Assembly: GCF_000419525.1 (NCBI RefSeq)
Contig: NZ_ATTE01000001.1
Location: 2,774,655 to 2,838,654, forward strand
Direction of reading: 5' to 3'
Source: Leucothrix mucor DSM 2157
GTDB lineage: Bacteria; Pseudomonadota; Gammaproteobacteria; Thiotrichales; Thiotrichaceae
Length of the DNA: 64,000 nucleotides
The first letter of the stretch is position 1. Each line of letters opens with the position of its first letter. Below the pieces are notes generated by a model. The model worked only from the letters and a program-made list of their open reading frames with translations, was not told the origin of the DNA and searched no databases. This document shows positions 1-64,000 of the stretch, in pieces. Both the position numbers and the translations under genes were made by a program.

Positions 1-3
1 AGC

Positions 4-810
4 TCACCAGTCACTCCGTTGCATCATGGTTCGACCCAAGCCGAGTAACACCAAGGTCTGAATTATCGGGATGGCGGCTAAACTCAAGGTATTCCATCCG
101 GAAAGTTGTAGTAAAGCCGGAATCTGTGCGCCCGGTAATACCATGTCTAACAGCCATAACCCCGGAAACTGCACAGACAACCAACGGGTTGCAATAGAGA
201 AAACAATCCAGATAATCACCGCATATAACGTGGCTTGACGAGCTGATTTAGCCATGGCGGACACCCAGGCCATTAGCGCGGTGTAAGGCAATAAAACCAA
301 GAGTAAATTGACGAATAAGACACTGGCTAACTCAAGTCCCGGCAATAACAGGTTACTTTGTCGCGACCGGACTAATAAGAGCGTACTCGCGAGTGCCAAG
401 ATAATTAAGATTGCCAGAATCAACATCTGCCCCACAAAACGGCCAAGGAAAATACCATCCCGACTGGCTCGTAAATGTAGTAATCGCAATGTGCCCCGCG
501 CTCGATCAGAGGCGGTTTGATCAGCAGTTAGCAGCACACAAAAAATGGGGAGCAAATACAAAGCAACTACCCAAAACACGGCCAACTCAGGAATCTGCCA
601 AGACAGCAGATTATTAATTATTGTCGAATTAAAAAAGCTGACAATAATACCGCCCGGCGCATCGGCTGTGAAAAACTGCGCGGCACCATAAATGGCATAA
701 CGCAGTACCAAGGCCCACACCAGCGCAAATGCAGTCAGTGACAGCAGTCCACGTCTGGTTAAAAATAGCCGAGCTAGCTCATAGCGAGCAATAATTGCAA
801 TACTGTTCAA
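4..810 (-). CDS. ABC-2 type transporter permease (predicted)
   Basis: A 268-residue, strongly hydrophobic protein with about six membrane segments. A short basic N-terminal stretch (RYELARLFLTRRG) precedes the first segment, as in ABC-2 / GldF-like permeases. A polar loop near residues 95-118 (TADQTASDRARGTLRLL) matches the conserved cytoplasmic loop of these permeases, which follows the first two helices. The stop codon is at the extreme left edge of the window, so the gene is complete. It lies 41 bp downstream of the GH3 lipoprotein gene on the same strand. No ATPase partner is visible; it is probably to the left of the window. The substrate cannot be inferred. Family call fairly secure, function unknown. 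Confidence 0.7.
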   Translation of the reverse strand: MNSIAIIARYELARLFLTRRGLLSLTAFALVWALVLRYAIYGAAQFFTADAPGGIIVSFFNSTIINNLLSWQIPELAVFWVVALYLLPIFCVLLTADQTASDRARGTLRLLHLRASRDGIFLGRFVGQMLILAILIILALASTLLLVRSRQSNLLLPGLELASVLFVNLLLVLLPYTALMAWVSAMAKSARQATLYAVIIWIVFSIATRWLSVQFPGLWLLDMVLPGAQIPALLQLSGWNTLSLAAIPIIQTLVLLGLGRTMMQRSDW

Positions 811-851
811 GGCTTCACCTTAGGAATTATCTGCTCGCATCATGCCGTGCT

Positions 852-2960
852 TCAGGGCTTACCGCAACCTTGAGGCATGGTGTTCACAGGCAAAGTAGCC
901 AACGGTTTGTTCGACTGATCGGCATAGCTTAAACCGTAGCCATATTCAAATAAGGGCTTATTCTTACCTGTTAGTGCTTGCTCAAAGGCTGGCAATTTAA
1001 ACTGTTTGATATGACTAGGCACACGGTTAATTGTGGTGGAACAAGGATGTCCCGGCCAGCTATACGCTAACCTGCCCTTAAAGTCATAACGCACTTTGCC
1101 ATTCGCATTCTTAAACATAACATCACTGATTCCATCGGCTTCGGTGCCCGGTAACCAGGCCGCGATAACGGCGTCAGAGGCATTCAGGTAGTCGTTAATA
1201 TATAAGGGTCTACCAGAGTACAGCACCGTGACGACCTTAAGCCCTTTTTGCTTGAGCGAGCGAATCAGCGCCAGATCTTTCTTATGAGTATCGCTTAGGG
1301 TAGATAACTGCAGTGTTTTCTTGCCCTTGATGTCACCAAAGAACTCGGTATAAGGCCTCTCACCAATCACAACTACTGCCGTATCAACACCATTCAGTTT
1401 TTCAGTGTCAGTCACAACTTTTGATTGCCCTACTAGTTTTGTCACGGCTTGTTTTAGTGTTTTAGAGCCGGGGAAATCTTCTTGTGTATTCTTGGTTCCC
1501 TGCCATGTCATGCTCCAGCCGCCGGTTTGCTTGCTGATATCTTCGAGCGCACTGCCAGCCAGTAATAGCTTATTATCTTGCGCCAGTGGTAGTACTGATC
1601 CATTGTTTTTCAGCAGCACCAATGATTTACGAACAGCTTTACGAGCCAGAGTTCTATGCTCGGCAGCTCCTATCAAAGCCTGATTACCTGCCAATGTGCG
1701 CTTTGATGGGCGTGACTTATTCCACATGCCCGCTCGTAGCTTCATTCTCAGGATACGGCTGACTGCATCATCAATTCGACTCATCGGGATTTCGCCAGTA
1801 GACGCTTGCTTAATCAAGTTCTCACGAAACGCTTTCCAGTCCTTATTGGCAGTCACCATCACAATATCAATACCAGCATTAATTGCCGCTGCGCAGGATT
1901 TAACGCTACACCCCTTGAGTGCCTCATGGCCATTCCAATCTGAAATCACCACGCCATCGAAACCCATTTTTTCTTTTAGTACTTCTGTAATCAAATAATG
2001 GCTACCATGAATCGGCAAGGCTTTCGCAGGTGAGGTGTTGTCAGCTTTCGAGTTATCGGGATGTACCCACTTATTAAATGACACCATGACCGCTTGCGCA
2101 CCAGCATCCAATCCCGAAAAATAGCCTGAGGCGTGAAGGTTTCGGAGCAAATGTTCGTCGTAACGATTATTGCCTCGGTCTTTACCGAACTCAGTGCCGC
2201 CATCGCCAACCCAGTGCTTTACCGTCGCCAATAAACGCTGATCAGTTTTTAACTCTGCCGGCGTGCCTTGAAAACCTTCCACGACTTTTGAAGCATACTG
2301 ATACACGCGCTGAGGGTCTTCAGAGTAACCCTCATAAGTACGCCCCCAGCGGTCATCCCGAGGAACGGCAACTGTTGGCGAGAAAGTCCAATCTAATCCC
2401 GTTGCCAAGACTTCTTTAGCTGTCGCTCGTGAAATGCGATACACCAAATCAGGGTCATTAGCGGCACCTAAGCCGATGTTATGTGGGTACAGCGTCGCAC
2501 CATAGACATTATTATGACCATGCACCGCATCGGTCGCCCATAACAATGGCACACGGAAACCGCGCCCTTGGTAACCCTTCTCCAAGGCCAACCAATATTG
2601 ATCGGCAAGGCTCACCCAATCGGCTGCTGAAGCATGCTTATTTTTACCCGGCCAGCTTCCGCCACCACTTAATATGGAACCAACTCGATATTGTGCTGCC
2701 TCACCAGGGGATATTTGCTGCAACTCTGGCTGAATCATTTGCCCGACTTTGTCATCAAGCGTCATTTTTTTAAGCAAGACTGAAACAGTCTGTTCAATTT
2801 TAAGATCCGCATACAACGATTTGTCCGCAACAGGCCAATCAGCATACTCCTTAAGGATCGGCTGATCGGGCTTACTGATTTTATCCAAGGGACGTTTTGG
2901 AAGAGATCCACACGCTGCAACGGATAATCCTAAAAATACGGTAATAAACGGTCTTAACAT
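852..2960 (-). CDS. Glycoside hydrolase family 3 lipoprotein (beta-glucosidase / exo-beta-glucanase type)
   Basis: A 702-residue protein with a lipoprotein signal peptide ending in a VAAC lipobox (Cys17), so it is probably anchored in the envelope. The GH3 N-terminal TIM barrel carries WATDAVHG (about 141-148), the R-W-G-R-x-Y-E-G-Y-S-E-D segment (about 204-215), KHWVGDGGT (about 248-256) and the nucleophile segment VVISDW with Asp341. The second alpha/beta domain follows from about residue 440. The length and motifs fit the large secreted beta-glucosidase/glucan exohydrolase branch, not the short cytoplasmic NagZ branch. Expected role is release of beta-linked glucose from oligosaccharides or glucans. 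It is divergent from the M23 peptidase gene and upstream of the ABC permease. Confidence 0.9.
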   Translation of the reverse strand: MLRPFITVFLGLSVAACGSLPKRPLDKISKPDQPILKEYADWPVADKSLYADLKIEQTVSVLLKKMTLDDKVGQMIQPELQQISPGEAAQYRVGSILSGGGSWPGKNKHASAADWVSLADQYWLALEKGYQGRGFRVPLLWATDAVHGHNNVYGATLYPHNIGLGAANDPDLVYRISRATAKEVLATGLDWTFSPTVAVPRDDRWGRTYEGYSEDPQRVYQYASKVVEGFQGTPAELKTDQRLLATVKHWVGDGGTEFGKDRGNNRYDEHLLRNLHASGYFSGLDAGAQAVMVSFNKWVHPDNSKADNTSPAKALPIHGSHYLITEVLKEKMGFDGVVISDWNGHEALKGCSVKSCAAAINAGIDIVMVTANKDWKAFRENLIKQASTGEIPMSRIDDAVSRILRMKLRAGMWNKSRPSKRTLAGNQALIGAAEHRTLARKAVRKSLVLLKNNGSVLPLAQDNKLLLAGSALEDISKQTGGWSMTWQGTKNTQEDFPGSKTLKQAVTKLVGQSKVVTDTEKLNGVDTAVVVIGERPYTEFFGDIKGKKTLQLSTLSDTHKKDLALIRSLKQKGLKVVTVLYSGRPLYINDYLNASDAVIAAWLPGTEADGISDVMFKNANGKVRYDFKGRLAYSWPGHPCSTTINRVPSHIKQFKLPAFEQALTGKNKPLFEYGYGLSYADQSNKPLATLPVNTMPQGCGKP

Positions 2961-3375
2961 TTTCAGCCCTGATTAATATAGTTTTGTTTATCATTCGTTC
3001 TACCATCAGGGCATTAATACACGATGAATAATTGATGCTTGAGATGTTTTTTGGATTTTTTAAGGCAAACAATGAACCTTAACGCGTCCTTGTACGGGAA
3101 TCTCCCCACTGACTAAATCGAATTTACGCCCAGCTGTCTAATGAATAAACAATGCGTCGAGGGAAATATTTACTTCCTCGAAACATAGCTTTATTATGGC
3201 ATCGCTTGTGTAGGGAGTAGATTCGATGAACACTAGTTACAAGGTGATTTCGGATTATTAATTTTTTTATGGAGCGTGTTAAATTGCACAGCTGATTTGA
3301 TTCATATTATGAGTCATTCCGGCGTTGTACTTGGTATTTGTAGATGCCATAGCAAACAATACGCTTTAAACTAAT
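2961..3375. other. Intergenic region between divergent GH3 and M23 genes
   Basis: 415 bp with no convincing gene. It must hold the promoters of both divergent genes. One candidate sigma70-type promoter for the rightward M23/anmK operon is listed separately. No strong hairpin or RNA gene was seen. Confidence 0.5.
3283..3310 (+). promoter_or_regulatory. Candidate sigma70 promoter for M23 peptidase-anmK
   Basis: TTGCAC (3283-3288) and TATTAT (3305-3310) are separated by 16 bp and lie about 65 bp upstream of the M23 peptidase start. This is a sequence match only. Confidence 0.35.
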
Positions 3376-4986
3376 ATGGAGCTGCCGATTTTGATTTCTC
3401 GATCAACAGAATCGTCAATCAATAACAAAAGCTGGGATGATGTTTTAGCTCGTTTTGATATTCAAGACCAAGAAGTTGGCCAAATAGGTATCAATGACAC
3501 TGAAACCACAGACTCGGTTATTACTGACAAGGAGGGAAAGCAATCTCCTCGTTGGGCAGCACGTGCTATAGTACTGGTTGGTTGTACCGCCGCATTGGGA
3601 AATATCCCGTTGCAGTCGTTCATTCCAGGTGCCCCTACTGGCAATCACTTCGAGATAACTCTCGGCGACGAACAAGCGATTGCACCTCAAGCTGACACTA
3701 AAGCAGCTCCGGCTATCCAGCAGGCTAGCATCGCTATGCCTCCTCAGAGAACGCCGGTCTCCATTGCTTTGTCAAAAGAGCTTCCGGTAATTGACAGTGC
3801 TAAAGAGCTGGCTTTGCCAAGCAAAGCACTGGAAACTTATGTCGGACATGAGCTAATTAATACTCAGAGCGTTTGGCGTACATATACCGTGCAACGCTAT
3901 GATGACCTGAACAACATCTTCACCAAGCTAAAACAGCGCAAGGCTCTCAGCACTCTTAAGAAAGATAAAGAAATTGCTAAAGCCCTTGAAGCGATGAAGC
4001 TTGGTACTATCGTTCGTGCTAAGTCACACAACGGTAAGCTTGAAGAGCTAGCATTCACTCCAGACAACAAGCAAAGCTTTGTTGTGATGCCAGACGCCGA
4101 AGGCAACTTCACCGGCAAGTGGCAAGAAAAAGTATTTGAAGTTCGTCAGGCCCGCGCTACGTTTGTGGTTAGACAGGGTTTATTTAATGACGGACGCAAA
4201 CTGGAAGTACCTGACAATATTATTCGTCAAGTCATCAGCGTATTTGACTGGGATATCGATTTCTCCAAAGACGTACGCACTGGCGATCAGGTGACGGTTG
4301 TTTTTGAAAACATCTATCACCACGGAGACTTAGTGGGCAGCCAAAATTTATTGGCCGCAGAATTTATCAATAAAGGTAAAATTCACCGCACTATTCGTCA
4401 TACCACTGCTCGTGGCTTAACCGACTACTTTACGCCGGAAGGCCGTGAAATGAAGCGTGCATTTATCCGGACTCCGGTTGCACATGCTCGCGTTTCTTCA
4501 CGCTTTAATCCAGGCCGCTTCCACCCTGTATTGCATAAAATTCGTGCTCATAAAGGCACAGACTTTGCTGCAAAGACTGGCACCCCGATTATCGCAACAG
4601 GCGATGGTGTGATTCAGTTTAAAGGCACTAAAGGCGGCTACGGTAGAACAATTATCCTTAAGCACCGCGAAGGCTACAAAACGCTTTACGCACATATGTC
4701 TCGTTACAAAGACAGTCTAAAGCAAGGCCAAGTGGTTGCTCAAGGTGACATTATTGGCTATGTTGGCGCCAGCGGCTTGGCGACCGGCCCTCACTTACAT
4801 TATGAGTTCAGCCATAACAACACACCGGTTGATTCAATGACCGTTGAGCTGCCCAACAGCATGTCACTCACATCTAAAGAGTTAATACACTTCAGAGCCG
4901 ACGCGATCAATATGAATCTGCAGCTGGATGTTTTACACCGCTTCGCGATGGAAAACTTCGATATAAACAGCGCTACAGGTGGCTGA
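3376..4986 (+). CDS. M23-family peptidoglycan DD-metalloendopeptidase, membrane anchored
   Basis: A 536-residue protein. A cytoplasmic tail of about 58 residues is followed by one membrane segment (about 62-80), so the rest faces the periplasm. Residues about 170-300 resemble the OapA/LysM-like linker region of MepM-type enzymes. The C-terminal LytM domain carries the zinc ligands: H392 and D396 in HKGTD, and HLH at 473-475. All expected ligands are present, so it should be an active endopeptidase cutting peptide crosslinks in murein. It overlaps anmK by 8 bp, which couples wall cutting to recycling of anhydro-muropeptides, a common gammaproteobacterial arrangement. Confidence 0.9.
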   Translation: MELPILISRSTESSINNKSWDDVLARFDIQDQEVGQIGINDTETTDSVITDKEGKQSPRWAARAIVLVGCTAALGNIPLQSFIPGAPTGNHFEITLGDEQAIAPQADTKAAPAIQQASIAMPPQRTPVSIALSKELPVIDSAKELALPSKALETYVGHELINTQSVWRTYTVQRYDDLNNIFTKLKQRKALSTLKKDKEIAKALEAMKLGTIVRAKSHNGKLEELAFTPDNKQSFVVMPDAEGNFTGKWQEKVFEVRQARATFVVRQGLFNDGRKLEVPDNIIRQVISVFDWDIDFSKDVRTGDQVTVVFENIYHHGDLVGSQNLLAAEFINKGKIHRTIRHTTARGLTDYFTPEGREMKRAFIRTPVAHARVSSRFNPGRFHPVLHKIRAHKGTDFAAKTGTPIIATGDGVIQFKGTKGGYGRTIILKHREGYKTLYAHMSRYKDSLKQGQVVAQGDIIGYVGASGLATGPHLHYEFSHNNTPVDSMTVELPNSMSLTSKELIHFRADAINMNLQLDVLHRFAMENFDINSATGG

Positions 4987-6100
4987 ACAAGCTAATACCG
5001 ACTACTTCATTGGCATCATGTCTGGAACCAGCATGGATGCCATTGATGCGGTGTTAGTCGGTTTTAACGAACAAGGTCACCCTCAAGGTCTGGAGGCTCA
5101 CTCTCAGACCTTTCCGCCCGAGTTAAGAAATCAATTAATTGCCTGTATTCAGCCAGATTGGCAAGGGCCGCTTAGCGAGCTTGCCAGCCTACATGTCACC
5201 TTAGGTGAGCTGTATGCAGAAGCCAGCAATCACTTAATTAAAAAAAGCAAAATCCCACCAGAAGCAATAAGCGCTATTGGAAATCATGGGCAAACTGTTT
5301 GGCATCAACCTGATCAACCGCCCTACTTTAGTTGGCAGTTAGGCGATGCGAACCGTATCGCAGAACTCACTGGCATTACCACCGTTGCTGATTTTCGCAA
5401 TCGCGACATGGCAGCGGGCGGCCAAGGCGCTCCACTAGTACCTGCATTTCATCAAGCCGTCTTTGCTCACTCCTCTAAGAATCGGGTAATCGTTAATATT
5501 GGTGGCATTTCTAATATCAGCGTACTTTGCACCGACCAACAGACCTTCGGATTTGATACTGGCCCCGGTAATGCTTTAATGGATGCCTGGAGCCTGCGCG
5601 AGCGTGGATTAGCTTATGATGAGTCTGGCAACTGGGCTAGAAGTGGCAAAGTGATTCCTGAGCTATTGAGTGCGCTTTTAGAAGATCCGTATTTTAAGCG
5701 AGGCTATCCTAAGAGCACCGGAAAAGAACACTTCAATTTGCACTGGTTAGACTCCAAGCTCAACACATCCATGGATGCAGCTGATGTGCAAGCCACACTG
5801 GTTGAGCTAACTGCACAGACTATTGTTGATAGCAGCACACAAGCCTGCAATGCAATTGATGAAGTGTATATTTGTGGGGGCGGCGCAAAGAATGACTATT
5901 TGATGCAACGTTTAAATGCGCTATTTTCACCCACAGTAGTTGGCACGACAGATGATTTAGGTGTGAATACAGATTGGGTCGAAGCAATGGCCTTTGCTTG
6001 GCTAGCAAGACAAACACTACTTGGACTGCCCGGAAACTTACCTGCCGTAACGGGCGCTTCCGGACTTAGAGTCTTGGGTGCGATTTATCCCGCAGGCTAG
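4979..6100 (+). CDS. anmK: Anhydro-N-acetylmuramic acid kinase
   Basis: A 373-residue cytoplasmic kinase with the family signature MSGTSMDAIDAVL at the N terminus, then the ATP-site segments GNHGQTVWH, VNIGGISN and FDTGPGNALMD. AnmK converts 1,6-anhydroMurNAc to MurNAc-6-phosphate in murein recycling. The start is GTG within the end of the M23 peptidase gene (8-bp overlap), implying translational coupling. The length is normal for the family. It converges with panC; the two genes overlap by 4 bp at their 3' ends. Confidence 0.95.
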   Translation: MAEQANTDYFIGIMSGTSMDAIDAVLVGFNEQGHPQGLEAHSQTFPPELRNQLIACIQPDWQGPLSELASLHVTLGELYAEASNHLIKKSKIPPEAISAIGNHGQTVWHQPDQPPYFSWQLGDANRIAELTGITTVADFRNRDMAAGGQGAPLVPAFHQAVFAHSSKNRVIVNIGGISNISVLCTDQQTFGFDTGPGNALMDAWSLRERGLAYDESGNWARSGKVIPELLSALLEDPYFKRGYPKSTGKEHFNLHWLDSKLNTSMDAADVQATLVELTAQTIVDSSTQACNAIDEVYICGGGAKNDYLMQRLNALFSPTVVGTTDDLGVNTDWVEAMAFAWLARQTLLGLPGNLPAVTGASGLRVLGAIYPAG

Positions 6101-6951
6101 CCAAGCGATACCGGAATATTATCAATCAAGCGAATATCACCCAGATAAGCTGCCGCCAGAATCACTAAATCATTATCTTCTTCAGTTGCCGGCATCAGCG
6201 TTTTTGCAGCGCATACCGTAATGTAATCCGGCTTCAAACCTGCACGCTCCAAATCTGCCATAGCCTGCTGCTGTAAAGCTTCAAATGCCTTCTCGCCCGC
6301 TTTAAGCTTGGTTTCAATTATTCGTAGCACCCGATTAACATTGGGCGCTAATGAGCGCTGGTCCGGTGTCAGGCGATTATTACGGGAACTCATGGCTAAG
6401 CCATCCGCTTCTCGCACGGTTGGCGCACCGATAATTTCAACGGGTAAATTTAAATCAGCAACCATCTGACGAATAACCATCAGCTGCTGAAAATCCTTCT
6501 GACCAAATACGGCCACATCTGGTGCGACAATATTAAATAGTTTGCACACGACAGTCGCCACTCCACGAAAATGTCCGGGTCGCGAGCTACCTTCCAGCAA
6601 ACTACTTAAGGATGGAATATCAACCTGCGTAACCAAGCCACCTTGCGGATACATCTCAGAAGCATTGGGATAAAACACCAAATCAACACCTTGCGCTTCC
6701 AGATGCTTAAGGTCGGCTTCTAGAGTACGGGGATAGGCATTAAGATCATCTTCACGATCAAATTGAGTGGGATTAACAAAGATAGATGCGACAGTGCGAT
6801 CACAAATCTGCCCTGCTCGTGAAACTAAGTCCAGATGCCCTGCGTGCAGATTACCCATGGTAGGCACAAAACCAACGCGTTCACCTGAGGCTTTAAATGC
6901 CTGAACAGCTTCCCGAAGCTCTGCAATATGACTAATTACACGCATTGACAC
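6097..6951 (-). CDS. panC: Pantothenate synthetase (pantoate--beta-alanine ligase)
   Basis: A 284-residue enzyme. The HIGH-like motif is seen as MGNLHAGH and the KMSKS-like loop as GLAMSSRNNRL; FVNPTQF and FGQKDFQQL are also present. It condenses pantoate and beta-alanine with ATP to make pantothenate for CoA. It lies 25 bp downstream of folK in a leftward series. panB and panD are not in the window. Full length, no anomaly. Confidence 0.97.
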   Translation of the reverse strand: MSMRVISHIAELREAVQAFKASGERVGFVPTMGNLHAGHLDLVSRAGQICDRTVASIFVNPTQFDREDDLNAYPRTLEADLKHLEAQGVDLVFYPNASEMYPQGGLVTQVDIPSLSSLLEGSSRPGHFRGVATVVCKLFNIVAPDVAVFGQKDFQQLMVIRQMVADLNLPVEIIGAPTVREADGLAMSSRNNRLTPDQRSLAPNVNRVLRIIETKLKAGEKAFEALQQQAMADLERAGLKPDYITVCAAKTLMPATEEDNDLVILAAAYLGDIRLIDNIPVSLG

Positions 6952-6976
6952 ATCCTCAAATAAACGGCTTCGGCTG

Positions 6977-7468
6977 CTATTTAGCTAAGCGAATTAATGA
7001 CTCATCTGACACCACATCCAGACACTCTGCTAGCGAAGTCCCATCTGGAAAGGTTATTTCTGGCGCAATTTCAAACAGCGGGTATAGCACAAACTCACGG
7101 TGCCGCATCCAGCGATGAGGCACCAGCAGGCGCTCGCTATCAATTTCCTGATCGGCATACAGCAGAATATCAAGATCCAGCGTTCGGGCCGACCAGCGCT
7201 CACCATTACGAACACGACCATGCTCATTCTCAAGCGACTGCAATAGATCAAGCAGTGCTTCTGGCTCAAGCAGCGTCTCAAAACCAGCTACCGCATTGAT
7301 GTAATCCGGCTGATCCTGAGGGCCATGCGGCTTGCTCTGATAAAACGATGATACCGTCATGTCACGAACGGCCTCATTCGCCGTTAAAGCCTCAATCGCA
7401 GCAGCCAAGCTCTCTTCTGAACGACCGAGATTACTACCTAAACCAATATAACAACGCTGCCAACTCAT
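6977..7468 (-). CDS. folK: 2-amino-4-hydroxy-6-hydroxymethyldihydropteridine pyrophosphokinase
   Basis: A 163-residue HPPK with the N-terminal GLGSNLG, the pterin-site region QPDYINAV and the Mg2+/ATP signature RTLDLDILLY. It transfers pyrophosphate from ATP to the pterin in folate synthesis. The start overlaps the pcnB stop by 4 bp (ATGA type), so the two are probably translationally coupled. The order pcnB-folK-panC is common in gammaproteobacteria. Confidence 0.96.
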   Translation of the reverse strand: MSWQRCYIGLGSNLGRSEESLAAAIEALTANEAVRDMTVSSFYQSKPHGPQDQPDYINAVAGFETLLEPEALLDLLQSLENEHGRVRNGERWSARTLDLDILLYADQEIDSERLLVPHRWMRHREFVLYPLFEIAPEITFPDGTSLAECLDVVSDESLIRLAK

Positions 7469-8766
7469 TCCGACGCTGGGCCTCTACGCTTATTACGACG
7501 ACGCTTCTTTTTCACATGCGGTACGGCTTTGCACATATCCAATTGGCGTTCGGTATCAGCTTTCTGGAACTCTTCCCACCACGCGGCACTGGCTTGCAGA
7601 TTGACATCATTTTCAGCGACTGAACGCAGACATAAAAAGTCAAATGCAGCCCTGAAACGACGATTTTCTAGGAACGACGTCGCGCGACGGCATGACTTAT
7701 AATCAAAGCGAGACTGCAATAACCAAATCTCACGCGTCACATTACTAAAGCGACGTGGCACGGCGGTAAAACGAACTTGATTGGCCAGCACATCACTAGC
7801 AGCCAACTGCATGCCCTGCGGGTCAGGATAAGACTCCTCCCGATAGCCTGCCTCAAGCTGCTTCATGGGTAACCACAGCATCACAGCAAATAAGAATGCC
7901 GGCGTTACCGACATACCAGCATTGATGCGCTTATCAGTATTCGCTAACGAATCCTCAATCAAGCGCAAAAAATGCCCTGATTGATCAGACTGCAACGCTT
8001 TTTCAGTCGCAGGGAATAAGCTATGAAATAAGCGATAGTCACGCAGCAATTGCAGCACTGGCAATGCCTGACCGCTATGAAATAACTTCAGTACTTCATC
8101 GAATAAGCGCGCAGAGGCGATATTCTCAAGCAATGGCGCTAATTCACGAATTGGCGCCTCACTGCTGGCTTCAATGCTTAAACCCAACTTACCTGCAAAA
8201 CGAATGGCTCGCAGCATACGAACCGGATCTTCGCGATAACGTGTTTCCGGATCACCAATCAGACGTAGCTGACGCTTCTCCAAGTCATCCATTCCGCCCA
8301 CAAAGTCGAGCACTTCGTCGCGGAAAATATCGTAAAACAGGGCATTGATGGCAAAGTCGCGGCGTACGGCATCTTCTTCGATATTGCCATAGACATTATC
8401 ATGCAGAATTCGCCCTTCATGGCCAACCTGACCATGGTCAGAATCATTATGTGGCGCACGAAATGTGGCAACTTCATAATATTCACGGCCAAAATGCACA
8501 TGCGCAAGCCGGAATCGACGCCCGATAATTCGGGTGCTCGGCAATACCGCTTTAATTTGCTCAGGGTGAGCATTAGTCGCGATATCGAAATCTTTCGGCT
8601 CTACTCCCAGCAACAAATCCCGCACGCAGCCACCCACCAAATAGGCGTCATAATTTGCCTCGTGCAGCGCACGCAGAATGGTTAGGGCTTTCGGATTGAT
8701 GGATTCCTTTGATATTCCAAGCTTTGAGGCCGAGATAACAAGGGGGTCATGGTGTGTATGCTTCAA
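7465..8766 (-). CDS. pcnB: Poly(A) polymerase I
   Basis: A 433-residue class II nucleotidyltransferase. The LVGGCVRDLLLG motif is followed by the catalytic DFD. The RRDFAINAL segment and the RLIGDPETRYREDPVRMLRAIRFA motif are characteristic. The C terminus is basic (KKKRRRNKRRG), as expected for RNA binding. It adds A-tails to mRNA 3' ends to promote decay. A CCA-adding enzyme is the alternative, but the long C-terminal region and the pcnB-folK-panC context favour PcnB. Confidence 0.93.
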   Translation of the reverse strand: MKHTHHDPLVISASKLGISKESINPKALTILRALHEANYDAYLVGGCVRDLLLGVEPKDFDIATNAHPEQIKAVLPSTRIIGRRFRLAHVHFGREYYEVATFRAPHNDSDHGQVGHEGRILHDNVYGNIEEDAVRRDFAINALFYDIFRDEVLDFVGGMDDLEKRQLRLIGDPETRYREDPVRMLRAIRFAGKLGLSIEASSEAPIRELAPLLENIASARLFDEVLKLFHSGQALPVLQLLRDYRLFHSLFPATEKALQSDQSGHFLRLIEDSLANTDKRINAGMSVTPAFLFAVMLWLPMKQLEAGYREESYPDPQGMQLAASDVLANQVRFTAVPRRFSNVTREIWLLQSRFDYKSCRRATSFLENRRFRAAFDFLCLRSVAENDVNLQASAAWWEEFQKADTERQLDMCKAVPHVKKKRRRNKRRGPASE

Positions 8767-8835
8767 ATTATAATTCCTATGGGTCGCATTTCCCTCGCTC
8801 TTGCAAGCAGTTTTGCGCCGGATAATAACACAATT

Positions 8836-9309
8836 CTAAAGGATAATACTCTTTGCCATAACAATAGCATCTTCCCTGCCTTTATCAGCCGGATAATAGC
8901 CACGGCGCAAGCCAATCTCATTAAATCCTTCGGACTCGTACAGTGCCAGCGCCGACTGATTTGAAGGACGAACCTCCAGAAAACACATATTGGCATCATA
9001 GTCGCGAGCAGCCAGCTTGAATACGCAATGCAACAACTGGCGCCCCCATCCCTGCCCCTGCCACTTTGGATTTACGCACAAATTCAAAATATGCGCCTCG
9101 CCCACCACTACAGACAGAAATAAATACCCGACAATATCCTTATCTTCCGAGGACTCCAACACCCAGCCGTGGTAATGAGTAGTATGCAGACAATCCCGCA
9201 TAATTTTTTCAGTCCATGGGTGTGGGTAAGCTGCCAACTCAATAGGCATAATGGTTGAGATATCTTGCGCCAACATCGGGCGAAAATGAGTTTTGGGCAA
9301 AGCTGACAT
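8836..9309 (-). CDS. rimI: Ribosomal protein S18-alanine N-acetyltransferase
   Basis: A GNAT-fold enzyme of 157 residues with the acetyl-CoA loop QGQGWG and the C-terminal ALYESEGFNEIGLRRGYY typical of RimI. An in-frame ATG 39 bp further upstream would add 13 residues inside the preceding gene. I chose the ATG at 9309 (MSALPKTHF) because it overlaps the upstream stop by one base (TAATG), the usual coupled arrangement. Expected substrate is the N terminus of ribosomal protein S18. Confidence 0.88.
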   Translation of the reverse strand: MSALPKTHFRPMLAQDISTIMPIELAAYPHPWTEKIMRDCLHTTHYHGWVLESSEDKDIVGYLFLSVVVGEAHILNLCVNPKWQGQGWGRQLLHCVFKLAARDYDANMCFLEVRPSNQSALALYESEGFNEIGLRRGYYPADKGREDAIVMAKSIIL

Positions 9310-10193
9310 TACTCCATAGCCTGAGCGGCAAATAGCAGATCTTGCCAAGCATACGCTTTGAAACGCGGCTGGCTTAATAGGTAAAACGGGTGATAAGTGG
9401 CAACCATCGGCGCGTTAAAGCCGGGCTTACGATGTACTTTTTTGCGGAGTCTAGCCATTGGCTCTCGTGAACCCAATACACGCTGTACGGTATCGCGCCC
9501 CATTAACACCACCATTTCAGGCTTAATTAATTCGATTTGTCGCTGCAGATAAGATTCACAAGCTACAACCTGTAGCTCAGTGGGCGAGCCATCTAGCGGG
9601 GTACGGCATTTGAGCAAGCTGGTTACATAAACCTCGCTTTTGTCGACGCCCAAACTGCTCAGCATATTATTGAGAAGGATGCCACTTTCGCCGCTCATGG
9701 GCTGGCCTGCAATTTCATCTTCCAAACGCGGTACATCACCAACAAATAGCCACTTGGCTTGACGATTGCCGTCACCAAAGACCACCTGCTGACGGCCACG
9801 CGATAGATCGCAATTTTCACATTGCTCAACGGTCTGCTGCAAGTTAGCCCAATCCATCTCATGCAAGCCTTGAACAGGCACTGGAGTGATGGGCTTAACC
9901 ACGGGCTTATCATCAAGCTCAGCAACCAGTTCAGCGATATTCGCACCAACCGAGCCTTGCAGCCCGCGAATCAAATCACTGGCAGCTGCCATGCCGGCTT
10001 GACGTTGCGCCTTTTCGACGACTGGCGCAGGAGCGGATTCATTAGCTGCCGGACTAGCATTTGATTCCAGCGGCCCTGCAACGGCTTGAGCATCGGCGAG
10101 CACTGAAGGATCAGGCACCGCCATATCACGGGAAATCCAAACCGGAATTCCCATCGCATTAAGGTATTCTATTTGCTGCTGGCTAACCGCCAT
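9309..10193 (-). CDS. Family 4-type uracil-DNA glycosylase with extended N terminus
   Basis: A 294-residue protein. The C-terminal UDG domain (about 120-290) holds four Cys that could ligate an Fe-S cluster: CENC, then one Cys in LLKCRTP and one in VACESYL. Motif A is GDVPRLEDEIAG-Q-P, a variant of the usual GEAPG..ED..G.PF. Motif B is TYHPFYLL. The first 110 residues begin with a conserved-looking segment (QQQIEYLNAMGIPVWI) and then form an Ala/Pro-rich linker absent from minimal family-4 enzymes. It should excise uracil from DNA. It sits between leuA (9 bp) and rimI (1-bp overlap). Confidence 0.85.
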   Translation of the reverse strand: MAVSQQQIEYLNAMGIPVWISRDMAVPDPSVLADAQAVAGPLESNASPAANESAPAPVVEKAQRQAGMAAASDLIRGLQGSVGANIAELVAELDDKPVVKPITPVPVQGLHEMDWANLQQTVEQCENCDLSRGRQQVVFGDGNRQAKWLFVGDVPRLEDEIAGQPMSGESGILLNNMLSSLGVDKSEVYVTSLLKCRTPLDGSPTELQVVACESYLQRQIELIKPEMVVLMGRDTVQRVLGSREPMARLRKKVHRKPGFNAPMVATYHPFYLLSQPRFKAYAWQDLLFAAQAME

Positions 10194-10202
10194 GTAGCGA
10201 AG

Positions 10203-11750
10203 TTACACGCCGCTGAGCTGGGGATGTTCCCGCTCAACTTGAGTTGCAATTTTATTGAGCGCATCGATATACGCTTTGGCTGATGCCACAATAATATCGG
10301 TGTGCGCACCATTACCGTAAATCAGCTTGCCATCTTTCGCCAAACGTACCGTCACCTCACCTTGAGAGTCAGTCCCTTTGGTCACTGCATTCACTGAATA
10401 AAGCTCTAGCTTGGCGTCACTTCCCGTTATGGATTTAATCGCTGAATAAACGGCATCTACCGTGCCATCGCCAGCCGCTTCGGCTTTCACTTCTTTACCG
10501 TCAACCGATAGCGTGACGGTTGCCACAGGCGTTTCACCGGTTTCGGAACAAACGTGTGAGGAGACTAAAACATAACGCACTTTTTCAGGCGCTAAGCTAG
10601 TGTCATTAGCGATGATCCGTAGATCTTCATCGAAGACTTCGTGCTTCAGATCAGCAAGGTCTTTAAAGCGCGCAAACACTTCATTCAATTCAGACTCGGT
10701 TTCGATTTCAATACCTAACTCAACTAAACGACTCTTTAGCGCATTACGCCCAGAGTGCTTACCCAGCACGATTTTATTGTCTGACCAGCCCACATCCTGC
10801 GCGCGCATGATTTCGTAGGTTTCGCGGGATTTCAGCACGCCATCCTGATGAATGCCGGACTCATGCGCAAAAGCATTTGCCCCAACAATCGCTTTGTTTG
10901 GCTGAACCATAAAACCCGTGACGGAAGAGACCAAACGCGACGTTGGTACAATCACTGTGGAATCAATATTGGTATCGCAGCTAAACACGTCACGGCGGGT
11001 TCTGATCGCCATCACAACCTCTTCTAACGCCGCATTACCCGCACGCTCACCAAGGCCGTTGATTGTACACTCGACCTGACGCGCGCCATTTAACACCGCA
11101 GCCAGCGAGTTACTGACCGCAAGGCCTAAGTCGTTATGGCAATGCACTGAGAATATGGCTTTATCGGAGTTGGGGATATTCTCAATCAAACGCTTAATCA
11201 AGTCACCAAACTGGAATGGAATGGTATAACCCACTGTATCCGGAATATTGATAGTCGTCGCACCGGCATCAATGACCTGCTCGATTACACGGCATAGAAA
11301 ATCAAATTCAGAACGACCAGCATCTTCCGGTGAAAACTCGACATTATCAGTAAATTGACGGGCATATTTCACCGCCTTAACTGCCTGCTCAACTACGGCA
11401 TCCGGCTCCATGCGTAACTTGTCACGCATATGAATCGGTGAAGTCGCTAAAAAGGTGTGAATTCGTCCGGAGGCAGCGGGTTTAATCGCCTCTGCTACGC
11501 GCTCAATATCACGCTCAATGGCACGCGCCAAACCACAGATAGTACTGTTCTTAACCGCTTTAGCCACCGCTTGCACGGAAGCAAAGTCACCTGGGCTTGC
11601 TGCCGGAAATCCTGCCTCGATAACATCCACGCGCATCTTCTCAAGCATCTTGGCAATGCGGACTTTTTCTTCCAAAGTCATTGAGCAGCCGGGGCTTTGC
11701 TCGCCATCACGTAAGGTTGTATCAAAGACTATTAAACGATCATCGGACAT
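10203..11750 (-). CDS. leuA: 2-isopropylmalate synthase
   Basis: 515 residues. The N-terminal DRE-TIM barrel shows [28 protein letters not shown] and the metal-binding HCHNDLG with [11 protein letters not shown]. The C-terminal LeuA regulatory domain (about 390-500) is present, so leucine feedback inhibition is expected. It performs the first committed step of leucine synthesis from acetyl-CoA and 2-oxoisovalerate. It follows pssA by 56 bp. I saw no leader peptide or T-box-like structure in that short gap. Confidence 0.97.
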
Positions 11751-11806
11751 GGTTCTCTCCTTGCCATTGCCGCGCTCATTGGCACGGCAATTAATATTAT
11801 TTATTG

Positions 11807-12625
11807 TTAGTGCTTGTCGCCAGATTTAGCCGGCGTGTCATCCTCGTCATCGTCCAGCGTCAGGCTGATCGTGGGAATGGTTTTCACATAACCAAGCTTT
11901 CTAAGCACCCAATACACTGGGCCGGATAAGGCATAAACCAAGAATGCGGCAAACAGGACTTTCGGTGGGTCAATCGCTGCCAAAGCAAAGGCCAGTACCA
12001 CCGCTAAAATTGCCAGATAAGGCACTTTGCTGCGGTAATCAAAATCTTTAAAACTGGTATAGAGCACATTGCTCACCATCAGCAAGCCCGCACTAATAGT
12101 TAGAATTAATGCAGGGATTTGTACCGAGCGCCCGGTTACATCCAAGTCATCAAAGAACCAGACCATACCGACCATAATTGCGGCAGAAGCAGGACTTGGT
12201 AAACCCACAAAGTAGCGCTTATCCACCTCTTCGATCTGCACATTAAATCGCGCTAAACGTAAGGCTGCACACGCAACATAGATGAAAGCCGCCATCCAAC
12301 CCAGTTTGCCCCAAGCGGCTGACTCAACCGCCATGTGAACCAGTGCCCATTGGTAAATCACCACCGCAGGTGCTACACCAAAAGAGACTAAATCAGACAG
12401 GCTATCGTACTGTGCCCCGAAGTCAGACTGCGTATTGGTCCAGCGTGCAACGCGACCGTCCGCGCCATCCAGCACCATTGCCACAAACACAGCCACGGCA
12501 GCCACTTCGAAGCGGCCATTCATCGCTGCCACAATGGCATAAAAACCGCTGAACAGAGCCGCGGTTGTAATTAAGTTCGGTAATATATAGACACCTTTAG
12601 GCGGTGCAGACTTTTCAGTATTCAT
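11807..12625 (-). CDS. pssA: CDP-diacylglycerol--serine O-phosphatidyltransferase
   Basis: A membrane protein of 272 residues from the ATG at 12625 ([11 protein letters not shown]); an in-frame ATG at 12643 would add six residues. The CDP-alcohol phosphotransferase motif is seen as [12 protein letters not shown], then G-A-Q-Y-D-S-L-S-D. Several hydrophobic segments follow, and the tail is acidic (LTLDDDEDD). This is the type II membrane-bound PssA, not the PLD-like E. coli enzyme. It makes phosphatidylserine, the substrate of the psd product encoded at 24.3-25.2 kb. Confidence 0.93.
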
Positions 12626-12785
12626 GGGCGCTATTATTAGCACAATTGCTGCTAAAAAAAAATCACTTCAATGAGGATTTGTCGGGTTTGTGGCAATGGT
12701 TCTTTTTGCCTGCCTGCTCCGGTATAGTAGCTCCCCCTTGCCGATCAAATAGTAATCACCTTAACCGCAAACACTGAGTTCATAC

Positions 12786-14864
12786 ATGGATACAAACAAT
12801 GCAATGCAAGCGCCGGTAGCCAAGCGTCAAGCGGTGACCACGGAAATCCACGGCCATCAGCGCGAGGATGACTATGCTTGGTTACGAGAGAAATCAAATC
12901 CCGATGTAATCGCGTATCTGGATGCTGAAAATCAGTACACCCAGCATTGCATGCAACACACGACTGCGCTACAGACTTCACTGTATGAAGAAATGCTCAG
13001 CCATGTTGAAGAAAATGATGACTCAACACCGGTTAAAGTTGGCAACTATTACTACTATCACCGCATCAATGCCGGCCAGCAATATTGGGCACATTACCGC
13101 AAACCAATCGCGCCTGATGCCGTCGAAGAATTGTTATTGGATGAAAATGAGTTAGCAGAATCTGGTGGCCATGATTACTTTGAGCTGGGCGCATTAGAAA
13201 TTAGCCCCGATCACCAATGGCTAGCCTACGCCACCGATACGACGGGTGCAGAAACCTACACCGTGCACGTCAAAGACTTAGCCAACGATAAATTACTGCC
13301 CGATACTCTGGAAAACTGCTCTGGCAATATTAGCTGGGGCGATAGCAACACGCTGTTTTACACGGTCGAAGAAGAAGAGACTAAACGTAGCGATAAGCTC
13401 TACCGCCACTATCTCGCGACCCCTCAAGCAGATGACGTTCTAATTTTTCATGAGCCAGATGTGCTGTTTGGCGTTTCTTCGCAACTCAGTAAAGATGAGC
13501 AATACCTGTTTATCGGCACCGATAGCATTGAAACCAGCGAATATCACTTTATCCCGACAGCCAATATTGATCAGCCAGCAAGATTAGTTCAGGCCCGCGA
13601 AACCGGCATGCGTTACTCCGTCGAACATCATCGTGATCAATTCTACATTGTCACCAATGCCGATGGCGCCACTCAGCAAAAGCTGATGACCTGCCCAGCT
13701 GCCACCCCAGATAAGGCATATTGGACAACATTGATTGCTCATCGCGACGACGTGCAATTAGAAGACATTGAATTGTTTGATGAGTTTCTAGTATGCAATG
13801 AACGCGCTAACGGCTTGCATCAACTGAATGTGATCCAGCTAAGTGACCAAAGCAGTCATTTAATCAGCTTTCCAGAGTCAGTATATACCGTTGGATTTGG
13901 TGCAAACCCTGAGTTTAATACCAGCACGCTACGCCTTGTTTATACCTCATTAGTCACGCCGCTATCGGTTTTCGATTACGATATGGCGAGCCGCAAACGG
14001 GTGCTGATGAAGCAAAAAGAAGTCCCCAATTACACGCCAGAGCATTACACCACCGAGCGCATTTATGCCACGGCAGACGATGGCACCCGCATTCCGATTT
14101 CATTGGTGTATCACAAGGATGCATGGAAGCAGCAAGCGACGTTCTGTCATTTATATGGCTATGGTTCTTACGGCATTACAGTGGAGCCTACCTTCTCGCC
14201 CACTCGCCTTTGTTTACTGGATCGTGGCATGGTTTTCGCCATTGCACACATTCGCGGCGAAGAAATTCATGGTCGTAGTTGGTATGAAGATGGCAAGTTT
14301 CTGAATAAACAGAATTCATTCTCTGATTTTATTAGCTGCGCCAAGCACCTGATTAGCGAAGGTTACACGCAGCCGAAAAAATTATCGATTGAAGGCCGTA
14401 GTGCCGGTGGCTTGCTAATGGGTGCGGTGCTAAACCAAGCGCCAGAATTATTCAGCGTCGCCTTAGCGGGCGTACCATTTGTGGATGTGGTCAATACCAT
14501 GCTGGATGAATCGATTCCACTGACTACAGGTGAGTTTGAAGAATGGGGAAACCCTAAGGACGAGACTTATTACCACTACATGCTCTCCTACTCGCCCTAT
14601 GACAATGTCGTAGCGCAAGACTACCCCACTATATTAGTTACAGCGGGCTTAAATGATCCACGGGTTCAATATTGGGAGCCGGCGAAATGGGTGGCTAAAT
14701 TACGCGCCACTAAAACGGATACCAATCCACTGCTGCTACACATGCACATGGGAGCCGGTCATTTTGCTTCATCCGGACGCTATGCTTACTTAAAGGATCT
14801 GGCATTTGATTATGCCTTTTTGCTGGATCAGCTGGGAATCGCGGACGCGAGAATCGAAGGCTAA
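12786..14864 (+). CDS. ptrB: Oligopeptidase B (S9A serine peptidase)
   Basis: 692 residues. The N-terminal seven-bladed propeller is followed by a C-terminal alpha/beta-hydrolase domain. The nucleophile is Ser539 in EGRSAGG, the acid lies in AGLNDPRVQYWEP, and the His in HMHMGAGHF. The PREPL signature YGYGSYG is also visible. It is expected to cut small peptides after Lys/Arg in the cytoplasm. It starts 143 bp after the divergent pssA and ends in a strong hairpin shared with the convergent DUF937 gene. Confidence 0.95.
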   Translation: MDTNNAMQAPVAKRQAVTTEIHGHQREDDYAWLREKSNPDVIAYLDAENQYTQHCMQHTTALQTSLYEEMLSHVEENDDSTPVKVGNYYYYHRINAGQQYWAHYRKPIAPDAVEELLLDENELAESGGHDYFELGALEISPDHQWLAYATDTTGAETYTVHVKDLANDKLLPDTLENCSGNISWGDSNTLFYTVEEEETKRSDKLYRHYLATPQADDVLIFHEPDVLFGVSSQLSKDEQYLFIGTDSIETSEYHFIPTANIDQPARLVQARETGMRYSVEHHRDQFYIVTNADGATQQKLMTCPAATPDKAYWTTLIAHRDDVQLEDIELFDEFLVCNERANGLHQLNVIQLSDQSSHLISFPESVYTVGFGANPEFNTSTLRLVYTSLVTPLSVFDYDMASRKRVLMKQKEVPNYTPEHYTTERIYATADDGTRIPISLVYHKDAWKQQATFCHLYGYGSYGITVEPTFSPTRLCLLDRGMVFAIAHIRGEEIHGRSWYEDGKFLNKQNSFSDFISCAKHLISEGYTQPKKLSIEGRSAGGLLMGAVLNQAPELFSVALAGVPFVDVVNTMLDESIPLTTGEFEEWGNPKDETYYHYMLSYSPYDNVVAQDYPTILVTAGLNDPRVQYWEPAKWVAKLRATKTDTNPLLLHMHMGAGHFASSGRYAYLKDLAFDYAFLLDQLGIADARIEG

Positions 14865-14869
14865 AAAGC

Positions 14870-14905
14870 AATTCGGGCAGTGGTGCGAAACACCCTGCCC
14901 GAATT
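14870..14905 (-). terminator. Hairpin terminator between ptrB and DUF937 gene
   Basis: Inverted repeat AATTCGGGCAG / CTGCCCGAATT with an inner GTG...CAC. On the minus strand the stem is followed by a T run (complement of 14863-14868), so it should stop the leftward DUF937 transcript; it may also act on ptrB. Confidence 0.75.
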
Positions 14906-14928
14906 TGTCATACGGCTAGAACTAAAAC

Positions 14929-15474
14929 TTAACGAAAAGCCGCTTTAAACGCCATTCCTAATACATCATCAATGATGGAACCATCACCGTCAGAATCCAG
15001 CAAGCTGCCTAAAATTCCGGGAGATGCTTTTTGAGTCGCTGCCGGCGCAGAACTACCACCGAAAATTTGCTTACCTAAAGAGCCCATTACCATCGTCGCG
15101 ACAACTGGCAACATCTTCTTTAATAAGCTCGCACCTAAACCGGTTTCCTGAGCAGCATTGGTCGCCACATTGCGGCTAACATCTTTGCTACCAAAGATAT
15201 GGCCTAATATTGAGTTACCATCTTTAGTTGTTTCTTCACGACCCAGCACACCTGGGTCATCAATGTATTTAGCGTGATTACCCGTGCCTAATGCATTGAT
15301 CAAACTATCAAGGCCAGCACTGTCTTGAGTGTGGTGCTTCATACCACGGGTTAATGATGGCGCTAAAGACGCAACTGCATCACGCGCTTGCGCTTCACTC
15401 ACACCAAACTGACGCGCCAATGCGCTTACTGCATCATTATTTTGGCCGCCTAGTAGCAAATCTGTAACGTTCAA
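14929..15474 (-). CDS. DUF937 domain protein
   Basis: A 181-residue protein rich in Ala/Gly, with the N-terminal pattern LLGGQNNDAVSALARQFGVSEAQARDAVASLAPSL that marks the DUF937 (YidB-like) family. It ends with SLLDSDGDGSIIDDVLGMAFK, an acidic D-x-D-x-D stretch that looks like a calcium-binding loop. No signal peptide or membrane span is evident apart from a hydrophobic helix (LLKKMLPVVATMVMGSLG). The function of the family is unknown. Confidence 0.75.
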   Translation of the reverse strand: MNVTDLLLGGQNNDAVSALARQFGVSEAQARDAVASLAPSLTRGMKHHTQDSAGLDSLINALGTGNHAKYIDDPGVLGREETTKDGNSILGHIFGSKDVSRNVATNAAQETGLGASLLKKMLPVVATMVMGSLGKQIFGGSSAPAATQKASPGILGSLLDSDGDGSIIDDVLGMAFKAAFR

Positions 15475-15554
15475 ATTTCCATCTCCTTAACAGTTTTCTT
15501 ATGCATCACCAGCCTATGTGACCGGCGATGTTCCTACGATAATATTATACTAAC

Positions 15555-16076
15555 TTAGTAGCAGTTGTAATTAATGCGGCAGTTGCGATTATCGCGGCCT
15601 CGACGATTATCTCGACCACCACCAATACTCACACGGTTATTACTGTCGTTGTTACGGACACGATTATCATTGCCGTGATTATGCACTCGAACGTCATTCG
15701 GGGAAATTCTTACCCGACTACGGTCATAGACAGGTGGACGGTAGTAACGCTTGTACAAACGATTTGGCACATTACGCTGATTAGCCCCCGACCAGCGACG
15801 GTAATCACGCGAATACTGCCAACCGTTGTTGTGGTAACGGTAGTAGTTTCCATTATCCCAGTACACATTCGACAAGCCGATTAGGGCATATAAGCCCAGC
15901 GCTGAATCGTAACGTACGCGGTGATTATGAGGCGTGTGACTTAGATAGTGATGGCCGCTATGGTAGTTGTTACTACTGGCAGAAACCCTGACTCGTGTAT
16001 CGTCACATGCGACCAGAAACACGCTGGACAGGGCAATAATTGCTATCATCTTCGCTGGAAGTTTTTTAATGTTCAT
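15555..16076 (-). CDS. Predicted small lipoprotein rich in His, Asn, Arg and Tyr
   Basis: 173 residues. The N-terminal signal peptide ends in a LVAC lipobox (Cys24). The mature part is low in hydrophobics and rich in H, N, R and Y, with repeated RVRxx / NNRV units and an R-G-R-D-N-R tail ending CRINYNC. I recognise no domain. It could be an outer-membrane-associated or surface lipoprotein; the function is unknown. Flanked by the DUF937 gene and a GNAT gene on the same strand, with gaps of about 50-80 bp. Confidence 0.65.
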   Translation of the reverse strand: MNIKKLPAKMIAIIALSSVFLVACDDTRVRVSASSNNYHSGHHYLSHTPHNHRVRYDSALGLYALIGLSNVYWDNGNYYRYHNNGWQYSRDYRRWSGANQRNVPNRLYKRYYRPPVYDRSRVRISPNDVRVHNHGNDNRVRNNDSNNRVSIGGGRDNRRGRDNRNCRINYNCY

Positions 16077-16125
16077 TATATGGACACTCTGTTTTATGGT
16101 TGTACTCTTTTGAGTCCAGAGGCAT

Positions 16126-16638
16126 TCAGAAGTTCAGTTGATAGATGTCGACATTGGAGTTACTGAGGTCCGGCTTTGTATAGCGCCAGCCGTGTTTTTT
16201 ATAGAATGCGACACCCCGTTCATTGGTCGAACTCACCGGAATTCTGGCGCCATTACAGCCCAATTCGCGCAAGGTATGCACCAAGTAATCGTGCATTTTA
16301 GAGCCGATACCACTACCACGCTTTTCACGGATAAGATAAAACAAAGGAATGAAGGTTTTATCGGTGAATAAGGTTTCTACATGAAACTCAATCTGCCCGA
16401 CAATCTGCGAGCCTTCCCAGACATGAATAACGCCGTAGGGATAGGTTTTCTGAAAGGTTTTGAGTCGTTCAAGGTAGTCTGCGCCGCCCTCGCCCATAAC
16501 GGACTCAAATGACTTTTCGGCGCCATAATTAATCAGGAAAGAATCCCGACGAAAGGCAATGCAACTGTCCTGATCATGCTCAATATCAGCTAGTCTGAAC
16601 TCAATGGATGATGGATTAACCACGCTTACGCTCCCCAC
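16126..16638 (-). CDS. GNAT-family N-acetyltransferase
   Basis: 170 residues with the GNAT fold: the beta4-alpha3 acetyl-CoA loop appears as REKRGSGIGSKMHDYL (R-x-x-G-x-G), and the C-terminal NERGVAFYKKHGWRYTKPD is typical. The N terminus (FRLADIEHDQDSCIAFRRDSF) matches GNAT proteins of unknown substrate. The start is not certain; a later Met is not strongly supported. Substrate unknown. Confidence 0.75.
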   Translation of the reverse strand: MGSVSVVNPSSIEFRLADIEHDQDSCIAFRRDSFLINYGAEKSFESVMGEGGADYLERLKTFQKTYPYGVIHVWEGSQIVGQIEFHVETLFTDKTFIPLFYLIREKRGSGIGSKMHDYLVHTLRELGCNGARIPVSSTNERGVAFYKKHGWRYTKPDLSNSNVDIYQLNF

Positions 16639-16679
16639 TGCAAAATAAGAAAGCCTGCTTAACAGGTCTTGTTATCTCT

Positions 16680-16714
16680 GAGTGCATCCAACCCGCAAAA
16701 GGTTCGATGCACTC
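16680..16714. other. Strong hairpin downstream of TerC-type gene, without T run
   Basis: GAGTGCATC / GATGCACTC with an inner AACC/GGTT pair and a seven-base loop. It lies 13-47 bp beyond the TerC-family stop codon on the minus strand. No T tract follows on either strand, so it may be an mRNA 3'-end stabiliser or an inefficient terminator. Confidence 0.4.
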
Positions 16715-16726
16715 ATCGATTAAGCA

Positions 16727-17467
16727 TCATTCATATTTTTTATGCAACTTCAGCGGCTCACTGCGCTTACGCATACGAATATTCAGTGCTTCCACACTCA
16801 GCGAGAACAGCATCGCAAAGTAGATGTAACCTTTTGGTACATGAACATCTAAACCTTCCAACAACAAGGTCAGCCCAACTACGATCAGGAACGATAAAGC
16901 CAGAATTTTGATAGTGGGATGTGCATCTACAAATTCACCAATCGACTTAGATGCCAACAGCATAATGCCGACGGCAATAACAATCGCAATTGCCATGATC
17001 GACACATGATCAACCAAACCAACAGCCGTAATAACCGAATCCAGTGAGAACACAATATCCAGAATCGCAATCTGAATTAGCACCATCATAAAGCCATTGG
17101 CTTTACCGGAAGCGGTTTGCTCTTCTTCAGCACCTTCAATGCTGTTGTGGATTTCATGCGTCGACTTGGCCAACAGGAATAGTCCACCCAGAATCAGAAT
17201 AAGATCCCGTCCGGAGATCTCCTGCCCGAAGACACTAAACCAAGGATCAGTAAGCCCCATGACCCAAGAAATAGAGAACAACAAGGCTAAGCGCGTGAAC
17301 ATCGCCAGCATAATACCCAAGCGGCGGGCTCGGTCGCGTTGTTCATCCGGCAGACGCGCCACCAAAATCGAAATGAAAATAATGTTATCGATACCCAGCA
17401 CAATTTCCAGTGCGGTTAACGTTGCCAGAGCAACCCATGCCTCCGGGCTGGCGATCCATTCAAACAT
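16727..17467 (-). CDS. TerC-family integral membrane protein (YoaE/YgdQ-like)
   Basis: 246 residues with about seven membrane helices. The family signature is near the start: ALTALEIVLGIDNIIFISIL, with the acidic residues thought to bind metal ions in the membrane, repeated as ILDIVFSLDSVITAVG. There is no CBS or CorC domain at the C terminus, which ends in a basic tail. Members are linked to Mn2+ export or to metal supply during secretion; the specific role here is unknown. Confidence 0.85.
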   Translation of the reverse strand: MFEWIASPEAWVALATLTALEIVLGIDNIIFISILVARLPDEQRDRARRLGIMLAMFTRLALLFSISWVMGLTDPWFSVFGQEISGRDLILILGGLFLLAKSTHEIHNSIEGAEEEQTASGKANGFMMVLIQIAILDIVFSLDSVITAVGLVDHVSIMAIAIVIAVGIMLLASKSIGEFVDAHPTIKILALSFLIVVGLTLLLEGLDVHVPKGYIYFAMLFSLSVEALNIRMRKRSEPLKLHKKYE

Positions 17468-17554
17468 TGTAACTCCTGCTTATTATTCGAGATTCTTCGT
17501 TATGGATCATTCGCCAAGACCAAAGTCACCTTCAGTCTTGGCGATAGCGAATTC

Positions 17555-18550
17555 TTAAGAACTCGCCTTCTTGTTATTGAGTTGCTGGCGCACACGGGCA
17601 GCCTGTTTACGTGCCTTATTAATCTCAATGCGCTCAGCAACCGCGCCACCAATATGCGCTTCGCCACGCTGATTCGCCAGCTGAATTTGCTTTTCACGCT
17701 CGGCAAAACGCGCTTTTTTATCATCAGTGACTTTATCGAAACAGGCAGGACAACTCACGCCTGGAATATACTTTTCATTGGCTTTGTCTTCATCGGTAAT
17801 GGGCAAGCGGCAAGCATGGCATTGGTCATAACCACCGCGCTCCAGCTGATGGTTGACCGTCACCCGATCATCAAACACGAAGCACTCGCCTTCCCACAAG
17901 CTTTCTGCCTCATCGACATTTTCCAGATATTTTAGAATGCCGCCTTTCAGGTGATACACCTCGTCGATGCCCTGCTCTTTTAAGTAAGCCGTGGATTTTT
18001 CACAGCGAATACCGCCGGTGCAAAACATGGCCACTTTTTTAGGTTTCTTTGGTAACACATGATCAGCGATATACGCTGGGAATTCGCGGAAACTATCTGT
18101 CTTAGGATTAATTGCATCCTTGAAAGTACCCACCTGATATTCATAATCATTGCGGGTATCAATCAGCAATACATCGGGGTCACTAATCAGCGCATTCCAG
18201 TCTTTAGGATCAACATAGGTGCCGACCACGCGTCGAGGATCAATCCCCTCCACACCCATGGTGACAATCTCTTTTTTGAGTTTGACCTTGGTGCGCTTAA
18301 ACGGCATCACATCAGAAAGCGACTCTTTGCTATCCAACTCTGCCAATCGTGGGTCTTGGCGTAGCCAGTTTAAAACGGCATCAATGCCTTCACGACTACC
18401 GGCAATGGTTCCGTTGATTCCTTCTTGTGCCAGCAGCAAGGTACCGGTTACGGCATTGTCCAGCATTACATCCAATAATGGCTGACGCAGGTCTTCGAAT
18501 TTTTCCAGCGTTGCAAATTTATACAACGCGCATACAACAGTTTGAGGCAT
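17555..18550 (-). CDS. trhO: tRNA uridine(34) hydroxylase (rhodanese-like)
   Basis: 331 residues. The N-terminal acylphosphatase-like domain includes [11 protein letters not shown], the central rhodanese domain holds [13 protein letters not shown], and the active loop [10 protein letters not shown] has C177 and C183. The C-terminal Cys cluster (C-x2-C...C-x2-C around residues 243-270) may bind zinc. TrhO (formerly YceA) makes 5-hydroxyuridine at wobble U34 in tRNA. cmoB, which completes cmo5U34 by carboxymethylation, is also in the window at 59.8 kb but in a separate unit. Confidence 0.93.
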
Positions 18551-18735
18551 AACAATTTCCTGTGCGGTTCGAATCGTAAATCCGAAGCATTAAAAAGGCG
18601 CATTATACAAATAATGTCAGGAAAATCACCCTGTTCCGTGCTAAGCCTATGAATTTAATGGTGGATGAGCCCAATCAACGGTAGAATGACGCGCTTGCAG
18701 GGAACCCTGCGCGAATTACATTACAGGATTAAGCG

Positions 18736-19578
18736 ATGCTGGAAATCGGGCGCATCAATACATTACAAGTATACAAAGAAGTCTCTTTTGGCCTTTACCT
18801 AGACGGCGGTGAAGCCGGTGAAATTTTACTGCCAAAACGCTACATACCAGAAGGCACGCGTGTGCAGGACTGGCTAGACGTTTTCATCTATCTGGACTCT
18901 GAAGACCGTCTGATTGCCACCACTGAAACACCTAAAGTGATGGTGGATGAGTGCGCGTTTCTGAAAGTGGTTTCAGTCACCCCAGTCGGCGCATTTTTAG
19001 ACTGGGGCTTGCCTAAAGACTTACTGGTTCCGTTCAATGAGCAAGACCGCCCGATGGTTGTCGGACGTTCCTATGTCGTTGTTGTCGCGTTAGATGATGC
19101 CACCAATCGCATTATCGCCTCATCACGACTGCAGGACTATTTGGATGAAGAAGCGGATGAGCACATCAGCGTCGGACAAAAGGTCGACTTGCTAGTGAGT
19201 GGCCATACGGACTTGGGCTATAAAGCCGTCATTAATAGCGATTACATTGGCCTTATTTTCGCCAATGAAACCTTCCGCGAGCTACGTCCGGGTACTGAGC
19301 TAAGTGGCTATGTAAAAACCATTCGCCCCGATGGCAAAATTGATTTGCGTATTGATCCTGGCAAAGAAACGGTTGTTGATACCCTTTCCGAAACCATTTT
19401 GCGCCACTTAAGCAATAATGGCGGAACCTCGCAATTAACGGATAAAAGCCCACCAGAAGCGATTTATCGCAGCTTTGGTGTGAGTAAAGCCAATTACAAA
19501 CGCGCACTAGGCCGCTTGTATAAGCAGAAAAAAATCCTGATTACTGCTGAAGAAATTAGCTTGAACGAGGCCACCTAA
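18736..19578 (+). CDS. cvfB: CvfB-family S1 RNA-binding protein
   Basis: 280 residues with tandem S1-type OB folds and a C-terminal winged-helix domain. Family segments are visible: GLYLDGGEAGEILLPKRY at the N terminus, GAFLDWGLPKDLLVPFNEQ in the second domain, and the C-terminal PPEAIYRSFGVSKANYKRALGRLYK. Homologues (CvfB/YitL) bind RNA and influence virulence gene expression in Gram-positives; the role here is unknown. The next gene, rbgA, starts 2 bp after the stop codon, suggesting co-translation and a link to ribosome biogenesis. Confidence 0.88.
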   Translation: MLEIGRINTLQVYKEVSFGLYLDGGEAGEILLPKRYIPEGTRVQDWLDVFIYLDSEDRLIATTETPKVMVDECAFLKVVSVTPVGAFLDWGLPKDLLVPFNEQDRPMVVGRSYVVVVALDDATNRIIASSRLQDYLDEEADEHISVGQKVDLLVSGHTDLGYKAVINSDYIGLIFANETFRELRPGTELSGYVKTIRPDGKIDLRIDPGKETVVDTLSETILRHLSNNGGTSQLTDKSPPEAIYRSFGVSKANYKRALGRLYKQKKILITAEEISLNEAT

Positions 19579-19580
19579 GC

Positions 19581-20513
19581 ATGCAAATTCAATGGTTCCC
19601 CGGTCATATGCACAAAGCCGCCAAAGCTGTGCGCGAAACCTTACCGTCGGTCGATGTTCTGATTGAAGTACTAGACGCACGTATTCCGTTTAGTAGTCAA
19701 AACCCAATGATTGCGCAATTGCGTGGTCATAAGCCCTGCATCAAATTACTCAATAAAAGTGACTTGGCTGATCCTGAGATGACTTTGGTTTGGCAAGAGT
19801 ACTTAGAAAAGCAGCGTAATATTCGCACCTTGGCCACCGATGTGACTACTCACGATAGTCTGCGCCAGATTACTGATCTCTGCCATAAGCTAGTGCCTGC
19901 GACCGGCTTGGACGATGAGTACCGCAATGTTCAGGCGATGATTATTGGTATTCCCAACGTTGGAAAATCCACGCTAATTAATGCCTTGGCAGGTCGCACA
20001 ATCGCCAAAACCGGTAACGAACCTGCTGTTACCAAAAACCAGCAACGGATCAAGCTGGACTATGGTATTACGCTAATCGATACACCGGGCATGATGTGGC
20101 CCAAGATTGAACATGAAAACAGCGGCTATCGTCTGGCAGCAACCGGGGCCATTAAAGAGACGGCGACCGATAACACTGAAGTTGCCTTTGCGACTGCTGA
20201 GTATTTGTTAGAAGCTTATCCTGAGCGCCTGATTGAGCGCTATCAACTGGAAAGCTTGCCGGCAAACGATCTGGAGTTAATCGAAGCCATTGGCCGATTC
20301 CGGGGATGCTTACGTTCGGGTGGCGATGTACTGCTTGAAAAAGCCAGTAATATCCTGATTTCAGAATTGCGTAGCGGTGTATTAGGCCGTATTACCATGG
20401 AAGACCCTGAACGCGTCGAGCGCGAGCAAGAAGAAGTATTAGTTGCCCGTGAAGCCAAGCGCCTAAAAGATGAAGCCCGCAAGCAAGGCTTCAAGAAAAA
20501 ACGTAACCGTTAG
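19581..20513 (+). CDS. rbgA: Ribosome biogenesis GTPase YlqF/RbgA
   Basis: 310 residues with the circularly permuted GTPase order: G4 (NKSDLAD) precedes G1 (GIPNVGKST) and G3 (DTPGMMW). The N-terminal QWFPGHMHKA is the family hallmark. In Bacillus RbgA acts late in 50S assembly; gammaproteobacterial members are less studied. It sits directly after cvfB. The C terminus is basic (KKKRNR). Confidence 0.92.
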   Translation: MQIQWFPGHMHKAAKAVRETLPSVDVLIEVLDARIPFSSQNPMIAQLRGHKPCIKLLNKSDLADPEMTLVWQEYLEKQRNIRTLATDVTTHDSLRQITDLCHKLVPATGLDDEYRNVQAMIIGIPNVGKSTLINALAGRTIAKTGNEPAVTKNQQRIKLDYGITLIDTPGMMWPKIEHENSGYRLAATGAIKETATDNTEVAFATAEYLLEAYPERLIERYQLESLPANDLELIEAIGRFRGCLRSGGDVLLEKASNILISELRSGVLGRITMEDPERVEREQEEVLVAREAKRLKDEARKQGFKKKRNR

Positions 20514-20753
20514 TCTCTTCCCTCTCTCCTCAAAAGCAAAGTTCATAAGCTGTTCATTCTAATAAGGTTAATATTAGACCAACACGCTTGTGAACTATTG
20601 CTTCATTAACACCGACAAACGGTGGTATCTTCTGAATGGTGACATACCCCATCACAGAATAATCAAGCTCTAATATAATTATAAAATAGCGCATAAATTC
20701 TTGTCCCCAACAATAATTTAACTGTGCAGCCAATAACTGAACGGTAGTTTAAA

Positions 20754-21320
20754 ATGACAAAAATCATCAAAGATCATCAAGAAAAGTCTGCTTTGAGCCC
20801 AGCCCAGCAAGCACTTGAAGACTCATTAACCATCCCCGATGAAGCGAGCAGTTTAGCGACTATCCGCGATATTTTATTTGGCGAGCAAGTTCGCGAAGTC
20901 GAGCAAAAGCGCCAACACTTACAACACGAGCTTCGTGAATCAATTGATGCCTTACGCCAGTCATCTACTTCACAGTTTGAGCGCTTATACGATGAGCTCT
21001 ACAAACTTCGTGATTTACTTGGCGAAGAGCGCGAAGAGCGCAAATCTGATACTAACGATGGCAATGAGCAGTTATCACAACTTAGCGACTCAGTTGCTAA
21101 GATTGATCAGAAGCATACGGATGCTGAAAAAGCCCTTCGCGAATCAATTCTACAAGAAACCAACAAACTCGATCAGCAAGCGCGCAGCTGGCATCAGGAA
21201 GTTTCAGAAAAACTGGAACGTGCTTCTAAAGAACTCAAGTCGGACAAAACCGATCGTGGTGATCTGGCTAAAATGTTGCGCGGCGTGGCAGAGCAATTAT
21301 TGGACGAACCCAAGGCATAA
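20754..21320 (+). CDS. Coiled-coil protein of unknown function, first gene of the GTPase/HD-GYP operon
   Basis: 188 residues, soluble and highly charged, with no signal peptide. From about residue 45 (ATIRDILFGEQVREVEQKRQHLQHEL) to 170 heptad-like patterns predict long coiled coil. The N-terminal 40 residues are less ordered. I recognise no named family. It begins a run of four same-strand genes with gaps of 5-33 bp that ends with a Rab-like GTPase and an HD-GYP protein, so it may be a structural adaptor or effector. Cytoplasmic location is inferred. Confidence 0.75.
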   Translation: MTKIIKDHQEKSALSPAQQALEDSLTIPDEASSLATIRDILFGEQVREVEQKRQHLQHELRESIDALRQSSTSQFERLYDELYKLRDLLGEEREERKSDTNDGNEQLSQLSDSVAKIDQKHTDAEKALRESILQETNKLDQQARSWHQEVSEKLERASKELKSDKTDRGDLAKMLRGVAEQLLDEPKA

Positions 21321-21331
21321 CGGCTTTGTTG

Positions 21332-22726
21332 ATGAACTCTCAACCGTCTACAGCTAGTCTTTCAGAGACTGAACTTGAAACCCTGCGGCTTTTGTTGCTA
21401 GGGCCAGAGTATAAGGAATTGCTCAAGCATAAGCAGATGCTGGAGAATCCTGAGCGACTTTCTGAGCACCTGTCCCCAGCTATTTCTCAGGCATTGCAGT
21501 TGAGAGCGAAGCAAGATGGCAGCTTACAGAAAGTCCTCAATCCTCTGATTACTGGCGCACTGCTTGATTCCGTCTCAGAAGATCCAAAGCCGATTGCGGA
21601 TGCCTTGTACCCGGTGATGGGTCCAGCCATTCGAAAATCAATCAACAGCACCATGAGCCAAATGCTCAACACCTTCAACGAGTTGCTTGAGCAAAGCGTC
21701 TCTCCGAAGGCATGGCGTTGGCGCTTCGATGCATGGCGCACCGGCCGCAGTTACGCCGAAGTGATGTTGATGAAAAATCTGGTGTATCAGGTTGAGCAAG
21801 TCTTCCTCATCCACAAAGATACCGGATTACTTCTCCAGCATCTGGTGGCTGAGACCGCTATCAGTAAAGATCCCGACATGGTGTCTGGCATGCTGACGGC
21901 GATTCAGGACTTTATCAGTGACTCCTTTTCAGTCGAGCAAAATAGCGGCCTTGATTCGCTAAGACTGGGAGACCTGACAGTACTCATTGAGCACGGCCCC
22001 TCCGCAGTACTCGCAGCTGTTGTGCGCGGCCCTGTTCCACAAGGCCTGCAAGAGACACTCAGTGAAACCATTGAAGAAATTCACCAGCAAGAAAACCAGA
22101 AACTTAAGCAGAAACTTAAGCAGTACGATGGCGACCCGGCGCAATTTGAACATCTACGCCCTACACTGACGCGCTGCCTGAAAACTCAAAAACGCGACAC
22201 CCCAGAAGCTGAGCAAAAGAAGAGCAAAGCAGCTAAAAACACTAAACTAACGATGCGGTTATTATGGGTTTTCCTACCATTGTTAATGCTAGCGTTAGCT
22301 TATGGTGTTTATTATAGCAGCAACAAGCAAGCGAACTGGGAAGCATTACAGCACAGCATCCAAAGCGAGCCAGGGCTAATACTCACCCAAGCAGTCAAGC
22401 AAGATGGCGAATACCATTTGTATGGCTTGGCTGACCCCCTTGCGATGAAACCTGCGGATCTCGTTGCCAAAAGTGCCTTGAGCGATGAAGCTCTTCAACT
22501 CGCCTTTAAACCGTATCTGTCACTTGAGTCAGATATTGTTCTAAAACGGTTGAATCAGGCACTGCTTATCCCAAACAGCGTGAATTTAACATTACAAAAC
22601 GGCATACTGACCGTTCAAGGATCTGCAACAACACAATGGATTGCGGAGTTTAAACAAAAAGCTCCAATGCTTGCAGGCATAAATATAATTAATATCAATC
22701 AATTACGTGCTATTAGCGGCTCATAA
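21332..22726 (+). CDS. Membrane-anchored protein with BON/OmpA-like C-terminal region
   Basis: 464 residues from the ATG at 21332; a TTG two codons earlier is an alternative start. Residues 1-300 are helical and soluble and include WRWRFDAWRTGRSYAEVMLMKNLVYQVEQVFLIH, LLQHLV and a charged EIHQQENQKLKQKLKQ helix. A single membrane segment lies at about 305-325 (LLWVFLPLLMLALAYGVYY). The C-terminal part resembles a BON-like fold (VNLTLQNGILTVQGSATTQWIAEF) that precedes OmpA domains in related proteins, but no full peptidoglycan-binding OmpA motif is seen. Topology suggests a large cytoplasmic domain and a smaller periplasmic one, linking envelope to the GTPase encoded next. Confidence 0.75.
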   Translation: MNSQPSTASLSETELETLRLLLLGPEYKELLKHKQMLENPERLSEHLSPAISQALQLRAKQDGSLQKVLNPLITGALLDSVSEDPKPIADALYPVMGPAIRKSINSTMSQMLNTFNELLEQSVSPKAWRWRFDAWRTGRSYAEVMLMKNLVYQVEQVFLIHKDTGLLLQHLVAETAISKDPDMVSGMLTAIQDFISDSFSVEQNSGLDSLRLGDLTVLIEHGPSAVLAAVVRGPVPQGLQETLSETIEEIHQQENQKLKQKLKQYDGDPAQFEHLRPTLTRCLKTQKRDTPEAEQKKSKAAKNTKLTMRLLWVFLPLLMLALAYGVYYSSNKQANWEALQHSIQSEPGLILTQAVKQDGEYHLYGLADPLAMKPADLVAKSALSDEALQLAFKPYLSLESDIVLKRLNQALLIPNSVNLTLQNGILTVQGSATTQWIAEFKQKAPMLAGINIININQLRAISGS

Positions 22727-22759
22727 AATGATAGAGAAGATAAACACAGGACGGACTCC

Positions 22760-23290
22760 GTGATACAAAAAAAAATCTGTTTATTAGGAGCGTTTGCCGT
22801 TGGCAAAACCAGCCTGATCGTTCGGTACGTTGATAGTTTATTCAGCGATAAATACCATACGACAGTTGGCGTAAAAATAGACAAAAAGCAGTTAACCGTT
22901 GATGATCAAGATCTCACACTGATGATTTGGGATCTCGCTGGTCAAGATGAGCTTACCCGAGTAAAGACGTCTTACTTAAGAGGCGTCTCCGGCTACATTA
23001 TTGTGGCTGATGTGACTCGCCCTCATTCTCTGGATATTGCAATCAATATGCATAAAGAGACCCGCGAATTTACGGGTGACGTGCCATTTATTCTGGCACT
23101 TAATAAATCAGACCTGACTGACAAATGGCTAATTGACCGCGAGGCAGTAGAAAAGCTACGCCAAGAAGGCGTTACCGTTATCAATAGCAGCGCAAAGACA
23201 GGCGAAGGTGTTGAAGACATTTTCGAACAACTGTCGCACCAAATGCTGGGATCAACATCAGCCAATACAACCAAAGCAGCAGGGAACTAA
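22760..23290 (+). CDS. Rab/Ras-type small GTPase
   Basis: 176 residues with all five G motifs: G1 GAFAVGKTS, the G2 Thr in KYHTTVGVKI, G3 WDLAGQD, G4 NKSD and G5 SSAKTG. The spacing and the G2/G3 region are like eukaryotic Rab/Ras proteins, not Era/Obg or MglA. The start is GTG, with AGGA 8 bases upstream. There is no C-terminal Cys for lipidation, so membrane recruitment would depend on a partner, plausibly the preceding membrane protein. The downstream HD-GYP gene starts 6 bp after its stop. Probably a nucleotide-state switch in an envelope signalling pathway; target unknown. Confidence 0.9.
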   Translation: MIQKKICLLGAFAVGKTSLIVRYVDSLFSDKYHTTVGVKIDKKQLTVDDQDLTLMIWDLAGQDELTRVKTSYLRGVSGYIIVADVTRPHSLDIAINMHKETREFTGDVPFILALNKSDLTDKWLIDREAVEKLRQEGVTVINSSAKTGEGVEDIFEQLSHQMLGSTSANTTKAAGN

Positions 23291-23296
23291 GATTCC

Positions 23297-24343
23297 ATGA
23301 GCCAGATACTGTCAAAAGTTTACCAGTCAATGAATATCGCCGTACTAGAACGGCAGAGCGAGCGCACGTTTAATCTATTAACGGATGCGCCGAAATGGCT
23401 TGAGCACTTCTGTGGCCCCCAACCAGGGATCAACCAACCACTAAATTTAAGTGGCACATTCCCCTTCCTTGATTGTTTTATGGAGGAAGCGGAAGAGTTT
23501 TGGGCATCTAAAGTGAACACGCCTCAACGCTCAGGCGCTTGGATTGAGTTCAGCCCGAGTGGCGAAGAGATTCCATTAGAAGCTACTGTAATGTGGCAAA
23601 ATGACCAGTGCTTGCTAATTATTCAGGATTTGGGTGAAGAGTATTATAACGAAGTGGTCCGCCTGCAAAGCTTCCGCGATCACTCATTAACGCAGGAAAG
23701 TCTGCAAGCTGAAGTTGAGGCTCAAACCAAGGAAATTCGCTCGCGTGAAGAAGCGATTGCCATGACCCTGCTCACCGCTGCGGGTCACCGCGATCATGAG
23801 ACAGCCTCTCATGTCCGACGCATTGGTTTATATGCCGAAGTGATGGCCAAGTCCTTAGATTGGGACCCTTCTGAAACGGCTGATATCCGTATCGCAGCAC
23901 CCATGCATGACATCGGTAAGATTGGTATTCCTGATCGGATTTTGCTGAAGCCTGGCAAGCTGGACGAGCAAGAATTTGAGATCATGAAAACCCATGCGGC
24001 GATTGGCGCAGATATGCTCAGCGGCACCGATATTCCGCTGCTGAAAATGGCGTCTGATATTGCTCTTTGCCATCATGAGCGCTGGGATGGCACTGGCTAT
24101 CCACGCGGCTTAGCAGGCAAAGACATCCCAGAATCTGCACGCATTGTAACCATTGTGGATGTGTATGATGCATTAGTACACAAGCGGGTTTATAAAGAAG
24201 CCTCTAGCGAACAAAGTGCGCTTAAACTCATGTCACAAATGGTCGGCAAGCATTTTGATCCGGAACTATTCAAAGTATTTTTGGCGAACCTGCCTACCTT
24301 GAATAGCATCCGTATGACCCATGTCGAACCCGTAAAAGCCTAA
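23297..24343 (+). CDS. HD-GYP domain phosphodiesterase with N-terminal PAS-like region
   Basis: 348 residues. Residues 1-115 look like a PAS-type sensor (ends in LIIQDLGEEYYNEVVRLQ), followed by a helical linker (LQAEVEAQTKEIRSREEAI). The HD-GYP domain starts near 150 with HRDHETASHVRRI, then the metal motif HDIGKIGIPD, LLKPGKLDEQEFEIMKTH, and HHERWDGTGYP. All expected ligands are present, so c-di-GMP hydrolysis is likely. It lies directly after the Rab-like GTPase gene. A terminator hairpin within the 3' end of the convergent psd gene follows. Confidence 0.92.
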   Translation: MSQILSKVYQSMNIAVLERQSERTFNLLTDAPKWLEHFCGPQPGINQPLNLSGTFPFLDCFMEEAEEFWASKVNTPQRSGAWIEFSPSGEEIPLEATVMWQNDQCLLIIQDLGEEYYNEVVRLQSFRDHSLTQESLQAEVEAQTKEIRSREEAIAMTLLTAAGHRDHETASHVRRIGLYAEVMAKSLDWDPSETADIRIAAPMHDIGKIGIPDRILLKPGKLDEQEFEIMKTHAAIGADMLSGTDIPLLKMASDIALCHHERWDGTGYPRGLAGKDIPESARIVTIVDVYDALVHKRVYKEASSEQSALKLMSQMVGKHFDPELFKVFLANLPTLNSIRMTHVEPVKA

Positions 24344-24346
24344 AAC

Positions 24347-25192
24347 TTAAGAGATGGCCTGACCCATTCTAAGTGTCAGGCCTTCTTTTAAGGCTTCAGA
24401 TAATGCCGGGTCGGAAGACTCCATTAGCAAGACCACGGTTGACCCCATATTAAAGCGCCCCATTTCCTCGCCCTTCTCCAGTACAACCTGACCCGCATCA
24501 TATTGCTTGCGACCAACCTGCTTACCTTTCGGTGGCGTTACCAAACCATCCCACACCGTTTCAATCGCAGCCACATTAATTGCGCCTACCAGCACCATAA
24601 TCATCTGGCCATACTCCGTTTGGAAGCGTGCGATGACTCGCTCATTGCGGGCAAAAATACGGGAGACTGTTTTAACGGTATGTGGCGCCACACTAAATAA
24701 GCGCCCCGGAACATGGACTTGCTCCAGCAACTCACCTTTTAATGGCATGTGCATACGGTGGTAATCACGAGGTGATAAGTAGATGGTTGCGAACTGGCCT
24801 TCATCAAACACTTCAGCGGTTGCACCATCACAAGCCAGCAATTCACGAACCGTATAGTCCTGCCCTTTCGCTTGAAAGATGCGACCTGCTTTGATTCTGC
24901 CTGACTGACTTACTGTGCCATCCACCGGACTCACCAATGCGCTATCGGCAATTGGCCGCAACTCTGGGTTAATCGCTCGGGTGAAAAACTCATTGAAAGT
25001 TTTATAGTGCGCTGGGTCAGTAAATACAGCCTCGTTTAAATCAACTTTGAAGGCTTTGCTAAAAAGCTTAATCGCAGGCGTAACTAGTGGCGACTTAATA
25101 CGCGTCAGCTTATAAACCACTCTTGAAATAGCGTGGTGTGGCAAAGCGTACAAAGATCCGGATTTAATATAATCAAACAGTGAAGCGTTCAT
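24347..25192 (-). CDS. psd: Phosphatidylserine decarboxylase proenzyme
   Basis: 281 residues. The self-cleavage site is NMGST (Gly250-Ser251), which generates the pyruvoyl group on the alpha chain. Asp91 in SPVDGTV and His148 in YHRMHMP complete the usual triad. It converts phosphatidylserine to phosphatidylethanolamine at the inner membrane, the step after PssA (encoded near 12 kb). It converges with the HD-GYP gene with only 3 bp between the stop codons. Confidence 0.96.
   Translation of the reverse strand: MNASLFDYIKSGSLYALPHHAISRVVYKLTRIKSPLVTPAIKLFSKAFKVDLNEAVFTDPAHYKTFNEFFTRAINPELRPIADSALVSPVDGTVSQSGRIKAGRIFQAKGQDYTVRELLACDGATAEVFDEGQFATIYLSPRDYHRMHMPLKGELLEQVHVPGRLFSVAPHTVKTVSRIFARNERVIARFQTEYGQMIMVLVGAINVAAIETVWDGLVTPPKGKQVGRKQYDAGQVVLEKGEEMGRFNMGSTVVLLMESSDPALSEALKEGLTLRMGQAIS
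24357..24382 (+). terminator. Terminator of the GTPase/HD-GYP operon, inside the psd 3' end
   Basis: GGCCTGAC / GTCAGGCC stem with a ten-base loop followed by TTCTTTT on the plus strand. The hairpin lies wholly within the last codons of the convergent psd gene, so the same bases encode the psd C terminus and stop the opposing transcript. Confidence 0.75.
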
Positions 25193-25274
25193 TTTTGCCC
25201 TTATTAACCTATCTGACTATTCAGAAAGCGTAAATTAAGCGATGATACGCGATTCAGAATCAGGAAAACAGCAC

Positions 25275-26177
25275 ATGCACCCTTTTGAAGAATTTCAGCA
25301 ATTGAACACGGCAAAAGACGTCATTCGTTGGGCGGCGAGCCGATTTGGCGAAGCACAACTCGATTTCGGTCATGGCCTGCCAGGCGCTATCGATGAAGCC
25401 GTTTATCTTGTACTGAGAGGCCTTCACCTACCGACCGACACGCCAGCTGTTTACTGGGACGGCATGCTGACCTCACCTGAAAAACAACACTTATACAACA
25501 TGCTGACGCGTCGTATTGATGAGCGTTTACCAGCGGCTTACATCACGCAGGAAGGCTGGTTTGCAGGCATCCCATTCTTTGTGGATGAGCGCGTACTGGT
25601 GCCCCGCTCTCCAATTGCAGAATTGGTTGAAACCCAGTTTGAGCCTTGGGTAGATCCGGAAGAAGTGGTTAACATTCTTGACCTATGTACTGGCAGTGGT
25701 TGTATTGGTATTGCGTGCGCCTATGCATTCCCAAATGCCGATGTTGATCTAGTGGATATTTCTGAGGATGCCTTGGAAGTCGCCAATATTAATATTGAAC
25801 GCCATGATGCCGCCAACAGAGTGGCAGCAATCGCCTCTGATGGTTTGCGAGCACTTGATGGTAAGACCTATGACATTATCGTGAGCAACCCACCGTATGT
25901 GGATGCTGAAGATATGGATGCATTGAGTGCTGAATTTAAACATGAGCCAGAACTCGGTTTAAGCTCAGGGCACGACGGCTTAGATCTGACTCGCCATATT
26001 CTGACTGATGCCGCGAAACACTTAAATGAAAATGGGATTTTGGTGGTGGAAGTGGGTAACAGCCAATATGCCTTGCAAGCCGCATTCCCTGAAGTGCCGT
26101 TTCAATGGTTGGAATTTGAACGTGGTGGTGATGGCGTGTTTTTGCTAACTAAAGAACAGCTGGAACGCTTTTTCTAA
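25275..26177 (+). CDS. prmB: 50S ribosomal protein L3 glutamine methyltransferase
   Basis: 300 residues from the ATG at 25275, preceded by AGGAAA 7 bases upstream; an in-frame ATG at 25242 would add 11 residues but lacks a clear ribosome site. The PrmB-type N-terminal helical domain includes [38 protein letters not shown], the SAM site [12 protein letters not shown] and the catalytic NPPY in [13 protein letters not shown]. It methylates the Gln of ribosomal protein L3. Divergent from psd. PrmC is the alternative, but the N-terminal pattern favours PrmB. Confidence 0.92.
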
Positions 26178-26195
26178 GCGCCCCAGCCCAGCAAA

Positions 26196-27773
26196 TTATC
26201 CGATACGACGGTTGAAGCGTACAAGTAGCAACATCAGTAATAAGATACTGAAAACGCCGACCACTACAGGATAGTTTCCAAAGCGCACATAAGGTGTACT
26301 GCCGGCATAAGCAACGATTTCGCCGGTGACTACACCTTGTGTATAAGGTGCGACCGTTTCAACAATCTCGCCTTGTGGGTTCACAATGCCAGAGACGCCA
26401 GTATTGGTTGCTCGCAGTAAATAACGCCCTGTCTCCAAAGCGCGCATACGAGCAATCTGCATATGCTGATAGGGCTGCAGTGAATTGCTAAACCAGCCGT
26501 CGTTGGTGACATTCAATAGGAAATCCGCTTCCGGTAAGTCCTGAATAATCTCCTCGCCAAAGGCATCTTCATAGCAAATACTGACTTGCGCTTTTAGCCC
26601 ATTAATATCCAACAAACCATCTTCGGTACCGCGAGTCAAATTATCGTAAGGAATATCCATCCAACGCTCTAACCAGCGCAAATACTTCAATAAGGGAATG
26701 TACTCACCAAGCGGGACTAAATGGCGCTTAGAGTAGCTATCAGGGTACTCGGTGTTATCACCTAACACGATCACACTGTTCTCAAACTGACCCTTCTCAT
26801 TTTGTAAGAAGCCGCCCAATACTAAGCGACTGTTATTAGCTAAGGCTTCGCTCTGCATCGGTGCCATCACTAAGTCATTAAACTGAGTAAACATGCCCGG
26901 AATCGCGGTTTCCGGCCAGATAATCAGATCGCTATCCCAGCTTGCACGCGTCATATCCATATAGCGCTCAACGGAAGGGGCGCGCATCTCTGGAAGCCAT
27001 TTTTGATCTTGAGCAATATTTCCCTGTAATAAGCTGACGGTAATGCGCTTATCCGTAGCGGTAGTCCACTGCAAGGTCGAGGCATACCAAGAAACGCCTC
27101 CCAGTGCTGCAAGAAACAACACACCGACGATACGATTCCAGTGCGCCATTGGCTCTGAAGTTCTCACATAATTAGCCGCAGGCAAGCCCACTTGATGATA
27201 ACGCTCTATCAGAGGTGAGTTAGTTAATGCCACCAAGCCCGCTGCGACTAATGCACCAACCCAACTAACCAGCAAAGTGCCACCAATCGGTGCTAGGTAC
27301 GCAAGCCAGGTATCACTTTGGGTATGGCCTAGATACAGCCATGGGAAACCTGTCAGGAACCAGCCCCGGAACCACTCAACCAGCACCCACGCTGCGGGAT
27401 ACACCAATATCAACCGGAAAATCAGCAAGCTTCTAGTGAAGAAAGAAATAATCCAACCGAACAAGGCGATTTGCAGCGCTAGCACCATAACAAATGCCAG
27501 CGTTAAAAAACCCGCTAATACGGCAGGCGCTTGGGCAAAGCTGTGCATGCTTTGATAAACCCAAGAGGCACCCACACCGAATAAACCGACACCAAAGCAC
27601 CAACCAAGCATGACCGAATGCAGTCGTCGGGTAGACAGAGACACCAGATAAAACAATGCGGCAAGCGAGAGGAAGGCAAGAGGAAAAATATTCAATGGCG
27701 CGAAAGCCGGCACCATACAGGCACCGGCAATTAATGAATAAAGGTAGTTGCGCCTTTTAAAATCAGACTGCAT
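26196..27773 (-). CDS. lnt: Apolipoprotein N-acyltransferase
   Basis: 525 residues. Six or more N-terminal membrane helices precede a periplasmic nitrilase-like domain whose catalytic Glu (WPETAIPG), Lys (SKRHLVPLGEYIP) and Cys (SICYEDAFGE) are all present. It performs the third step of lipoprotein maturation, N-acylating the lipid-modified Cys. Last gene of the leftward ybeZ-ybeY-corC-lnt series, 11 bp after corC. Confidence 0.96.
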   Translation of the reverse strand: MQSDFKRRNYLYSLIAGACMVPAFAPLNIFPLAFLSLAALFYLVSLSTRRLHSVMLGWCFGVGLFGVGASWVYQSMHSFAQAPAVLAGFLTLAFVMVLALQIALFGWIISFFTRSLLIFRLILVYPAAWVLVEWFRGWFLTGFPWLYLGHTQSDTWLAYLAPIGGTLLVSWVGALVAAGLVALTNSPLIERYHQVGLPAANYVRTSEPMAHWNRIVGVLFLAALGGVSWYASTLQWTTATDKRITVSLLQGNIAQDQKWLPEMRAPSVERYMDMTRASWDSDLIIWPETAIPGMFTQFNDLVMAPMQSEALANNSRLVLGGFLQNEKGQFENSVIVLGDNTEYPDSYSKRHLVPLGEYIPLLKYLRWLERWMDIPYDNLTRGTEDGLLDINGLKAQVSICYEDAFGEEIIQDLPEADFLLNVTNDGWFSNSLQPYQHMQIARMRALETGRYLLRATNTGVSGIVNPQGEIVETVAPYTQGVVTGEIVAYAGSTPYVRFGNYPVVVGVFSILLLMLLLVRFNRRIG

Positions 27774-27784
27774 TAATCAATTCC

Positions 27785-28627
27785 TTAAGCGGCTTTAGCG
27801 GTTTGCACCTCTAACAGCTGAATTCTGCGACTATCACTTCGCAACACCCTAAATGTGATATTCCCAATCACTAAGCTTTCATCCTGCTTGGGTATTTTAC
27901 CGAATTCATTGGTGATAACCCCACCGATAGTATCGAATGTACCATCTGGTAGTGCCGTTTTAAAATAATGGTTGAATACCTCAACCTCAGTGCCCGCCAG
28001 TACGGTGAAACGCCCGTTACCGTGTTGACGGATATCTAATTTATCATCGATATGATCATGCTCATCGTCGATCTCTCCAACGATTTGCTCCAACACATCT
28101 TCGATAGTGACGAGGCCAGAAGTGCCGGAATACTCATCCACCACCACAGCCATGTGATTGCGGCTACGACGAAAATGAGCCAACAAGGTCTCCAGTTTTT
28201 GACTCTCTGGCACCACAATAGCCGGGCGCAGAATATCATCGATATCAAACTCTTGCTCGCGACCCACATATTTAAGAAGGTCCTTTGCCAGCAACACTCC
28301 TTCGACATCATCAAGGTCCTTATCCAACACAGGATAACGCGAGTGACCGGACTCTAATACCCGATTTAAAATACTGTGAAAGCTATCATCGTGGTAAACA
28401 AACTGAATATTAGCGCGAGGAATCATAATATCCCTCACCTGCAAGTTATCAACCTGCAACACCCCTTCCAACATACTCAAAGAGTTGGGTGCAATAATAT
28501 TTTTTTGTTGTGCAATTCGTAGTCGTGATACTAGCTCATCGGTGTCTTTTGCCGATAAATCAACATTTCTTAACAGCCAATTCTTTAACCACGACGGTGG
28601 CTTTATTTTAACCTTCTTGTGTTTCAT
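27785..28627 (-). CDS. corC: CorC/HlyC-type CBS-domain protein
   Basis: 280 residues from the ATG at 28627 ([13 protein letters not shown]); a longer in-frame ATG at 28672 would push 65 bp into ybeY. Tandem CBS domains run from about 70 to 190 ([13 protein letters not shown] ... [24 protein letters not shown]) and are followed by the CorC_HlyC domain. No membrane segment is present. It is linked to Mg2+/Co2+ efflux in the cytoplasm. It overlaps the end of ybeY by 20 bp. Confidence 0.9.
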
Positions 28628-29087
28628 TGTATGGATCGGGAATTCCCAACTCTCCAAGTAGTTTGATTTCAATCGCTTCCATTACAGCCGCTTCGTCTTC
28701 AGTAATATGATCATACCCCTGCAAATGCAACACACCATGAATGAGAAGGTGAGCCCAATGCTGGTCTTTGGTCTTTTTTTGCTCTAAGGCTTCTTTTTCA
28801 ACCACCTCAGCGCACACAACCAAGTCACCCAAATACGCCGCATCTTCTTCATCTAAAACCTCTGGAGGCAGATCAGAAAAGTCGCTGGGAAATGACAGGA
28901 TATTGGTCGCGTAATCTTTCTCACGGTAGCTGTTATTCAACGACCGCCCTTCTTCTGCACCCACAACACGCAGCACCGCAGAAGGAGTATCAAACTCCCC
29001 CTGATAGGCGCTAGCGGCACATTGTGTCAGCCATTCAAGATCAGGCAGCTCCACCTGATCAGGGTTTTGAATTTCAAGCTGTAACAT
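28608..29087 (-). CDS. ybeY: Endoribonuclease YbeY (rRNA maturation)
   Basis: 159 residues with the zinc-binding signature [15 protein letters not shown] (HGxLHLxGYDH). [17 protein letters not shown] is also conserved. YbeY trims 16S rRNA and takes part in ribosome quality control. It starts 3 bp after ybeZ and overlaps corC. Confidence 0.96.
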
Positions 29088-29090
29088 CTA

Positions 29091-30062
29091 TCAGCTCCCA
29101 AACTCATCGTAGGCTTCTACAATGCGCTGTACCAAAGCATGACGCACAACATCTTTGGACTCAAAGAAGCAAAACTCAACCCCTTCAACGCCCTGCAGAA
29201 TATTGGCAACGTGCTTTAATCCGGATGTTTGATGCTTCGGTAAATCGATTTGCGTGATGTCGCCGGTTACTACTGCCGTCGAGCCAAAGCCCAAGCGCGT
29301 CAGGAACATCTTCATTTGTTCAACAGTGGTGTTTTGCGCCTCATCCATAATAATAAAAGAGTCATTCAAAGTACGTCCACGCATGTAGGCTAGCGGCGCA
29401 ACCTCAATAACCTGCTTCTCGATGAGTTTATTCACCTTCTCAAAGCCCATCATTTCAAACAAAGCGTCATACATAGGGCGCAGATACGGATCGACTTTTT
29501 GCGACAAGTCACCCGGTAAGAAACCAAGCTTTTCACCTGCCTCAACCGCGGGGCGCACTAAGATAATCCGGCGAACTTCATCGCGCTCCAACGCTTCAAC
29601 CGCACAGGCAACCGCCAGATAGGTTTTACCGGTTCCCGCAGGACCAATACCAAAGCTCAAATCGTGGGTTTGTACCGCATGGATATAGCGATTCTGATTC
29701 GGTCCGCGACCTTTAATCACACCTTTCTTGGTACGAATGCTGGATAGGCCGGGCGATTTACTGCGATCTTCGCCAGTAGACTCATGAAGGTGAAGGTGAA
29801 TAGCCTCAGGGCTAAGCTCTTCACTCATGGTCAGTTGATACAGGTGCTGGATAAGGTCAACCGCACGATTAACGTTGGCAGGTAAACCGCTCACCGTAAA
29901 TGCAGGTCCGCGATTACTAATCCCGACATCCAGGCCAGATTCTAGCTGGCGGAGGTGCTGGTCAAGCTGACCACAAAGATTCATTAGTCGGGCACTATCT
30001 GCCGGCTCTAAATCCACAGAAACTGAATGCAGCTCTGCAGTATCATTATTTGAATTTTTCAA
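29091..30062 (-). CDS. ybeZ: PhoH-like ATPase YbeZ
   Basis: 323 residues. Walker A is GPAGTGKTYLA, followed by RPAVEAGEKLGFLPGDL and the Walker B region FIIMDEAQNTT with MFLTRLGFGSTAVVTGD. The N-terminal KH-like region (about 20-95) is typical of YbeZ. It is thought to act with YbeY on RNA. First gene of the ybeZ-ybeY-corC-lnt series. In many relatives miaB lies immediately upstream; here the nqr operon separates them. Confidence 0.95.
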   Translation of the reverse strand: MKNSNNDTAELHSVSVDLEPADSARLMNLCGQLDQHLRQLESGLDVGISNRGPAFTVSGLPANVNRAVDLIQHLYQLTMSEELSPEAIHLHLHESTGEDRSKSPGLSSIRTKKGVIKGRGPNQNRYIHAVQTHDLSFGIGPAGTGKTYLAVACAVEALERDEVRRIILVRPAVEAGEKLGFLPGDLSQKVDPYLRPMYDALFEMMGFEKVNKLIEKQVIEVAPLAYMRGRTLNDSFIIMDEAQNTTVEQMKMFLTRLGFGSTAVVTGDITQIDLPKHQTSGLKHVANILQGVEGVEFCFFESKDVVRHALVQRIVEAYDEFGS

Positions 30063-30194
30063 ACAGTAAGGTTACTCCGTTAGGGTAAATATCAACTATT
30101 GTGTCGCTTAAGCATAATAGAAAGCGCGTCATAATGGGAATAGTCTATTCGTTTATTTTACCTGATAAACCCACTTTCAGATGCCTTAAACCAA

Positions 30195-30230
30195 CAAAGG
30201 CACCAACCGCGTTAACAGTTAGTGCCTTTG
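30195..30230 (-). terminator. Hairpin downstream of nqrF
   Basis: CAAAGGCAC / GTGCCTTTG nine-base stem, 32 bp past the nqrF stop, followed on the minus strand by TTGGTTTAAGG, a weak T-rich stretch. It probably ends the nqr transcript or reduces read-through into ybeZ. Confidence 0.55.
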
Positions 30231-30261
30231 CTTAGATCACGTTAAGTGGATCAGACCGGGT

Positions 30262-31485
30262 TTAGCCCCCGAAATCATCCAACATAATGTTATCTTCTTC
30301 AACGCCAAGATCATCCAGCATGTCGATAACCGCCGCATTCATCATCGGTGGACCACACATGTAGAACTCACAATCTTCTGGAGCTTCATGGGTATTCAGA
30401 TAGTTCTTGTACAAAATATCATGAATAAAGCCCGTGTAACCCGTCCAGTTATCTTCAGGTTGTGGGTCGGATAAGCCAAGATGCCAAGTGAAGTTTTCAT
30501 GCTCAGCAGCCAACTTGTCAAACTCTTCAACATAGAACGCTTCACGTAAACTACGTGCACCGTACCAGAAGCTGATCTTACGCTTACTAGCCAAACGACC
30601 TAACTGATCGAAGATGTGTGAACGCATTGGCGCCATACCAGCACCACCACCCACAAACACCATCTCAGCATCGGTTTCTTTCGCGAAGAATTCACCGAAT
30701 GGACCAGAGATCACAACTTCATCACCTTCTTTCAGGTTGAAGATGTAAGACGACATGATACCAGCCGGAATATCCGTGCTTCCCGGAGGCGGAGTCGCGA
30801 TACGAACGTTCAGCATGATAATGCCGCGCTCTTCAGGATAGTTCGCCATGGAGTAAGCACGCAATGCAGGCTCTTTCACATGTGACTCATAATCCCAGAT
30901 CTTGAACTTGTCCCAGTCACCGCGGTACTGCTCTTCAATATCAAACTCTTTGTATGACAAGTCATAGGCTGGAGATTCGATCTGAATATAACCACCCGCG
31001 CGGAAGTCAACATTCTCTCCCGTTGGCAGTTCCAGTACTAATTCCTTGATGAAGGTTGCTACGTTGTTATTTGAGCGAACTTTACAAGTCCACTTTTTAA
31101 CACCGAACACTTCTTCAGGAACTTCGATTTCCATGTCTTGCTTAACCGTTACCTGACAAGCCAGACGGTCGCCGTGAGCAGCTTGCTTACGGTTAATGTG
31201 TGCTTCTTCAACCGGTAGCAATGATCCGCCACCATCATGAATCTGTACACGACATTGCGCGCAAGTACCACCACCACCACAGGCAGAAGCAACGAACAAG
31301 CCATTCTCAGATAAGGTACCAAGTAGCTTTCCACCAACCGGTACTTTGATCTCTTTCTCGCCGTTAATGCGCAGTGTAACGTCACCGTCTGGCACTAACT
31401 TTGAACGAGCAAACAGAATGACGTAAACCAGTGATATTACAATTAGGGTAAACAGCAGAATACCCAAGATAATTTCGAGTGCCAT
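30262..31485 (-). CDS. nqrF: Na+-translocating NADH:quinone reductase subunit F
   Basis: 407 residues. One N-terminal membrane helix, then a 2Fe-2S ferredoxin domain with C69, C75, C78 and C110, then an FAD-binding domain ([11 protein letters not shown]) and an NADH-binding domain ([20 protein letters not shown]). It takes electrons from NADH and passes them into the Nqr complex. Last subunit gene of the operon, 12 bp after nqrE. No nqrM/DUF539 gene follows it. Confidence 0.98.
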
Positions 31486-31497
31486 GATTGCTGTCCC

Positions 31498-32094
31498 TTA
31501 CAGTTGTACGCCGGAGAATGCCATGAAACCCATAGACATCAGACCGACCGTAATAAAAGTAATACCCAGACCTTGCAGACCTTTAGGTACATCGCTGTAC
31601 TTGAGCTTCTCACGCACACCCGCCAAGGCAACGATCGCTAACGCCCAACCCAGTCCACTAGAGATACCGTAAACCGCACTCTCGCCAAACGTGTAATCAC
31701 GCTCAACCATGAACAGCGATCCACCAAGAATCGCGCAGTTAACCGTAATCAACGGCAGGAATACACCCAACGCGTTATATAAAGACGGCAGGTACTTATC
31801 CAGAATCATTTCCAGAATCTGTACCATGGCGGCGATAACACCGATATAACTGATCAAACCCAAGAACGTCAGGTCAATACCTTGCAATAAGGCATTTTCC
31901 TTTAGGAAAACGTTCAGGATCAGGTTGTTAACCGGAACGGTGATTGCTTGTACAACTGCAACCGCGATACCCAAACCAATCGCCGTTTCAATCTTCTTAG
32001 AAAGTGCCAGAAAGGTACACATTCCAAGGAAGAACGATAACGCTAAGTTTTCTACGAATACCGCTTTAACAAATAAACTTAAATAAGCTTCCAT
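31498..32094 (-). CDS. nqrE: Na+-translocating NADH:quinone reductase subunit E
   Basis: 198 residues, six membrane helices, the same length as characterised NqrE. Includes [13 protein letters not shown] and [17 protein letters not shown], where conserved Cys at the membrane centre hold an Fe centre shared with NqrD. It overlaps nqrD by one base (TAATG type). Confidence 0.98.
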
Positions 32095-32765
32095 TAGTGT
32101 GCCTCCCCTGTGCTGTGCGCATGGGACTCATGAATTTTAAAGTCTGGCGCTTCATTTTGCTCAGGCTGCCAAGTACGGATTGCCCAAATCAACAAGCCGA
32201 TGATGAAGAACGCACTCGGCGGCAACAGCAACAAACCGTTTGATTGATACCAACCACCATCAGTAGTCAGCGGCATGATTTTGTAACCCAACAATGATCC
32301 GGAACCAAACAACTCACGGAAGAAGGCAACCACAACCAGTACTAAGCTATAGCCCAAACCGTTACCAATACCATCCAGGAAGCTTAAGCCGACCGGGTTC
32401 TTCATGGCATAGGCTTCAGCACGCCCCATAACGATACAGTTAGTGATAATCAAACCAACGAATACCGACAGCTGTTTCGCCGTATCATAGGCAAAGGCCT
32501 TCAGTAGCTGATCAACCACGATTACCAACGATGCGATGATCGTCATCTGCACGATAATACGAATACTACCGGGGATGTGATTACGGATCGCACTGATCGA
32601 AGCATTTGAAAATGCCGTAACCAGTGTTAATGCCATCGCCATCAACAAGGCGGTCTTCATTGACGTAGTAACCGCCAGCGCCGAACAGATACCAAGGATC
32701 TGTAAGGTGATCGGGTTATTACCGATCAAAGGACCAAGTAAATTATTTTTTGCTTCAGGGCTCAT
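32094..32765 (-). CDS. nqrD: Na+-translocating NADH:quinone reductase subunit D
   Basis: 223 residues, six membrane helices, with [18 protein letters not shown], the Cys-bearing half-channel repeat that mirrors NqrE. The C-terminal tail is His-rich ([13 protein letters not shown]), slightly longer than usual. It starts 2 bp after nqrC. Confidence 0.98.
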
Positions 32766-32767
32766 GA

Positions 32768-33568
32768 TTAATTGCCTCCTGTTGCGCGAACTTTATTGAG
32801 ATACGGTGCAAAGCCCTGATCACTCAGCCAGTAATGCAGCATGTTAGTGACACCACGGCTCGTCAGTGTTGCACCTGACAAACCATCAACTTGGTGAATA
32901 GCATTTGCATTGGCAGGATCAACCGCGCCTTTAACTACGTCGATCTTAATTTGACCGTCGTTGCCATAGACTTCCTTACCAATCCACTTAGCCTTCCAGT
33001 TTGGGTTATCAACCTCACCACCCAGACCTGGTGTTTCAGCGTGCTCGTAGTAGCCAAGGCCAACCACGGTTTTTGCATCACTTTCCAGAGCCAGGAAACC
33101 ATACAGCGTAGACCATAGACCGTAGCCTTTGATCGGTAGAATGTATGACTTCACGTTCTCGCCATCCATAACCAAATAAACAGACGCGTATTTCGCACGA
33201 CGTTTAATGGAAGCAACATCGTATTGCTTAGGAATCAGCTCGCTTTGAGCAGGATCTGAAGACGCTTTACGTTGATCATAAGTCGCCGTATCAACATCAG
33301 TGACATACTCGCCGGTATCAACATCAACAATTCGCGTTTCGATTTGCTCAAACAACTCATCAACGGATTTGCCCGGTACCATCAAGCCTGCGATTTCCAG
33401 GATGTTACGCTTCTTATCAAACGCCTTGTTCTCTTCCTGCATCGGCTTTAGCGCAACTGCCGCAGCAGATACTAATACCGAACAGACTAAACAAGTCGCC
33501 AACGCCACAAACAGCGTTTTCTTCGTGCTGTCATTTGGCAGTGCCAAAATATCTTTAACCATACTCAT
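32768..33568 (-). CDS. nqrC: Na+-translocating NADH:quinone reductase subunit C
   Basis: 266 residues. One N-terminal membrane helix and a periplasmic FMN-binding domain. The flavinylation motif is [10 protein letters not shown], so Thr234 is the predicted covalent FMN site, which needs the transferase ApbE; no apbE is in the window. It overlaps nqrB by 4 bp. Confidence 0.98.
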
Positions 33569-34800
33569 GCTTGCTCTCCTGTCATCACACGCTTCGCACG
33601 GCGACGCACATTAGCGCGTACCACGAAGTAGTCAATCATCGGAGCGAAGATGTTAGAGAACAGAATCGCCAACATAATACCTTCTGGGAATGCCGGATTG
33701 ATTACACGAATCAGTACCGTCATAAAGCCGATCAAACAACCGTAGTAGAAGCGACCGGTGTTGGTCATGGATGCAGATACGGGATCTGTCGCCATAAACA
33801 TCATACCGAAGGCAAAACCACCCAGTACCAAGTGCCACCACCATGGCATTGCGAACATCGGGTTAGTATCACTACCAATCATATTGAACAGGAATGAAGT
33901 CGCCATCATACCCGCGAACACACCCAGCACGATGCGCCAGGAGGCAATGCGAGTTGCCAGCAATACACCACCACCAATAAAGATAGCGAGTGTTGATGTT
34001 TCACCAATCGAACCTGGAATGGTTCCGACAAAGGCTTGCCACCAAGTAAATTGCTCTTGAACCGCTGCCATACCACCAGCTGCTGCTAAACCAAGTGCAG
34101 TTGCACCCGTGTAGCCGTCAACCGCTGTCCATACCGCATCACCAGACATTGAAGCTGGGTAAGCAAAGTAAAGGAATGCACGACCAACCAAAGCTGGGTT
34201 CAGGAAGTTTTTACCGGTTCCACCAAACACTTCTTTACCGATAACCACACCGAAGATGATACCAGCGCCCACCATCCACAATGGGATATCTGGTGGTAGA
34301 GTCAGAGAGTAAAGGATTGAGGTAACGAAGAAACCTTCATTAACTTCATGGCCACGAACCAGTGAGAACACCGCTTCCGCAATACCACCGACAATAAACG
34401 TTGTCAGGTAGATGGGAATGAAATACGTCATTCCGTGGAAGAAGTTCGCAAAGAAACTACCGGGATCATAGCCAATGCCGTTCAGGAAGAATCCACGCAG
34501 ACCATCAATACTGGTTAAACCCAGTGTCTGCATCGCTTCATTGGCTTGTAAGCCCGTGTTAAAACACGCCATGAACATAATCGGGAACGTACACATCCAC
34601 ACATAACCCATCACACGCTTCAGATCGAGCGCATCACGGACGTGAGGACCACCAACAGTTTTGTTTGGCGGGCTGTAAAACAGTGTATCCACCATTTCAT
34701 ACAGCACATAGAACCGCTCATATTTACCGCCTTGGGTAAAGTGCGACTCTGCGCCATCTAATAGCCGACGTAAGCGGCTAGGACTAGATGAACCTTTCAT
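33565..34800 (-). CDS. nqrB: Na+-translocating NADH:quinone reductase subunit B
   Basis: 411 residues with about ten membrane helices. The motif DGYTGAT places the covalent FMN on Thr234. It also binds riboflavin and forms the main Na+ path in characterised complexes. It overlaps nqrA by one base. Confidence 0.98.
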
Positions 34801-36149
34801 TAGCCATCCCTCTCAATCAGTTCAAGACAAGCACGCAGTGCTGGGCCGTATTCATATTTGCCGTGGCAAACAAACGTACACAGCGCCAAATCTTCTTCAT
34901 CCAACTCCATGCAGCCTAACTGCTTGGCCGCTTCAGTATCACGAACCAATAAAGCACGTAGTAGCTGAGTAGGAAGAATATCCAGCGGCATCACATGCTC
35001 AAAGTTTCCGATTGGAACCATGGCACGTGGTGAACCGTTCTGAGTACTGCTCATTGGGAATAATTGCTTGGTGCTCGACAAGGCGTTGACGAATACATTC
35101 ATCACAGAGAACTTGTTCAGCGTTGGGTTAACCCAGTGCAATAACTGACGTGGCTCACCTTCTGCAATCACAGAAACCTGCACACTGTAACGGCCTAAGT
35201 AAGCACTCCAGCCAGCAGCACGGAAACCACCCAGCACAGAACCAGAGATCACACGTGCATCACCTGATTGCAGCTCACCAGCCACCAATTCAGAAGTGCA
35301 AGCACCCATGCGAACACGCAGTAAACGCGGGTTTCTCACCATTGGACCAGCCAATGAAATGACACGATCAACACAACGACGGCCAGAGGTAAACAAGCTA
35401 CCCAGCGCCATCACGTCTTGATAATTCATGTGCCACATTTCACGATCAATGCCCGCAGGTTCGATCATGTGCATGTGAGTACCAACTAGGCCCGCAGGAT
35501 GCACACCCGAGAAATCCCGAGGTAACACATTGCGAAGTGGGCTTTGTGGAATGTTTTTGCCCGTCTCGTGACACACATAAACGTGCCCGCTAGTCAGTTT
35601 TGACAATAGCGTAAGACCGTCTAAGAAGTCTTGCTCACGTTCAGCAATGATCAGCGCAGGATCAGCCGCCAACGGGCTGGTATCCATCGCGTTCACATAG
35701 ATATGAACGGGCTCGGCATCTGCTGCCGGTACCTTGCTGAATGGGCGTGTGCGAAATGCAGTCCAAGCGCCGGATTCCTGCATATTGCGACGGATCTCGG
35801 AAGCCTCAAGCTCATCAAGCTGACTTGCATCATACTTTGGTGAGTTGATGGACTCTTCGTTGTCATCCAGTTCAACAATAATTGACTGGAGAACACGCTT
35901 AGCACCACGGTTGATTGCAGACACGACGCCTGCCCCCGGTGAGGTGAAGTTCACACCAGGGTTTTTCTTATCAGTAAAGAGGGTTTGGCCAATCTTAACC
36001 TTATCACCTACCTTGACATGCATCGAAGGGCGTAGACCGTGAAAGTCCCGTCCAAGTAATGCTACCTTGGTAATTTTTGGTGATACTGAATCGATCGACT
36101 GTACAGGACGGCCCGAAATGGGAACGTCTAAGCCAGTTTCAATCTTCAT
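34800..36149 (-). CDS. nqrA: Na+-translocating NADH:quinone reductase subunit A
   Basis: 449 residues, soluble, starting with the family pattern [10 protein letters not shown] and [22 protein letters not shown]. It is the quinone-associated subunit facing the cytoplasm. First gene of nqrABCDEF, 43 bp downstream of miaB on the same strand, so it may share the miaB transcript as well as use its own promoter. Confidence 0.98.
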
Positions 36150-36192
36150 CGTCTATTTTCACTCAAATATAGAAAGCTTAATCTGCCGACAA

Positions 36193-37566
36193 TTACGCCG
36201 GCTCCTTAGTGATAGGAGACATTTCACGCGCGTCATTTTCCACGGCAACAACCTCTCCCCTCAGAGAATTTCTGAAACTATCAGTAATCTTTACATCCAC
36301 AAAGTTACCAATTAAACGTGGGTTTGCCACGAAGGTCACTGTGCGGTTGTTTTCTGTTTTACCGGATAACTCATTGGCATCTTTACGTGACACCCTTTCT
36401 ACCAACACACGTTGAACGGTACCCAACATGTTCTGACTAATCTCGGTCGCCATCTCATTAATGCGAGTCTGCAGTCGTTGCAGACGTTCTTTTTTGACTT
36501 CTGCCGGAACATCATCGGCCAATGATGCGGCGGGTGTTCCGGGGCGCTGACTGTAGATGAAACTAAAGCTATGATCATAGCCCACATCTTCAATCAACTT
36601 CATGGTTGCTTCAAAATCCTGATCCGTTTCACCAGGGAAACCAATAATGAAGTCTGACGAGATACTAATGTCAGGCCTAATCTCACGCAAGCGGCGCAAT
36701 TTAGACTTGTATTCAATCGCCATGTGTCCGCGTTTCATTGCAGCCAGAATGCGGTCTGAACCACTCTGTACCGGCAAATGTAAATGGCTCACTAGCTCAG
36801 GCACTTCGCCATAAACACGAATTAAGCTATCGCTAAACTCAACCGGATGAGAGGTAGTGTAACGAATGCGATCAATTCCATCAATCTGTGCAACGTAGGT
36901 AATTAACATGGCTAAGTCGGCCATCTCACCATTATGCATCGGACCGCGGTAAGCATTAACGTTTTGACCTAGCAGGTTAACCTCGCGCACACCCTGCTCT
37001 GACAATTGCACAACTTCAGCAATAATATCATCAAATGGGCGCGAAATCTCCTCACCACGCGTATAAGGAACCACGCAAAATGTACAATATTTACTACATC
37101 CTTCCATAACTGAGACAAATGCTGATGGCCCATCTGCTTTTGGCTCTGGCAGGCGATCAAATTTCTCAATTTCAGGGAAAGAAACATCCATTACCGTTTT
37201 GTGGGTACGGCGGGTTTCGTTGATCAATTCTGGTAGGCGATGCAGGGTTTGAGGACCAAAAATGACATCAACAACCGGTGAGCGCTTACGAAGGTTATCG
37301 CCCTCCTGACTCGCTACACAGCCGCCAACACCAACAATTAAATTGGGATTTTTTTCTTTTAGTTTACGCCAACGCCCTAGCTGTGAATAAACTTTATCCT
37401 CAGCCTTCTCTCGAATTGAACAGGTATTTAGTAACAGTACGTCCGCTTGCTCCGGATCGTCAGTGAGCTCCAAGCCATCGGAGTCCTTCATAACCTCAGC
37501 CATTTTGGCTGAGTCATATTCATTCATTTGACAGCCGTGAGTCTGTACGTAGATTTTGCCGGGCAT
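36193..37566 (-). CDS. miaB: tRNA-2-methylthio-N6-dimethylallyladenosine synthase
   Basis: 457 residues. The N-terminal cluster Cys are C12, C49 and C83; the radical SAM Cys are C157, C161 and C164 in [12 protein letters not shown]-terminal TRAM domain is present ([25 protein letters not shown]). It methylthiolates i6A37 in tRNAs that read UNN codons. Confidence 0.97.
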
Positions 37567-37717
37567 AGTGTGACCTGTTTAGCGGTGAACAACATTTTAA
37601 CCGCGGCATTATCTCGGATTGTGCGTACCTTGTAAATAAAGCCCGCACAATACCCCACATTCCTAGCTTGAAATTGTACACTCCAAGGAGTATCCTGTTG
37701 TAAAATAAATAAAAAGA

Positions 37718-38407
37718 ATGCAGATCATGAAAAAACTAAGAATAAGACACCTTGCAGCGTCAGTGCTTTTAATGAGCCAAAGCGCATTCGCTATGCCCAA
37801 TTACTACGCAGTAAGCGGCGTTCCTGAAAATAGCACCATTACTTTACGCGCCTGGCCTAGCCCAATATCAAAGCCATTAATGGCTATTCCTGCTACCTCT
37901 CCACCGATTGAAGCAACCGGCAAAAGCATTATGGTTAACAGCCAACCTTGGCTGCAAATTAACTATCAAGAGCGCACCGGCTGGGTTGAAGCGGCTTATC
38001 TGGAGCCAACGACTGTTTCCGCATCTGAGCCGCAACAAGCAGCAAACACAGCGCCGAATTATTTCACACCGCCAGAGGCTCAAGCACCTCAGGCCCAAGC
38101 CACCCAAGCTGAAATAGCAAATAATGCAGAAGTGTTTAGCTACGGGTCTCAACCCAATGCGCCGCAACCCTCACCAGTTAGCGCAGCCGCACCTGAGCAA
38201 AGCGAAAATATTAATGGGTATCCGTGGAGTGCGACTGCCGACACTATTTATGATGACCCAAATGCAGATCGCAGAGCGTACCAGCCGAAACCAGCTGACA
38301 CAGTGTATAGCGCACTAGCACCTGCAAGCGCTGAAAGAATTATCGACCTGCGTGCTGAAAATATTGCGGGCAATCGCTATGAAAGCATTGAGCCGATAAA
38401 TCAGTAA
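37718..38407 (+). CDS. Exported protein with bacterial SH3-like domain and Pro/Ala/Gln-rich tail
   Basis: 229 residues. A signal peptide ends near AFA-MP (about residue 26). Residues 27-100 resemble a bacterial SH3 domain (LRAWPSPISKPLMAIP ... LQINYQERTGWVEAAYLEP). The rest is low complexity, rich in Pro, Ala and Gln (QAPQAQATQAE), with no recognisable fold. The ATG at 37727 (MKKLRIRH) is an equally good start. Likely periplasmic; binding partner unknown. It is the last chromosomal gene before the mobile island. Confidence 0.65.
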   Translation: MQIMKKLRIRHLAASVLLMSQSAFAMPNYYAVSGVPENSTITLRAWPSPISKPLMAIPATSPPIEATGKSIMVNSQPWLQINYQERTGWVEAAYLEPTTVSASEPQQAANTAPNYFTPPEAQAPQAQATQAEIANNAEVFSYGSQPNAPQPSPVSAAAPEQSENINGYPWSATADTIYDDPNADRRAYQPKPADTVYSALAPASAERIIDLRAENIAGNRYESIEPINQ

Positions 38408-38516
38408 TTCAGCTGAAGGGCTTCATTATTTGGGGTATCTCTGCGGACAACTGCCAGATACCCCATCAAACACCCTACCCAGAACGATCCAAACTAAATT
38501 TACCTCATTTATTGCA

Positions 38517-38605
38517 GACGAAAAAAAACCCTTAAGGCTTTCACCTTAAGGGTTTTTCATTTTCTGGTACCAGATGTGCAGTGTATTGGTGGGACGGCGA
38601 CAACC
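38517..38605. repeat. Left boundary repeat of the tmRNA-integrated island (att site, left)
   Basis: It aligns with 55851-55948: GACGAAAAAAAACCCT, a hairpin, GGGTTTTT, GTACCAG, then the shared core CAGTGTATTGGTGG (38579-38592 left, 55916-55929 right) followed by GACGGCG. The left copy has lost one base (GGTGGGACGGCG against GGTGGAGACGGCG) and diverges after that. TGGTGGAGACGGCGGG is the complement of the tmRNA 3' end, so this is a decayed duplicate of the integration target. Confidence 0.8.
38528..38553 (-). terminator. Terminator hairpin in the left att repeat
   Basis: ACCCTTAAGG / CCTTAAGGGT stem with a six-base loop, A8 on its left and T5 on its right, so it can act in both directions. It is the counterpart of the tmRNA terminator at the right end, and probably represents the original ssrA terminator displaced by integration. 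Confidence 0.7.
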
Positions 38606-38618
38606 GAACATAAATCCT

Positions 38619-38640
38619 AAGTTATTATTTTAAATAACTT
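38619..38640. repeat. AT-rich 8-bp dyad just inside the left end
   Basis: AAGTTATT / AATAACTT with a six-base spacer. It lies between the left core and the ATACCCCCA repeats, where accessory recombination proteins often bind. Role is inferred. Confidence 0.35.
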
Positions 38641-38660
38641 TTAATTGTGGATAAATAACG

Positions 38661-38681
38661 ATACCCCCAGCGATACCCCCA
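38661..38681. repeat. Two direct ATACCCCCA repeats at the left end (candidate integrase arm sites)
   Basis: CGATACCCCCA occurs twice with a 12-bp period (38661-38669 and 38673-38681). The same nonamer occurs at the right end in both orientations (55762-55770, 55803-55811, and partially 55813-55820). Confidence 0.55.
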
Positions 38682-38688
38682 CCTAAAA

Positions 38689-39237
38689 TTAAACCTTTAG
38701 CACGTTGTAAACACTGGCAACCGATACCCCAACCGCTGCTGCTATCTTTGGTTTGCTCATGCCTTGCGCCAACAATTCTAGAATTTCCGGCTTCTTAGCT
38801 TGCGCAGTTGGTTTGCGCCCGGTGTATGCTCCTTTTTCCTTTGCCGCCGCAATCCCTTCCAGCTGGCGTTCTTTGCGGATATTGGTTTCAAACTCTGCAA
38901 AGGTCGCCATCATGCCTAAGAATGCTTTGCCATGCGGTGTGCTGGTATCTATGCTCTGATCCAGTACCTTTAAGCTGATCCCGCGATTTTCCAGATCATG
39001 CACAATGTTATGAAGGTCACGCGCCGAACGTGCAAGCCGGTCAATCTTGGTGATTACCAACACATCACCCTCCCGCATATACTCCAAACAATCGGCTAAT
39101 GCTTCACGGCCTGCCGTAGTGGTTCCGCTCTGCTTTTCAGAGAATACCTTTTTACAGTCGGCAGACTTCACCCGGTTTAGTTGGGTAGTGCTGTCCTGAT
39201 CTAATGATGAAACTCTGACATAGCCGACTAATGACAC
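38689..39237 (-). CDS. Serine recombinase (resolvase/invertase family)
   Basis: 182 residues. The catalytic domain starts GYVRVSSLDQDSTTQL, with the nucleophilic Ser at position 9 or 10. DVLVITKIDRLARSARDLHNIV and GKAFLGMMATFAEFETNIRKERQLEG are the conserved catalytic and E-helix segments. A Hin-like HTH occupies the C terminus (KPKIAAAVGVSVASVYNVLK). The protein appears intact. Divergent res-like repeats lie immediately upstream. It may resolve island dimers or belong to a nested Tn3-type remnant. Confidence 0.92.
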   Translation of the reverse strand: MSLVGYVRVSSLDQDSTTQLNRVKSADCKKVFSEKQSGTTTAGREALADCLEYMREGDVLVITKIDRLARSARDLHNIVHDLENRGISLKVLDQSIDTSTPHGKAFLGMMATFAEFETNIRKERQLEGIAAAKEKGAYTGRKPTAQAKKPEILELLAQGMSKPKIAAAVGVSVASVYNVLKV

Positions 39238-39345
39238 TTCTAAAACCTTCTAAATAGACTCTAAGAGGTTTTTAGAATACCCTCTAAAAACTATAAAAAC
39301 AACCCTATTTAGACTTGTTTAGACTACCTTAGAGCTATCTAACTA
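39238..39345. promoter_or_regulatory. Candidate res/promoter region of the serine recombinase
   Basis: The region is dense in TCTAAA/TTTAGA half sites. The best dyad is GTTTTTAGA / TCTAAAAAC with a six-base spacer (39268-39291); a second inverted pair is TCTAAATAG (39249-39257) and CTATTTAGA (39305-39313). Tn3-type resolvases bind such dyads beside their own gene and autoregulate. Confidence 0.5.
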
Positions 39346-39659
39346 GGGTGTACCCTATTTATATGAAAACCAATTCAATTTCAGGAGGTACCAAAACGCC
39401 TAGAAGCCAACTATAGCAACGATGTAGAAAAATCCTATGTCGCGTTAAGTACCTTTGTTGGGATGTACCCTGCCCTCGCGAAAAATAACTAAAGTCCAAA
39501 CTCTTCCGCTATCATTCTCTGTGTTTCAGATTCGTAATATGGGTGGGTAACTGCTAATACGTTGCATGAAAGAAAACCTACCACCTTCATGATAAACCGC
39601 CTTTAGGGTACATCCCAGATGTTTGACAGTTCGTATAATGCCCCTTGTGATTATTAAGT
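39346..39659. other. Non-coding stretch with a 12-bp inverted repeat
   Basis: No gene was found. GGGATGTACCCT (39460-39471) and AGGGTACATCCC (39605-39616) form a perfect 12-bp inverted repeat enclosing 133 bp. A related palindrome-like AGGGTGTACCCT lies just upstream, near 39344-39355. It may be a degenerate mobile element or a set of binding sites. Confidence 0.4.
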
Positions 39660-40511
39660 TTATTCGGCATTTAGGGTTTCAGCAACACGTTCACAATCTT
39701 CAATAGCGTCATCCGAACATGTAACGCACGTAATTACCTCAATAGATGCCACCCTTAAGTGATTAAAGTATCTCGTTGAGAGTTCCATTGCTTCCGACCT
39801 GAGTGCTTTTGCCTTAGGCAAATTATCCCGCATCATTTCCCCACAAGCTCTCATTCCAGTGTTAGTGTTTCTATATCGTTCCATAGCGCGGCCATTCTTA
39901 AGCAGTTGCTCTATCCTTAACCTGATATTGGAAGCTATTTGGAGTTCTGATTGTTGCGGCTGAGTAAGCTCCTTGGAATCCACGACTTCATTAACTTTTT
40001 CACCTTCTGCTCTTTGAGCTGCTTCTTTTGTTTTAACCAGCAGGACAGGAGCCTTACCATACTGGCCAAATGTGGTTATCCCCCAATCAAAATTAACAAC
40101 ATGGTGATCACCATGTTTGTTGAAAACGGTTGATGTCCAGTAGTATTCCCGTCGAATATTTGGAAAATACTTTTGGTTGATAGTTGGCGTCTCATGACCA
40201 CTACCTTCATTACTACATCCCTTTACCCAAGGTTTATCTGTGGGGCCATTGCTGCAAAGCATTAAAGTACGTAGCTCTTGAATGGTTGGAAGGCGCCAGC
40301 TTCCACTAGTCAGCGATAACGCATCTGGAAGTGAGTAATCCTTAGCAGATCCATACTGGCAAGAATCACCTGATAATCCCTCCGAGCATTTTTTCCAAAT
40401 TAAACCTGTCTTATTATCAGTAATCGACCCGTCTCCATTATCTACAAAAGAATCTCCAGAAAATGCATTTGAGTAAATAAATAAAACGAATATCGATAGA
40501 ATATATTTCAT
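39660..40511 (-). CDS. Secreted DUF1566 (Lcl-type) domain protein
   Basis: 283 residues with an N-terminal signal peptide (ILSIFVLFIYSNAFSGD). Residues 20-160 carry the DUF1566 pattern: DNGDGSITDNKTGLIWKKC, SWRLPTIQELRTL and the YYWTSTV motif. The second half (about 170-283) is a helical, Cys-containing region with no family I recognise (MRACGEMMRDNLPKAKA..., ITCVTCSDDAIEDCERV). Likely periplasmic or surface-located; function unknown. An island passenger gene next to the restriction system. Confidence 0.7.
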   Translation of the reverse strand: MKYILSIFVLFIYSNAFSGDSFVDNGDGSITDNKTGLIWKKCSEGLSGDSCQYGSAKDYSLPDALSLTSGSWRLPTIQELRTLMLCSNGPTDKPWVKGCSNEGSGHETPTINQKYFPNIRREYYWTSTVFNKHGDHHVVNFDWGITTFGQYGKAPVLLVKTKEAAQRAEGEKVNEVVDSKELTQPQQSELQIASNIRLRIEQLLKNGRAMERYRNTNTGMRACGEMMRDNLPKAKALRSEAMELSTRYFNHLRVASIEVITCVTCSDDAIEDCERVAETLNAE

Positions 40512-40678
40512 TAACTAACTTCCATATTTTTAGGTCATCCAATGAGTAACCAAGGTTATCATAGTTCAGTAACTGCAGACGCAACATAACACCGATTATG
40601 CGAACCACCGCTGATCTGGTCTTGGGGCCGTAGGCGGCTTAGTTTGAGCCGCTGCCCGACATCTAGCTAGCGCTTACC

Positions 40679-40744
40679 CTAGTTAATCAAGCACCCCCCT
40701 GCAATCAAGCCGGTCAATACAAATACAATGGCTAGGTATTTCAT
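40679..40744 (-). CDS. Possible tiny lipoprotein gene overlapping the hsdR stop
   Basis: A 21-codon frame whose ATG overlaps the hsdR TGA (ATGA, 40741-40744). A GGAGGACA ribosome site lies upstream. The product is a hydrophobic helix (KYLAIVFVLTGLIAGGC) ending in a lipobox-like AGGC and three residues, similar in size and layout to entericidin-like micro-lipoproteins. It is too short to be sure; expression is not shown. Confidence 0.3.
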   Translation of the reverse strand: MKYLAIVFVLTGLIAGGCLIN

Positions 40745-43700
40745 CTCGCTTGTCCTCCAGCCGTCAACAATTCAAGAATGAGCCTTGAAAACGCTTGGCT
40801 CCGCTCTGGATTCGATAACAGCTGCATCATCTGATTCTGATGGGCAGCACTGCTATCCAAGATGGCATCATCAATCGCTTGGGCAAAGTCTCCCAGCATT
40901 GCCTGCTCTGCCGTATTATGTTTAAGCTGGTTCATCACCTTCACGTTCTCTCTCATCTTGTCCCGGATCGTGTAAGCATAATTCACCATATCTTTCTCAC
41001 TCAGCCCATCCGTCACAAAGATCTCATTCAGCTTCTCAATAATCTGAGATAGGAACTCCGCTTTCTTATCCTTCGGCTTGGCAGCACCCAAGCTATCGCC
41101 CGGTATAATCTTGTAGTCTTCAGCATCCTCTTTGAGCTTAATGTGTTGTTGGCGTATTGCAGACAGCCGGTAATGACTCAGCACCACATTACTCAAATCA
41201 ACGTCATCATCCTCAACGACCGTCTCCCGCAGCATGGGCCGCAAGTTACGCGCATACAGGCTGAGCTTTTCCAGATCCTTATCGTCGTAGTCCACAATCT
41301 GAGACATAAACTCATAGAAGCGCACAAAGCTACCCAAGTCCTTTTTGAATATCTCCAGCTCGTCCTTAGCCTTCTTGCAATCCTTCAGGCTGTTCTCAGC
41401 ATTAGCGGTCACCACGGGGTCATTGAATTTCTCAACGCGATCAAACATATCCTTAGCTTCTTTATAAGCCTCAATCGCCTGCTTATAACGCTTCTGCCAA
41501 CGCTCCACCGCAGGTTTACAGATATTGGCAATCGCGGCATTGCTTTTGCTTTTAACAAAGAACGCCTCACAAAACTGCTCAACTTCATGCCAATAAAAAA
41601 TCTTGGCACTGCGCAACTTCTGTGACAGATCAAATATCAAGTCAGGGTCAGACACATCGGCTAATTCAGCGGTTTGGTAATACGGCTGGAACGCTTCCAG
41701 TATGTCATCCGGCTCATTAAAGAAGTCCAACACAAACGTGCCGCTCTCCGCTTTACCAGGGAACGTACGGTTTAAGCGCGACAAGGTTTGCACACACTCC
41801 ACACCGCCCAGCTTTTTATCCACGTACATGGCGCACAGCTTGGGTTGGTCAAAGCCGGTTTGAAATTTATTGGCGACGATCATCACTTGGTAATCATCAC
41901 TATCAAAGGCTTTGCGCATATCACGCCCTTTGAGATTAGGATTCATGCCATGCTCTGTAAACTTCTCACCCAGTAAGGCCGCCGCGTTCGGGTCTTGCTC
42001 GTTAAATTCCACCTCACCAGAAAAGGCCACCATGGCAGTGATCTTGTCATAGCCTTTTTCGGTAATGTATTTGTCAAAGCCTAACTTATAGCGCACGGCT
42101 TCTTTACGCGAACTGGTGACCACCATCGCTTTGGCTTGCCCACCCAGCAGGCCCATGATGTTGTCTTTGAAGTGCTCAATAATGACCTGCACCTTCTGAC
42201 TGATGTTGTAGTCATGCAGGCGCACCCACTGATTCAGCTTTACCTTGGCCTTTTTACTTTCGACTTCCGCATCACTTCCGGCAATCTTCATCGCCAGGTT
42301 ATAAGCGACTTTGTAATTGGTGTAATTCTTCAGAACATCGAGAATAAAGCCTTCCTCAATCGCTTGGCGCATACTGTATACATGGTAGGCCTCAGGCTTA
42401 TTGGTCTTGGACGGTGGTTCATCTGGCTTGGGTAGGCGGCCAAACAATTGCAGCGTTTTATCCTTCGGGGTTGCGGTAAAGGCTAAGTAACTGAGGTTCT
42501 TCGAGGCACGACGCGAGGCCACGGCGGCATCTAAAATATCCTCCGTCGTTAGTTCCTCATCATCCGCTTTGCTGTCAACCATCAACACTTCTTTTAATTG
42601 CCGTGCGGTACTGCCGGTCTGTGAGCTATGCGCCTCATCGGCAATCACCACATAGTTACGTTCTTTCAGGCTGACACTGTTCTCAATCGCTTTTAGCACA
42701 AACGGGAACGTTTGAATGGTGACAATAATGATCGGTTGCGAGTGCTCCAACGCTGAGGCCAATTGCTCTGATTTGGAGCCTTCACCCTCTTTACGATTAA
42801 TGCGCCCGACCACCCCATCGACTGAGGTGTACTGTGAAATCGTTTCTTGTAACTGGTCATCCAGTACCGTTCTGTCGGTCACCACGATCACCGACGCAAA
42901 CACCTTACTGCCATCCGCGTTATGGAGTGCCGATAACTGATGCGCAGACCAGGCAATGGAGTTGGACTTACCCGACCCGGCACTGTGTTGTATTAAATAC
43001 TTTTGACCAGGGCCTTCGGTTTTAGCCGCCTCAATCAGCTTACGCACCACATCCCACTGGTGATAGCGCGGGAAAATTAGCGTCTCTTTTTTGGTTTTAC
43101 GGCCTTCCCAGTCTTCCTTTTCCTTAATTTCAAGGTGCATAAACCGCGCAAGGATATTTAACAGGTTGTCCGGCAGTAACACCTCATTCCATAAATATCC
43201 CGTTGCGTATTGCTGCTTATCTTCTGGGACTTCATTACCCGCGCCACCGTCTTTGGTGCCTTTATTGAACGGCAAAAAGAACGTGTCATCACCTTCTAAG
43301 CGCGTCGCCATAAAAACCTGATCTTGGCTCACCGCAAAATGCACCAAGGCACCGCGTTTAAAGGTTAATAAGGGCTCAGGCTTTTTGGTCACCGGGTCAA
43401 TAGCAAAGCGCGTGGTTTTATATTGCTTAACCGCATTACTCACGGGCTGCTTAAACTCAGACTTCAACTCCAGCGTGGCCACCGGTAAGCCATTCACAAA
43501 CAATACCAGATCAATGCGCCACTGCTTGGCCCGAATGCCGGTCTCGGCTTCATGCGCATCGGTTGCCCACGGGCTATACACCAGCTCTGGCACCAGTCGC
43601 AGACGGTTCTTGTTGTAACGCGCTAAGGTATCGGGATTTAGATCATGCTCTGGCTTGAATTGGCATAAGCTGAAACGGGTGCCACGGTCGCGCAGCTCAT

Positions 43701-44013
43701 TACGCAGTACACCCAAGGTGCCAAAGGTTCGGATCTCTCGATTGGCCGCATTAGGGTCGGCTTTATTGAGCTGTGAGGCGACACGCTCCAAAAACTTCTG
43801 CTCTGGATTATTAGGGTAAAGCGCGCAAAATTTTTGCCATTGCTCGTCTTGGGTGTCTTTAACGAACCCGAGTACATCTTCGGAATATAAAGCCAGCTCA
43901 CGATTGTAGTGGTTGGAATTGCCGAGTAACCAGCCGTTTGCCAGCATTTGGCGGATCATGTCATTTTGGAAGATGTATTCTGTAGACTTGTCTCCACCAT
44001 AGAGTGCATTCAT
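40741..44013 (-). CDS. hsdR: Type I restriction enzyme R subunit
   Basis: 1090 residues. The N-terminal nuclease region carries a PD-(D/E)xK-like pattern (RIDLVLFVNGLPVATLELKSE). The SF2 motor follows: Walker A HSAGSGKSNSIAW, DEAH box VIADEAHSSQTG, FTATPKD, and motif VI-like region QTLSRLNRTFPGK. A helical C-terminal region (about 800-1090) docks to the methylase core in known complexes. All motifs look intact. It overlaps hsdS by 4 bp and is the last of the three hsd genes. Confidence 0.95.
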   Translation of the reverse strand: MNALYGGDKSTEYIFQNDMIRQMLANGWLLGNSNHYNRELALYSEDVLGFVKDTQDEQWQKFCALYPNNPEQKFLERVASQLNKADPNAANREIRTFGTLGVLRNELRDRGTRFSLCQFKPEHDLNPDTLARYNKNRLRLVPELVYSPWATDAHEAETGIRAKQWRIDLVLFVNGLPVATLELKSEFKQPVSNAVKQYKTTRFAIDPVTKKPEPLLTFKRGALVHFAVSQDQVFMATRLEGDDTFFLPFNKGTKDGGAGNEVPEDKQQYATGYLWNEVLLPDNLLNILARFMHLEIKEKEDWEGRKTKKETLIFPRYHQWDVVRKLIEAAKTEGPGQKYLIQHSAGSGKSNSIAWSAHQLSALHNADGSKVFASVIVVTDRTVLDDQLQETISQYTSVDGVVGRINRKEGEGSKSEQLASALEHSQPIIIVTIQTFPFVLKAIENSVSLKERNYVVIADEAHSSQTGSTARQLKEVLMVDSKADDEELTTEDILDAAVASRRASKNLSYLAFTATPKDKTLQLFGRLPKPDEPPSKTNKPEAYHVYSMRQAIEEGFILDVLKNYTNYKVAYNLAMKIAGSDAEVESKKAKVKLNQWVRLHDYNISQKVQVIIEHFKDNIMGLLGGQAKAMVVTSSRKEAVRYKLGFDKYITEKGYDKITAMVAFSGEVEFNEQDPNAAALLGEKFTEHGMNPNLKGRDMRKAFDSDDYQVMIVANKFQTGFDQPKLCAMYVDKKLGGVECVQTLSRLNRTFPGKAESGTFVLDFFNEPDDILEAFQPYYQTAELADVSDPDLIFDLSQKLRSAKIFYWHEVEQFCEAFFVKSKSNAAIANICKPAVERWQKRYKQAIEAYKEAKDMFDRVEKFNDPVVTANAENSLKDCKKAKDELEIFKKDLGSFVRFYEFMSQIVDYDDKDLEKLSLYARNLRPMLRETVVEDDDVDLSNVVLSHYRLSAIRQQHIKLKEDAEDYKIIPGDSLGAAKPKDKKAEFLSQIIEKLNEIFVTDGLSEKDMVNYAYTIRDKMRENVKVMNQLKHNTAEQAMLGDFAQAIDDAILDSSAAHQNQMMQLLSNPERSQAFSRLILELLTAGGQAR

Positions 44014-45347
44014 GCAACTGCCCCCTTGGTTTCGCTAACTGAAGGCTCTGGTGCTTGCCAGTCACGTACATCTATCTTCCCAGTAACTGCGGCTGAGATT
44101 AGGGCTGTGCGACGTTCTTTCATCAGTTCTATCGCTGTTACTGCTTTATTTATCAAATTGTCAAATACAGGGATTTGAGACTCAATAAAATTAATGATAT
44201 TAATCATTTCTTGCTCAACTGGAGCAGGGAAAGACAAATTAGCCAAAGTGCCTAAACCTAAGGTCTGTTGGGTTCCAAAAGTCCATGATAATTGAATAGC
44301 ATCTTTTACCTGTACTGATTGAAATAAGTAAAAAATATATTTCGAAGGTATACCTTTTCGGCTTCTAATTGTAGCCAAAGGCACCCAAACATTGAAAATT
44401 TTATCTGTTTCTACAATAGCAGCTACTCCAGTAGTAGCGCCTAACTTTACAACTAATATATCCCCCCGTTGAGGACAATAACGTTTGGAAAATACTTTAT
44501 GGTCGTCCTCAGAAATATAACCCCATTTCTTTTCAAAGTTGATATAGCCCTGGGAAACAGCCTCCGCCGAAATAAACGGGATACCACTCTCATGTTTTTG
44601 GGGGGTTAAATGTGGCCCGTCAATAATTGGGGCTGAAACCAAATACTTGAGAGAAGCGACCACCCAATGCTCTGGCACATCTCCCAACCACTCAACCCCA
44701 GAATCCCGCATCGGCGCATCAGGATTAAGGCCTTTGGTCACAGCATGACTAATCACCGCTTGGCGTTTTTCTTTTAGCAGCTTTATGAGCTGTTGTTGCT
44801 TTTCGATCAGGGTGTCGATTTTGGCGGTTTCGTGGTCGAGGAAGTCTGATATTTTTTGCTGCTCTTCAAATATGGGAAGTGGCACGCTAAATCCACCGAA
44901 CTTGTCGGTAGTTAAATGCTGCATAGTCGAGCCATGCGATGACTCATTCAACTCCCTCATGAACCACTTTGCAGCCCAATAGAAGTATTTTTTAAAAATA
45001 CTGTGCTTATTTACATCAACACGAAAAATATGCTGATTCAACCATGCTGGCTCTCCATCCCAAATGAAAACATCCAAAGTTGCAGACCATGAAATTAATA
45101 TATCACCCCTCATTACCTGATAACGAGCTGGTGGAATAAATGATGTTCTATTAATGTCGGAATCAGGGTTGGATAAATTTTGTATCCTTATGATTGGAAC
45201 CCCTTGAGTAGACCAATGTGTAGGTTTAAAAGCAAACCCATTTAAGTACTCACCAATAAATTTAACTTTACTCAATTTCCACGTAAGTGGAATCCTATGC
45301 CCATTTATATTTTTAAAATCTTGATATACGGAAAGTCCAGAAGACAT
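44010..45347 (-). CDS. hsdS: Type I restriction enzyme specificity subunit S
   Basis: 445 residues with two target recognition domains separated by conserved helical spacers. The spacer repeats are EEQQKISDFLDHETAKIDTL...IKLLKEKRQAVISHAVTKG (about 160-207) and EQEMINIINFIESQIPVFDNL...IELMKERRTALISAAVTGK (about 377-426). The TRDs should read the two halves of a bipartite site; the recognition sequence cannot be predicted. It overlaps hsdM by one base and hsdR by four. Confidence 0.95.
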   Translation of the reverse strand: MSSGLSVYQDFKNINGHRIPLTWKLSKVKFIGEYLNGFAFKPTHWSTQGVPIIRIQNLSNPDSDINRTSFIPPARYQVMRGDILISWSATLDVFIWDGEPAWLNQHIFRVDVNKHSIFKKYFYWAAKWFMRELNESSHGSTMQHLTTDKFGGFSVPLPIFEEQQKISDFLDHETAKIDTLIEKQQQLIKLLKEKRQAVISHAVTKGLNPDAPMRDSGVEWLGDVPEHWVVASLKYLVSAPIIDGPHLTPQKHESGIPFISAEAVSQGYINFEKKWGYISEDDHKVFSKRYCPQRGDILVVKLGATTGVAAIVETDKIFNVWVPLATIRSRKGIPSKYIFYLFQSVQVKDAIQLSWTFGTQQTLGLGTLANLSFPAPVEQEMINIINFIESQIPVFDNLINKAVTAIELMKERRTALISAAVTGKIDVRDWQAPEPSVSETKGAVA

Positions 45348-47683
45348 TACGAATGCACCTCCCGAAGCAGCTCCATAATCTCAGCACTGACCTTATCCAA
45401 GTCCGCATCAATCTCCACTAAATCTCTCGGCGGCTGGTACTCATAAAAATGCCGGTTAAACGGAATCTCATACCCCACAATCCCGATTTGGTGATCCTTG
45501 TCATCGGTCTTGGTCGCATCAATCCAGGCATCCGGCACATGCGGTTGTACTTCCTTGACGAAGTAAGCCTCATTCAAGGCATTCACGGCTTGGCTTGGGT
45601 CAAGCGCCACATTTTCATGGTCGCGCAGATTGCCATCCGGTTTGTATTCAATGGTTTTGGTGCCGACTTTAAACAAGCCATAGAGCGGATTGGCTTCCGT
45701 GTTTTTATGTACCTTCTTAATCACCTTTTCCGCCTCTGGATTGATCCAGCTCACCGCAGCGGTAATTTGCTTTTTCTGAGTGGCATCTAAGCTTAGGTCT
45801 TGCGCTTTGCAGGCGGCTTTAAGCACTGACTCATAGCGATTCATATCATCGTATTGCGCGGTGCCGATCTCAGCTTGCAGCGTTTTAGCCTTGAGTAGTA
45901 TCTGCTTTTGCTTGTCCCAGGTTTCAACGTGTAATAGCTCTTTGATTTTGGCTTCTTTCAGGTCGCTAAAGTTAGCTTTCAGGTGGATGCGAATATCTGT
46001 TGCCTGCTCAGCCAGCTTGCCATAGTGCTCACAGCCTTCCTCATCACGCCACTCAGCACCATAAGTTTCATAGATCCAGCGCATTGGCGCATCCAGTGGC
46101 TTGGCCGCAAAGCGCAGCTCAGCAATGCGTTCATCACTAAACTGATAGCTTTCGCGTAGTGGTCGCTCAATGGTGATCCGGCGATAGCCAAATTCATGAT
46201 TCGCAAAGATCTTACTGGCAAAGGTTTTAGGGGCGTCGGTTTTGGGGCTGGCAGACTGGCGGCCACGGTTGCTTTTTTGTTCCGCTGGCTTATCCACTGC
46301 ACGTGCATCAACCTCCTCAAACGCGCCAAAGGTACGGGTGATCGTGGCAATGTCATCCTCGCCCATTTCATTGCGCTTACTGCCCAAGGACTTACGCATT
46401 TTACTGTAGAGGTTCACGCCGTTAATCAGCTGCACCTTGCCCTTGCGCTCAGTGGACTTTTTATTCGAGAGCACCCACACATAGGTCGCAATGCCGGTGT
46501 TGTAGAACATATCCGTCGGTAAGGCGACAATGGTTTCCAACAGATCCGCTTCAAGGATATACCGGCGAATTTCAGATTCACCGGAGCCCGCGCCACCGGT
46601 AAACAGCGGGGAGCCATTGAGGATAATACCGATACGGCCACCGCCTTCGGAGGCATCGCGTAACTTGCTAATCAGGTGTAGCAGGAATAATAAGGAACCA
46701 TCAGACACACGCGGCAGACCAGGGCCAAAGCGCCCATCGAAGCCTTTTTGCAGGTGTTCATCCTTAATCAGGTCAACGATCTTTTTCCAGTCCACGCCAA
46801 ACGGCGGGTTCGACAGCATGTAATCAAACCTCACCGCGAAGAATTGATCGTTCGACAAGGTGTTACCCAGTTTGATGTTATTCACATCCTGACCCTTAAT
46901 CAGCATGTCCGCCTTACAGATGGCATAGCTTTCAGGGTTCAGCTCTTGGCCAAAGGCACGAATCACCGCATTGGGGTTTAATTCATGCACGTATTCCATG
47001 CCCGAAGACAGGAAGCCGCCCGTGCCTGCGGTGAGGTCGTAGAGCGTGCGAATAATGCCTTCTTTGGTCAGGGCATCATCGTCTTCCATAAACACTAAGG
47101 AAGTGGTCAGGCGCACAATATCGCGCGGGGTAAAGTGTTCTCCGGCAGTTTCATTCGAGCTTTCAGCAAAACGGCGTATCAGCTCCTCAAACACCAAACC
47201 CATATCGTGGTTGGTGATGGATTTGGGGCTTAGGTCGGTGGCTTTGACTTTCTCAACGATCTTGTACAGCAGATCGGCATCATTGAGCTGACCGATAAAC
47301 TCGGCAAAGTTGAAGTATTCAAAGATCTCACGCGCATCTTTTGAGAAGCCTTGGATATAGCTTTCCAGATTGCTTTTAATCTCGTTCTGGCCCAGCTTGG
47401 AGAGGTTCATCTGTGAGGTATTGAAGAAGCTGAGGCCACTGGCTCTGAGGAGGAATTTCTCTTGGGCTTCTTCGGGCAGGTTCATCCCTTCAATTCTTGC
47501 AAACTCAGTCAGTACCGAGTCCTTAGTGGCTTCCAGAACGCATTCCAAACGGCGTAACAGCGTGAACGGTAGAATAATGCGCCCGTATTGGCTTTGTTTG
47601 AAGTCACCGCGCAGTAAGTCAGCGATAGACCAGCAGTAGGCTGCAAGATTATTGGGGGTTTGATCCACGTAGAAATACTCCAT
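45347..47683 (-). CDS. hsdM: Type I restriction-modification system methyltransferase subunit M
   Basis: 778 residues. The N-terminal HsdM helical domain ([37 protein letters not shown]) is followed by the N6-adenine methylase with motif I as [13 protein letters not shown] and motif IV as SNPPFGVDW. It is longer than the roughly 500-residue classical HsdM: an extra C-terminal helical region (about 540-778) includes charged segments. Such long M subunits are known in a subset of type I systems. First gene of the hsd operon; the upstream gap holds no gene. Confidence 0.93.
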
Positions 47684-47815
47684 TAAGATTCAGCTATGAC
47701 ATTATCGCTTGTCAGCATATAAGCGGTGATCGTATCACCAAATTCTATACATTTGTTCCCTGAGTAAGTAGATAAATTATCAATCAAGAATAAGCCAAAC
47801 AGAGTATTAAGCAAA

Positions 47816-47840
47816 AGGCCGGGCTAATTGCTCCCGGCCT
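47816..47840 (-). terminator. Terminator of the rolling-circle Rep operon
   Basis: AGGCCGGG / CCCGGCCT stem, nine-base loop, followed on the minus strand by TTTTGCTT. It lies 20 bp past the stop of the 519-residue membrane protein gene and separates the Rep operon from the hsd operon. Confidence 0.75.
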
Positions 47841-47859
47841 ACTATCCCACTGGCTCGAC

Positions 47860-49419
47860 TTACTTGCTGATTAACGCGCCGATACCCGCAATCGGTGATA
47901 GACCCTCTTCACTGACCCCAACACCTGCACCGATCGCAGGTGTGACTTTGATCTTCTTTTTGGGTGAATCGTCAACTAAGTGATCCGCTGCAACATAAAT
48001 AGCGCCGCACGAACTTTTAACCCTGCCCTTGGGTGTGGTCTCGACTATTCGCTCCTGCTTTCCACACTCGGGACAAATACAGCTCACTGGTTCATCGAGT
48101 GTGATATTTCGATTAGCCGGTTTGCGCTGCCCTTCCAAGTCATTAGAAGCTGATTGATAGTTCGGATTGAGCATGAACTTTGCCACGACCTGCCCACTCT
48201 TTCCGAAGTCGGGATTATCAATCAACACACCTTCAGCGTGTAACTGATCCAGAATATCAACGGCCTTCTGTTGGCGTGCGGCATCATCCACAAAACGCAC
48301 TTTCAGTTTAACCAATTGAGCTTTGACAGGTCTCACGGTGGGCTTTATACCTCCACTCAGAATCCCCTCTTTAATCGTTAAGTAATGACCATTCGAGTAA
48401 TCGACTTTGCCGCCCTGCTGATTGTCTTCATTTGGAGTACGTACACCAACACTCTCTGAAGGATTTAAAACCGCCCCCAGCCTAGTATCTTCTACGTGGG
48501 GGCGGTTTTCAGCGGCCCGATTATTTGTGCTTGTTAGATCATTGTTTTCAGCACTCGGAAGGGCGGTATTATTCACAGTTGCCGCCACTTTTTCACGTCC
48601 CAGATAGCCGCTAAATTTATTCGCCAGTGGGGATAGTTCATGCTGAACCGTTTTAAAATCTGATCCGTCCGATTGCCAGTCGTGGTTTGCTTTTGCCTTC
48701 AAGCTAAACGCTGGCATGGCCACCAAGGGGTTGATGAAAACAGCGCTGAAGGCACTACAGAAAATGGCCCCCACACTGCATACGATTGAGAATAGGGCGA
48801 TAACAATATAATGCTCAGTGGTGCCGCTCTGAATCATCTGTACCGGCTTGTGTAAGGTATGCGCGGCTTTCTGTTGGGCGATTGCAATCAGTTGATCCTG
48901 ATAGGCTCGCTCTGCGTCGATCTTGGCGATTAACTTCGATTCCTCGTCATGTATCCGGTTTGCACGGTGCAGCGCAGAATCCCGCGCCATCTCCGCAGAG
49001 CGCTCCATATTAGCAAATGATCCGTCTGTCACTTGGTACGAGGCGGTCTGTGTATCACGCCGGTCGGTGTCTGCCAGTTGGCTGCTAATACCGGCAACAA
49101 TCGCCATAATAGTCACGACGATGGCCAGCAAGCCCTGAATGATAGTACCGGATGAAAAACCGTGCAGTCGATACGATGTCACCATGCTTTTGGCTAGTGG
49201 TATTTCAATGCAGGCAATTCCAGCGCCCACGACCATCAAGGCCCACTTGAATATAAAACTACCCTCCGGGCTAGTGAGCTTGGATACCAGAAAATTAGAC
49301 AGGTGATAAGCGTTCATAAAGACCAGCGCCATCATAATGACCGCCATTAGCACCCCGAATGATTTAGACGCGCCAACGCTATGGCCAGCAATTGTTTGAT
49401 GTCTGAAGGTTGCACTCAT
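47860..49419 (-). CDS. Membrane protein with C-terminal zinc-ribbon-like domain, Rep operon
   Basis: 519 residues of unknown family. There are three N-terminal membrane helices (about 20-45, 58-78 and 92-115), a charged helical stretch (about 120-185), and a fourth helix (about 205-232). A long soluble tail contains a winged-helix-like segment (AVDILDQLHAEGVLI) and a Cys cluster (CICPECGKQERIVETTPKG, then SCGA) that could bind zinc. No Walker A is present, so it is not Zot. It overlaps the 69-residue gene by one base and ends the Rep operon. The role could be replication anchoring or transfer. Confidence 0.7.
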   Translation of the reverse strand: MSATFRHQTIAGHSVGASKSFGVLMAVIMMALVFMNAYHLSNFLVSKLTSPEGSFIFKWALMVVGAGIACIEIPLAKSMVTSYRLHGFSSGTIIQGLLAIVVTIMAIVAGISSQLADTDRRDTQTASYQVTDGSFANMERSAEMARDSALHRANRIHDEESKLIAKIDAERAYQDQLIAIAQQKAAHTLHKPVQMIQSGTTEHYIVIALFSIVCSVGAIFCSAFSAVFINPLVAMPAFSLKAKANHDWQSDGSDFKTVQHELSPLANKFSGYLGREKVAATVNNTALPSAENNDLTSTNNRAAENRPHVEDTRLGAVLNPSESVGVRTPNEDNQQGGKVDYSNGHYLTIKEGILSGGIKPTVRPVKAQLVKLKVRFVDDAARQQKAVDILDQLHAEGVLIDNPDFGKSGQVVAKFMLNPNYQSASNDLEGQRKPANRNITLDEPVSCICPECGKQERIVETTPKGRVKSSCGAIYVAADHLVDDSPKKKIKVTPAIGAGVGVSEEGLSPIAGIGALISK

Positions 49420-49628
49420 TACAGATCCCTCCGAGTGATATCGTAACGCTCAACGCCGCTTGCTTCATCGCGTCCAGTACAATAAAGAAACACGTTGAAG
49501 CCATAGGCCCGTTGTTCTCGAATGTATCTGTCCCGCGCTGCGTGACTTTCAAACGTCATTGATTCAGGTGGATAGTGTGTGACCTGCTTAGGCTGACTTG
49601 GATTAACTAGGCGTAGTTCGTTGTTCAT
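49419..49628 (-). CDS. Small protein of unknown function, Rep operon
   Basis: 69 residues, soluble, no recognised domain (MTFESHAARDRYIREQRAYGFNVFLYCTG). It overlaps both neighbours by 1-4 bp, which strongly supports it being a real, coupled gene. Confidence 0.65.
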   Translation of the reverse strand: MNNELRLVNPSQPKQVTHYPPESMTFESHAARDRYIREQRAYGFNVFLYCTGRDEASGVERYDITRRDL

Positions 49629-49876
49629 AATGTTACCTCCTGGGCTTCCATTTCTTTCCGGTGCGCCATCGCTTGTCGCTCACCTGCCATATCAATCAAA
49701 AAAATCAGATCATCAAAAAATTCATGCTCAGCAATTTTTAGTAGCGTGATTAAGCTGGCTACAGTCGCTTGCCAATCGCTCGTTGTGGAGGATTGCCACA
49801 GCTCAACAATAACGGCCTGAACCTTATGTAATCGAAACGCCGGATTAATCTCTAACGTGCTTTGAGTAGTCATCAC
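49625..49876 (-). CDS. Small protein of unknown function, Rep operon
   Basis: 83 residues, mainly helical, with an acidic/hydrophobic centre (LITLLKIAEHEFFDDLIFLIDMAGERQ). It overlaps the Rep gene stop and the next start by 4 bp each (ATGA type). No family recognised. Confidence 0.65.
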   Translation of the reverse strand: MMTTQSTLEINPAFRLHKVQAVIVELWQSSTTSDWQATVASLITLLKIAEHEFFDDLIFLIDMAGERQAMAHRKEMEAQEVTL

Positions 49877-51171
49877 GCGGCCTCCTGCTCAAGATCAAAG
49901 ATAAAGTCTTTCAGCCCGTCCTCACGGGTCAACCAATCAATAATTTTCTCGTATTCAATGCCACGTTGGATAAGCGTTCTAAACAAGCGACCATAGCTCT
50001 GTTTGGCCCAATGGATTTTCTTGCTGAGCAATAGGTTCTTTTCGCGGTTGAACTGCGTTAGTTGCGCCTGTGTAGCTTGCTCCAGTGTGAGTGATTCCCT
50101 GAATTCATCCATTAAAGCCCGAACGCCTGACCGGTCAATGGCAAAATAAGCATCTGGTCTTAGCATGACATCCAGCGGAATTTCACGGCCTGTCCCTTTT
50201 CGGCTCATTTCATGCTCAATCCGAACCCATGCACGGTCGGTGCTGTCTGGCTCTGCTTCTGATCCAAGTAATTCTTTGCCTTTTTCGTAAGCTCTGAAGA
50301 AGTCAGCAGAACCCTTACGGCTGCCAATGTAAGCCGTTAAACCAGCCGGACAATGCTTTATGGGTTGATAGGACTCTGGTGTGATATCACTCACTGTCAG
50401 TGGCGACCAATCTCCCGCCATGCCGAAGGATTGCAGCATGTTAGGGTTGCGCAGCTTGTCAGACCTGAAAAGACCCTCATTGACTGCTTGTTTGAACAGT
50501 AAAGGCACGGTATAGCCTTTTGCTAGGCAGTATTCCCCAGGTAAATCCAAAGCGATATCGGCACGGCTGATGCGCCACTCGTTCAACTGTAAGATGCTAA
50601 ACAGCTCGTTCCACAACTCAGGGTAGTTAAGCTGTAACAACTTGCAGCCAAGGCCTGTTAACTCAAACATGCCACCCTTATTGCGTCCTGTCTCACTGGT
50701 GGCGATATGGCCCAAGGTTAGATAATCAGCGTCACGACGCATTAGCAACTTAGCCGACTGCTCATAGCCGTGTAGCCCTTTTTCTGTCCATACGGTTTCA
50801 ATACCGGCTGAATTAAGAATGCCGCCCTTACCGTCGATATCACCCATTGAAGCGCGGAAGGCATCCAAGTCAGTAACCGTTAATCGCAACCAGTCAACTT
50901 TGGTGATATTAGTCGCTAAGTTGTCTTTGGCGTGATTTGGTAATTCATAACCCCCCGTATTACAGTACGGGGGATAGGTCGCGTTTTTCGCTCCTTTAAA
51001 ATCAATAGGTTGAGTGGTTCTAACTTGATTAGTTACAGAACTATCGATGTCTAAACCACCTACCGCATTCGATTTAAGGCTCAGAAGTGCTTCACGCTCT
51101 ACTTGAAGCTTTTTGGCTTTATTACGGCTTGCACGAGCAGCATTTACCACGCCTTTAGGAAGTTTGCTCAT
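49873..51171 (-). CDS. RstA-like rolling-circle replication initiation protein
   Basis: 432 residues. It matches the layout of the Rep_trans/phage RstA-type initiators: an N-terminal domain beginning KVDWLRLTVTDLDAF, a segment LNEWRISRADIALDLPGEY, then AYIGSRKGSADFFRAYEKGKEL and WVRIEHEMSRKGTGREIPLDVML. The ExxxK-like and YxxxK patterns suit HUH-independent Rep_trans nicking, but the catalytic Tyr cannot be named with certainty. Expected role is nicking a double-strand origin to start rolling-circle replication. It is preceded by a 55-residue ORF with a 4-bp overlap. Confidence 0.75.
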   Translation of the reverse strand: MSKLPKGVVNAARASRNKAKKLQVEREALLSLKSNAVGGLDIDSSVTNQVRTTQPIDFKGAKNATYPPYCNTGGYELPNHAKDNLATNITKVDWLRLTVTDLDAFRASMGDIDGKGGILNSAGIETVWTEKGLHGYEQSAKLLMRRDADYLTLGHIATSETGRNKGGMFELTGLGCKLLQLNYPELWNELFSILQLNEWRISRADIALDLPGEYCLAKGYTVPLLFKQAVNEGLFRSDKLRNPNMLQSFGMAGDWSPLTVSDITPESYQPIKHCPAGLTAYIGSRKGSADFFRAYEKGKELLGSEAEPDSTDRAWVRIEHEMSRKGTGREIPLDVMLRPDAYFAIDRSGVRALMDEFRESLTLEQATQAQLTQFNREKNLLLSKKIHWAKQSYGRLFRTLIQRGIEYEKIIDWLTREDGLKDFIFDLEQEAA

Positions 51172-51335
51172 GATCGAACCTCCACAATAGACATGTATTT
51201 TATTTTTGCATTAGGGTTGGATGTAGAGATTTGGGCAAATGCAATTCTGCTGGCTTCTTCTCTCGATGTAGCGGAGATCAAAAGAATTTCATGCAGTGGG
51301 TAGTATATTTTGAACTGCCTAATTGAAGTGCTCAT
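51168..51335 (-). CDS. Small ORF leading the Rep operon
   Basis: 55 residues (starts MSTSIRQFKIYYPLHEILL, ends YMSIVEVRS). Its TGA overlaps the Rep ATG by 4 bp, the same coupling as elsewhere in this operon. No domain recognised; a small alpha/beta protein is plausible. Confidence 0.55.
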   Translation of the reverse strand: MSTSIRQFKIYYPLHEILLISATSREEASRIAFAQISTSNPNAKIKYMSIVEVRS

Positions 51336-51413
51336 GACAATAACCCCCCGTTAAGAGACAGGCTGAGGAAGTACTGTGATGAGGTCAAAGGTGTAGTAAC
51401 TAGGGACGTGCGT

Positions 51414-51512
51414 ATGCAACGAGGTATGATAGAATCAACCATGCTGAAAACTCCTATAAATTCGCGTTTATGTATGTATTTAGCGTTAGGCTTTGACGTT
51501 GACGCGTCTTAG
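51414..51512 (+). CDS. Possible 32-residue ORF opposite the Rep operon leader
   Basis: ATG at 51414 with AGGGA 8 bases upstream; ends in TAG at 51510-51512, six bases before a strong terminator stem. The product ends RLCMYLALGFDVDAS. The ORF-terminator pair suggests a short rightward transcript running divergent from the Rep operon. Could instead be a non-coding regulatory RNA. Confidence 0.3.
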   Translation: MQRGMIESTMLKTPINSRLCMYLALGFDVDAS

Positions 51513-51517
51513 CCAGA

Positions 51518-51550
51518 AGCCTTACCAGTTGACGCTGGTGGGGCTTTTTT
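51518..51550 (+). terminator. Strong terminator of a short rightward transcript
   Basis: Eleven-pair stem from 51518-51528 to 51535-51545 (with two G-T pairs), six-base loop, followed by TTTTTT. It points right and separates the Rep operon leader region from the convergent RHH gene. Confidence 0.7.
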
Positions 51551-51559
51551 ACTATTTGC

Positions 51560-51721
51560 TTATGCTGCTTCTGGTTTAGGCTTCTCCTTCTCTCGTTCAA
51601 TTACTTCATTTAGCATCCGGACAATCTCACCATTCATTGATCGATTGTTTTCACTGGCAGCCTTAACAATCCATTGATGTGTTGCTGCGGGTAATCTAAC
51701 TTGTGTTTTAGCTGTTTTCAT
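51560..51721 (-). CDS. Arc-type ribbon-helix-helix regulator (leftward)
   Basis: 53 residues. The N-terminal strand KTQVRLPAATHQWIVKAA and the helix pair ENNRSMNGEIVRMLNEVIE match the Arc/Mnt family, which binds DNA as dimers. AGGAGACAC ribosome site directly upstream of the ATG. Divergent from a second RHH gene with three palindromes in between. Probably a repressor controlling island gene expression. Confidence 0.8.
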   Translation of the reverse strand: MKTAKTQVRLPAATHQWIVKAASENNRSMNGEIVRMLNEVIEREKEKPKPEAA

Positions 51722-51735
51722 GTGTCTCCTTAATG

Positions 51736-51777
51736 TGCCACTACCGTAGTGGTATCGGTGCCACTATAGCAGTGGCA
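51736..51777. promoter_or_regulatory. Tandem TGCCACT-type operators near the leftward RHH gene
   Basis: TGCCACTA-CCG-TAGTGGTA (51736-51754, one mismatch) and TGCCACT-ATAGC-AGTGGCA (51759-51777, perfect). Their shared half site and their position 15-56 bp upstream of the leftward RHH start suggest binding by one of the two Arc-like proteins. Confidence 0.6.
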
Positions 51778-51786
51778 TAAATTTAA

Positions 51787-51805
51787 TACACCTATTTTAG
51801 GTGTA
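51787..51805. promoter_or_regulatory. TACACCTA operator near the rightward RHH gene
   Basis: TACACCTA-TTT-TAGGTGTA, a perfect 8-bp dyad ending 11 bp upstream of the rightward RHH ATG. The half site differs from the TGCCACT operators, consistent with two repressors of different specificity. Confidence 0.6.
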
Positions 51806-51816
51806 ATATTCAGCAC

Positions 51817-52029
51817 ATGGCCAAACAACAAGACTTCTTTAAAACACAAATTCGTATACCGTCAGATATTTATGGCGCGATAAAAGATGCCGCCGAAGAA
51901 AGTGGACGTAGCATCAATGCCGAGATAATAGAGCTGTTTTTAATTGGCCTAGGTGAAAAGGAACCACCCATAAACAGTGTAATGATCCGGAAAATCATAC
52001 GAGAAGAGCTCCAAAAAATAAGCAAGTGA
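51817..52029 (+). CDS. Arc-type ribbon-helix-helix regulator (rightward)
   Basis: 70 residues. FKTQIRIPSDIYGAIKDAAEESGRSINAEIIELFLIGLG is a clear Arc/Mnt-like RHH domain; the remainder is a charged helix (IRKIIREELQKISK). It is the only clearly supported rightward gene of the island's right half apart from a possible micro-ORF, and faces the leftward RHH gene across a 95-bp operator region. Confidence 0.82.
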   Translation: MAKQQDFFKTQIRIPSDIYGAIKDAAEESGRSINAEIIELFLIGLGEKEPPINSVMIRKIIREELQKISK

Positions 52030-52075
52030 CCAAACACTAGTCTGGCGTGCTTCACAATAGGTGCGGCTCTGGTTT

Positions 52076-52591
52076 CTAGGTCGTAAACTTGCCGATTTCA
52101 CCCTTGGCTTCAAGTTCTGCAATCATAAGTTTGTTTTTTTCGGCTGCTCTGTCCAATTCACGATTTACCTCATCCAGATCGATAGAAACGGCATGCGTAA
52201 CTTCCTGCTCGATTTTATCTTGCCATCCATGTGCATTCTTCATGAACAAATTTAAAAATGGTGAGTTCAGTGCCCCAACTACTCCGGCTTCAAGGATGTA
52301 AACCATTTGGCAATCGCGCGCACGCGTATAGGCTTCTAAAAACTCCGGGTGAACTGGTTCCTCGCTGTCTTTTTTTGTCTTGTTTGCCCAGTTCCAAAGT
52401 GTTCCCACGGTAACGCCGATCCCCAGTGCAAAGCGCTCCATCGTTGGCATTCTACGGGCTACCATTTGTATTGTTCCCTGCTTGTTAACACTCTCACGAT
52501 AAGAGGGCTCATCAATCGAAAAGAACTCCTCCATTCTCTGTGCATACTCAGGTTTGTACTTAGTTGGGCGACCATTCTTTTTAGGTTGCAT
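52076..52591 (-). CDS. Phage terminase small subunit-like DNA-packaging protein
   Basis: 171 residues. The N-terminal GRPTKYKPEYAQRMEEFF and the HTH region ALGIGVTVGTLWNWANKTKK...HPEFLEAYTRARD are typical of P22 gp3/Sf6-like small terminases, as is the later LNLFMKNAHGWQDKIEQEV. The tail is a charged helix. Small terminases choose the DNA to be packaged. No large terminase, portal or capsid gene is present, so it would have to work with another phage's packaging motor. Confidence 0.8.
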   Translation of the reverse strand: MQPKKNGRPTKYKPEYAQRMEEFFSIDEPSYRESVNKQGTIQMVARRMPTMERFALGIGVTVGTLWNWANKTKKDSEEPVHPEFLEAYTRARDCQMVYILEAGVVGALNSPFLNLFMKNAHGWQDKIEQEVTHAVSIDLDEVNRELDRAAEKNKLMIAELEAKGEIGKFTT

Positions 52592-52728
52592 ATATCACCT
52601 TCAAATCTCAATTATCGTTAATTGAGCTACTCACGATTTATTACTGTGGTGTGGTTGTTTGGGCAAATCTAAAGCTGGTTATCAGGAAGAGAAGTAATCC
52701 TCTGTATCGATACTCAGCAAGATTTATT

Positions 52729-53499
52729 TTATTTACCCTGCCAGACATTGAAGCCGCGCAGGGGCGTGTCATCCGTATCCGCTTTGCGGCTACCTGGTGT
52801 GGTGCCTTTGAAAATGATGGCAAGCTTTGCCAGTCCTTTTGCAGTGATCATAGGCTGACTATATGAATGCCCATTCTTGGATACTCCTGAGCGCGTATTC
52901 ATTAGGCCAGAAGTGATACGATGCTCAAAGGCGACACGTTCATTTTTACCGTTCTTGTAACACCATTTATTATTATCTACCCAAGCGCATAGAGCCTTAG
53001 GGCTGAGCTTTAACTGTTTGGCTGCATCACGGATAGAGTGTGAGCCATTGGCATTCGATAGACGATCCAGTGCATTGGCTTTGGGTAATAGTATTTGATT
53101 CTGTTCTGCTATATCCGCAGCTATACGTAATGCCTCAGCAAAGGTTTGTGGCAATTGAGGGGCCTTAGGCTTTGATCTGTTTATCCAATACTCTGTGATC
53201 TGTCTGAGGTAATTCACGTCCTTAGTAGCAACCAGCATTTTACTTTCTACTTCCGGCAGGTCGTATAAGACTACTTGTCCATTAGGCCTTAGAGTGGATG
53301 GGATTTTCCCATCCTCTATTTCAGACCTAAATATCACCTTGATGTCGCGGTGAAGGTCACCTAGCAACATCGGCTTGGTTCGATTAGCATTTAACAGCTC
53401 TAGGATATCCCTTGATGACATAAAGTTTGTCGTTGTTGTAACACCAGATCCAGAAGTGGTTAGAACTGCTCCTGCGCCAAGGGCTTGCTTTGGATTCAT
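52729..53499 (-). CDS. Phage antirepressor-like protein (KilAC-type C terminus)
   Basis: 256 residues. The N-terminal domain (SSRDILELLNANRTKPMLLGDLHRDI...VVLYDLPEVESKMLVATKDVNYLRQITEYW) resembles the Rha/phage regulatory domain. The C-terminal region (NGSHSIRDAAKQLKLSPKALCAWVDNNKWCYKNG...MITAKGLAKLAIIFKG) is the KilAC DNA-binding fold. It probably relieves repression upon induction. It follows the AlpA-like gene by 1 bp. Confidence 0.82.
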   Translation of the reverse strand: MNPKQALGAGAVLTTSGSGVTTTTNFMSSRDILELLNANRTKPMLLGDLHRDIKVIFRSEIEDGKIPSTLRPNGQVVLYDLPEVESKMLVATKDVNYLRQITEYWINRSKPKAPQLPQTFAEALRIAADIAEQNQILLPKANALDRLSNANGSHSIRDAAKQLKLSPKALCAWVDNNKWCYKNGKNERVAFEHRITSGLMNTRSGVSKNGHSYSQPMITAKGLAKLAIIFKGTTPGSRKADTDDTPLRGFNVWQGK

Positions 53500-53500
53500 C

Positions 53501-53722
53501 TTAGACCTCCTCTACAGCAGGTATGCCGTTATTCGCAAGCTCACGAATATACTCAGCGTCCCATACTGACACTCGCGCACCATAACGCATAGGCTCCTGA
53601 ATGCGTCCTTGCTTGACATACAACCAAAATGTAGAAACTGCAATACCTAGAAATGGCGCAGCTTCCTTTACCCTTACCTTCCCCTCAGCCGCAAAAGGCT
53701 TTACTTGCACTGTTGTGTTCAT
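53501..53722 (-). CDS. AlpA-family DNA-binding regulator/excisionase-like protein
   Basis: 73 residues from the ATG at 53722; an upstream ATG at 53734 would add four. The MerR-like winged HTH is clear: VRVKEAAPFLGIAVSTFWLYVKQGRIQEPMRYGARVSVWDAEYIRELANN. AlpA proteins activate or act as excisionase for P4-type integrases and PICI-like satellites. It lies upstream of the antirepressor gene. Confidence 0.82.
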   Translation of the reverse strand: MNTTVQVKPFAAEGKVRVKEAAPFLGIAVSTFWLYVKQGRIQEPMRYGARVSVWDAEYIRELANNGIPAVEEV

Positions 53723-53809
53723 CATTGACACCATCTGCCTTGTTTAGATGAATCTATTAGATAGTAAATTTTATGATTTAAATAACCATCTAGGGGGACT
53801 AAAGTCGGA

Positions 53810-54430
53810 TTATTTTTTTGGCCTGCCTTTCTTGGTGGCGATCTTGAACTCTTTAGCCCATAAAGTGCACTTTTTCAGAATTGTACTGCTTTTAACGCTC
53901 GGAAAAATTAAGCAGACCTTGTTAGCAAAGTCTTCATTGTTTTTGTAGTCAAGTCCCGAGTTAGGAACTAACTTCCATTCAAACCACATTTCTTTCACTT
54001 CATCTATATCTTTGTTTTTATTTGTTTTTCTGTGATGCTTCTTCATTGCTTCCCTGGTTTTACTAGAGTGATTTACCTTTTTTATGGAGAGAATTTCCTT
54101 ATCTACAACTGAGATTTCACTATTCAAATGATTCAGTTTTCTACTCAGTGATTGTTGATTAATTAATCTACAATGCTGAGAAATCAGCGTACGTAAAATT
54201 GGAAGTAAGTCATCTATTTCGGTGTTTTCTTTAGTAATGAGATTCGCAATCTCATTACCAATATGCTTAACTAATTCATGGTTTGATTTTTTTTCTGAAA
54301 ACTTATCGGTAGCTTCAAGCACTATTTGATCGAGATCCCAAATTAAATCAAGCTGCCATAGACTATCTGTGGACTGAACCCTATTTTGAAGAAATACTCT
54401 CAAATCTTTCATGTGGTATAGGTATTCCAT
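53810..54430 (-). CDS. Protein of unknown function, AT-rich island gene
   Basis: 206 residues, helical, lysine-rich, ending in a basic TKKGRPKK tail that could bind DNA. A later Met (MKDLRVFLQ, residue 7) is an alternative start. No family recognised. The base composition is visibly more AT-rich than its neighbours, suggesting separate acquisition. It lies between the AlpA-like and integrase genes, a place where satellites often carry accessory genes. Confidence 0.6.
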   Translation of the reverse strand: MEYLYHMKDLRVFLQNRVQSTDSLWQLDLIWDLDQIVLEATDKFSEKKSNHELVKHIGNEIANLITKENTEIDDLLPILRTLISQHCRLINQQSLSRKLNHLNSEISVVDKEILSIKKVNHSSKTREAMKKHHRKTNKNKDIDEVKEMWFEWKLVPNSGLDYKNNEDFANKVCLIFPSVKSSTILKKCTLWAKEFKIATKKGRPKK

Positions 54431-54461
54431 ATTGCACCTTCACAACAACCTTAAGTAAAAG

Positions 54462-54512
54462 CCGCGCCACTTGGTAAGGTGTCCAGCTTGTCCCCCGTCG
54501 GGTAAGGCGCGG
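54462..54512 (-). other. GC-rich inverted repeat after the integrase gene
   Basis: CCGCGCC (54462-54468) pairs with GGCGCGG (54506-54512) across a 37-base loop. It starts 10 bp beyond the integrase stop. No T run follows, so it is only a possible transcript end. Confidence 0.3.
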
Positions 54513-54521
54513 TGAACTCTA

Positions 54522-55760
54522 TTATGCCTGATTGCGCTTTATGGGTATTACATCGGCACCCGTTCGCAAACCGTCAAGATAATCCGCGTAATACTGCATC
54601 ATGGCCCGGCGCTCTGGGAGATTCTCACTCCGATCATAAGCGCGCCTGACATCATTGCCGACTACATGGGCAAGCTGCCTTTCTATTAAGTCTGAAGAAT
54701 AACCAAGCTCATAAAGCATTGTTGATGCCATCGCCCGAAAGCCGTGTGCGGTCATTTGGGTGTTGTCATAGCCTAGCCGCCTGATTGCCTGCCTTACCGT
54801 GTTGTCACTCATTGGTCGGCTTTTTGAACGCACACCCGGAAACACAAAACCGTATTGACCTGTAAGCGGCTGAAGGTCATGCAATAACTCTACGGCTTGC
54901 CGTGATAGTGGCACCACATGGGCAGAGCGTGTTTTAACTTTCTCAGGCGGTATTAGCCAGCGTGATTCCTGAAAGTCAATTTCGCCCCACTCCATGCGTC
55001 GAAGTTCGCCGGGTCTGGTGAATGTATAGGCTGATAGTTTTAATGCCGCTTGTACGGTGTAATCACCCTTATACGCCCAACAACCACGCAAGAAAGCAGC
55101 GACTTGTTGCGGCTCTGTAATCGCTGCAAAGTGCTTTTGCTTTACAGGTGGCAATGCCCCCTTTAAGTCTGCGGTCTGATCTCGTTTGGCCCTACCAGTA
55201 GCAACCGCAAATCTAAACGCCTGCCCTATTACCTGCTTTACTCTGTGGGCCGTCTCAACGACTCCCCTACTTTCAACACGCTTTAAGCATTGCAATATGT
55301 CCGGCGGTTCAATTTGGGATATTGGCACCGATCCAAGCCACGGGAATACATCATTTTCTAATCTGGCTAATACGCGGGTTTTGTGGCTGTCGCTCCAGTT
55401 CGCAGAATAGCTAACAAACCATTCACGCGCTACAGATTCAAAGCTGTCTTGTGCTAATTGTTGCTTCACTGCTTTTAGGTGCTGCTTATGGGCTGAAGGG
55501 TCTACGCCTTTGGTAAGCTGCTCCCGTGCTTCGTCGTGAATAGTCCGGGCATGTTTCAGGCTCATCTCAGGATAAGCGCCAATAGAAAGCGTTTTTTCTT
55601 TTCCCAGTACCCGGTATTTATAGCGCCATAGCTTCGACACACTACCGCTGGACTCCCTCACCAGTAGATACAGGCCGCCACCATCACCATACTTTTTTGG
55701 TTTACCGTCTGGTTGCGGCTTTGCTGCCTGAATCGCTTTATCTGTAAGGTTTCGCTTCAT
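54522..55760 (-). CDS. P4-type tyrosine integrase
   Basis: 412 residues from the ATG at 55760 (MKRNLTDKAIQAAKPQ); an upstream ATG at 55799 would add 13 atypical residues. The N-terminal DUF4102 arm-binding domain includes KYGDGGGLYLLV and SIGAYPEMSLKHAR. A core-binding SAM-like domain follows, then the catalytic domain with Arg in TRPGELRRMEW, the HGFR box (TAHGFRAMASTML), a His in ERQLAHVVGN, and Tyr in VRRAYDRS. All catalytic residues are present. It lies 164 bp from the tmRNA 3' end, as expected for a tmRNA-targeting integrase. Confidence 0.95.
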   Translation of the reverse strand: MKRNLTDKAIQAAKPQPDGKPKKYGDGGGLYLLVRESSGSVSKLWRYKYRVLGKEKTLSIGAYPEMSLKHARTIHDEAREQLTKGVDPSAHKQHLKAVKQQLAQDSFESVAREWFVSYSANWSDSHKTRVLARLENDVFPWLGSVPISQIEPPDILQCLKRVESRGVVETAHRVKQVIGQAFRFAVATGRAKRDQTADLKGALPPVKQKHFAAITEPQQVAAFLRGCWAYKGDYTVQAALKLSAYTFTRPGELRRMEWGEIDFQESRWLIPPEKVKTRSAHVVPLSRQAVELLHDLQPLTGQYGFVFPGVRSKSRPMSDNTVRQAIRRLGYDNTQMTAHGFRAMASTMLYELGYSSDLIERQLAHVVGNDVRRAYDRSENLPERRAMMQYYADYLDGLRTGADVIPIKRNQA

Positions 55761-55761
55761 T

Positions 55762-55820
55762 TGGGGGTATCTCCACTCTGAAAGATTCAATGCCCCCAAT
55801 TTATACCCCCATTGGGGGTA
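55762..55820. repeat. ATACCCCCA repeats at the right end (candidate integrase arm sites)
   Basis: TGGGGGTAT (55762-55770), ATACCCCCA (55803-55811) and TGGGGGTAG (55813-55820) lie just upstream of the integrase start, matching the repeats at 38661-38681. Confidence 0.55.
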
Positions 55821-55850
55821 GCTTTCAATGAACCAACTTAGATTACTATA

Positions 55851-55948
55851 GACGAAAAAAAACCCTCAGAGCGTTATGCTGTAAGGGTTTTTAGACTTTC
55901 TTGTACCAGTTTGGACAGTGTATTGGTGGAGACGGCGGGAATCGAACC
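55851..55948. repeat. Right boundary repeat (tmRNA 3' end plus terminator)
   Basis: Partner of 38517-38605. It contains the tmRNA terminator and the 3' end of ssrA with the shared core CAGTGTATTGGTGG at 55916-55929. Confidence 0.8.
55861..55889 (-). terminator. Terminator of ssrA
   Basis: AACCCT / AGGGTT stem with an inner CAG/CTG pair; on the minus strand the stem is followed by a run of eight T (complement of 55855-55862). It lies 35 bases beyond the tmRNA 3' CCA. Confidence 0.7.
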
Positions 55949-56278
55949 CGCGTCCGCAAATCCGCTGCCTGAAGGCGCTACATGCTTAGATCCGTCATTA
56001 ATTTAGCAAACTCAGTCTCGACGGGCAGAGAAAGAATCCGCGATTTCAGTTAGGTTTTAACGCTTTGGCCCTGAACAGTCCGCCACGCGATACCGCATAA
56101 ATGATTCCCGTTCAGCACCTGCGGGCGAACACTGGCGGGAATTTAGCAGGCTGTTAAGCCGCTAAAGCGTAGTTGTTATCGTTAGCAACTAATAGTTTAC
56201 AGCTGGGATTTAAGTGGTCACTGCATCCACTGCATGCTCCCCAGGTTTTGTAATCCACGTCGAAGCCAGGTCGTCCCC
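55924..56278 (-). ncRNA. ssrA: tmRNA
   Basis: The 5' end GGGGAC pairs with GTCTCC before the 3' ACCA, making the tRNA-like acceptor. The T-arm GCGGGTTCGATTCCCGC is intact. The tag reading frame on the minus strand (56186-56154) is GCT AAC GAT AAC AAC TAC GCT TTA GCG GCT TAA, giving ANDNNYALAA. Length about 355 nt, normal for gammaproteobacteria. The mobile island at 38.5-55.9 kb is inserted at its 3' end, and the right repeat restores the mature RNA. Confidence 0.96.
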
Positions 56279-56361
56279 AAGATTACACGCTGGTGAATGA
56301 CGCAGTGTACTTCATCCCGAAGGAGCTGTATAGCACTGCGTACATCTATTACCAACTCTCT

Positions 56362-57321
56362 TTATGGCTGAGAAAACTTAGCACGGTAGCGAGTTGGTGA
56401 AAGACCTAACAAACGAGTGAAGTGATGACGCAAGTTCATACCAGTTTGGAAACCAGTTGAAGACGCAATCTCTTCTACGCTGTAGTTAGTTGTCTCAAGG
56501 AAGTCTTGAGCCAAGTTAATACGTTGATGGATCAGCCACTCTTTAGGGCTCTTACCGACGGTAGAACGGAACTGACGGTCAAAGCTACGACGTGACAAGC
56601 AAGCCTGCTCTGCCATTTCAGTAACATTCAATGGCTTGTCCAGATTCTCAAGTACCCAGTTAATAGTCTCGTGCAGACGACCGTGCTGCTGGCGCAATGT
56701 ACGCTCAACAAACTGAGACTGTGTTCCGTCACGATGTGAAGAAACAACCAAATCTTTAGCAACCACATTAGTGCGGTGAGCACCGTAGTCTTGTCTGATC
56801 ATGTGCAAACCTAAATCAATTGCTCCAGAGTGACCTGAAGAGGTGTGCATGCGGTCTTCACCGGTATACAGCACGTTATCGATAAAGTTAACTTTAGGGA
56901 ACATATCAGTAAATGACTTAGCATGTGCCCAATGAGTCGTTGCACGCTTACCATCCAGCAAACCAGTTGATGCCAGAGCAAACGCTCCCAGACCTAGTGC
57001 TACGATTCGGCCACCGCGCTGATGCATCTCAAGGATCGCATCAATCACGTGCTCAGGTGGCTTAACATCTGTGCCACTCCAGCCCGGAATAACTAACATG
57101 TCATAGCCAGTCAAATCATCAACCTTGCCATCAACCTGAACGGTGATGCCACAAGCTGCTTTTATAGGTCCTTCTTGAACGCTTAAGATATCGGCTTGAT
57201 ACCATGCTTCCAGTTCAGGGCGAGGCGTTACGAACAACTCCACTGCACAACCAAACTCAAATGCATCCAAATTTTCGTACGCTAAAATTGCCACTTTGGG
57301 CGATGATGTAAATTTATTCAT
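56362..57321 (-). CDS. GlxA/FtrA-type AraC-family transcriptional regulator
   Basis: 319 residues. The N-terminal DJ-1/PfpI-like domain (about 8-180) holds VAILAYENLDAFEFG and VIPGW, but the nucleophile elbow reads ALGLGAFALASTGLL, with no Cys at the usual site, so it is a ligand-sensing rather than catalytic domain. The C-terminal AraC double HTH (about 225-315) includes MAEQACLSRRSFDRQFRSTVGKSPKEWL and IASSTGFQTGMNLRHHFTRLLGLSPTRYRAKF. The regulated genes are unknown. The next gene, deaD, is divergent. Confidence 0.9.
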   Translation of the reverse strand: MNKFTSSPKVAILAYENLDAFEFGCAVELFVTPRPELEAWYQADILSVQEGPIKAACGITVQVDGKVDDLTGYDMLVIPGWSGTDVKPPEHVIDAILEMHQRGGRIVALGLGAFALASTGLLDGKRATTHWAHAKSFTDMFPKVNFIDNVLYTGEDRMHTSSGHSGAIDLGLHMIRQDYGAHRTNVVAKDLVVSSHRDGTQSQFVERTLRQQHGRLHETINWVLENLDKPLNVTEMAEQACLSRRSFDRQFRSTVGKSPKEWLIHQRINLAQDFLETTNYSVEEIASSTGFQTGMNLRHHFTRLLGLSPTRYRAKFSQP

Positions 57322-57895
57322 AAGTGTATTTCTTCTTCAGTATGATCGGACCCCTATCGATGAAGCAGATACGGTACGAGCTGTGTGTCTTGCAATCTGC
57401 TATGGCAGATTGTTAATGTTTTTTTGCTGAAGTTACAATAGCCTGACTGAACGCGAACTTAATAAATCAGGATTCTGGCTTATTAACCGCTAGCTAACGA
57501 AATTGTAACCTTCATTGTGCCCTTTCGCCTATTGTGTATCAGTCTTATTTTCAAGTACACGATTTAATATAACATAAAAAACGAGATTGAAAACATTAAC
57601 TATAAGCGACCTTCGTCTGTGATTAAGTCAGGATAGCTTTAAATGCCTGTGAATATCAAACCCTCACTGCTTTATAAGTAAGCATCGACATAATCATAAA
57701 GGCTCGCATAATACTGTTTTGTAACAGTATTACCAGACAAATTTAATTACTATACGTACACTTAAACGCTAGTGGTTAATTATTATCCTTATCTAGTCAA
57801 ATCACTCCTCAGACACTGCATAACTTTTAAATAAACTCAACATTCTTCTTGCAAATAGCGTACAATTATCGCCTTAACATATCAGCGAAACCCGA
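57322..57895. other. 574-bp divergent intergenic region with long deaD leader
   Basis: No gene is seen. It holds two notable hairpins: CAATCTGC/GCAGATTG with a TATG loop (57393-57412) followed by TTAATG and a run of T (57419-57425), and TAATACTGTT/AACAGTATTA with a TTGT loop (57709-57732). A long structured leader is common for cold-shock RNA helicase genes, so post-transcriptional control of deaD is likely. Confidence 0.45.
57709..57732. promoter_or_regulatory. Perfect 10-bp hairpin/operator upstream of deaD
   Basis: TAATACTGTT-TTGT-AACAGTATTA, 164 bp before the deaD start. Could be an RNA hairpin in the leader or a palindromic operator. Confidence 0.4.
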
Positions 57896-59743
57896 ATGTC
57901 AGAGCAAAACACAGCCCCTTTTTCAGAACTTGGCCTCTCAGACGCCGTTCTCGAAGCGATTGATTACGAATATCCTTCACCAATCCAAGCACAAAGTATT
58001 CCTCCATTACTGGAAGGTCGTGACCTGCTAGGTCAGGCACAGACCGGTACCGGAAAAACTGCCGCTTTCTCATTACCACTGCTATCTCGTATCGACTTAA
58101 GCAAGAACAAACCACAGGTTTTAGTGCTTACTCCGACGCGTGAGCTTGCGATTCAAGTCGCTGAAGCAATGCAGTCATACGCCAAAAAATTACCTGGTTT
58201 CCATGTATTACCTATATATGGTGGCCAAAGCATCGGTATCCAATTAAAACAACTGAAGCGCAATGTGCACGTTGTTGTTGGAACACCAGGCCGCGTGATT
58301 GATCATATCAAACGCGGCACTCTAAAATTGGACGAGCTACAAACCGTTGTTATGGACGAAGCTGACGAAATGCTTCGCATGGGCTTTGTAGACGACGTTG
58401 AGACGATTCTTCAGGAAACGCCTGAGCAAAAGCAAGTGGTACTGTTCTCAGCCACTATGCCGCCAGCCATTAAAAAGCTGACGCAGCGCTACCTGAAAAA
58501 CCCAGTCGATATTCGCATCAAGAATACAACCGCCACTGTAGCAAAGATTCGTCAACGCTACTGGCAGGGTAAAACCATTCACAAGCTGGATGCGTTGACC
58601 CGTATTTTTGAAGCGGAGCCATTTGACGGCATCATCATCTTCGTACGTACTAAGTCGATGACTCATGAGCTTTCAGAGAAACTGGAAGCCCGTGGTTATG
58701 CAACGACTGCACTTAATGGCGACATTAAGCAGGAAATGCGTGAGAAGACCGTTGAGCAATTCCGTCGCGGTAAAATCGACATCATGATTGCAACCGACGT
58801 TGTAGCGCGTGGTTTGGACGTTGAGCGTATTAGTCACGTTATCAACTACGACATGCCACATGATACAGAGTCTTACGTTCACCGTATTGGCCGTACAGGC
58901 CGTGCCGGACGTGAAGGTACTGCGATTCTGTTCATTCCGCCTCGTGGCCAGCGCATGTTGGAAAGCATTGAGCGCGCGACCGGACAGAAAATTACGCCGT
59001 TTGAATTGCCATCTGCTGAGTCAATCAGTCAAAGCCGCATCAGCCGCTTTAAGCAAGAAATCCAATCTATTGCTCTGCAACAAGATTTGGACTTTATGGA
59101 AAAAGTGGTTACAGACTTTGCTAATGAAGGCGATCTGAGCCTTGAGCAAATTGCTGCGAGCTTGGCATGGTTAGCACAGAAAGATCGTCCACTATCTGCA
59201 GATCTGTTTGATATTCCAACGCATAGCGACAACCGTCGTGAACGTGAAACAGGCCGCGATAAAGACAGAGGTCGCGATAGCCGTGACAACCGTCGTGGTA
59301 ATGATCAGGAGCGCCCTGCTCGCCGAGAACGCCCAGCGCGTGATGATGCTGAACGTAAGCCACGTACTCCACGTCGTGAGCCTGTCAGCAGCGAAGAGTT
59401 GCCAGATATGGTGACTTATCGTTTAGATGTTGGCCGTGATCACGGTGTTGAAGCCAAGCATATCGTTGGCGCAATCGCTAACGAAGCCGGTGTAGACAGT
59501 GCTTTTATCCGCAATCTGCGCATTGAAGGCGATCACAGTACGGTTGAATTGCCAGATGGCATGCCAAAGCCTATTCAGAAGCATCTATATAAGGTTTGGA
59601 TTCAAGGTCATCAGATCAATTTGCGCCAGGATGGCTCAACAGGTGGTGAAAGCAAGAGCGCTCCAGCAGCACCTCGCAAGCCACGTGATGAAGCAAAACT
59701 AGGCGGTGACGATAAGCCTCGTCGCAAAGTTAAGAAGAAGTAA
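57896..59743 (+). CDS. deaD: DEAD-box RNA helicase DeaD/CsdA
   Basis: 615 residues. The Q motif FSELGLSDAVLEAIDYEYPSPIQAQ is followed by AQTGTGKT, PTRELAIQ, TPGRVIDH, DEADEMLRMGF, SAT, ARGLDVERISHV and HRIGRTGRAGREG. An Arg/Asp-rich linker (about 445-500) leads to the DbpA-type RNA-binding domain (MVTYRLDVGRDHGVEAKHIVGAIANEAGVDSAFIRNL) typical of CsdA, then a basic tail. It unwinds rRNA and mRNA structures, especially in the cold. Followed by a strong hairpin at 59752-59786. Confidence 0.96.
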   Translation: MSEQNTAPFSELGLSDAVLEAIDYEYPSPIQAQSIPPLLEGRDLLGQAQTGTGKTAAFSLPLLSRIDLSKNKPQVLVLTPTRELAIQVAEAMQSYAKKLPGFHVLPIYGGQSIGIQLKQLKRNVHVVVGTPGRVIDHIKRGTLKLDELQTVVMDEADEMLRMGFVDDVETILQETPEQKQVVLFSATMPPAIKKLTQRYLKNPVDIRIKNTTATVAKIRQRYWQGKTIHKLDALTRIFEAEPFDGIIIFVRTKSMTHELSEKLEARGYATTALNGDIKQEMREKTVEQFRRGKIDIMIATDVVARGLDVERISHVINYDMPHDTESYVHRIGRTGRAGREGTAILFIPPRGQRMLESIERATGQKITPFELPSAESISQSRISRFKQEIQSIALQQDLDFMEKVVTDFANEGDLSLEQIAASLAWLAQKDRPLSADLFDIPTHSDNRRERETGRDKDRGRDSRDNRRGNDQERPARRERPARDDAERKPRTPRREPVSSEELPDMVTYRLDVGRDHGVEAKHIVGAIANEAGVDSAFIRNLRIEGDHSTVELPDGMPKPIQKHLYKVWIQGHQINLRQDGSTGGESKSAPAAPRKPRDEAKLGGDDKPRRKVKKK

Positions 59744-59751
59744 GTAACACC

Positions 59752-59786
59752 TTTAAGTCCGGCAGCGAATCGTTGCCGGACTTAAA
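59752..59786. terminator. Terminator between deaD and cmoB
   Basis: TTTAAGTCCGGCA / TGCCGGACTTAAA, 13-base stem with a nine-base loop. A-rich and T-rich flanks on both sides suit bidirectional termination of the two convergent genes. Confidence 0.75.
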
Positions 59787-59804
59787 ATACGGCATTCAAT
59801 CAGT

Positions 59805-60797
59805 TTAAGGTGCCTGACAAATCAACGTCGCCCGACGTGGAGCAGGATAACCCTCAATCGTTTTGCTGTGATCGTCCTGATCCAGAAAGCTTTCCAACGA
59901 CTCAAACGTCATCCAGTCCGTCGCCCGCTGTTCATCTAATGACGTGACACACTCATCAACCACTCTGCAGTTGATAAAACCAACCCGCTCCAGCAATCGA
60001 ATCAGAAACCCAGTCGAACTAATAAACCAGACATTGCGCATTTTTGCATAGCGATCTTCTGGCACCAGCACACTCTGCTCATCGCCTTCAATCACCAAGG
60101 TTTCCAGAATCAGTTCACCACCCGGACGTAAGAAACTACGTAGCTCCTGCAAATGGGTAACCGGTGAAGCACGGTGATATAAAACCCCCATCGAAAATAC
60201 CGTATCAAAACCAATACCACGATACTCACGGGTGAATGCGGGTAGCTGCTCACACTTCATCGGCAGTAAATGCACGGGCAAGCCTTCACCCGCATATTGC
60301 TTGATGGCTCGAAATTGCGCGACAAAGAACTGGCTTGGGTCAGCGCCGAGAACAAGCTCTGCCCCCTCTCCTAACATCCGCCACATGTGATAGCCGTTAC
60401 CACAGCCCACATCCAGCACACTACGGCCCGCTAGTGGCGCAATGTGAGAGCGAATTCGCTGCCATTTATAATCAGAACGCCATTCGGTATTTACATGAAT
60501 ACCAAATATCTCATACGGCCCTTTGCGCCAAGGGATAATGGTACGCAGCTGTTGCTCTAATAAATCCCGAGACTCATCATCCAGATCTTCAGGGCGACCA
60601 ATTCGAACACGATCAGCATTCAGGTCGTTATCTGTGGGAACCACTTTAGGCATGGCATCCAGCAAACGAATCCACTCCTCCAGAAAACCATGTGTTTTTT
60701 CCTGAAAAACGGCCTCTAGCTGAGTCGGTAAACGCTCCAGCCAAGGTTCAAAGCGCGTATCGGTCAGGTCGCGATAAAGCGTGTCAAAATTAAACAT
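59805..60797 (-). CDS. cmoB: tRNA U34 carboxymethyltransferase
   Basis: 330 residues. The SAM-type Rossmann site is VLDVGCGNGYHMWRM, with GADPSQFFVAQF after it; the N-terminal region ends in PWRKGPYEIFGIHVNTEWRSDYKWQR, the CmoB hallmark. It uses carboxy-SAM (made by CmoA, not in this window) to complete cmo5U34, the base hydroxylated by TrhO (gene at 17.6-18.6 kb). 16 bp downstream of the SDR gene. Confidence 0.96.
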   Translation of the reverse strand: MFNFDTLYRDLTDTRFEPWLERLPTQLEAVFQEKTHGFLEEWIRLLDAMPKVVPTDNDLNADRVRIGRPEDLDDESRDLLEQQLRTIIPWRKGPYEIFGIHVNTEWRSDYKWQRIRSHIAPLAGRSVLDVGCGNGYHMWRMLGEGAELVLGADPSQFFVAQFRAIKQYAGEGLPVHLLPMKCEQLPAFTREYRGIGFDTVFSMGVLYHRASPVTHLQELRSFLRPGGELILETLVIEGDEQSVLVPEDRYAKMRNVWFISSTGFLIRLLERVGFINCRVVDECVTSLDEQRATDWMTFESLESFLDQDDHSKTIEGYPAPRRATLICQAP

Positions 60798-60813
60798 AAT
60801 AGTAATATCTGAC

Positions 60814-61608
60814 TCAGCTTTGGTCAGTTGTTAAACCGGGCCATACAAAGTCTGCTGGAATGCGTTCATATTGAATCGCTTCCCCAGTGCGCTTACCAGC
60901 CTCATCACACATAAAGTAGAGATAAGGGCCAATCGCCGCAGCTGGTAATGCCGTACTATCAGTCGCTTCACCAGGAAAATTCATTTTGCGCATTTGGGTG
61001 CGTAATGGGCCAGTATCGATGGTATTAACGCGCACAAAGCGGTCATCATTCTCATACTCATCCGCTACGATCGACATCATCGCAGCCATACCCGCTTTGG
61101 CAATACCAAAGGCACCCGCATAAGCCTTATTCGCCTGATGGGCAGAGTGAATAATCGAGCCATGACCCTTAGCTCGTAGCATGGGCATACAGGCTTGAAT
61201 AATCAGGTAGTTCGCATTCAAATCAACCGTCATGACCTTCTGCCACATTTCAAGCTCCACCTGCTCAAATGGCACAAAACCCGGCAGCCACGCCGCATTG
61301 AGCACCAAGCCATCCAAACCACCTAACTGCTCTTCAAGGATACGCGACATTTCCAGATAGTCATGCACCGTAGCTCCGGCCATATCCAGCGGATAAATCG
61401 CTGGCTCAGGATTACCCGCCGCCACGATTTCGTCGTAAACCAACTCCAGCGCCTCGATGGTTTTATCCAATAGCACCACGGTCGCACCAAACTGCGCATA
61501 GGCTTTGGCAATGACTTTACCTAAGCCATCCGCCGCGCCAGTCACCAGAATCACCCGCCCGTCTAACGCGCCGGCAGGTGGAATAAAGTTTAAAAGTGCT
61601 TCAGCCAT
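60814..61608 (-). CDS. SDR-family oxidoreductase, YciK-like, with the catalytic Tyr replaced
   Basis: 264 residues. The cofactor site TGAADGLGKV and the LNAAW segment are normal for the short-chain dehydrogenase family. The S-x11-Y-x3-K motif reads S-AHQANKAYAGA-F-GIA-K, so Phe is in the position of the catalytic Tyr. The Ser and Lys remain. The C-terminal ITGQ-like and TGPLRTQMRKM region matches YciK. Function of YciK is unknown; the substitution suggests altered or lost redox activity. First gene of the cmoB unit. Confidence 0.85.
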   Translation of the reverse strand: MAEALLNFIPPAGALDGRVILVTGAADGLGKVIAKAYAQFGATVVLLDKTIEALELVYDEIVAAGNPEPAIYPLDMAGATVHDYLEMSRILEEQLGGLDGLVLNAAWLPGFVPFEQVELEMWQKVMTVDLNANYLIIQACMPMLRAKGHGSIIHSAHQANKAYAGAFGIAKAGMAAMMSIVADEYENDDRFVRVNTIDTGPLRTQMRKMNFPGEATDSTALPAAAIGPYLYFMCDEAGKRTGEAIQYERIPADFVWPGLTTDQS

Positions 61609-61625
61609 GATGGGTCCTGTTTCGT

Positions 61626-63077
61626 TTATTCGTCATCTTGATAATAATAGTCGTACGCGCGTTGCATTTCTGTGGTGAAACGCCATGCATCGGAGTACGA
61701 AAGGCCGCTATTTTCAGGGATAATCACCTTAACGTACAGGGATTTACCGTATTCATCCTTTAGTCTAGCTAATTGCTCAGACATTTGCGCGCGTGTGGTG
61801 ACCTTAAATTCACCATTCTCAGTTTCGCGAATCCGGTATACATCTCTGCCACCCGATTTACTAAACCAAACCGACACCACTTGCTTGCCAACACTAGAGC
61901 GTGCAGGACGCAGTAGTTTCTTGTATTTAGCATCCAGCTCATCGTACTCGTCTTTCAGGCTTTGCACGCGTTCATCTTCTGAACTGCTCAATGCCGTTAA
62001 GCGCTCAATTTCAGTTTTTAGCTCGCTAATTTGGGATTCGCTTAAGGCCTTGCTTTCATCCAGAGAGTCTTGAGAACTTTGAAGTTGAGCTTCCAGCGCA
62101 GAAACCGCTGTGGTTTTCTCTAGCTCCATCGCATCCAGACTGGCTTGCAGACTTTGTAAACGACGCTCTAGTTCAGTCACCGAAGTCTCTTTCGACTGCT
62201 GGCTTTCTGCTAAATTAGTTTGCAAGGCTTTAAGCTGTAGCTCCAACTCTGCCAGCGAGGTTTCTTTATCCTGCTTGCTCGCTAGCAATGCCGCTTCGGA
62301 CACTTCAAGACGGCGGCGTAATTCTGCGATAGTCACCGCACTACTTTTATCCGCCTGATTTACTTCAGCCAACTCGCCCTGCACGCGCTTTAGCTCTTCC
62401 TGCAAGCGAACCACTTGTGACTGACTGGTTTCTTGAATATTTTGCAATGCGCTCAAAGCTTCCGCCCGCATTCCTGCAGTTGCGAGTTGCTTATCACGAT
62501 CAGCCGCTAAATCACTTAACTGCTGCTGCAATAGTGCAATGCGCTTCTCTGAAGCATCTTGAGTGATTTGCAAGGCAGATAGCGCCTGTGTGCTCTGCTT
62601 GAGTGCTGCTTCCTGCTGCTCGGTGCTAGCTTGCAAGGTAGTCACTTGCTGTTCGCGTTGCTCCAGTAGGGTCTCACGCTGCTCAGTAGCTGCCAAACTT
62701 GTCGCTAAAGCTGCTTCAATTTCTTTAATCTTCGCCTGAATACGCGCCAGTTCTAACTGCAAATCCTGATTGATTGCCTGCTTCTCGCTGGCAATCTTAT
62801 TCGACTCAGCCAAGCGTTGTTCGAGCAGTAATAATTGATCTTCCAGCGTGTGATTTTTAGCTTCTTTATCCAGCGCTGTTTCAGCCGCCAGACGTTGCGC
62901 ATTCATACTGTTCTTAAGGTCGGTTACCAGCTTCCAGTTATTGGTAATCGCCATTACTGTCACCAACAAAAACACCATGGTGATGACCATCATAATGTCA
63001 GTAAATGATGGCCAAAAACTGTCATCCCCATGATCGCGCTCGGGGAAGCTATGATAATCGGGAAAGCCGCCACTCAT
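61626..63077 (-). CDS. MotB/ExbD-like protein with a very long coiled coil
   Basis: 483 residues. After a short cytoplasmic tail comes one membrane segment (about 26-46) whose start, FTDIMMVITMVFLL, resembles the proton-carrying helix of MotB/ExbD, with Asp27 in the place of the essential Asp. Residues about 50-395 are coiled coil made of near-repeats of Q/E/L-rich units. The last 90 residues (VVSVWFSKSGGRDVYRIRETENGEFKVTTRAQMSEQLARLKDEYGKSLYVKVIIPE...) look like an ExbD-type periplasmic domain, not OmpA. It overlaps the MotA/ExbB-like gene by 4 bp, so the two form a unit. Confidence 0.75.
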   Translation of the reverse strand: MSGGFPDYHSFPERDHGDDSFWPSFTDIMMVITMVFLLVTVMAITNNWKLVTDLKNSMNAQRLAAETALDKEAKNHTLEDQLLLLEQRLAESNKIASEKQAINQDLQLELARIQAKIKEIEAALATSLAATEQRETLLEQREQQVTTLQASTEQQEAALKQSTQALSALQITQDASEKRIALLQQQLSDLAADRDKQLATAGMRAEALSALQNIQETSQSQVVRLQEELKRVQGELAEVNQADKSSAVTIAELRRRLEVSEAALLASKQDKETSLAELELQLKALQTNLAESQQSKETSVTELERRLQSLQASLDAMELEKTTAVSALEAQLQSSQDSLDESKALSESQISELKTEIERLTALSSSEDERVQSLKDEYDELDAKYKKLLRPARSSVGKQVVSVWFSKSGGRDVYRIRETENGEFKVTTRAQMSEQLARLKDEYGKSLYVKVIIPENSGLSYSDAWRFTTEMQRAYDYYYQDDE

Positions 63078-64000
63078 CGCTTAGTGTCCGTTTGGCCTGG
63101 AACAGCAATGCGGTCACTTTCGGAGGTAGTAATACCGCCACTAGCTGTGGGTGGCGAGGATGCACTCTTCGGTAAGCGGAAGCCTTCACGCAGCAAATCC
63201 TTAAGCTCTTGTAAGCTGGCTTCGCTAATCCCATCACCTTTAGTTTGGCGCTGCACGGTGGCGCTTAACTGATCCGCAACTGCAGTAAAACTTTGCTGCG
63301 CTTCCTGCAAGCGTTCAGCTGACTTATTCAAAGTCATGGTCAATTCAGCAACCTGACGAATTAGCGACTCTTCACTGTGAGTAATCGACGGCATCAGATA
63401 CGTTGAGGTCATGGTCTCAATGCCATTTAACAACTGAGCGCGCGCATTATTTAATCGCAGATAAAAATAAGCATATAGCACGAAGCAAACAATCGCCGTC
63501 ATGGTGGTACTCAGTGCCGATGACATACCACCAATAATCATGCCCATTTTGCTGGCACCTTCTGGCGAATCAAGCAAGCTAGAGGCTCCAATCAGTGCGA
63601 TCGACAGGGATACCACCGTACCAAACACCCCAAGCAAGATCAGGATGCTATTAATAAAGCGCACCAAGGTAAACCGGCTTTGCTCCGAAGTACTCAGGCT
63701 AGAAGCCAATGCACCATGATTAACCGGCGCATTACGTCGCCCCATATTCATCACATAATGGTAGCGAGTGACCGCCAAGGCATCATCCGGCAAGCGTCCG
63801 GTTGGATCAGTGACACCGTCAGTAATGCCATCTACCAAGCGCTCCAGCACATTGTGCTCACGGCTGTAAGACAGCAATAAAGAGATCATCCGAAACATGC
63901 CCAGCAGGAATAAGACGATAATCACGCCATTGAGCATCCAGCCGACCGGATTAATTTCTCCGGATAGGTATAAATTGGCAATATTATCTTTTTGCCAGAA
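63074..64000 (-). CDS. MotA/TolQ/ExbB-like proton channel protein, 5'-truncated by the window edge
   Basis: The frame runs off the right edge: from the first visible codon it reads FWQKDNIANLYLSGEINPVGW before MLNGVIIVLF, so the true start lies outside. At least 308 residues are visible. There are three membrane segments: NPVGWMLNGVIIVLFLLGMFRMI, FINSILILLGVFGTVVSLSIALIG, and GMIIGGMSSALSTTMTAIVCFVLYAYFYL. The second and third show the family layout for TolQ/ExbB/MotA. A helical cytoplasmic C-terminal tail follows. The product is likely to form a proton-driven complex with the downstream MotB/ExbD-like protein. Confidence 0.8.
   Translation of the reverse strand, partial: FWQKDNIANLYLSGEINPVGWMLNGVIIVLFLLGMFRMISLLLSYSREHNVLERLVDGITDGVTDPTGRLPDDALAVTRYHYVMNMGRRNAPVNHGALASSLSTSEQSRFTLVRFINSILILLGVFGTVVSLSIALIGASSLLDSPEGASKMGMIIGGMSSALSTTMTAIVCFVLYAYFYLRLNNARAQLLNGIETMTSTYLMPSITHSEESLIRQVAELTMTLNKSAERLQEAQQSFTAVADQLSATVQRQTKGDGISEASLQELKDLLREGFRLPKSASSPPTASGGITTSESDRIAVPGQTDTKR

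Follow-up and report, generated by a model that had tools for sequence, protein, structure and literature searches.

A 17.35-kb mobile island of Leucothrix mucor DSM 2157, located at about 38579–55929 of the window (the whole 64,000-nucleotide stretch analysed; contig NZ_ATTE01000001.1, positions 2,774,655 to 2,838,654), was best explained, judging from its gene content, as a PICI-like phage satellite with a rolling-circle initiator as its replication module (probability roughly 0.58). It carried genes for integration, rolling-circle replication and the steering of packaging, and no virus-building gene was recognised in it, a combination suggesting that the island probably spreads by hijacking phages.

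Boundaries and integration site

The island had integrated into the 3′ end of ssrA (tmRNA; 55924–56278, minus strand; ARAGORN, and Rfam RF00023 at 5e-81) and flanked by repeats. The right att region (55843–55947) was the ssrA 3′ end, while the left att region (38509–38609) was read as a displaced ssrA 3′ end plus terminator; together they made up an imperfect repeat of about 101–105 bp with a terminator-like run, and the 14-bp core CAGTGTATTGGTGG was found at 55916–55929 (right) and, identically, at 38579–38592 (left). The element is a bounded mobile island: the related species Leucothrix pacifica displayed an empty site corresponding to its insertion point. The extent of 49873–55760 given by the initial annotation was thus too small, while the ORFs that it named were located where it had placed them, and its integrase, antirepressor, terminase small subunit (TerS) and RstA-like Rep were all recovered with Pfam and PHROGs. 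The island had 17 listed ORFs: 10 were scanned with Pfam and PHROGs, hsdM/S/R with PADLOC, p283 with NCBIfam and Pfam, and the recombinase with NCBIfam, while p55 and p69 were left out of the family scans.

Integration, regulatory and packaging genes

All genes below lay on the minus strand unless otherwise stated. The ssrA-proximal end harbored a P4-type tyrosine integrase gene (54522–55799; PF13356, PF22022 and PF00589; phrog_1, 5.2e-68), with the domains Arm-DNA-bind_3, Phage_int_M and Phage_integrase at 6.9e-36 to 2.1e-23 in Pfam, followed by p206 (206 aa; 53810–54430), which gave 0.015 at best in PHROGs and 0.24 in Pfam, no PADLOC match at 1e-5, and no similarity to the 226-aa ORF in the same place in the L. 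pacifica island. The next gene (53501–53734), initially called AlpA, kept this assignment in part: its position near int fitted the PICI layout and it weakly matched phrog_9834 ("excisionase and transcriptional regulator", 3e-6), but it had no Phage_AlpA match in Pfam at E ≤ 1. Pfam HTH_17 stayed under its cut-off, NCBIfam excise reached 0.052, and an ORF in the L. pacifica island matched it at 46% over 67 aa. It was followed by a KilAC antirepressor gene (256 aa; 52729–53499; PF03374, 1.9e-17; phrog_63, 3.5e-31), the product of which, taken by us to be a Bro-network regulator, had matches in 373 phage records and no relative in the viral contig collection.

The 171-aa protein at 52076–52591 was assigned with confidence, from its family matches, as a terminase small subunit: (i) it matched PF16677 GP3_package (1.6e-9) plus phrog_3064 (7.5e-24), phrog_309 (1.2e-11) and phrog_606 (3.9e-10); (ii) tblastn found it in 278 phage records, six of which covered at least 80% of it, with 31.7–36.2% identity among the 30 records listed; (iii) its homologue preceded TerL in all four phage neighbourhoods opened, immediately in three of them and across an intervening HNH gene in the fourth; and (iv) GRPTKYxPEY and a PT..RF...IG...TL..W region were conserved in an alignment of five sequences. 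NCBIfam gave no terminase match and, as its sole weak match, a methyltransferase family at 0.0041, far under the cut-off, and no relevant PDB sequence match was found. TerS was detected only in its own genome (1 of 63 order genomes and 1 of 369 in the class sample), and in the viral contig collection one locus matched at 38% over residues 109–146 only.

Between TerS and the replication gene lay two divergent genes for Arc-like repressors (51817–52029, plus strand, PF03869 at 3.7e-6; and 51560–51721, minus strand, PF03869 at 2.1e-6), separated by two palindromes CCACTN5AGTGG, 23 bp apart (51738–51775), which are candidate operators; 0.03 occurrences were expected in the window for this pattern, which was picked once the repeat had been seen. 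Promoter-like sites were rarer than in shuffles (3 vs 8.4), which counts against the satellite reading.

Replication module, membrane protein and cargo

The 432-aa protein at 49873–51171 was likewise confidently assigned as an RstA-like Rep_trans rolling-circle initiator (PF02486, 9.2e-9; phrog_453, 1.7e-31), with a profile match to a solved Rep (PDB 4cij, 3.2e-6). Its YGR motif contained an invariant tyrosine, Y393, which is the putative catalytic residue. It shared the Rep_trans family with CTXphi RstA at only about 25–26% identity; its phage matches were mostly inoviruses and other small phages (among the 30 listed of 55 records), and only two plasmids matched, both weakly. Strong relatives occurred in five other genomes of the same order and weak matches also in genomes G041 and G016. 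The viral contig collection contained no Rep relative by single sequence or profile, and the genome contig collection none by single sequence and three loci (L011, L016 and L015) by profile. The predicted Rep structure was too poor to judge (mean pLDDT 47.8) and was set aside, and the 231-nt stretch upstream of Rep folded no better than shuffles (z −0.70).

The Rep gene was overlapped at its start by p55 (55 aa; 51168–51335) and at its end by an 83-aa ORF (49625–49876) with no match below 0.1 in Pfam or PHROGs, and followed by p69 (69 aa; 49419–49628; 47% over 64 aa to an L. pacifica island ORF) and by a gene for a 519-aa membrane protein (47860–49419) that had four TM-like segments, no Walker A motif, 55% to its L. 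pacifica counterpart and weak family matches (0.069 in Pfam, 0.098 in PHROGs). Packaging gives no explanation for a membrane protein near Rep. The remainder contained a type I restriction-modification cargo with HsdM methyltransferase (45347–47683; PADLOC, 1.7e-282), HsdS specificity subunit (44010–45347; 1.5e-111) and HsdR restriction subunit (40741–44013; 4e-39), the Lcl_C-domain protein p283 (39660–40511; PF07603, 8.7e-19), and a serine recombinase, possibly a multimer resolvase (38689–39237; NCBIfam serine recombinase models, 2.6e-27 at best, below their cut-offs).

Structural genes and helper phage

Among the island ORFs scanned, nothing was recognised as a TerL, portal, capsid or tail gene, and the lack of structural genes initially noted held across Pfam, PHROGs, PADLOC and NCBIfam; as in PICIs, the full structural set was absent from the ORFs covered. 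At E ≤ 0.01, the host genome gave no match to Phage_portal, Phage_capsid or Terminase_6N; these searches were positive in 4, 4 and 6 of 14 control genomes, respectively; no helper phage of the searched families was thus visible in it. One host match to phrog_2, an unspecific family (11 of 14 controls positive), was a RecD-like helicase by eye and was discarded. The initially proposed PICI-type satellite was favoured by TerS, Rep, the bounded island and the absence of recognised structural genes, but TerS was found in no other genome searched.

Sister islands

Related islands of about 14–17 kb recurred at other tRNA sites, with no structural gene cluster recognised among the subset of their proteins scanned. 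The initial annotation had held that structural phage genes in homologous islands would refute a satellite; this point was touched by a lone HK97-type capsid-like gene (L013:3418–4929) in a sister island of another genome. The capsid-like profile had no relevant match among PDB sequences, and the structure prediction of the capsid-like protein (mean pLDDT 31.1) was set aside. Besides Rep_trans, sister islands carried Prim-Pol (L014), an AAA_25 ATPase (L012) and a RepL-like protein (L011), so Rep_trans is perhaps not their sole replication gene. In one member of a tandem island pair, the Rep slot held Phage_GPA (1.4e-28), another rolling-circle initiator family, and the surrounding ORFs matched those flanking Rep in other sister islands; this exchange favours a replication role for the slot.

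The L. pacifica island encoded a DUF5681 protein and gave no match to TerS, and its ends were looked for and not found. DUF5681 was rejected as a stand-in TerS: in one annotated phage, it lay among lysis, tail and tRNA genes and not near terminase, and no TerL was recognised at the unannotated locus L055.

Alternative origins of the island

The island might instead be an integrative rolling-circle plasmid or an integrative mobilizable element with terS and the antirepressor as phage-derived passengers, the main alternative though an unlikely origin, in which Rep_trans would serve as replication initiator and/or MOBT-like relaxase and would be connected by the membrane protein with the cell envelope or with the conjugation channel of a helper. 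The membrane-protein gene lay one to three small ORFs downstream of Rep in 7/7 places and TerS was found in 1/7 (two of the seven contigs ended within or near the island), and the other replication-type genes of sister islands pointed the same way. Rep_trans proteins and MOBT relaxases are relatives (PMC11389934). MOBT elements such as ICEBs1 and Tn916 likewise combine integration with a catalytic domain of Rep_trans kinship, but their relaxase has an added HTH domain and they work with an oriT and conjugation genes; neither HTH domain nor conjugation genes were seen among the island proteins scanned, and Pfam at E ≤ 1 found Rep_trans alone in Rep. None of the seven membrane proteins had a Walker A motif, hence no sign of a coupling ATPase; the plasmid matches to Rep were few and weak; and TerS, KilAC and the AlpA-like protein jointly pointed to phage parasitism.

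A degraded prophage, or a patchwork of phage remnants retaining integrase, regulators and terS, was improbable: phages commonly carry integrase, antirepressor and terS genes of these families, but the island genes were open and tightly packed with att repeats and ssrA preserved, the relatives at other tRNA sites showed no structural cluster among the proteins scanned, and the phage matches of Rep were of the mostly inoviral kind described above. A filamentous-phage satellite exported as single-stranded DNA, like RS1 with CTXphi (a filamentous single-stranded system without terminase), was highly improbable: Rep was RstA-like with phage matches mostly to CTXphi and other inoviruses (30 listed of 55), and single strands arise from rolling-circle replication, but no Zot/pI or coat family was found among the 10 island proteins scanned (Pfam, PHROGs), the identity to RstA was low, and we know of no role of a terminase small subunit in filamentous assembly.

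Comparison with known satellites

P4-like satellites are marked by psu, sid, delta and alpha primase, and cf-PICIs by their own capsid module; neither the former families (Pfam, PHROGs) nor capsid, portal and protease families were found among the 10 island proteins scanned. The replication gene is a primase or pri/rep in PICI, HE-PICI, PICMI, AH14b and StCI, as far as the consulted parts of their descriptions go. Non-primase initiators are not new to satellites in themselves: PLE of Vibrio cholerae has its own initiator RepA and no P4-type primase, but its initiator type and gene content differ from those of the island. No island combining integrase, AlpA, Rep_trans and terS was recognised in the consulted parts of the literature, subscription journals being incompletely covered.

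Compared to Gram-negative PICIs, as described in the consulted sections, the island shared integrase with a weakly matching AlpA-like gene, Bro-network regulators, a replication zone, a cargo/late zone, terS (present in some PICIs), mostly unidirectional genes and a specific att site, whereas it had Rep_trans in place of a primase replicon (the 10 proteins scanned included no primase), TerS ahead of the replication gene and a membrane protein near Rep (PMC6092414, PMC10111431). Its order of int, AlpA-like gene, KilAC regulator, replication and cargo resembled the four PICI zones (PMC10111431). Gram-negative PICIs are further marked by an origin downstream of the replication gene and by induction and packaging that depend on a phage. 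The 16.8-kb satellite AH14b of Pseudomonas sp. ANT_H14, which uses its helper's capsids, similarly displayed integrase, one gene, an AlpA-like gene and a Rha-family regulator, but had a P4-type primase plus helicase-like gene, and its authors found no terminase gene, according to the sections consulted (PMC4936722). PICMI, in the consulted sections, shared integrase plus an AlpA-type gene and defence against competing phages, and its authors inferred rolling-circle replication and showed concatemer packaging; it integrates next to fis, carries a primase and had no terS homologue found, whereas the island lay at ssrA and lacked a primase among the 10 proteins scanned (PMC10803314).

Proposed cycle and lineage

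From the genes, their families, the boundaries and the empty site, we infer every step of the following satellite cycle. Arc-like repressors would keep the divergent promoter region closed until a helper phage lifts repression through KilAC, the antirepressor, together with the AlpA-like product; the integrase would cut a circle out of ssrA, and Rep_trans would nick an origin, with rolling-circle replication giving concatemers. The island TerS would dock these on the helper's large terminase for entry into helper capsids (a packaging role read from TerS), and in the next cell the DNA would circularise and reinsert at ssrA, while the type I restriction-modification cargo would shield the host. 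If the island is a satellite, it would make concatemers, i.e., the terminase substrate, with its own nickase by way of a dedicated rolling-circle initiator, and it would connect satellites of tailed phages with rolling-circle plasmids and with replicons of the inovirus type.

Tentatively, Leucothrix, Thiothrix and their relatives may harbor a separate lineage of integrative elements with a core of integrase, AlpA-like protein, membrane protein and a rolling-circle initiator that can be exchanged (Rep_trans or Phage_GPA); such elements may repeatedly gain phage packaging or capsid genes (terS in this island, the single HK97-type capsid-like gene in a sister island), turning a plasmid-like replicon into a tailed-phage satellite. 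The serine recombinase, which would resolve multimers in the cycle, matched its counterpart in sister island A at 71%.

Extent and gene content of the island

Judged from its sequence, the island at ssrA was plausibly a phage satellite of a variant form that would be new, with packaging predicted. The 3' end of ssrA (tmRNA gene; 55924-56278, minus strand) plus a terminator-like run was duplicated imperfectly at 38509-38609 and 55843-55947, and both repeat copies contained the exact 14-bp core CAGTGTATTGGTGG (38579-38592 and 55916-55929, respectively). Searching with 22 bases of the right copy at up to three mismatches recovered only that copy, because the left copy was one base shorter. In Leucothrix pacifica (G029), which was assigned to the strain's own genus, ssrA was followed after about 350 bp by a gene judged by eye to be SH3-like (35% over 219 aa) and then by a gene likewise judged to be miaB, while the same two genes, ssrA and the SH3-like one, lay 17.5 kb apart in the window. 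This repeat pair and the short L. pacifica spacing therefore placed the island at about 38579-55929, and the extent in the initial annotation (49873-55760) was too small, covering its right third.

The ORFs of that annotation were recovered in place in the ORF listing, and Pfam and PHROGs matched its P4-type integrase, KilAC antirepressor, terminase small subunit, and Rep_trans initiator, as well as two Arc-like repressors; its AlpA fitted by position but had a weak match, the assignment being based on phrog_9834 (3e-6) plus place. Scans covered 15 of the 17 listed island ORFs, all but p55 and p69 (small ORFs by the initiator gene): (i) ten with Pfam and PHROGs, (ii) hsdM, hsdS, and hsdR with PADLOC, (iii) the Lcl_C-domain protein p283 (39660-40511) with NCBIfam and Pfam, and (iv) the recombinase with NCBIfam. 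The hsdM, hsdS, and hsdR genes (40741-47683) constituted a type I restriction-modification cargo.

Two 15-bp palindromes CCACTN5AGTGG, 23 bp apart, were located at 51738-51775 between the divergent Arc-like genes (51560-51721, minus strand; 51817-52029, plus strand); 0.03 occurrences were expected in the window for this pattern, which was picked after the repeat had been seen. They were candidate repressor operators for the leftward genes toward rep, p83, p69, and the membrane protein gene p519 (47860-49419, minus strand). Arc-like repressors together with an antirepressor are reminiscent of the phage P22 immI region. Across 51100-56300, promoter-like sites were fewer than in shuffles (3 vs. 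8.4) and terminator-like sites more numerous (11 vs. 5.2).

Small terminase and possible helper phage

The annotation of the 171-aa protein (52076-52591, minus strand) as TerS held: 278 phage records matched by tblastn, with coverage of at least 80% in six and identities of 31.7-36.2% among the 30 matches listed. In all four phage neighbourhoods examined, the homologue lay upstream of the large terminase gene, directly in three and with an intervening HNH gene in one, and the GRPTKYxPEY motif and helix-turn-helix region were kept in a five-sequence alignment. Neither NCBIfam nor PDB sequences matched it to a terminase. Among whole genomes, many of them drafts, TerS was found only in the strain's own, both in the order (1/63; 1e-6) and in the class sample (1/369; 1e-8); since TerS was missing from the other genomes searched, terS may alternatively be an acquired passenger.

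For a satellite with predicted packaging, the helper may be resident in the host genome, since the search there was limited to four families; or else an external one would be needed, as for PICMI. Phage_portal, Phage_capsid, and Terminase_6N had no host match at E<=0.01 (positive in 4, 4, and 6 of 14 control genomes, respectively), and the sole match of phrog_2, an unspecific family positive in 11/14 controls, was by eye a RecD-like helicase.

Comparison with known satellites

Gram-negative PICIs (phage-inducible chromosomal islands) are divided into zones of int plus AlpA, a Bro-network, replication with a primase, and late genes (PMC10111431, PMC6092414); the window island fitted these except for the primase, which was absent from its scanned proteins, and for this reason it is described as working like a PICI and is not called one. 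AH14b came closest in the arrangement of its leading genes (PMC4936722). The authors of PICMI infer rolling-circle replication for it; the element has a primase, and no terS homologue was found in it (PMC10803314), while the window island had terS and no primase in its scanned proteins. In further sources, rolling-circle replication was inferred without a replication gene for small marine elements (PMC12324425), and a primase was reported for streptococcal satellites (PMC13376191).

Initiator and sister islands

The closest solved relative of the 432-aa initiator Rep (49873-51171, minus strand) by profile was 4cij, labelled GST REP (3.2e-6). Rep matched 55 phage records; going by their names, most of the 30 listed were CTXphi and other inoviruses. 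Two weak matches to plasmids were also obtained. Within the order, 8/63 genomes matched (1e-5): the strain's own, two weakly (G041 and G016), and five with six strong places (G029, G060, G042, G039, and two in G061; 58-67% identity). The class sample yielded only the own genome (1/369; 1e-15), and the strong Rep family was confined to this order among the genomes searched.

Island ends were sought in G061, G060, and L. pacifica. The G061 tandem pair was enclosed by a 47-bp repeat at tRNA-Met, the first G061 island had tentative ends in an 11-bp repeat at tRNA-Leu, G060 had a 19-bp repeat at tRNA-Gly, and no end repeats were found in L. pacifica. A membrane-protein gene lay one to three small ORFs downstream of rep in 7/7 cases (window plus six strong places). 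Its product in L. pacifica shared 55% identity with p519; the remaining ones aligned at 11-20% and were joined by single-linkage BLAST (1e-4). These seven proteins had one to four TM-like segments by hydropathy, and none had a Walker A motif.

In the G061 tandem pair, the second member carried, in the Rep position, a Phage_GPA protein (1.4e-28; L041:2370-4565), a rolling-circle initiator of a Pfam family other than Rep_trans, and the ORFs surrounding it matched the neighbours of Rep from other sister islands; this exchange favours a replication role for Rep.

The first member encoded a lone 503-aa capsid-like protein (L013:3418-4929), and no portal or terminase was recognised among the scanned neighbours. 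The initial annotation had named structural phage genes in homologous islands as evidence against its reading; this capsid-like gene touches on that point, though it stands alone and not in a structural module. The protein matched (i) the C-terminal half of a long Microcystis phage yong1 ORF labelled 'Mu-like prophage I protein' (48.9% over 93%) and (ii) part of Brevibacillus phage Emery gp6 (24%), which was flanked by a head morphogenesis gene and a tail gene. Viral contig L048 carried its homologous long ORF after ORFs resembling TerL, portal, and head genes by eye. One of four aligned family members matched a head maturation protease family; the best PHROG of the 503-aa protein (2.1e-14) had unknown function, and direct matches to major head proteins were weak (0.015, 0.017, and 0.066). 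The long phage ORFs are probably protease-capsid fusions, and the 503-aa protein probably corresponds to a capsid domain minus the protease part.

Other sister-island genes included ProQ/FinO-like genes, DUF29 copies, and DUF5681 plus RepL-like genes (L011). Two kinds of replication-type gene coexisted in two islands, which besides Rep_trans encoded a Prim-Pol protein (897 aa; L014:16369-19062) and an AAA_25 protein (419 aa; L012:15347-16606), respectively. In each of the same two islands, three related ORFs, of which the one scanned was DUF29, stood in tandem adjoining a ProQ/FinO-like gene (L012:12131-13519 and L014:13327-14711).
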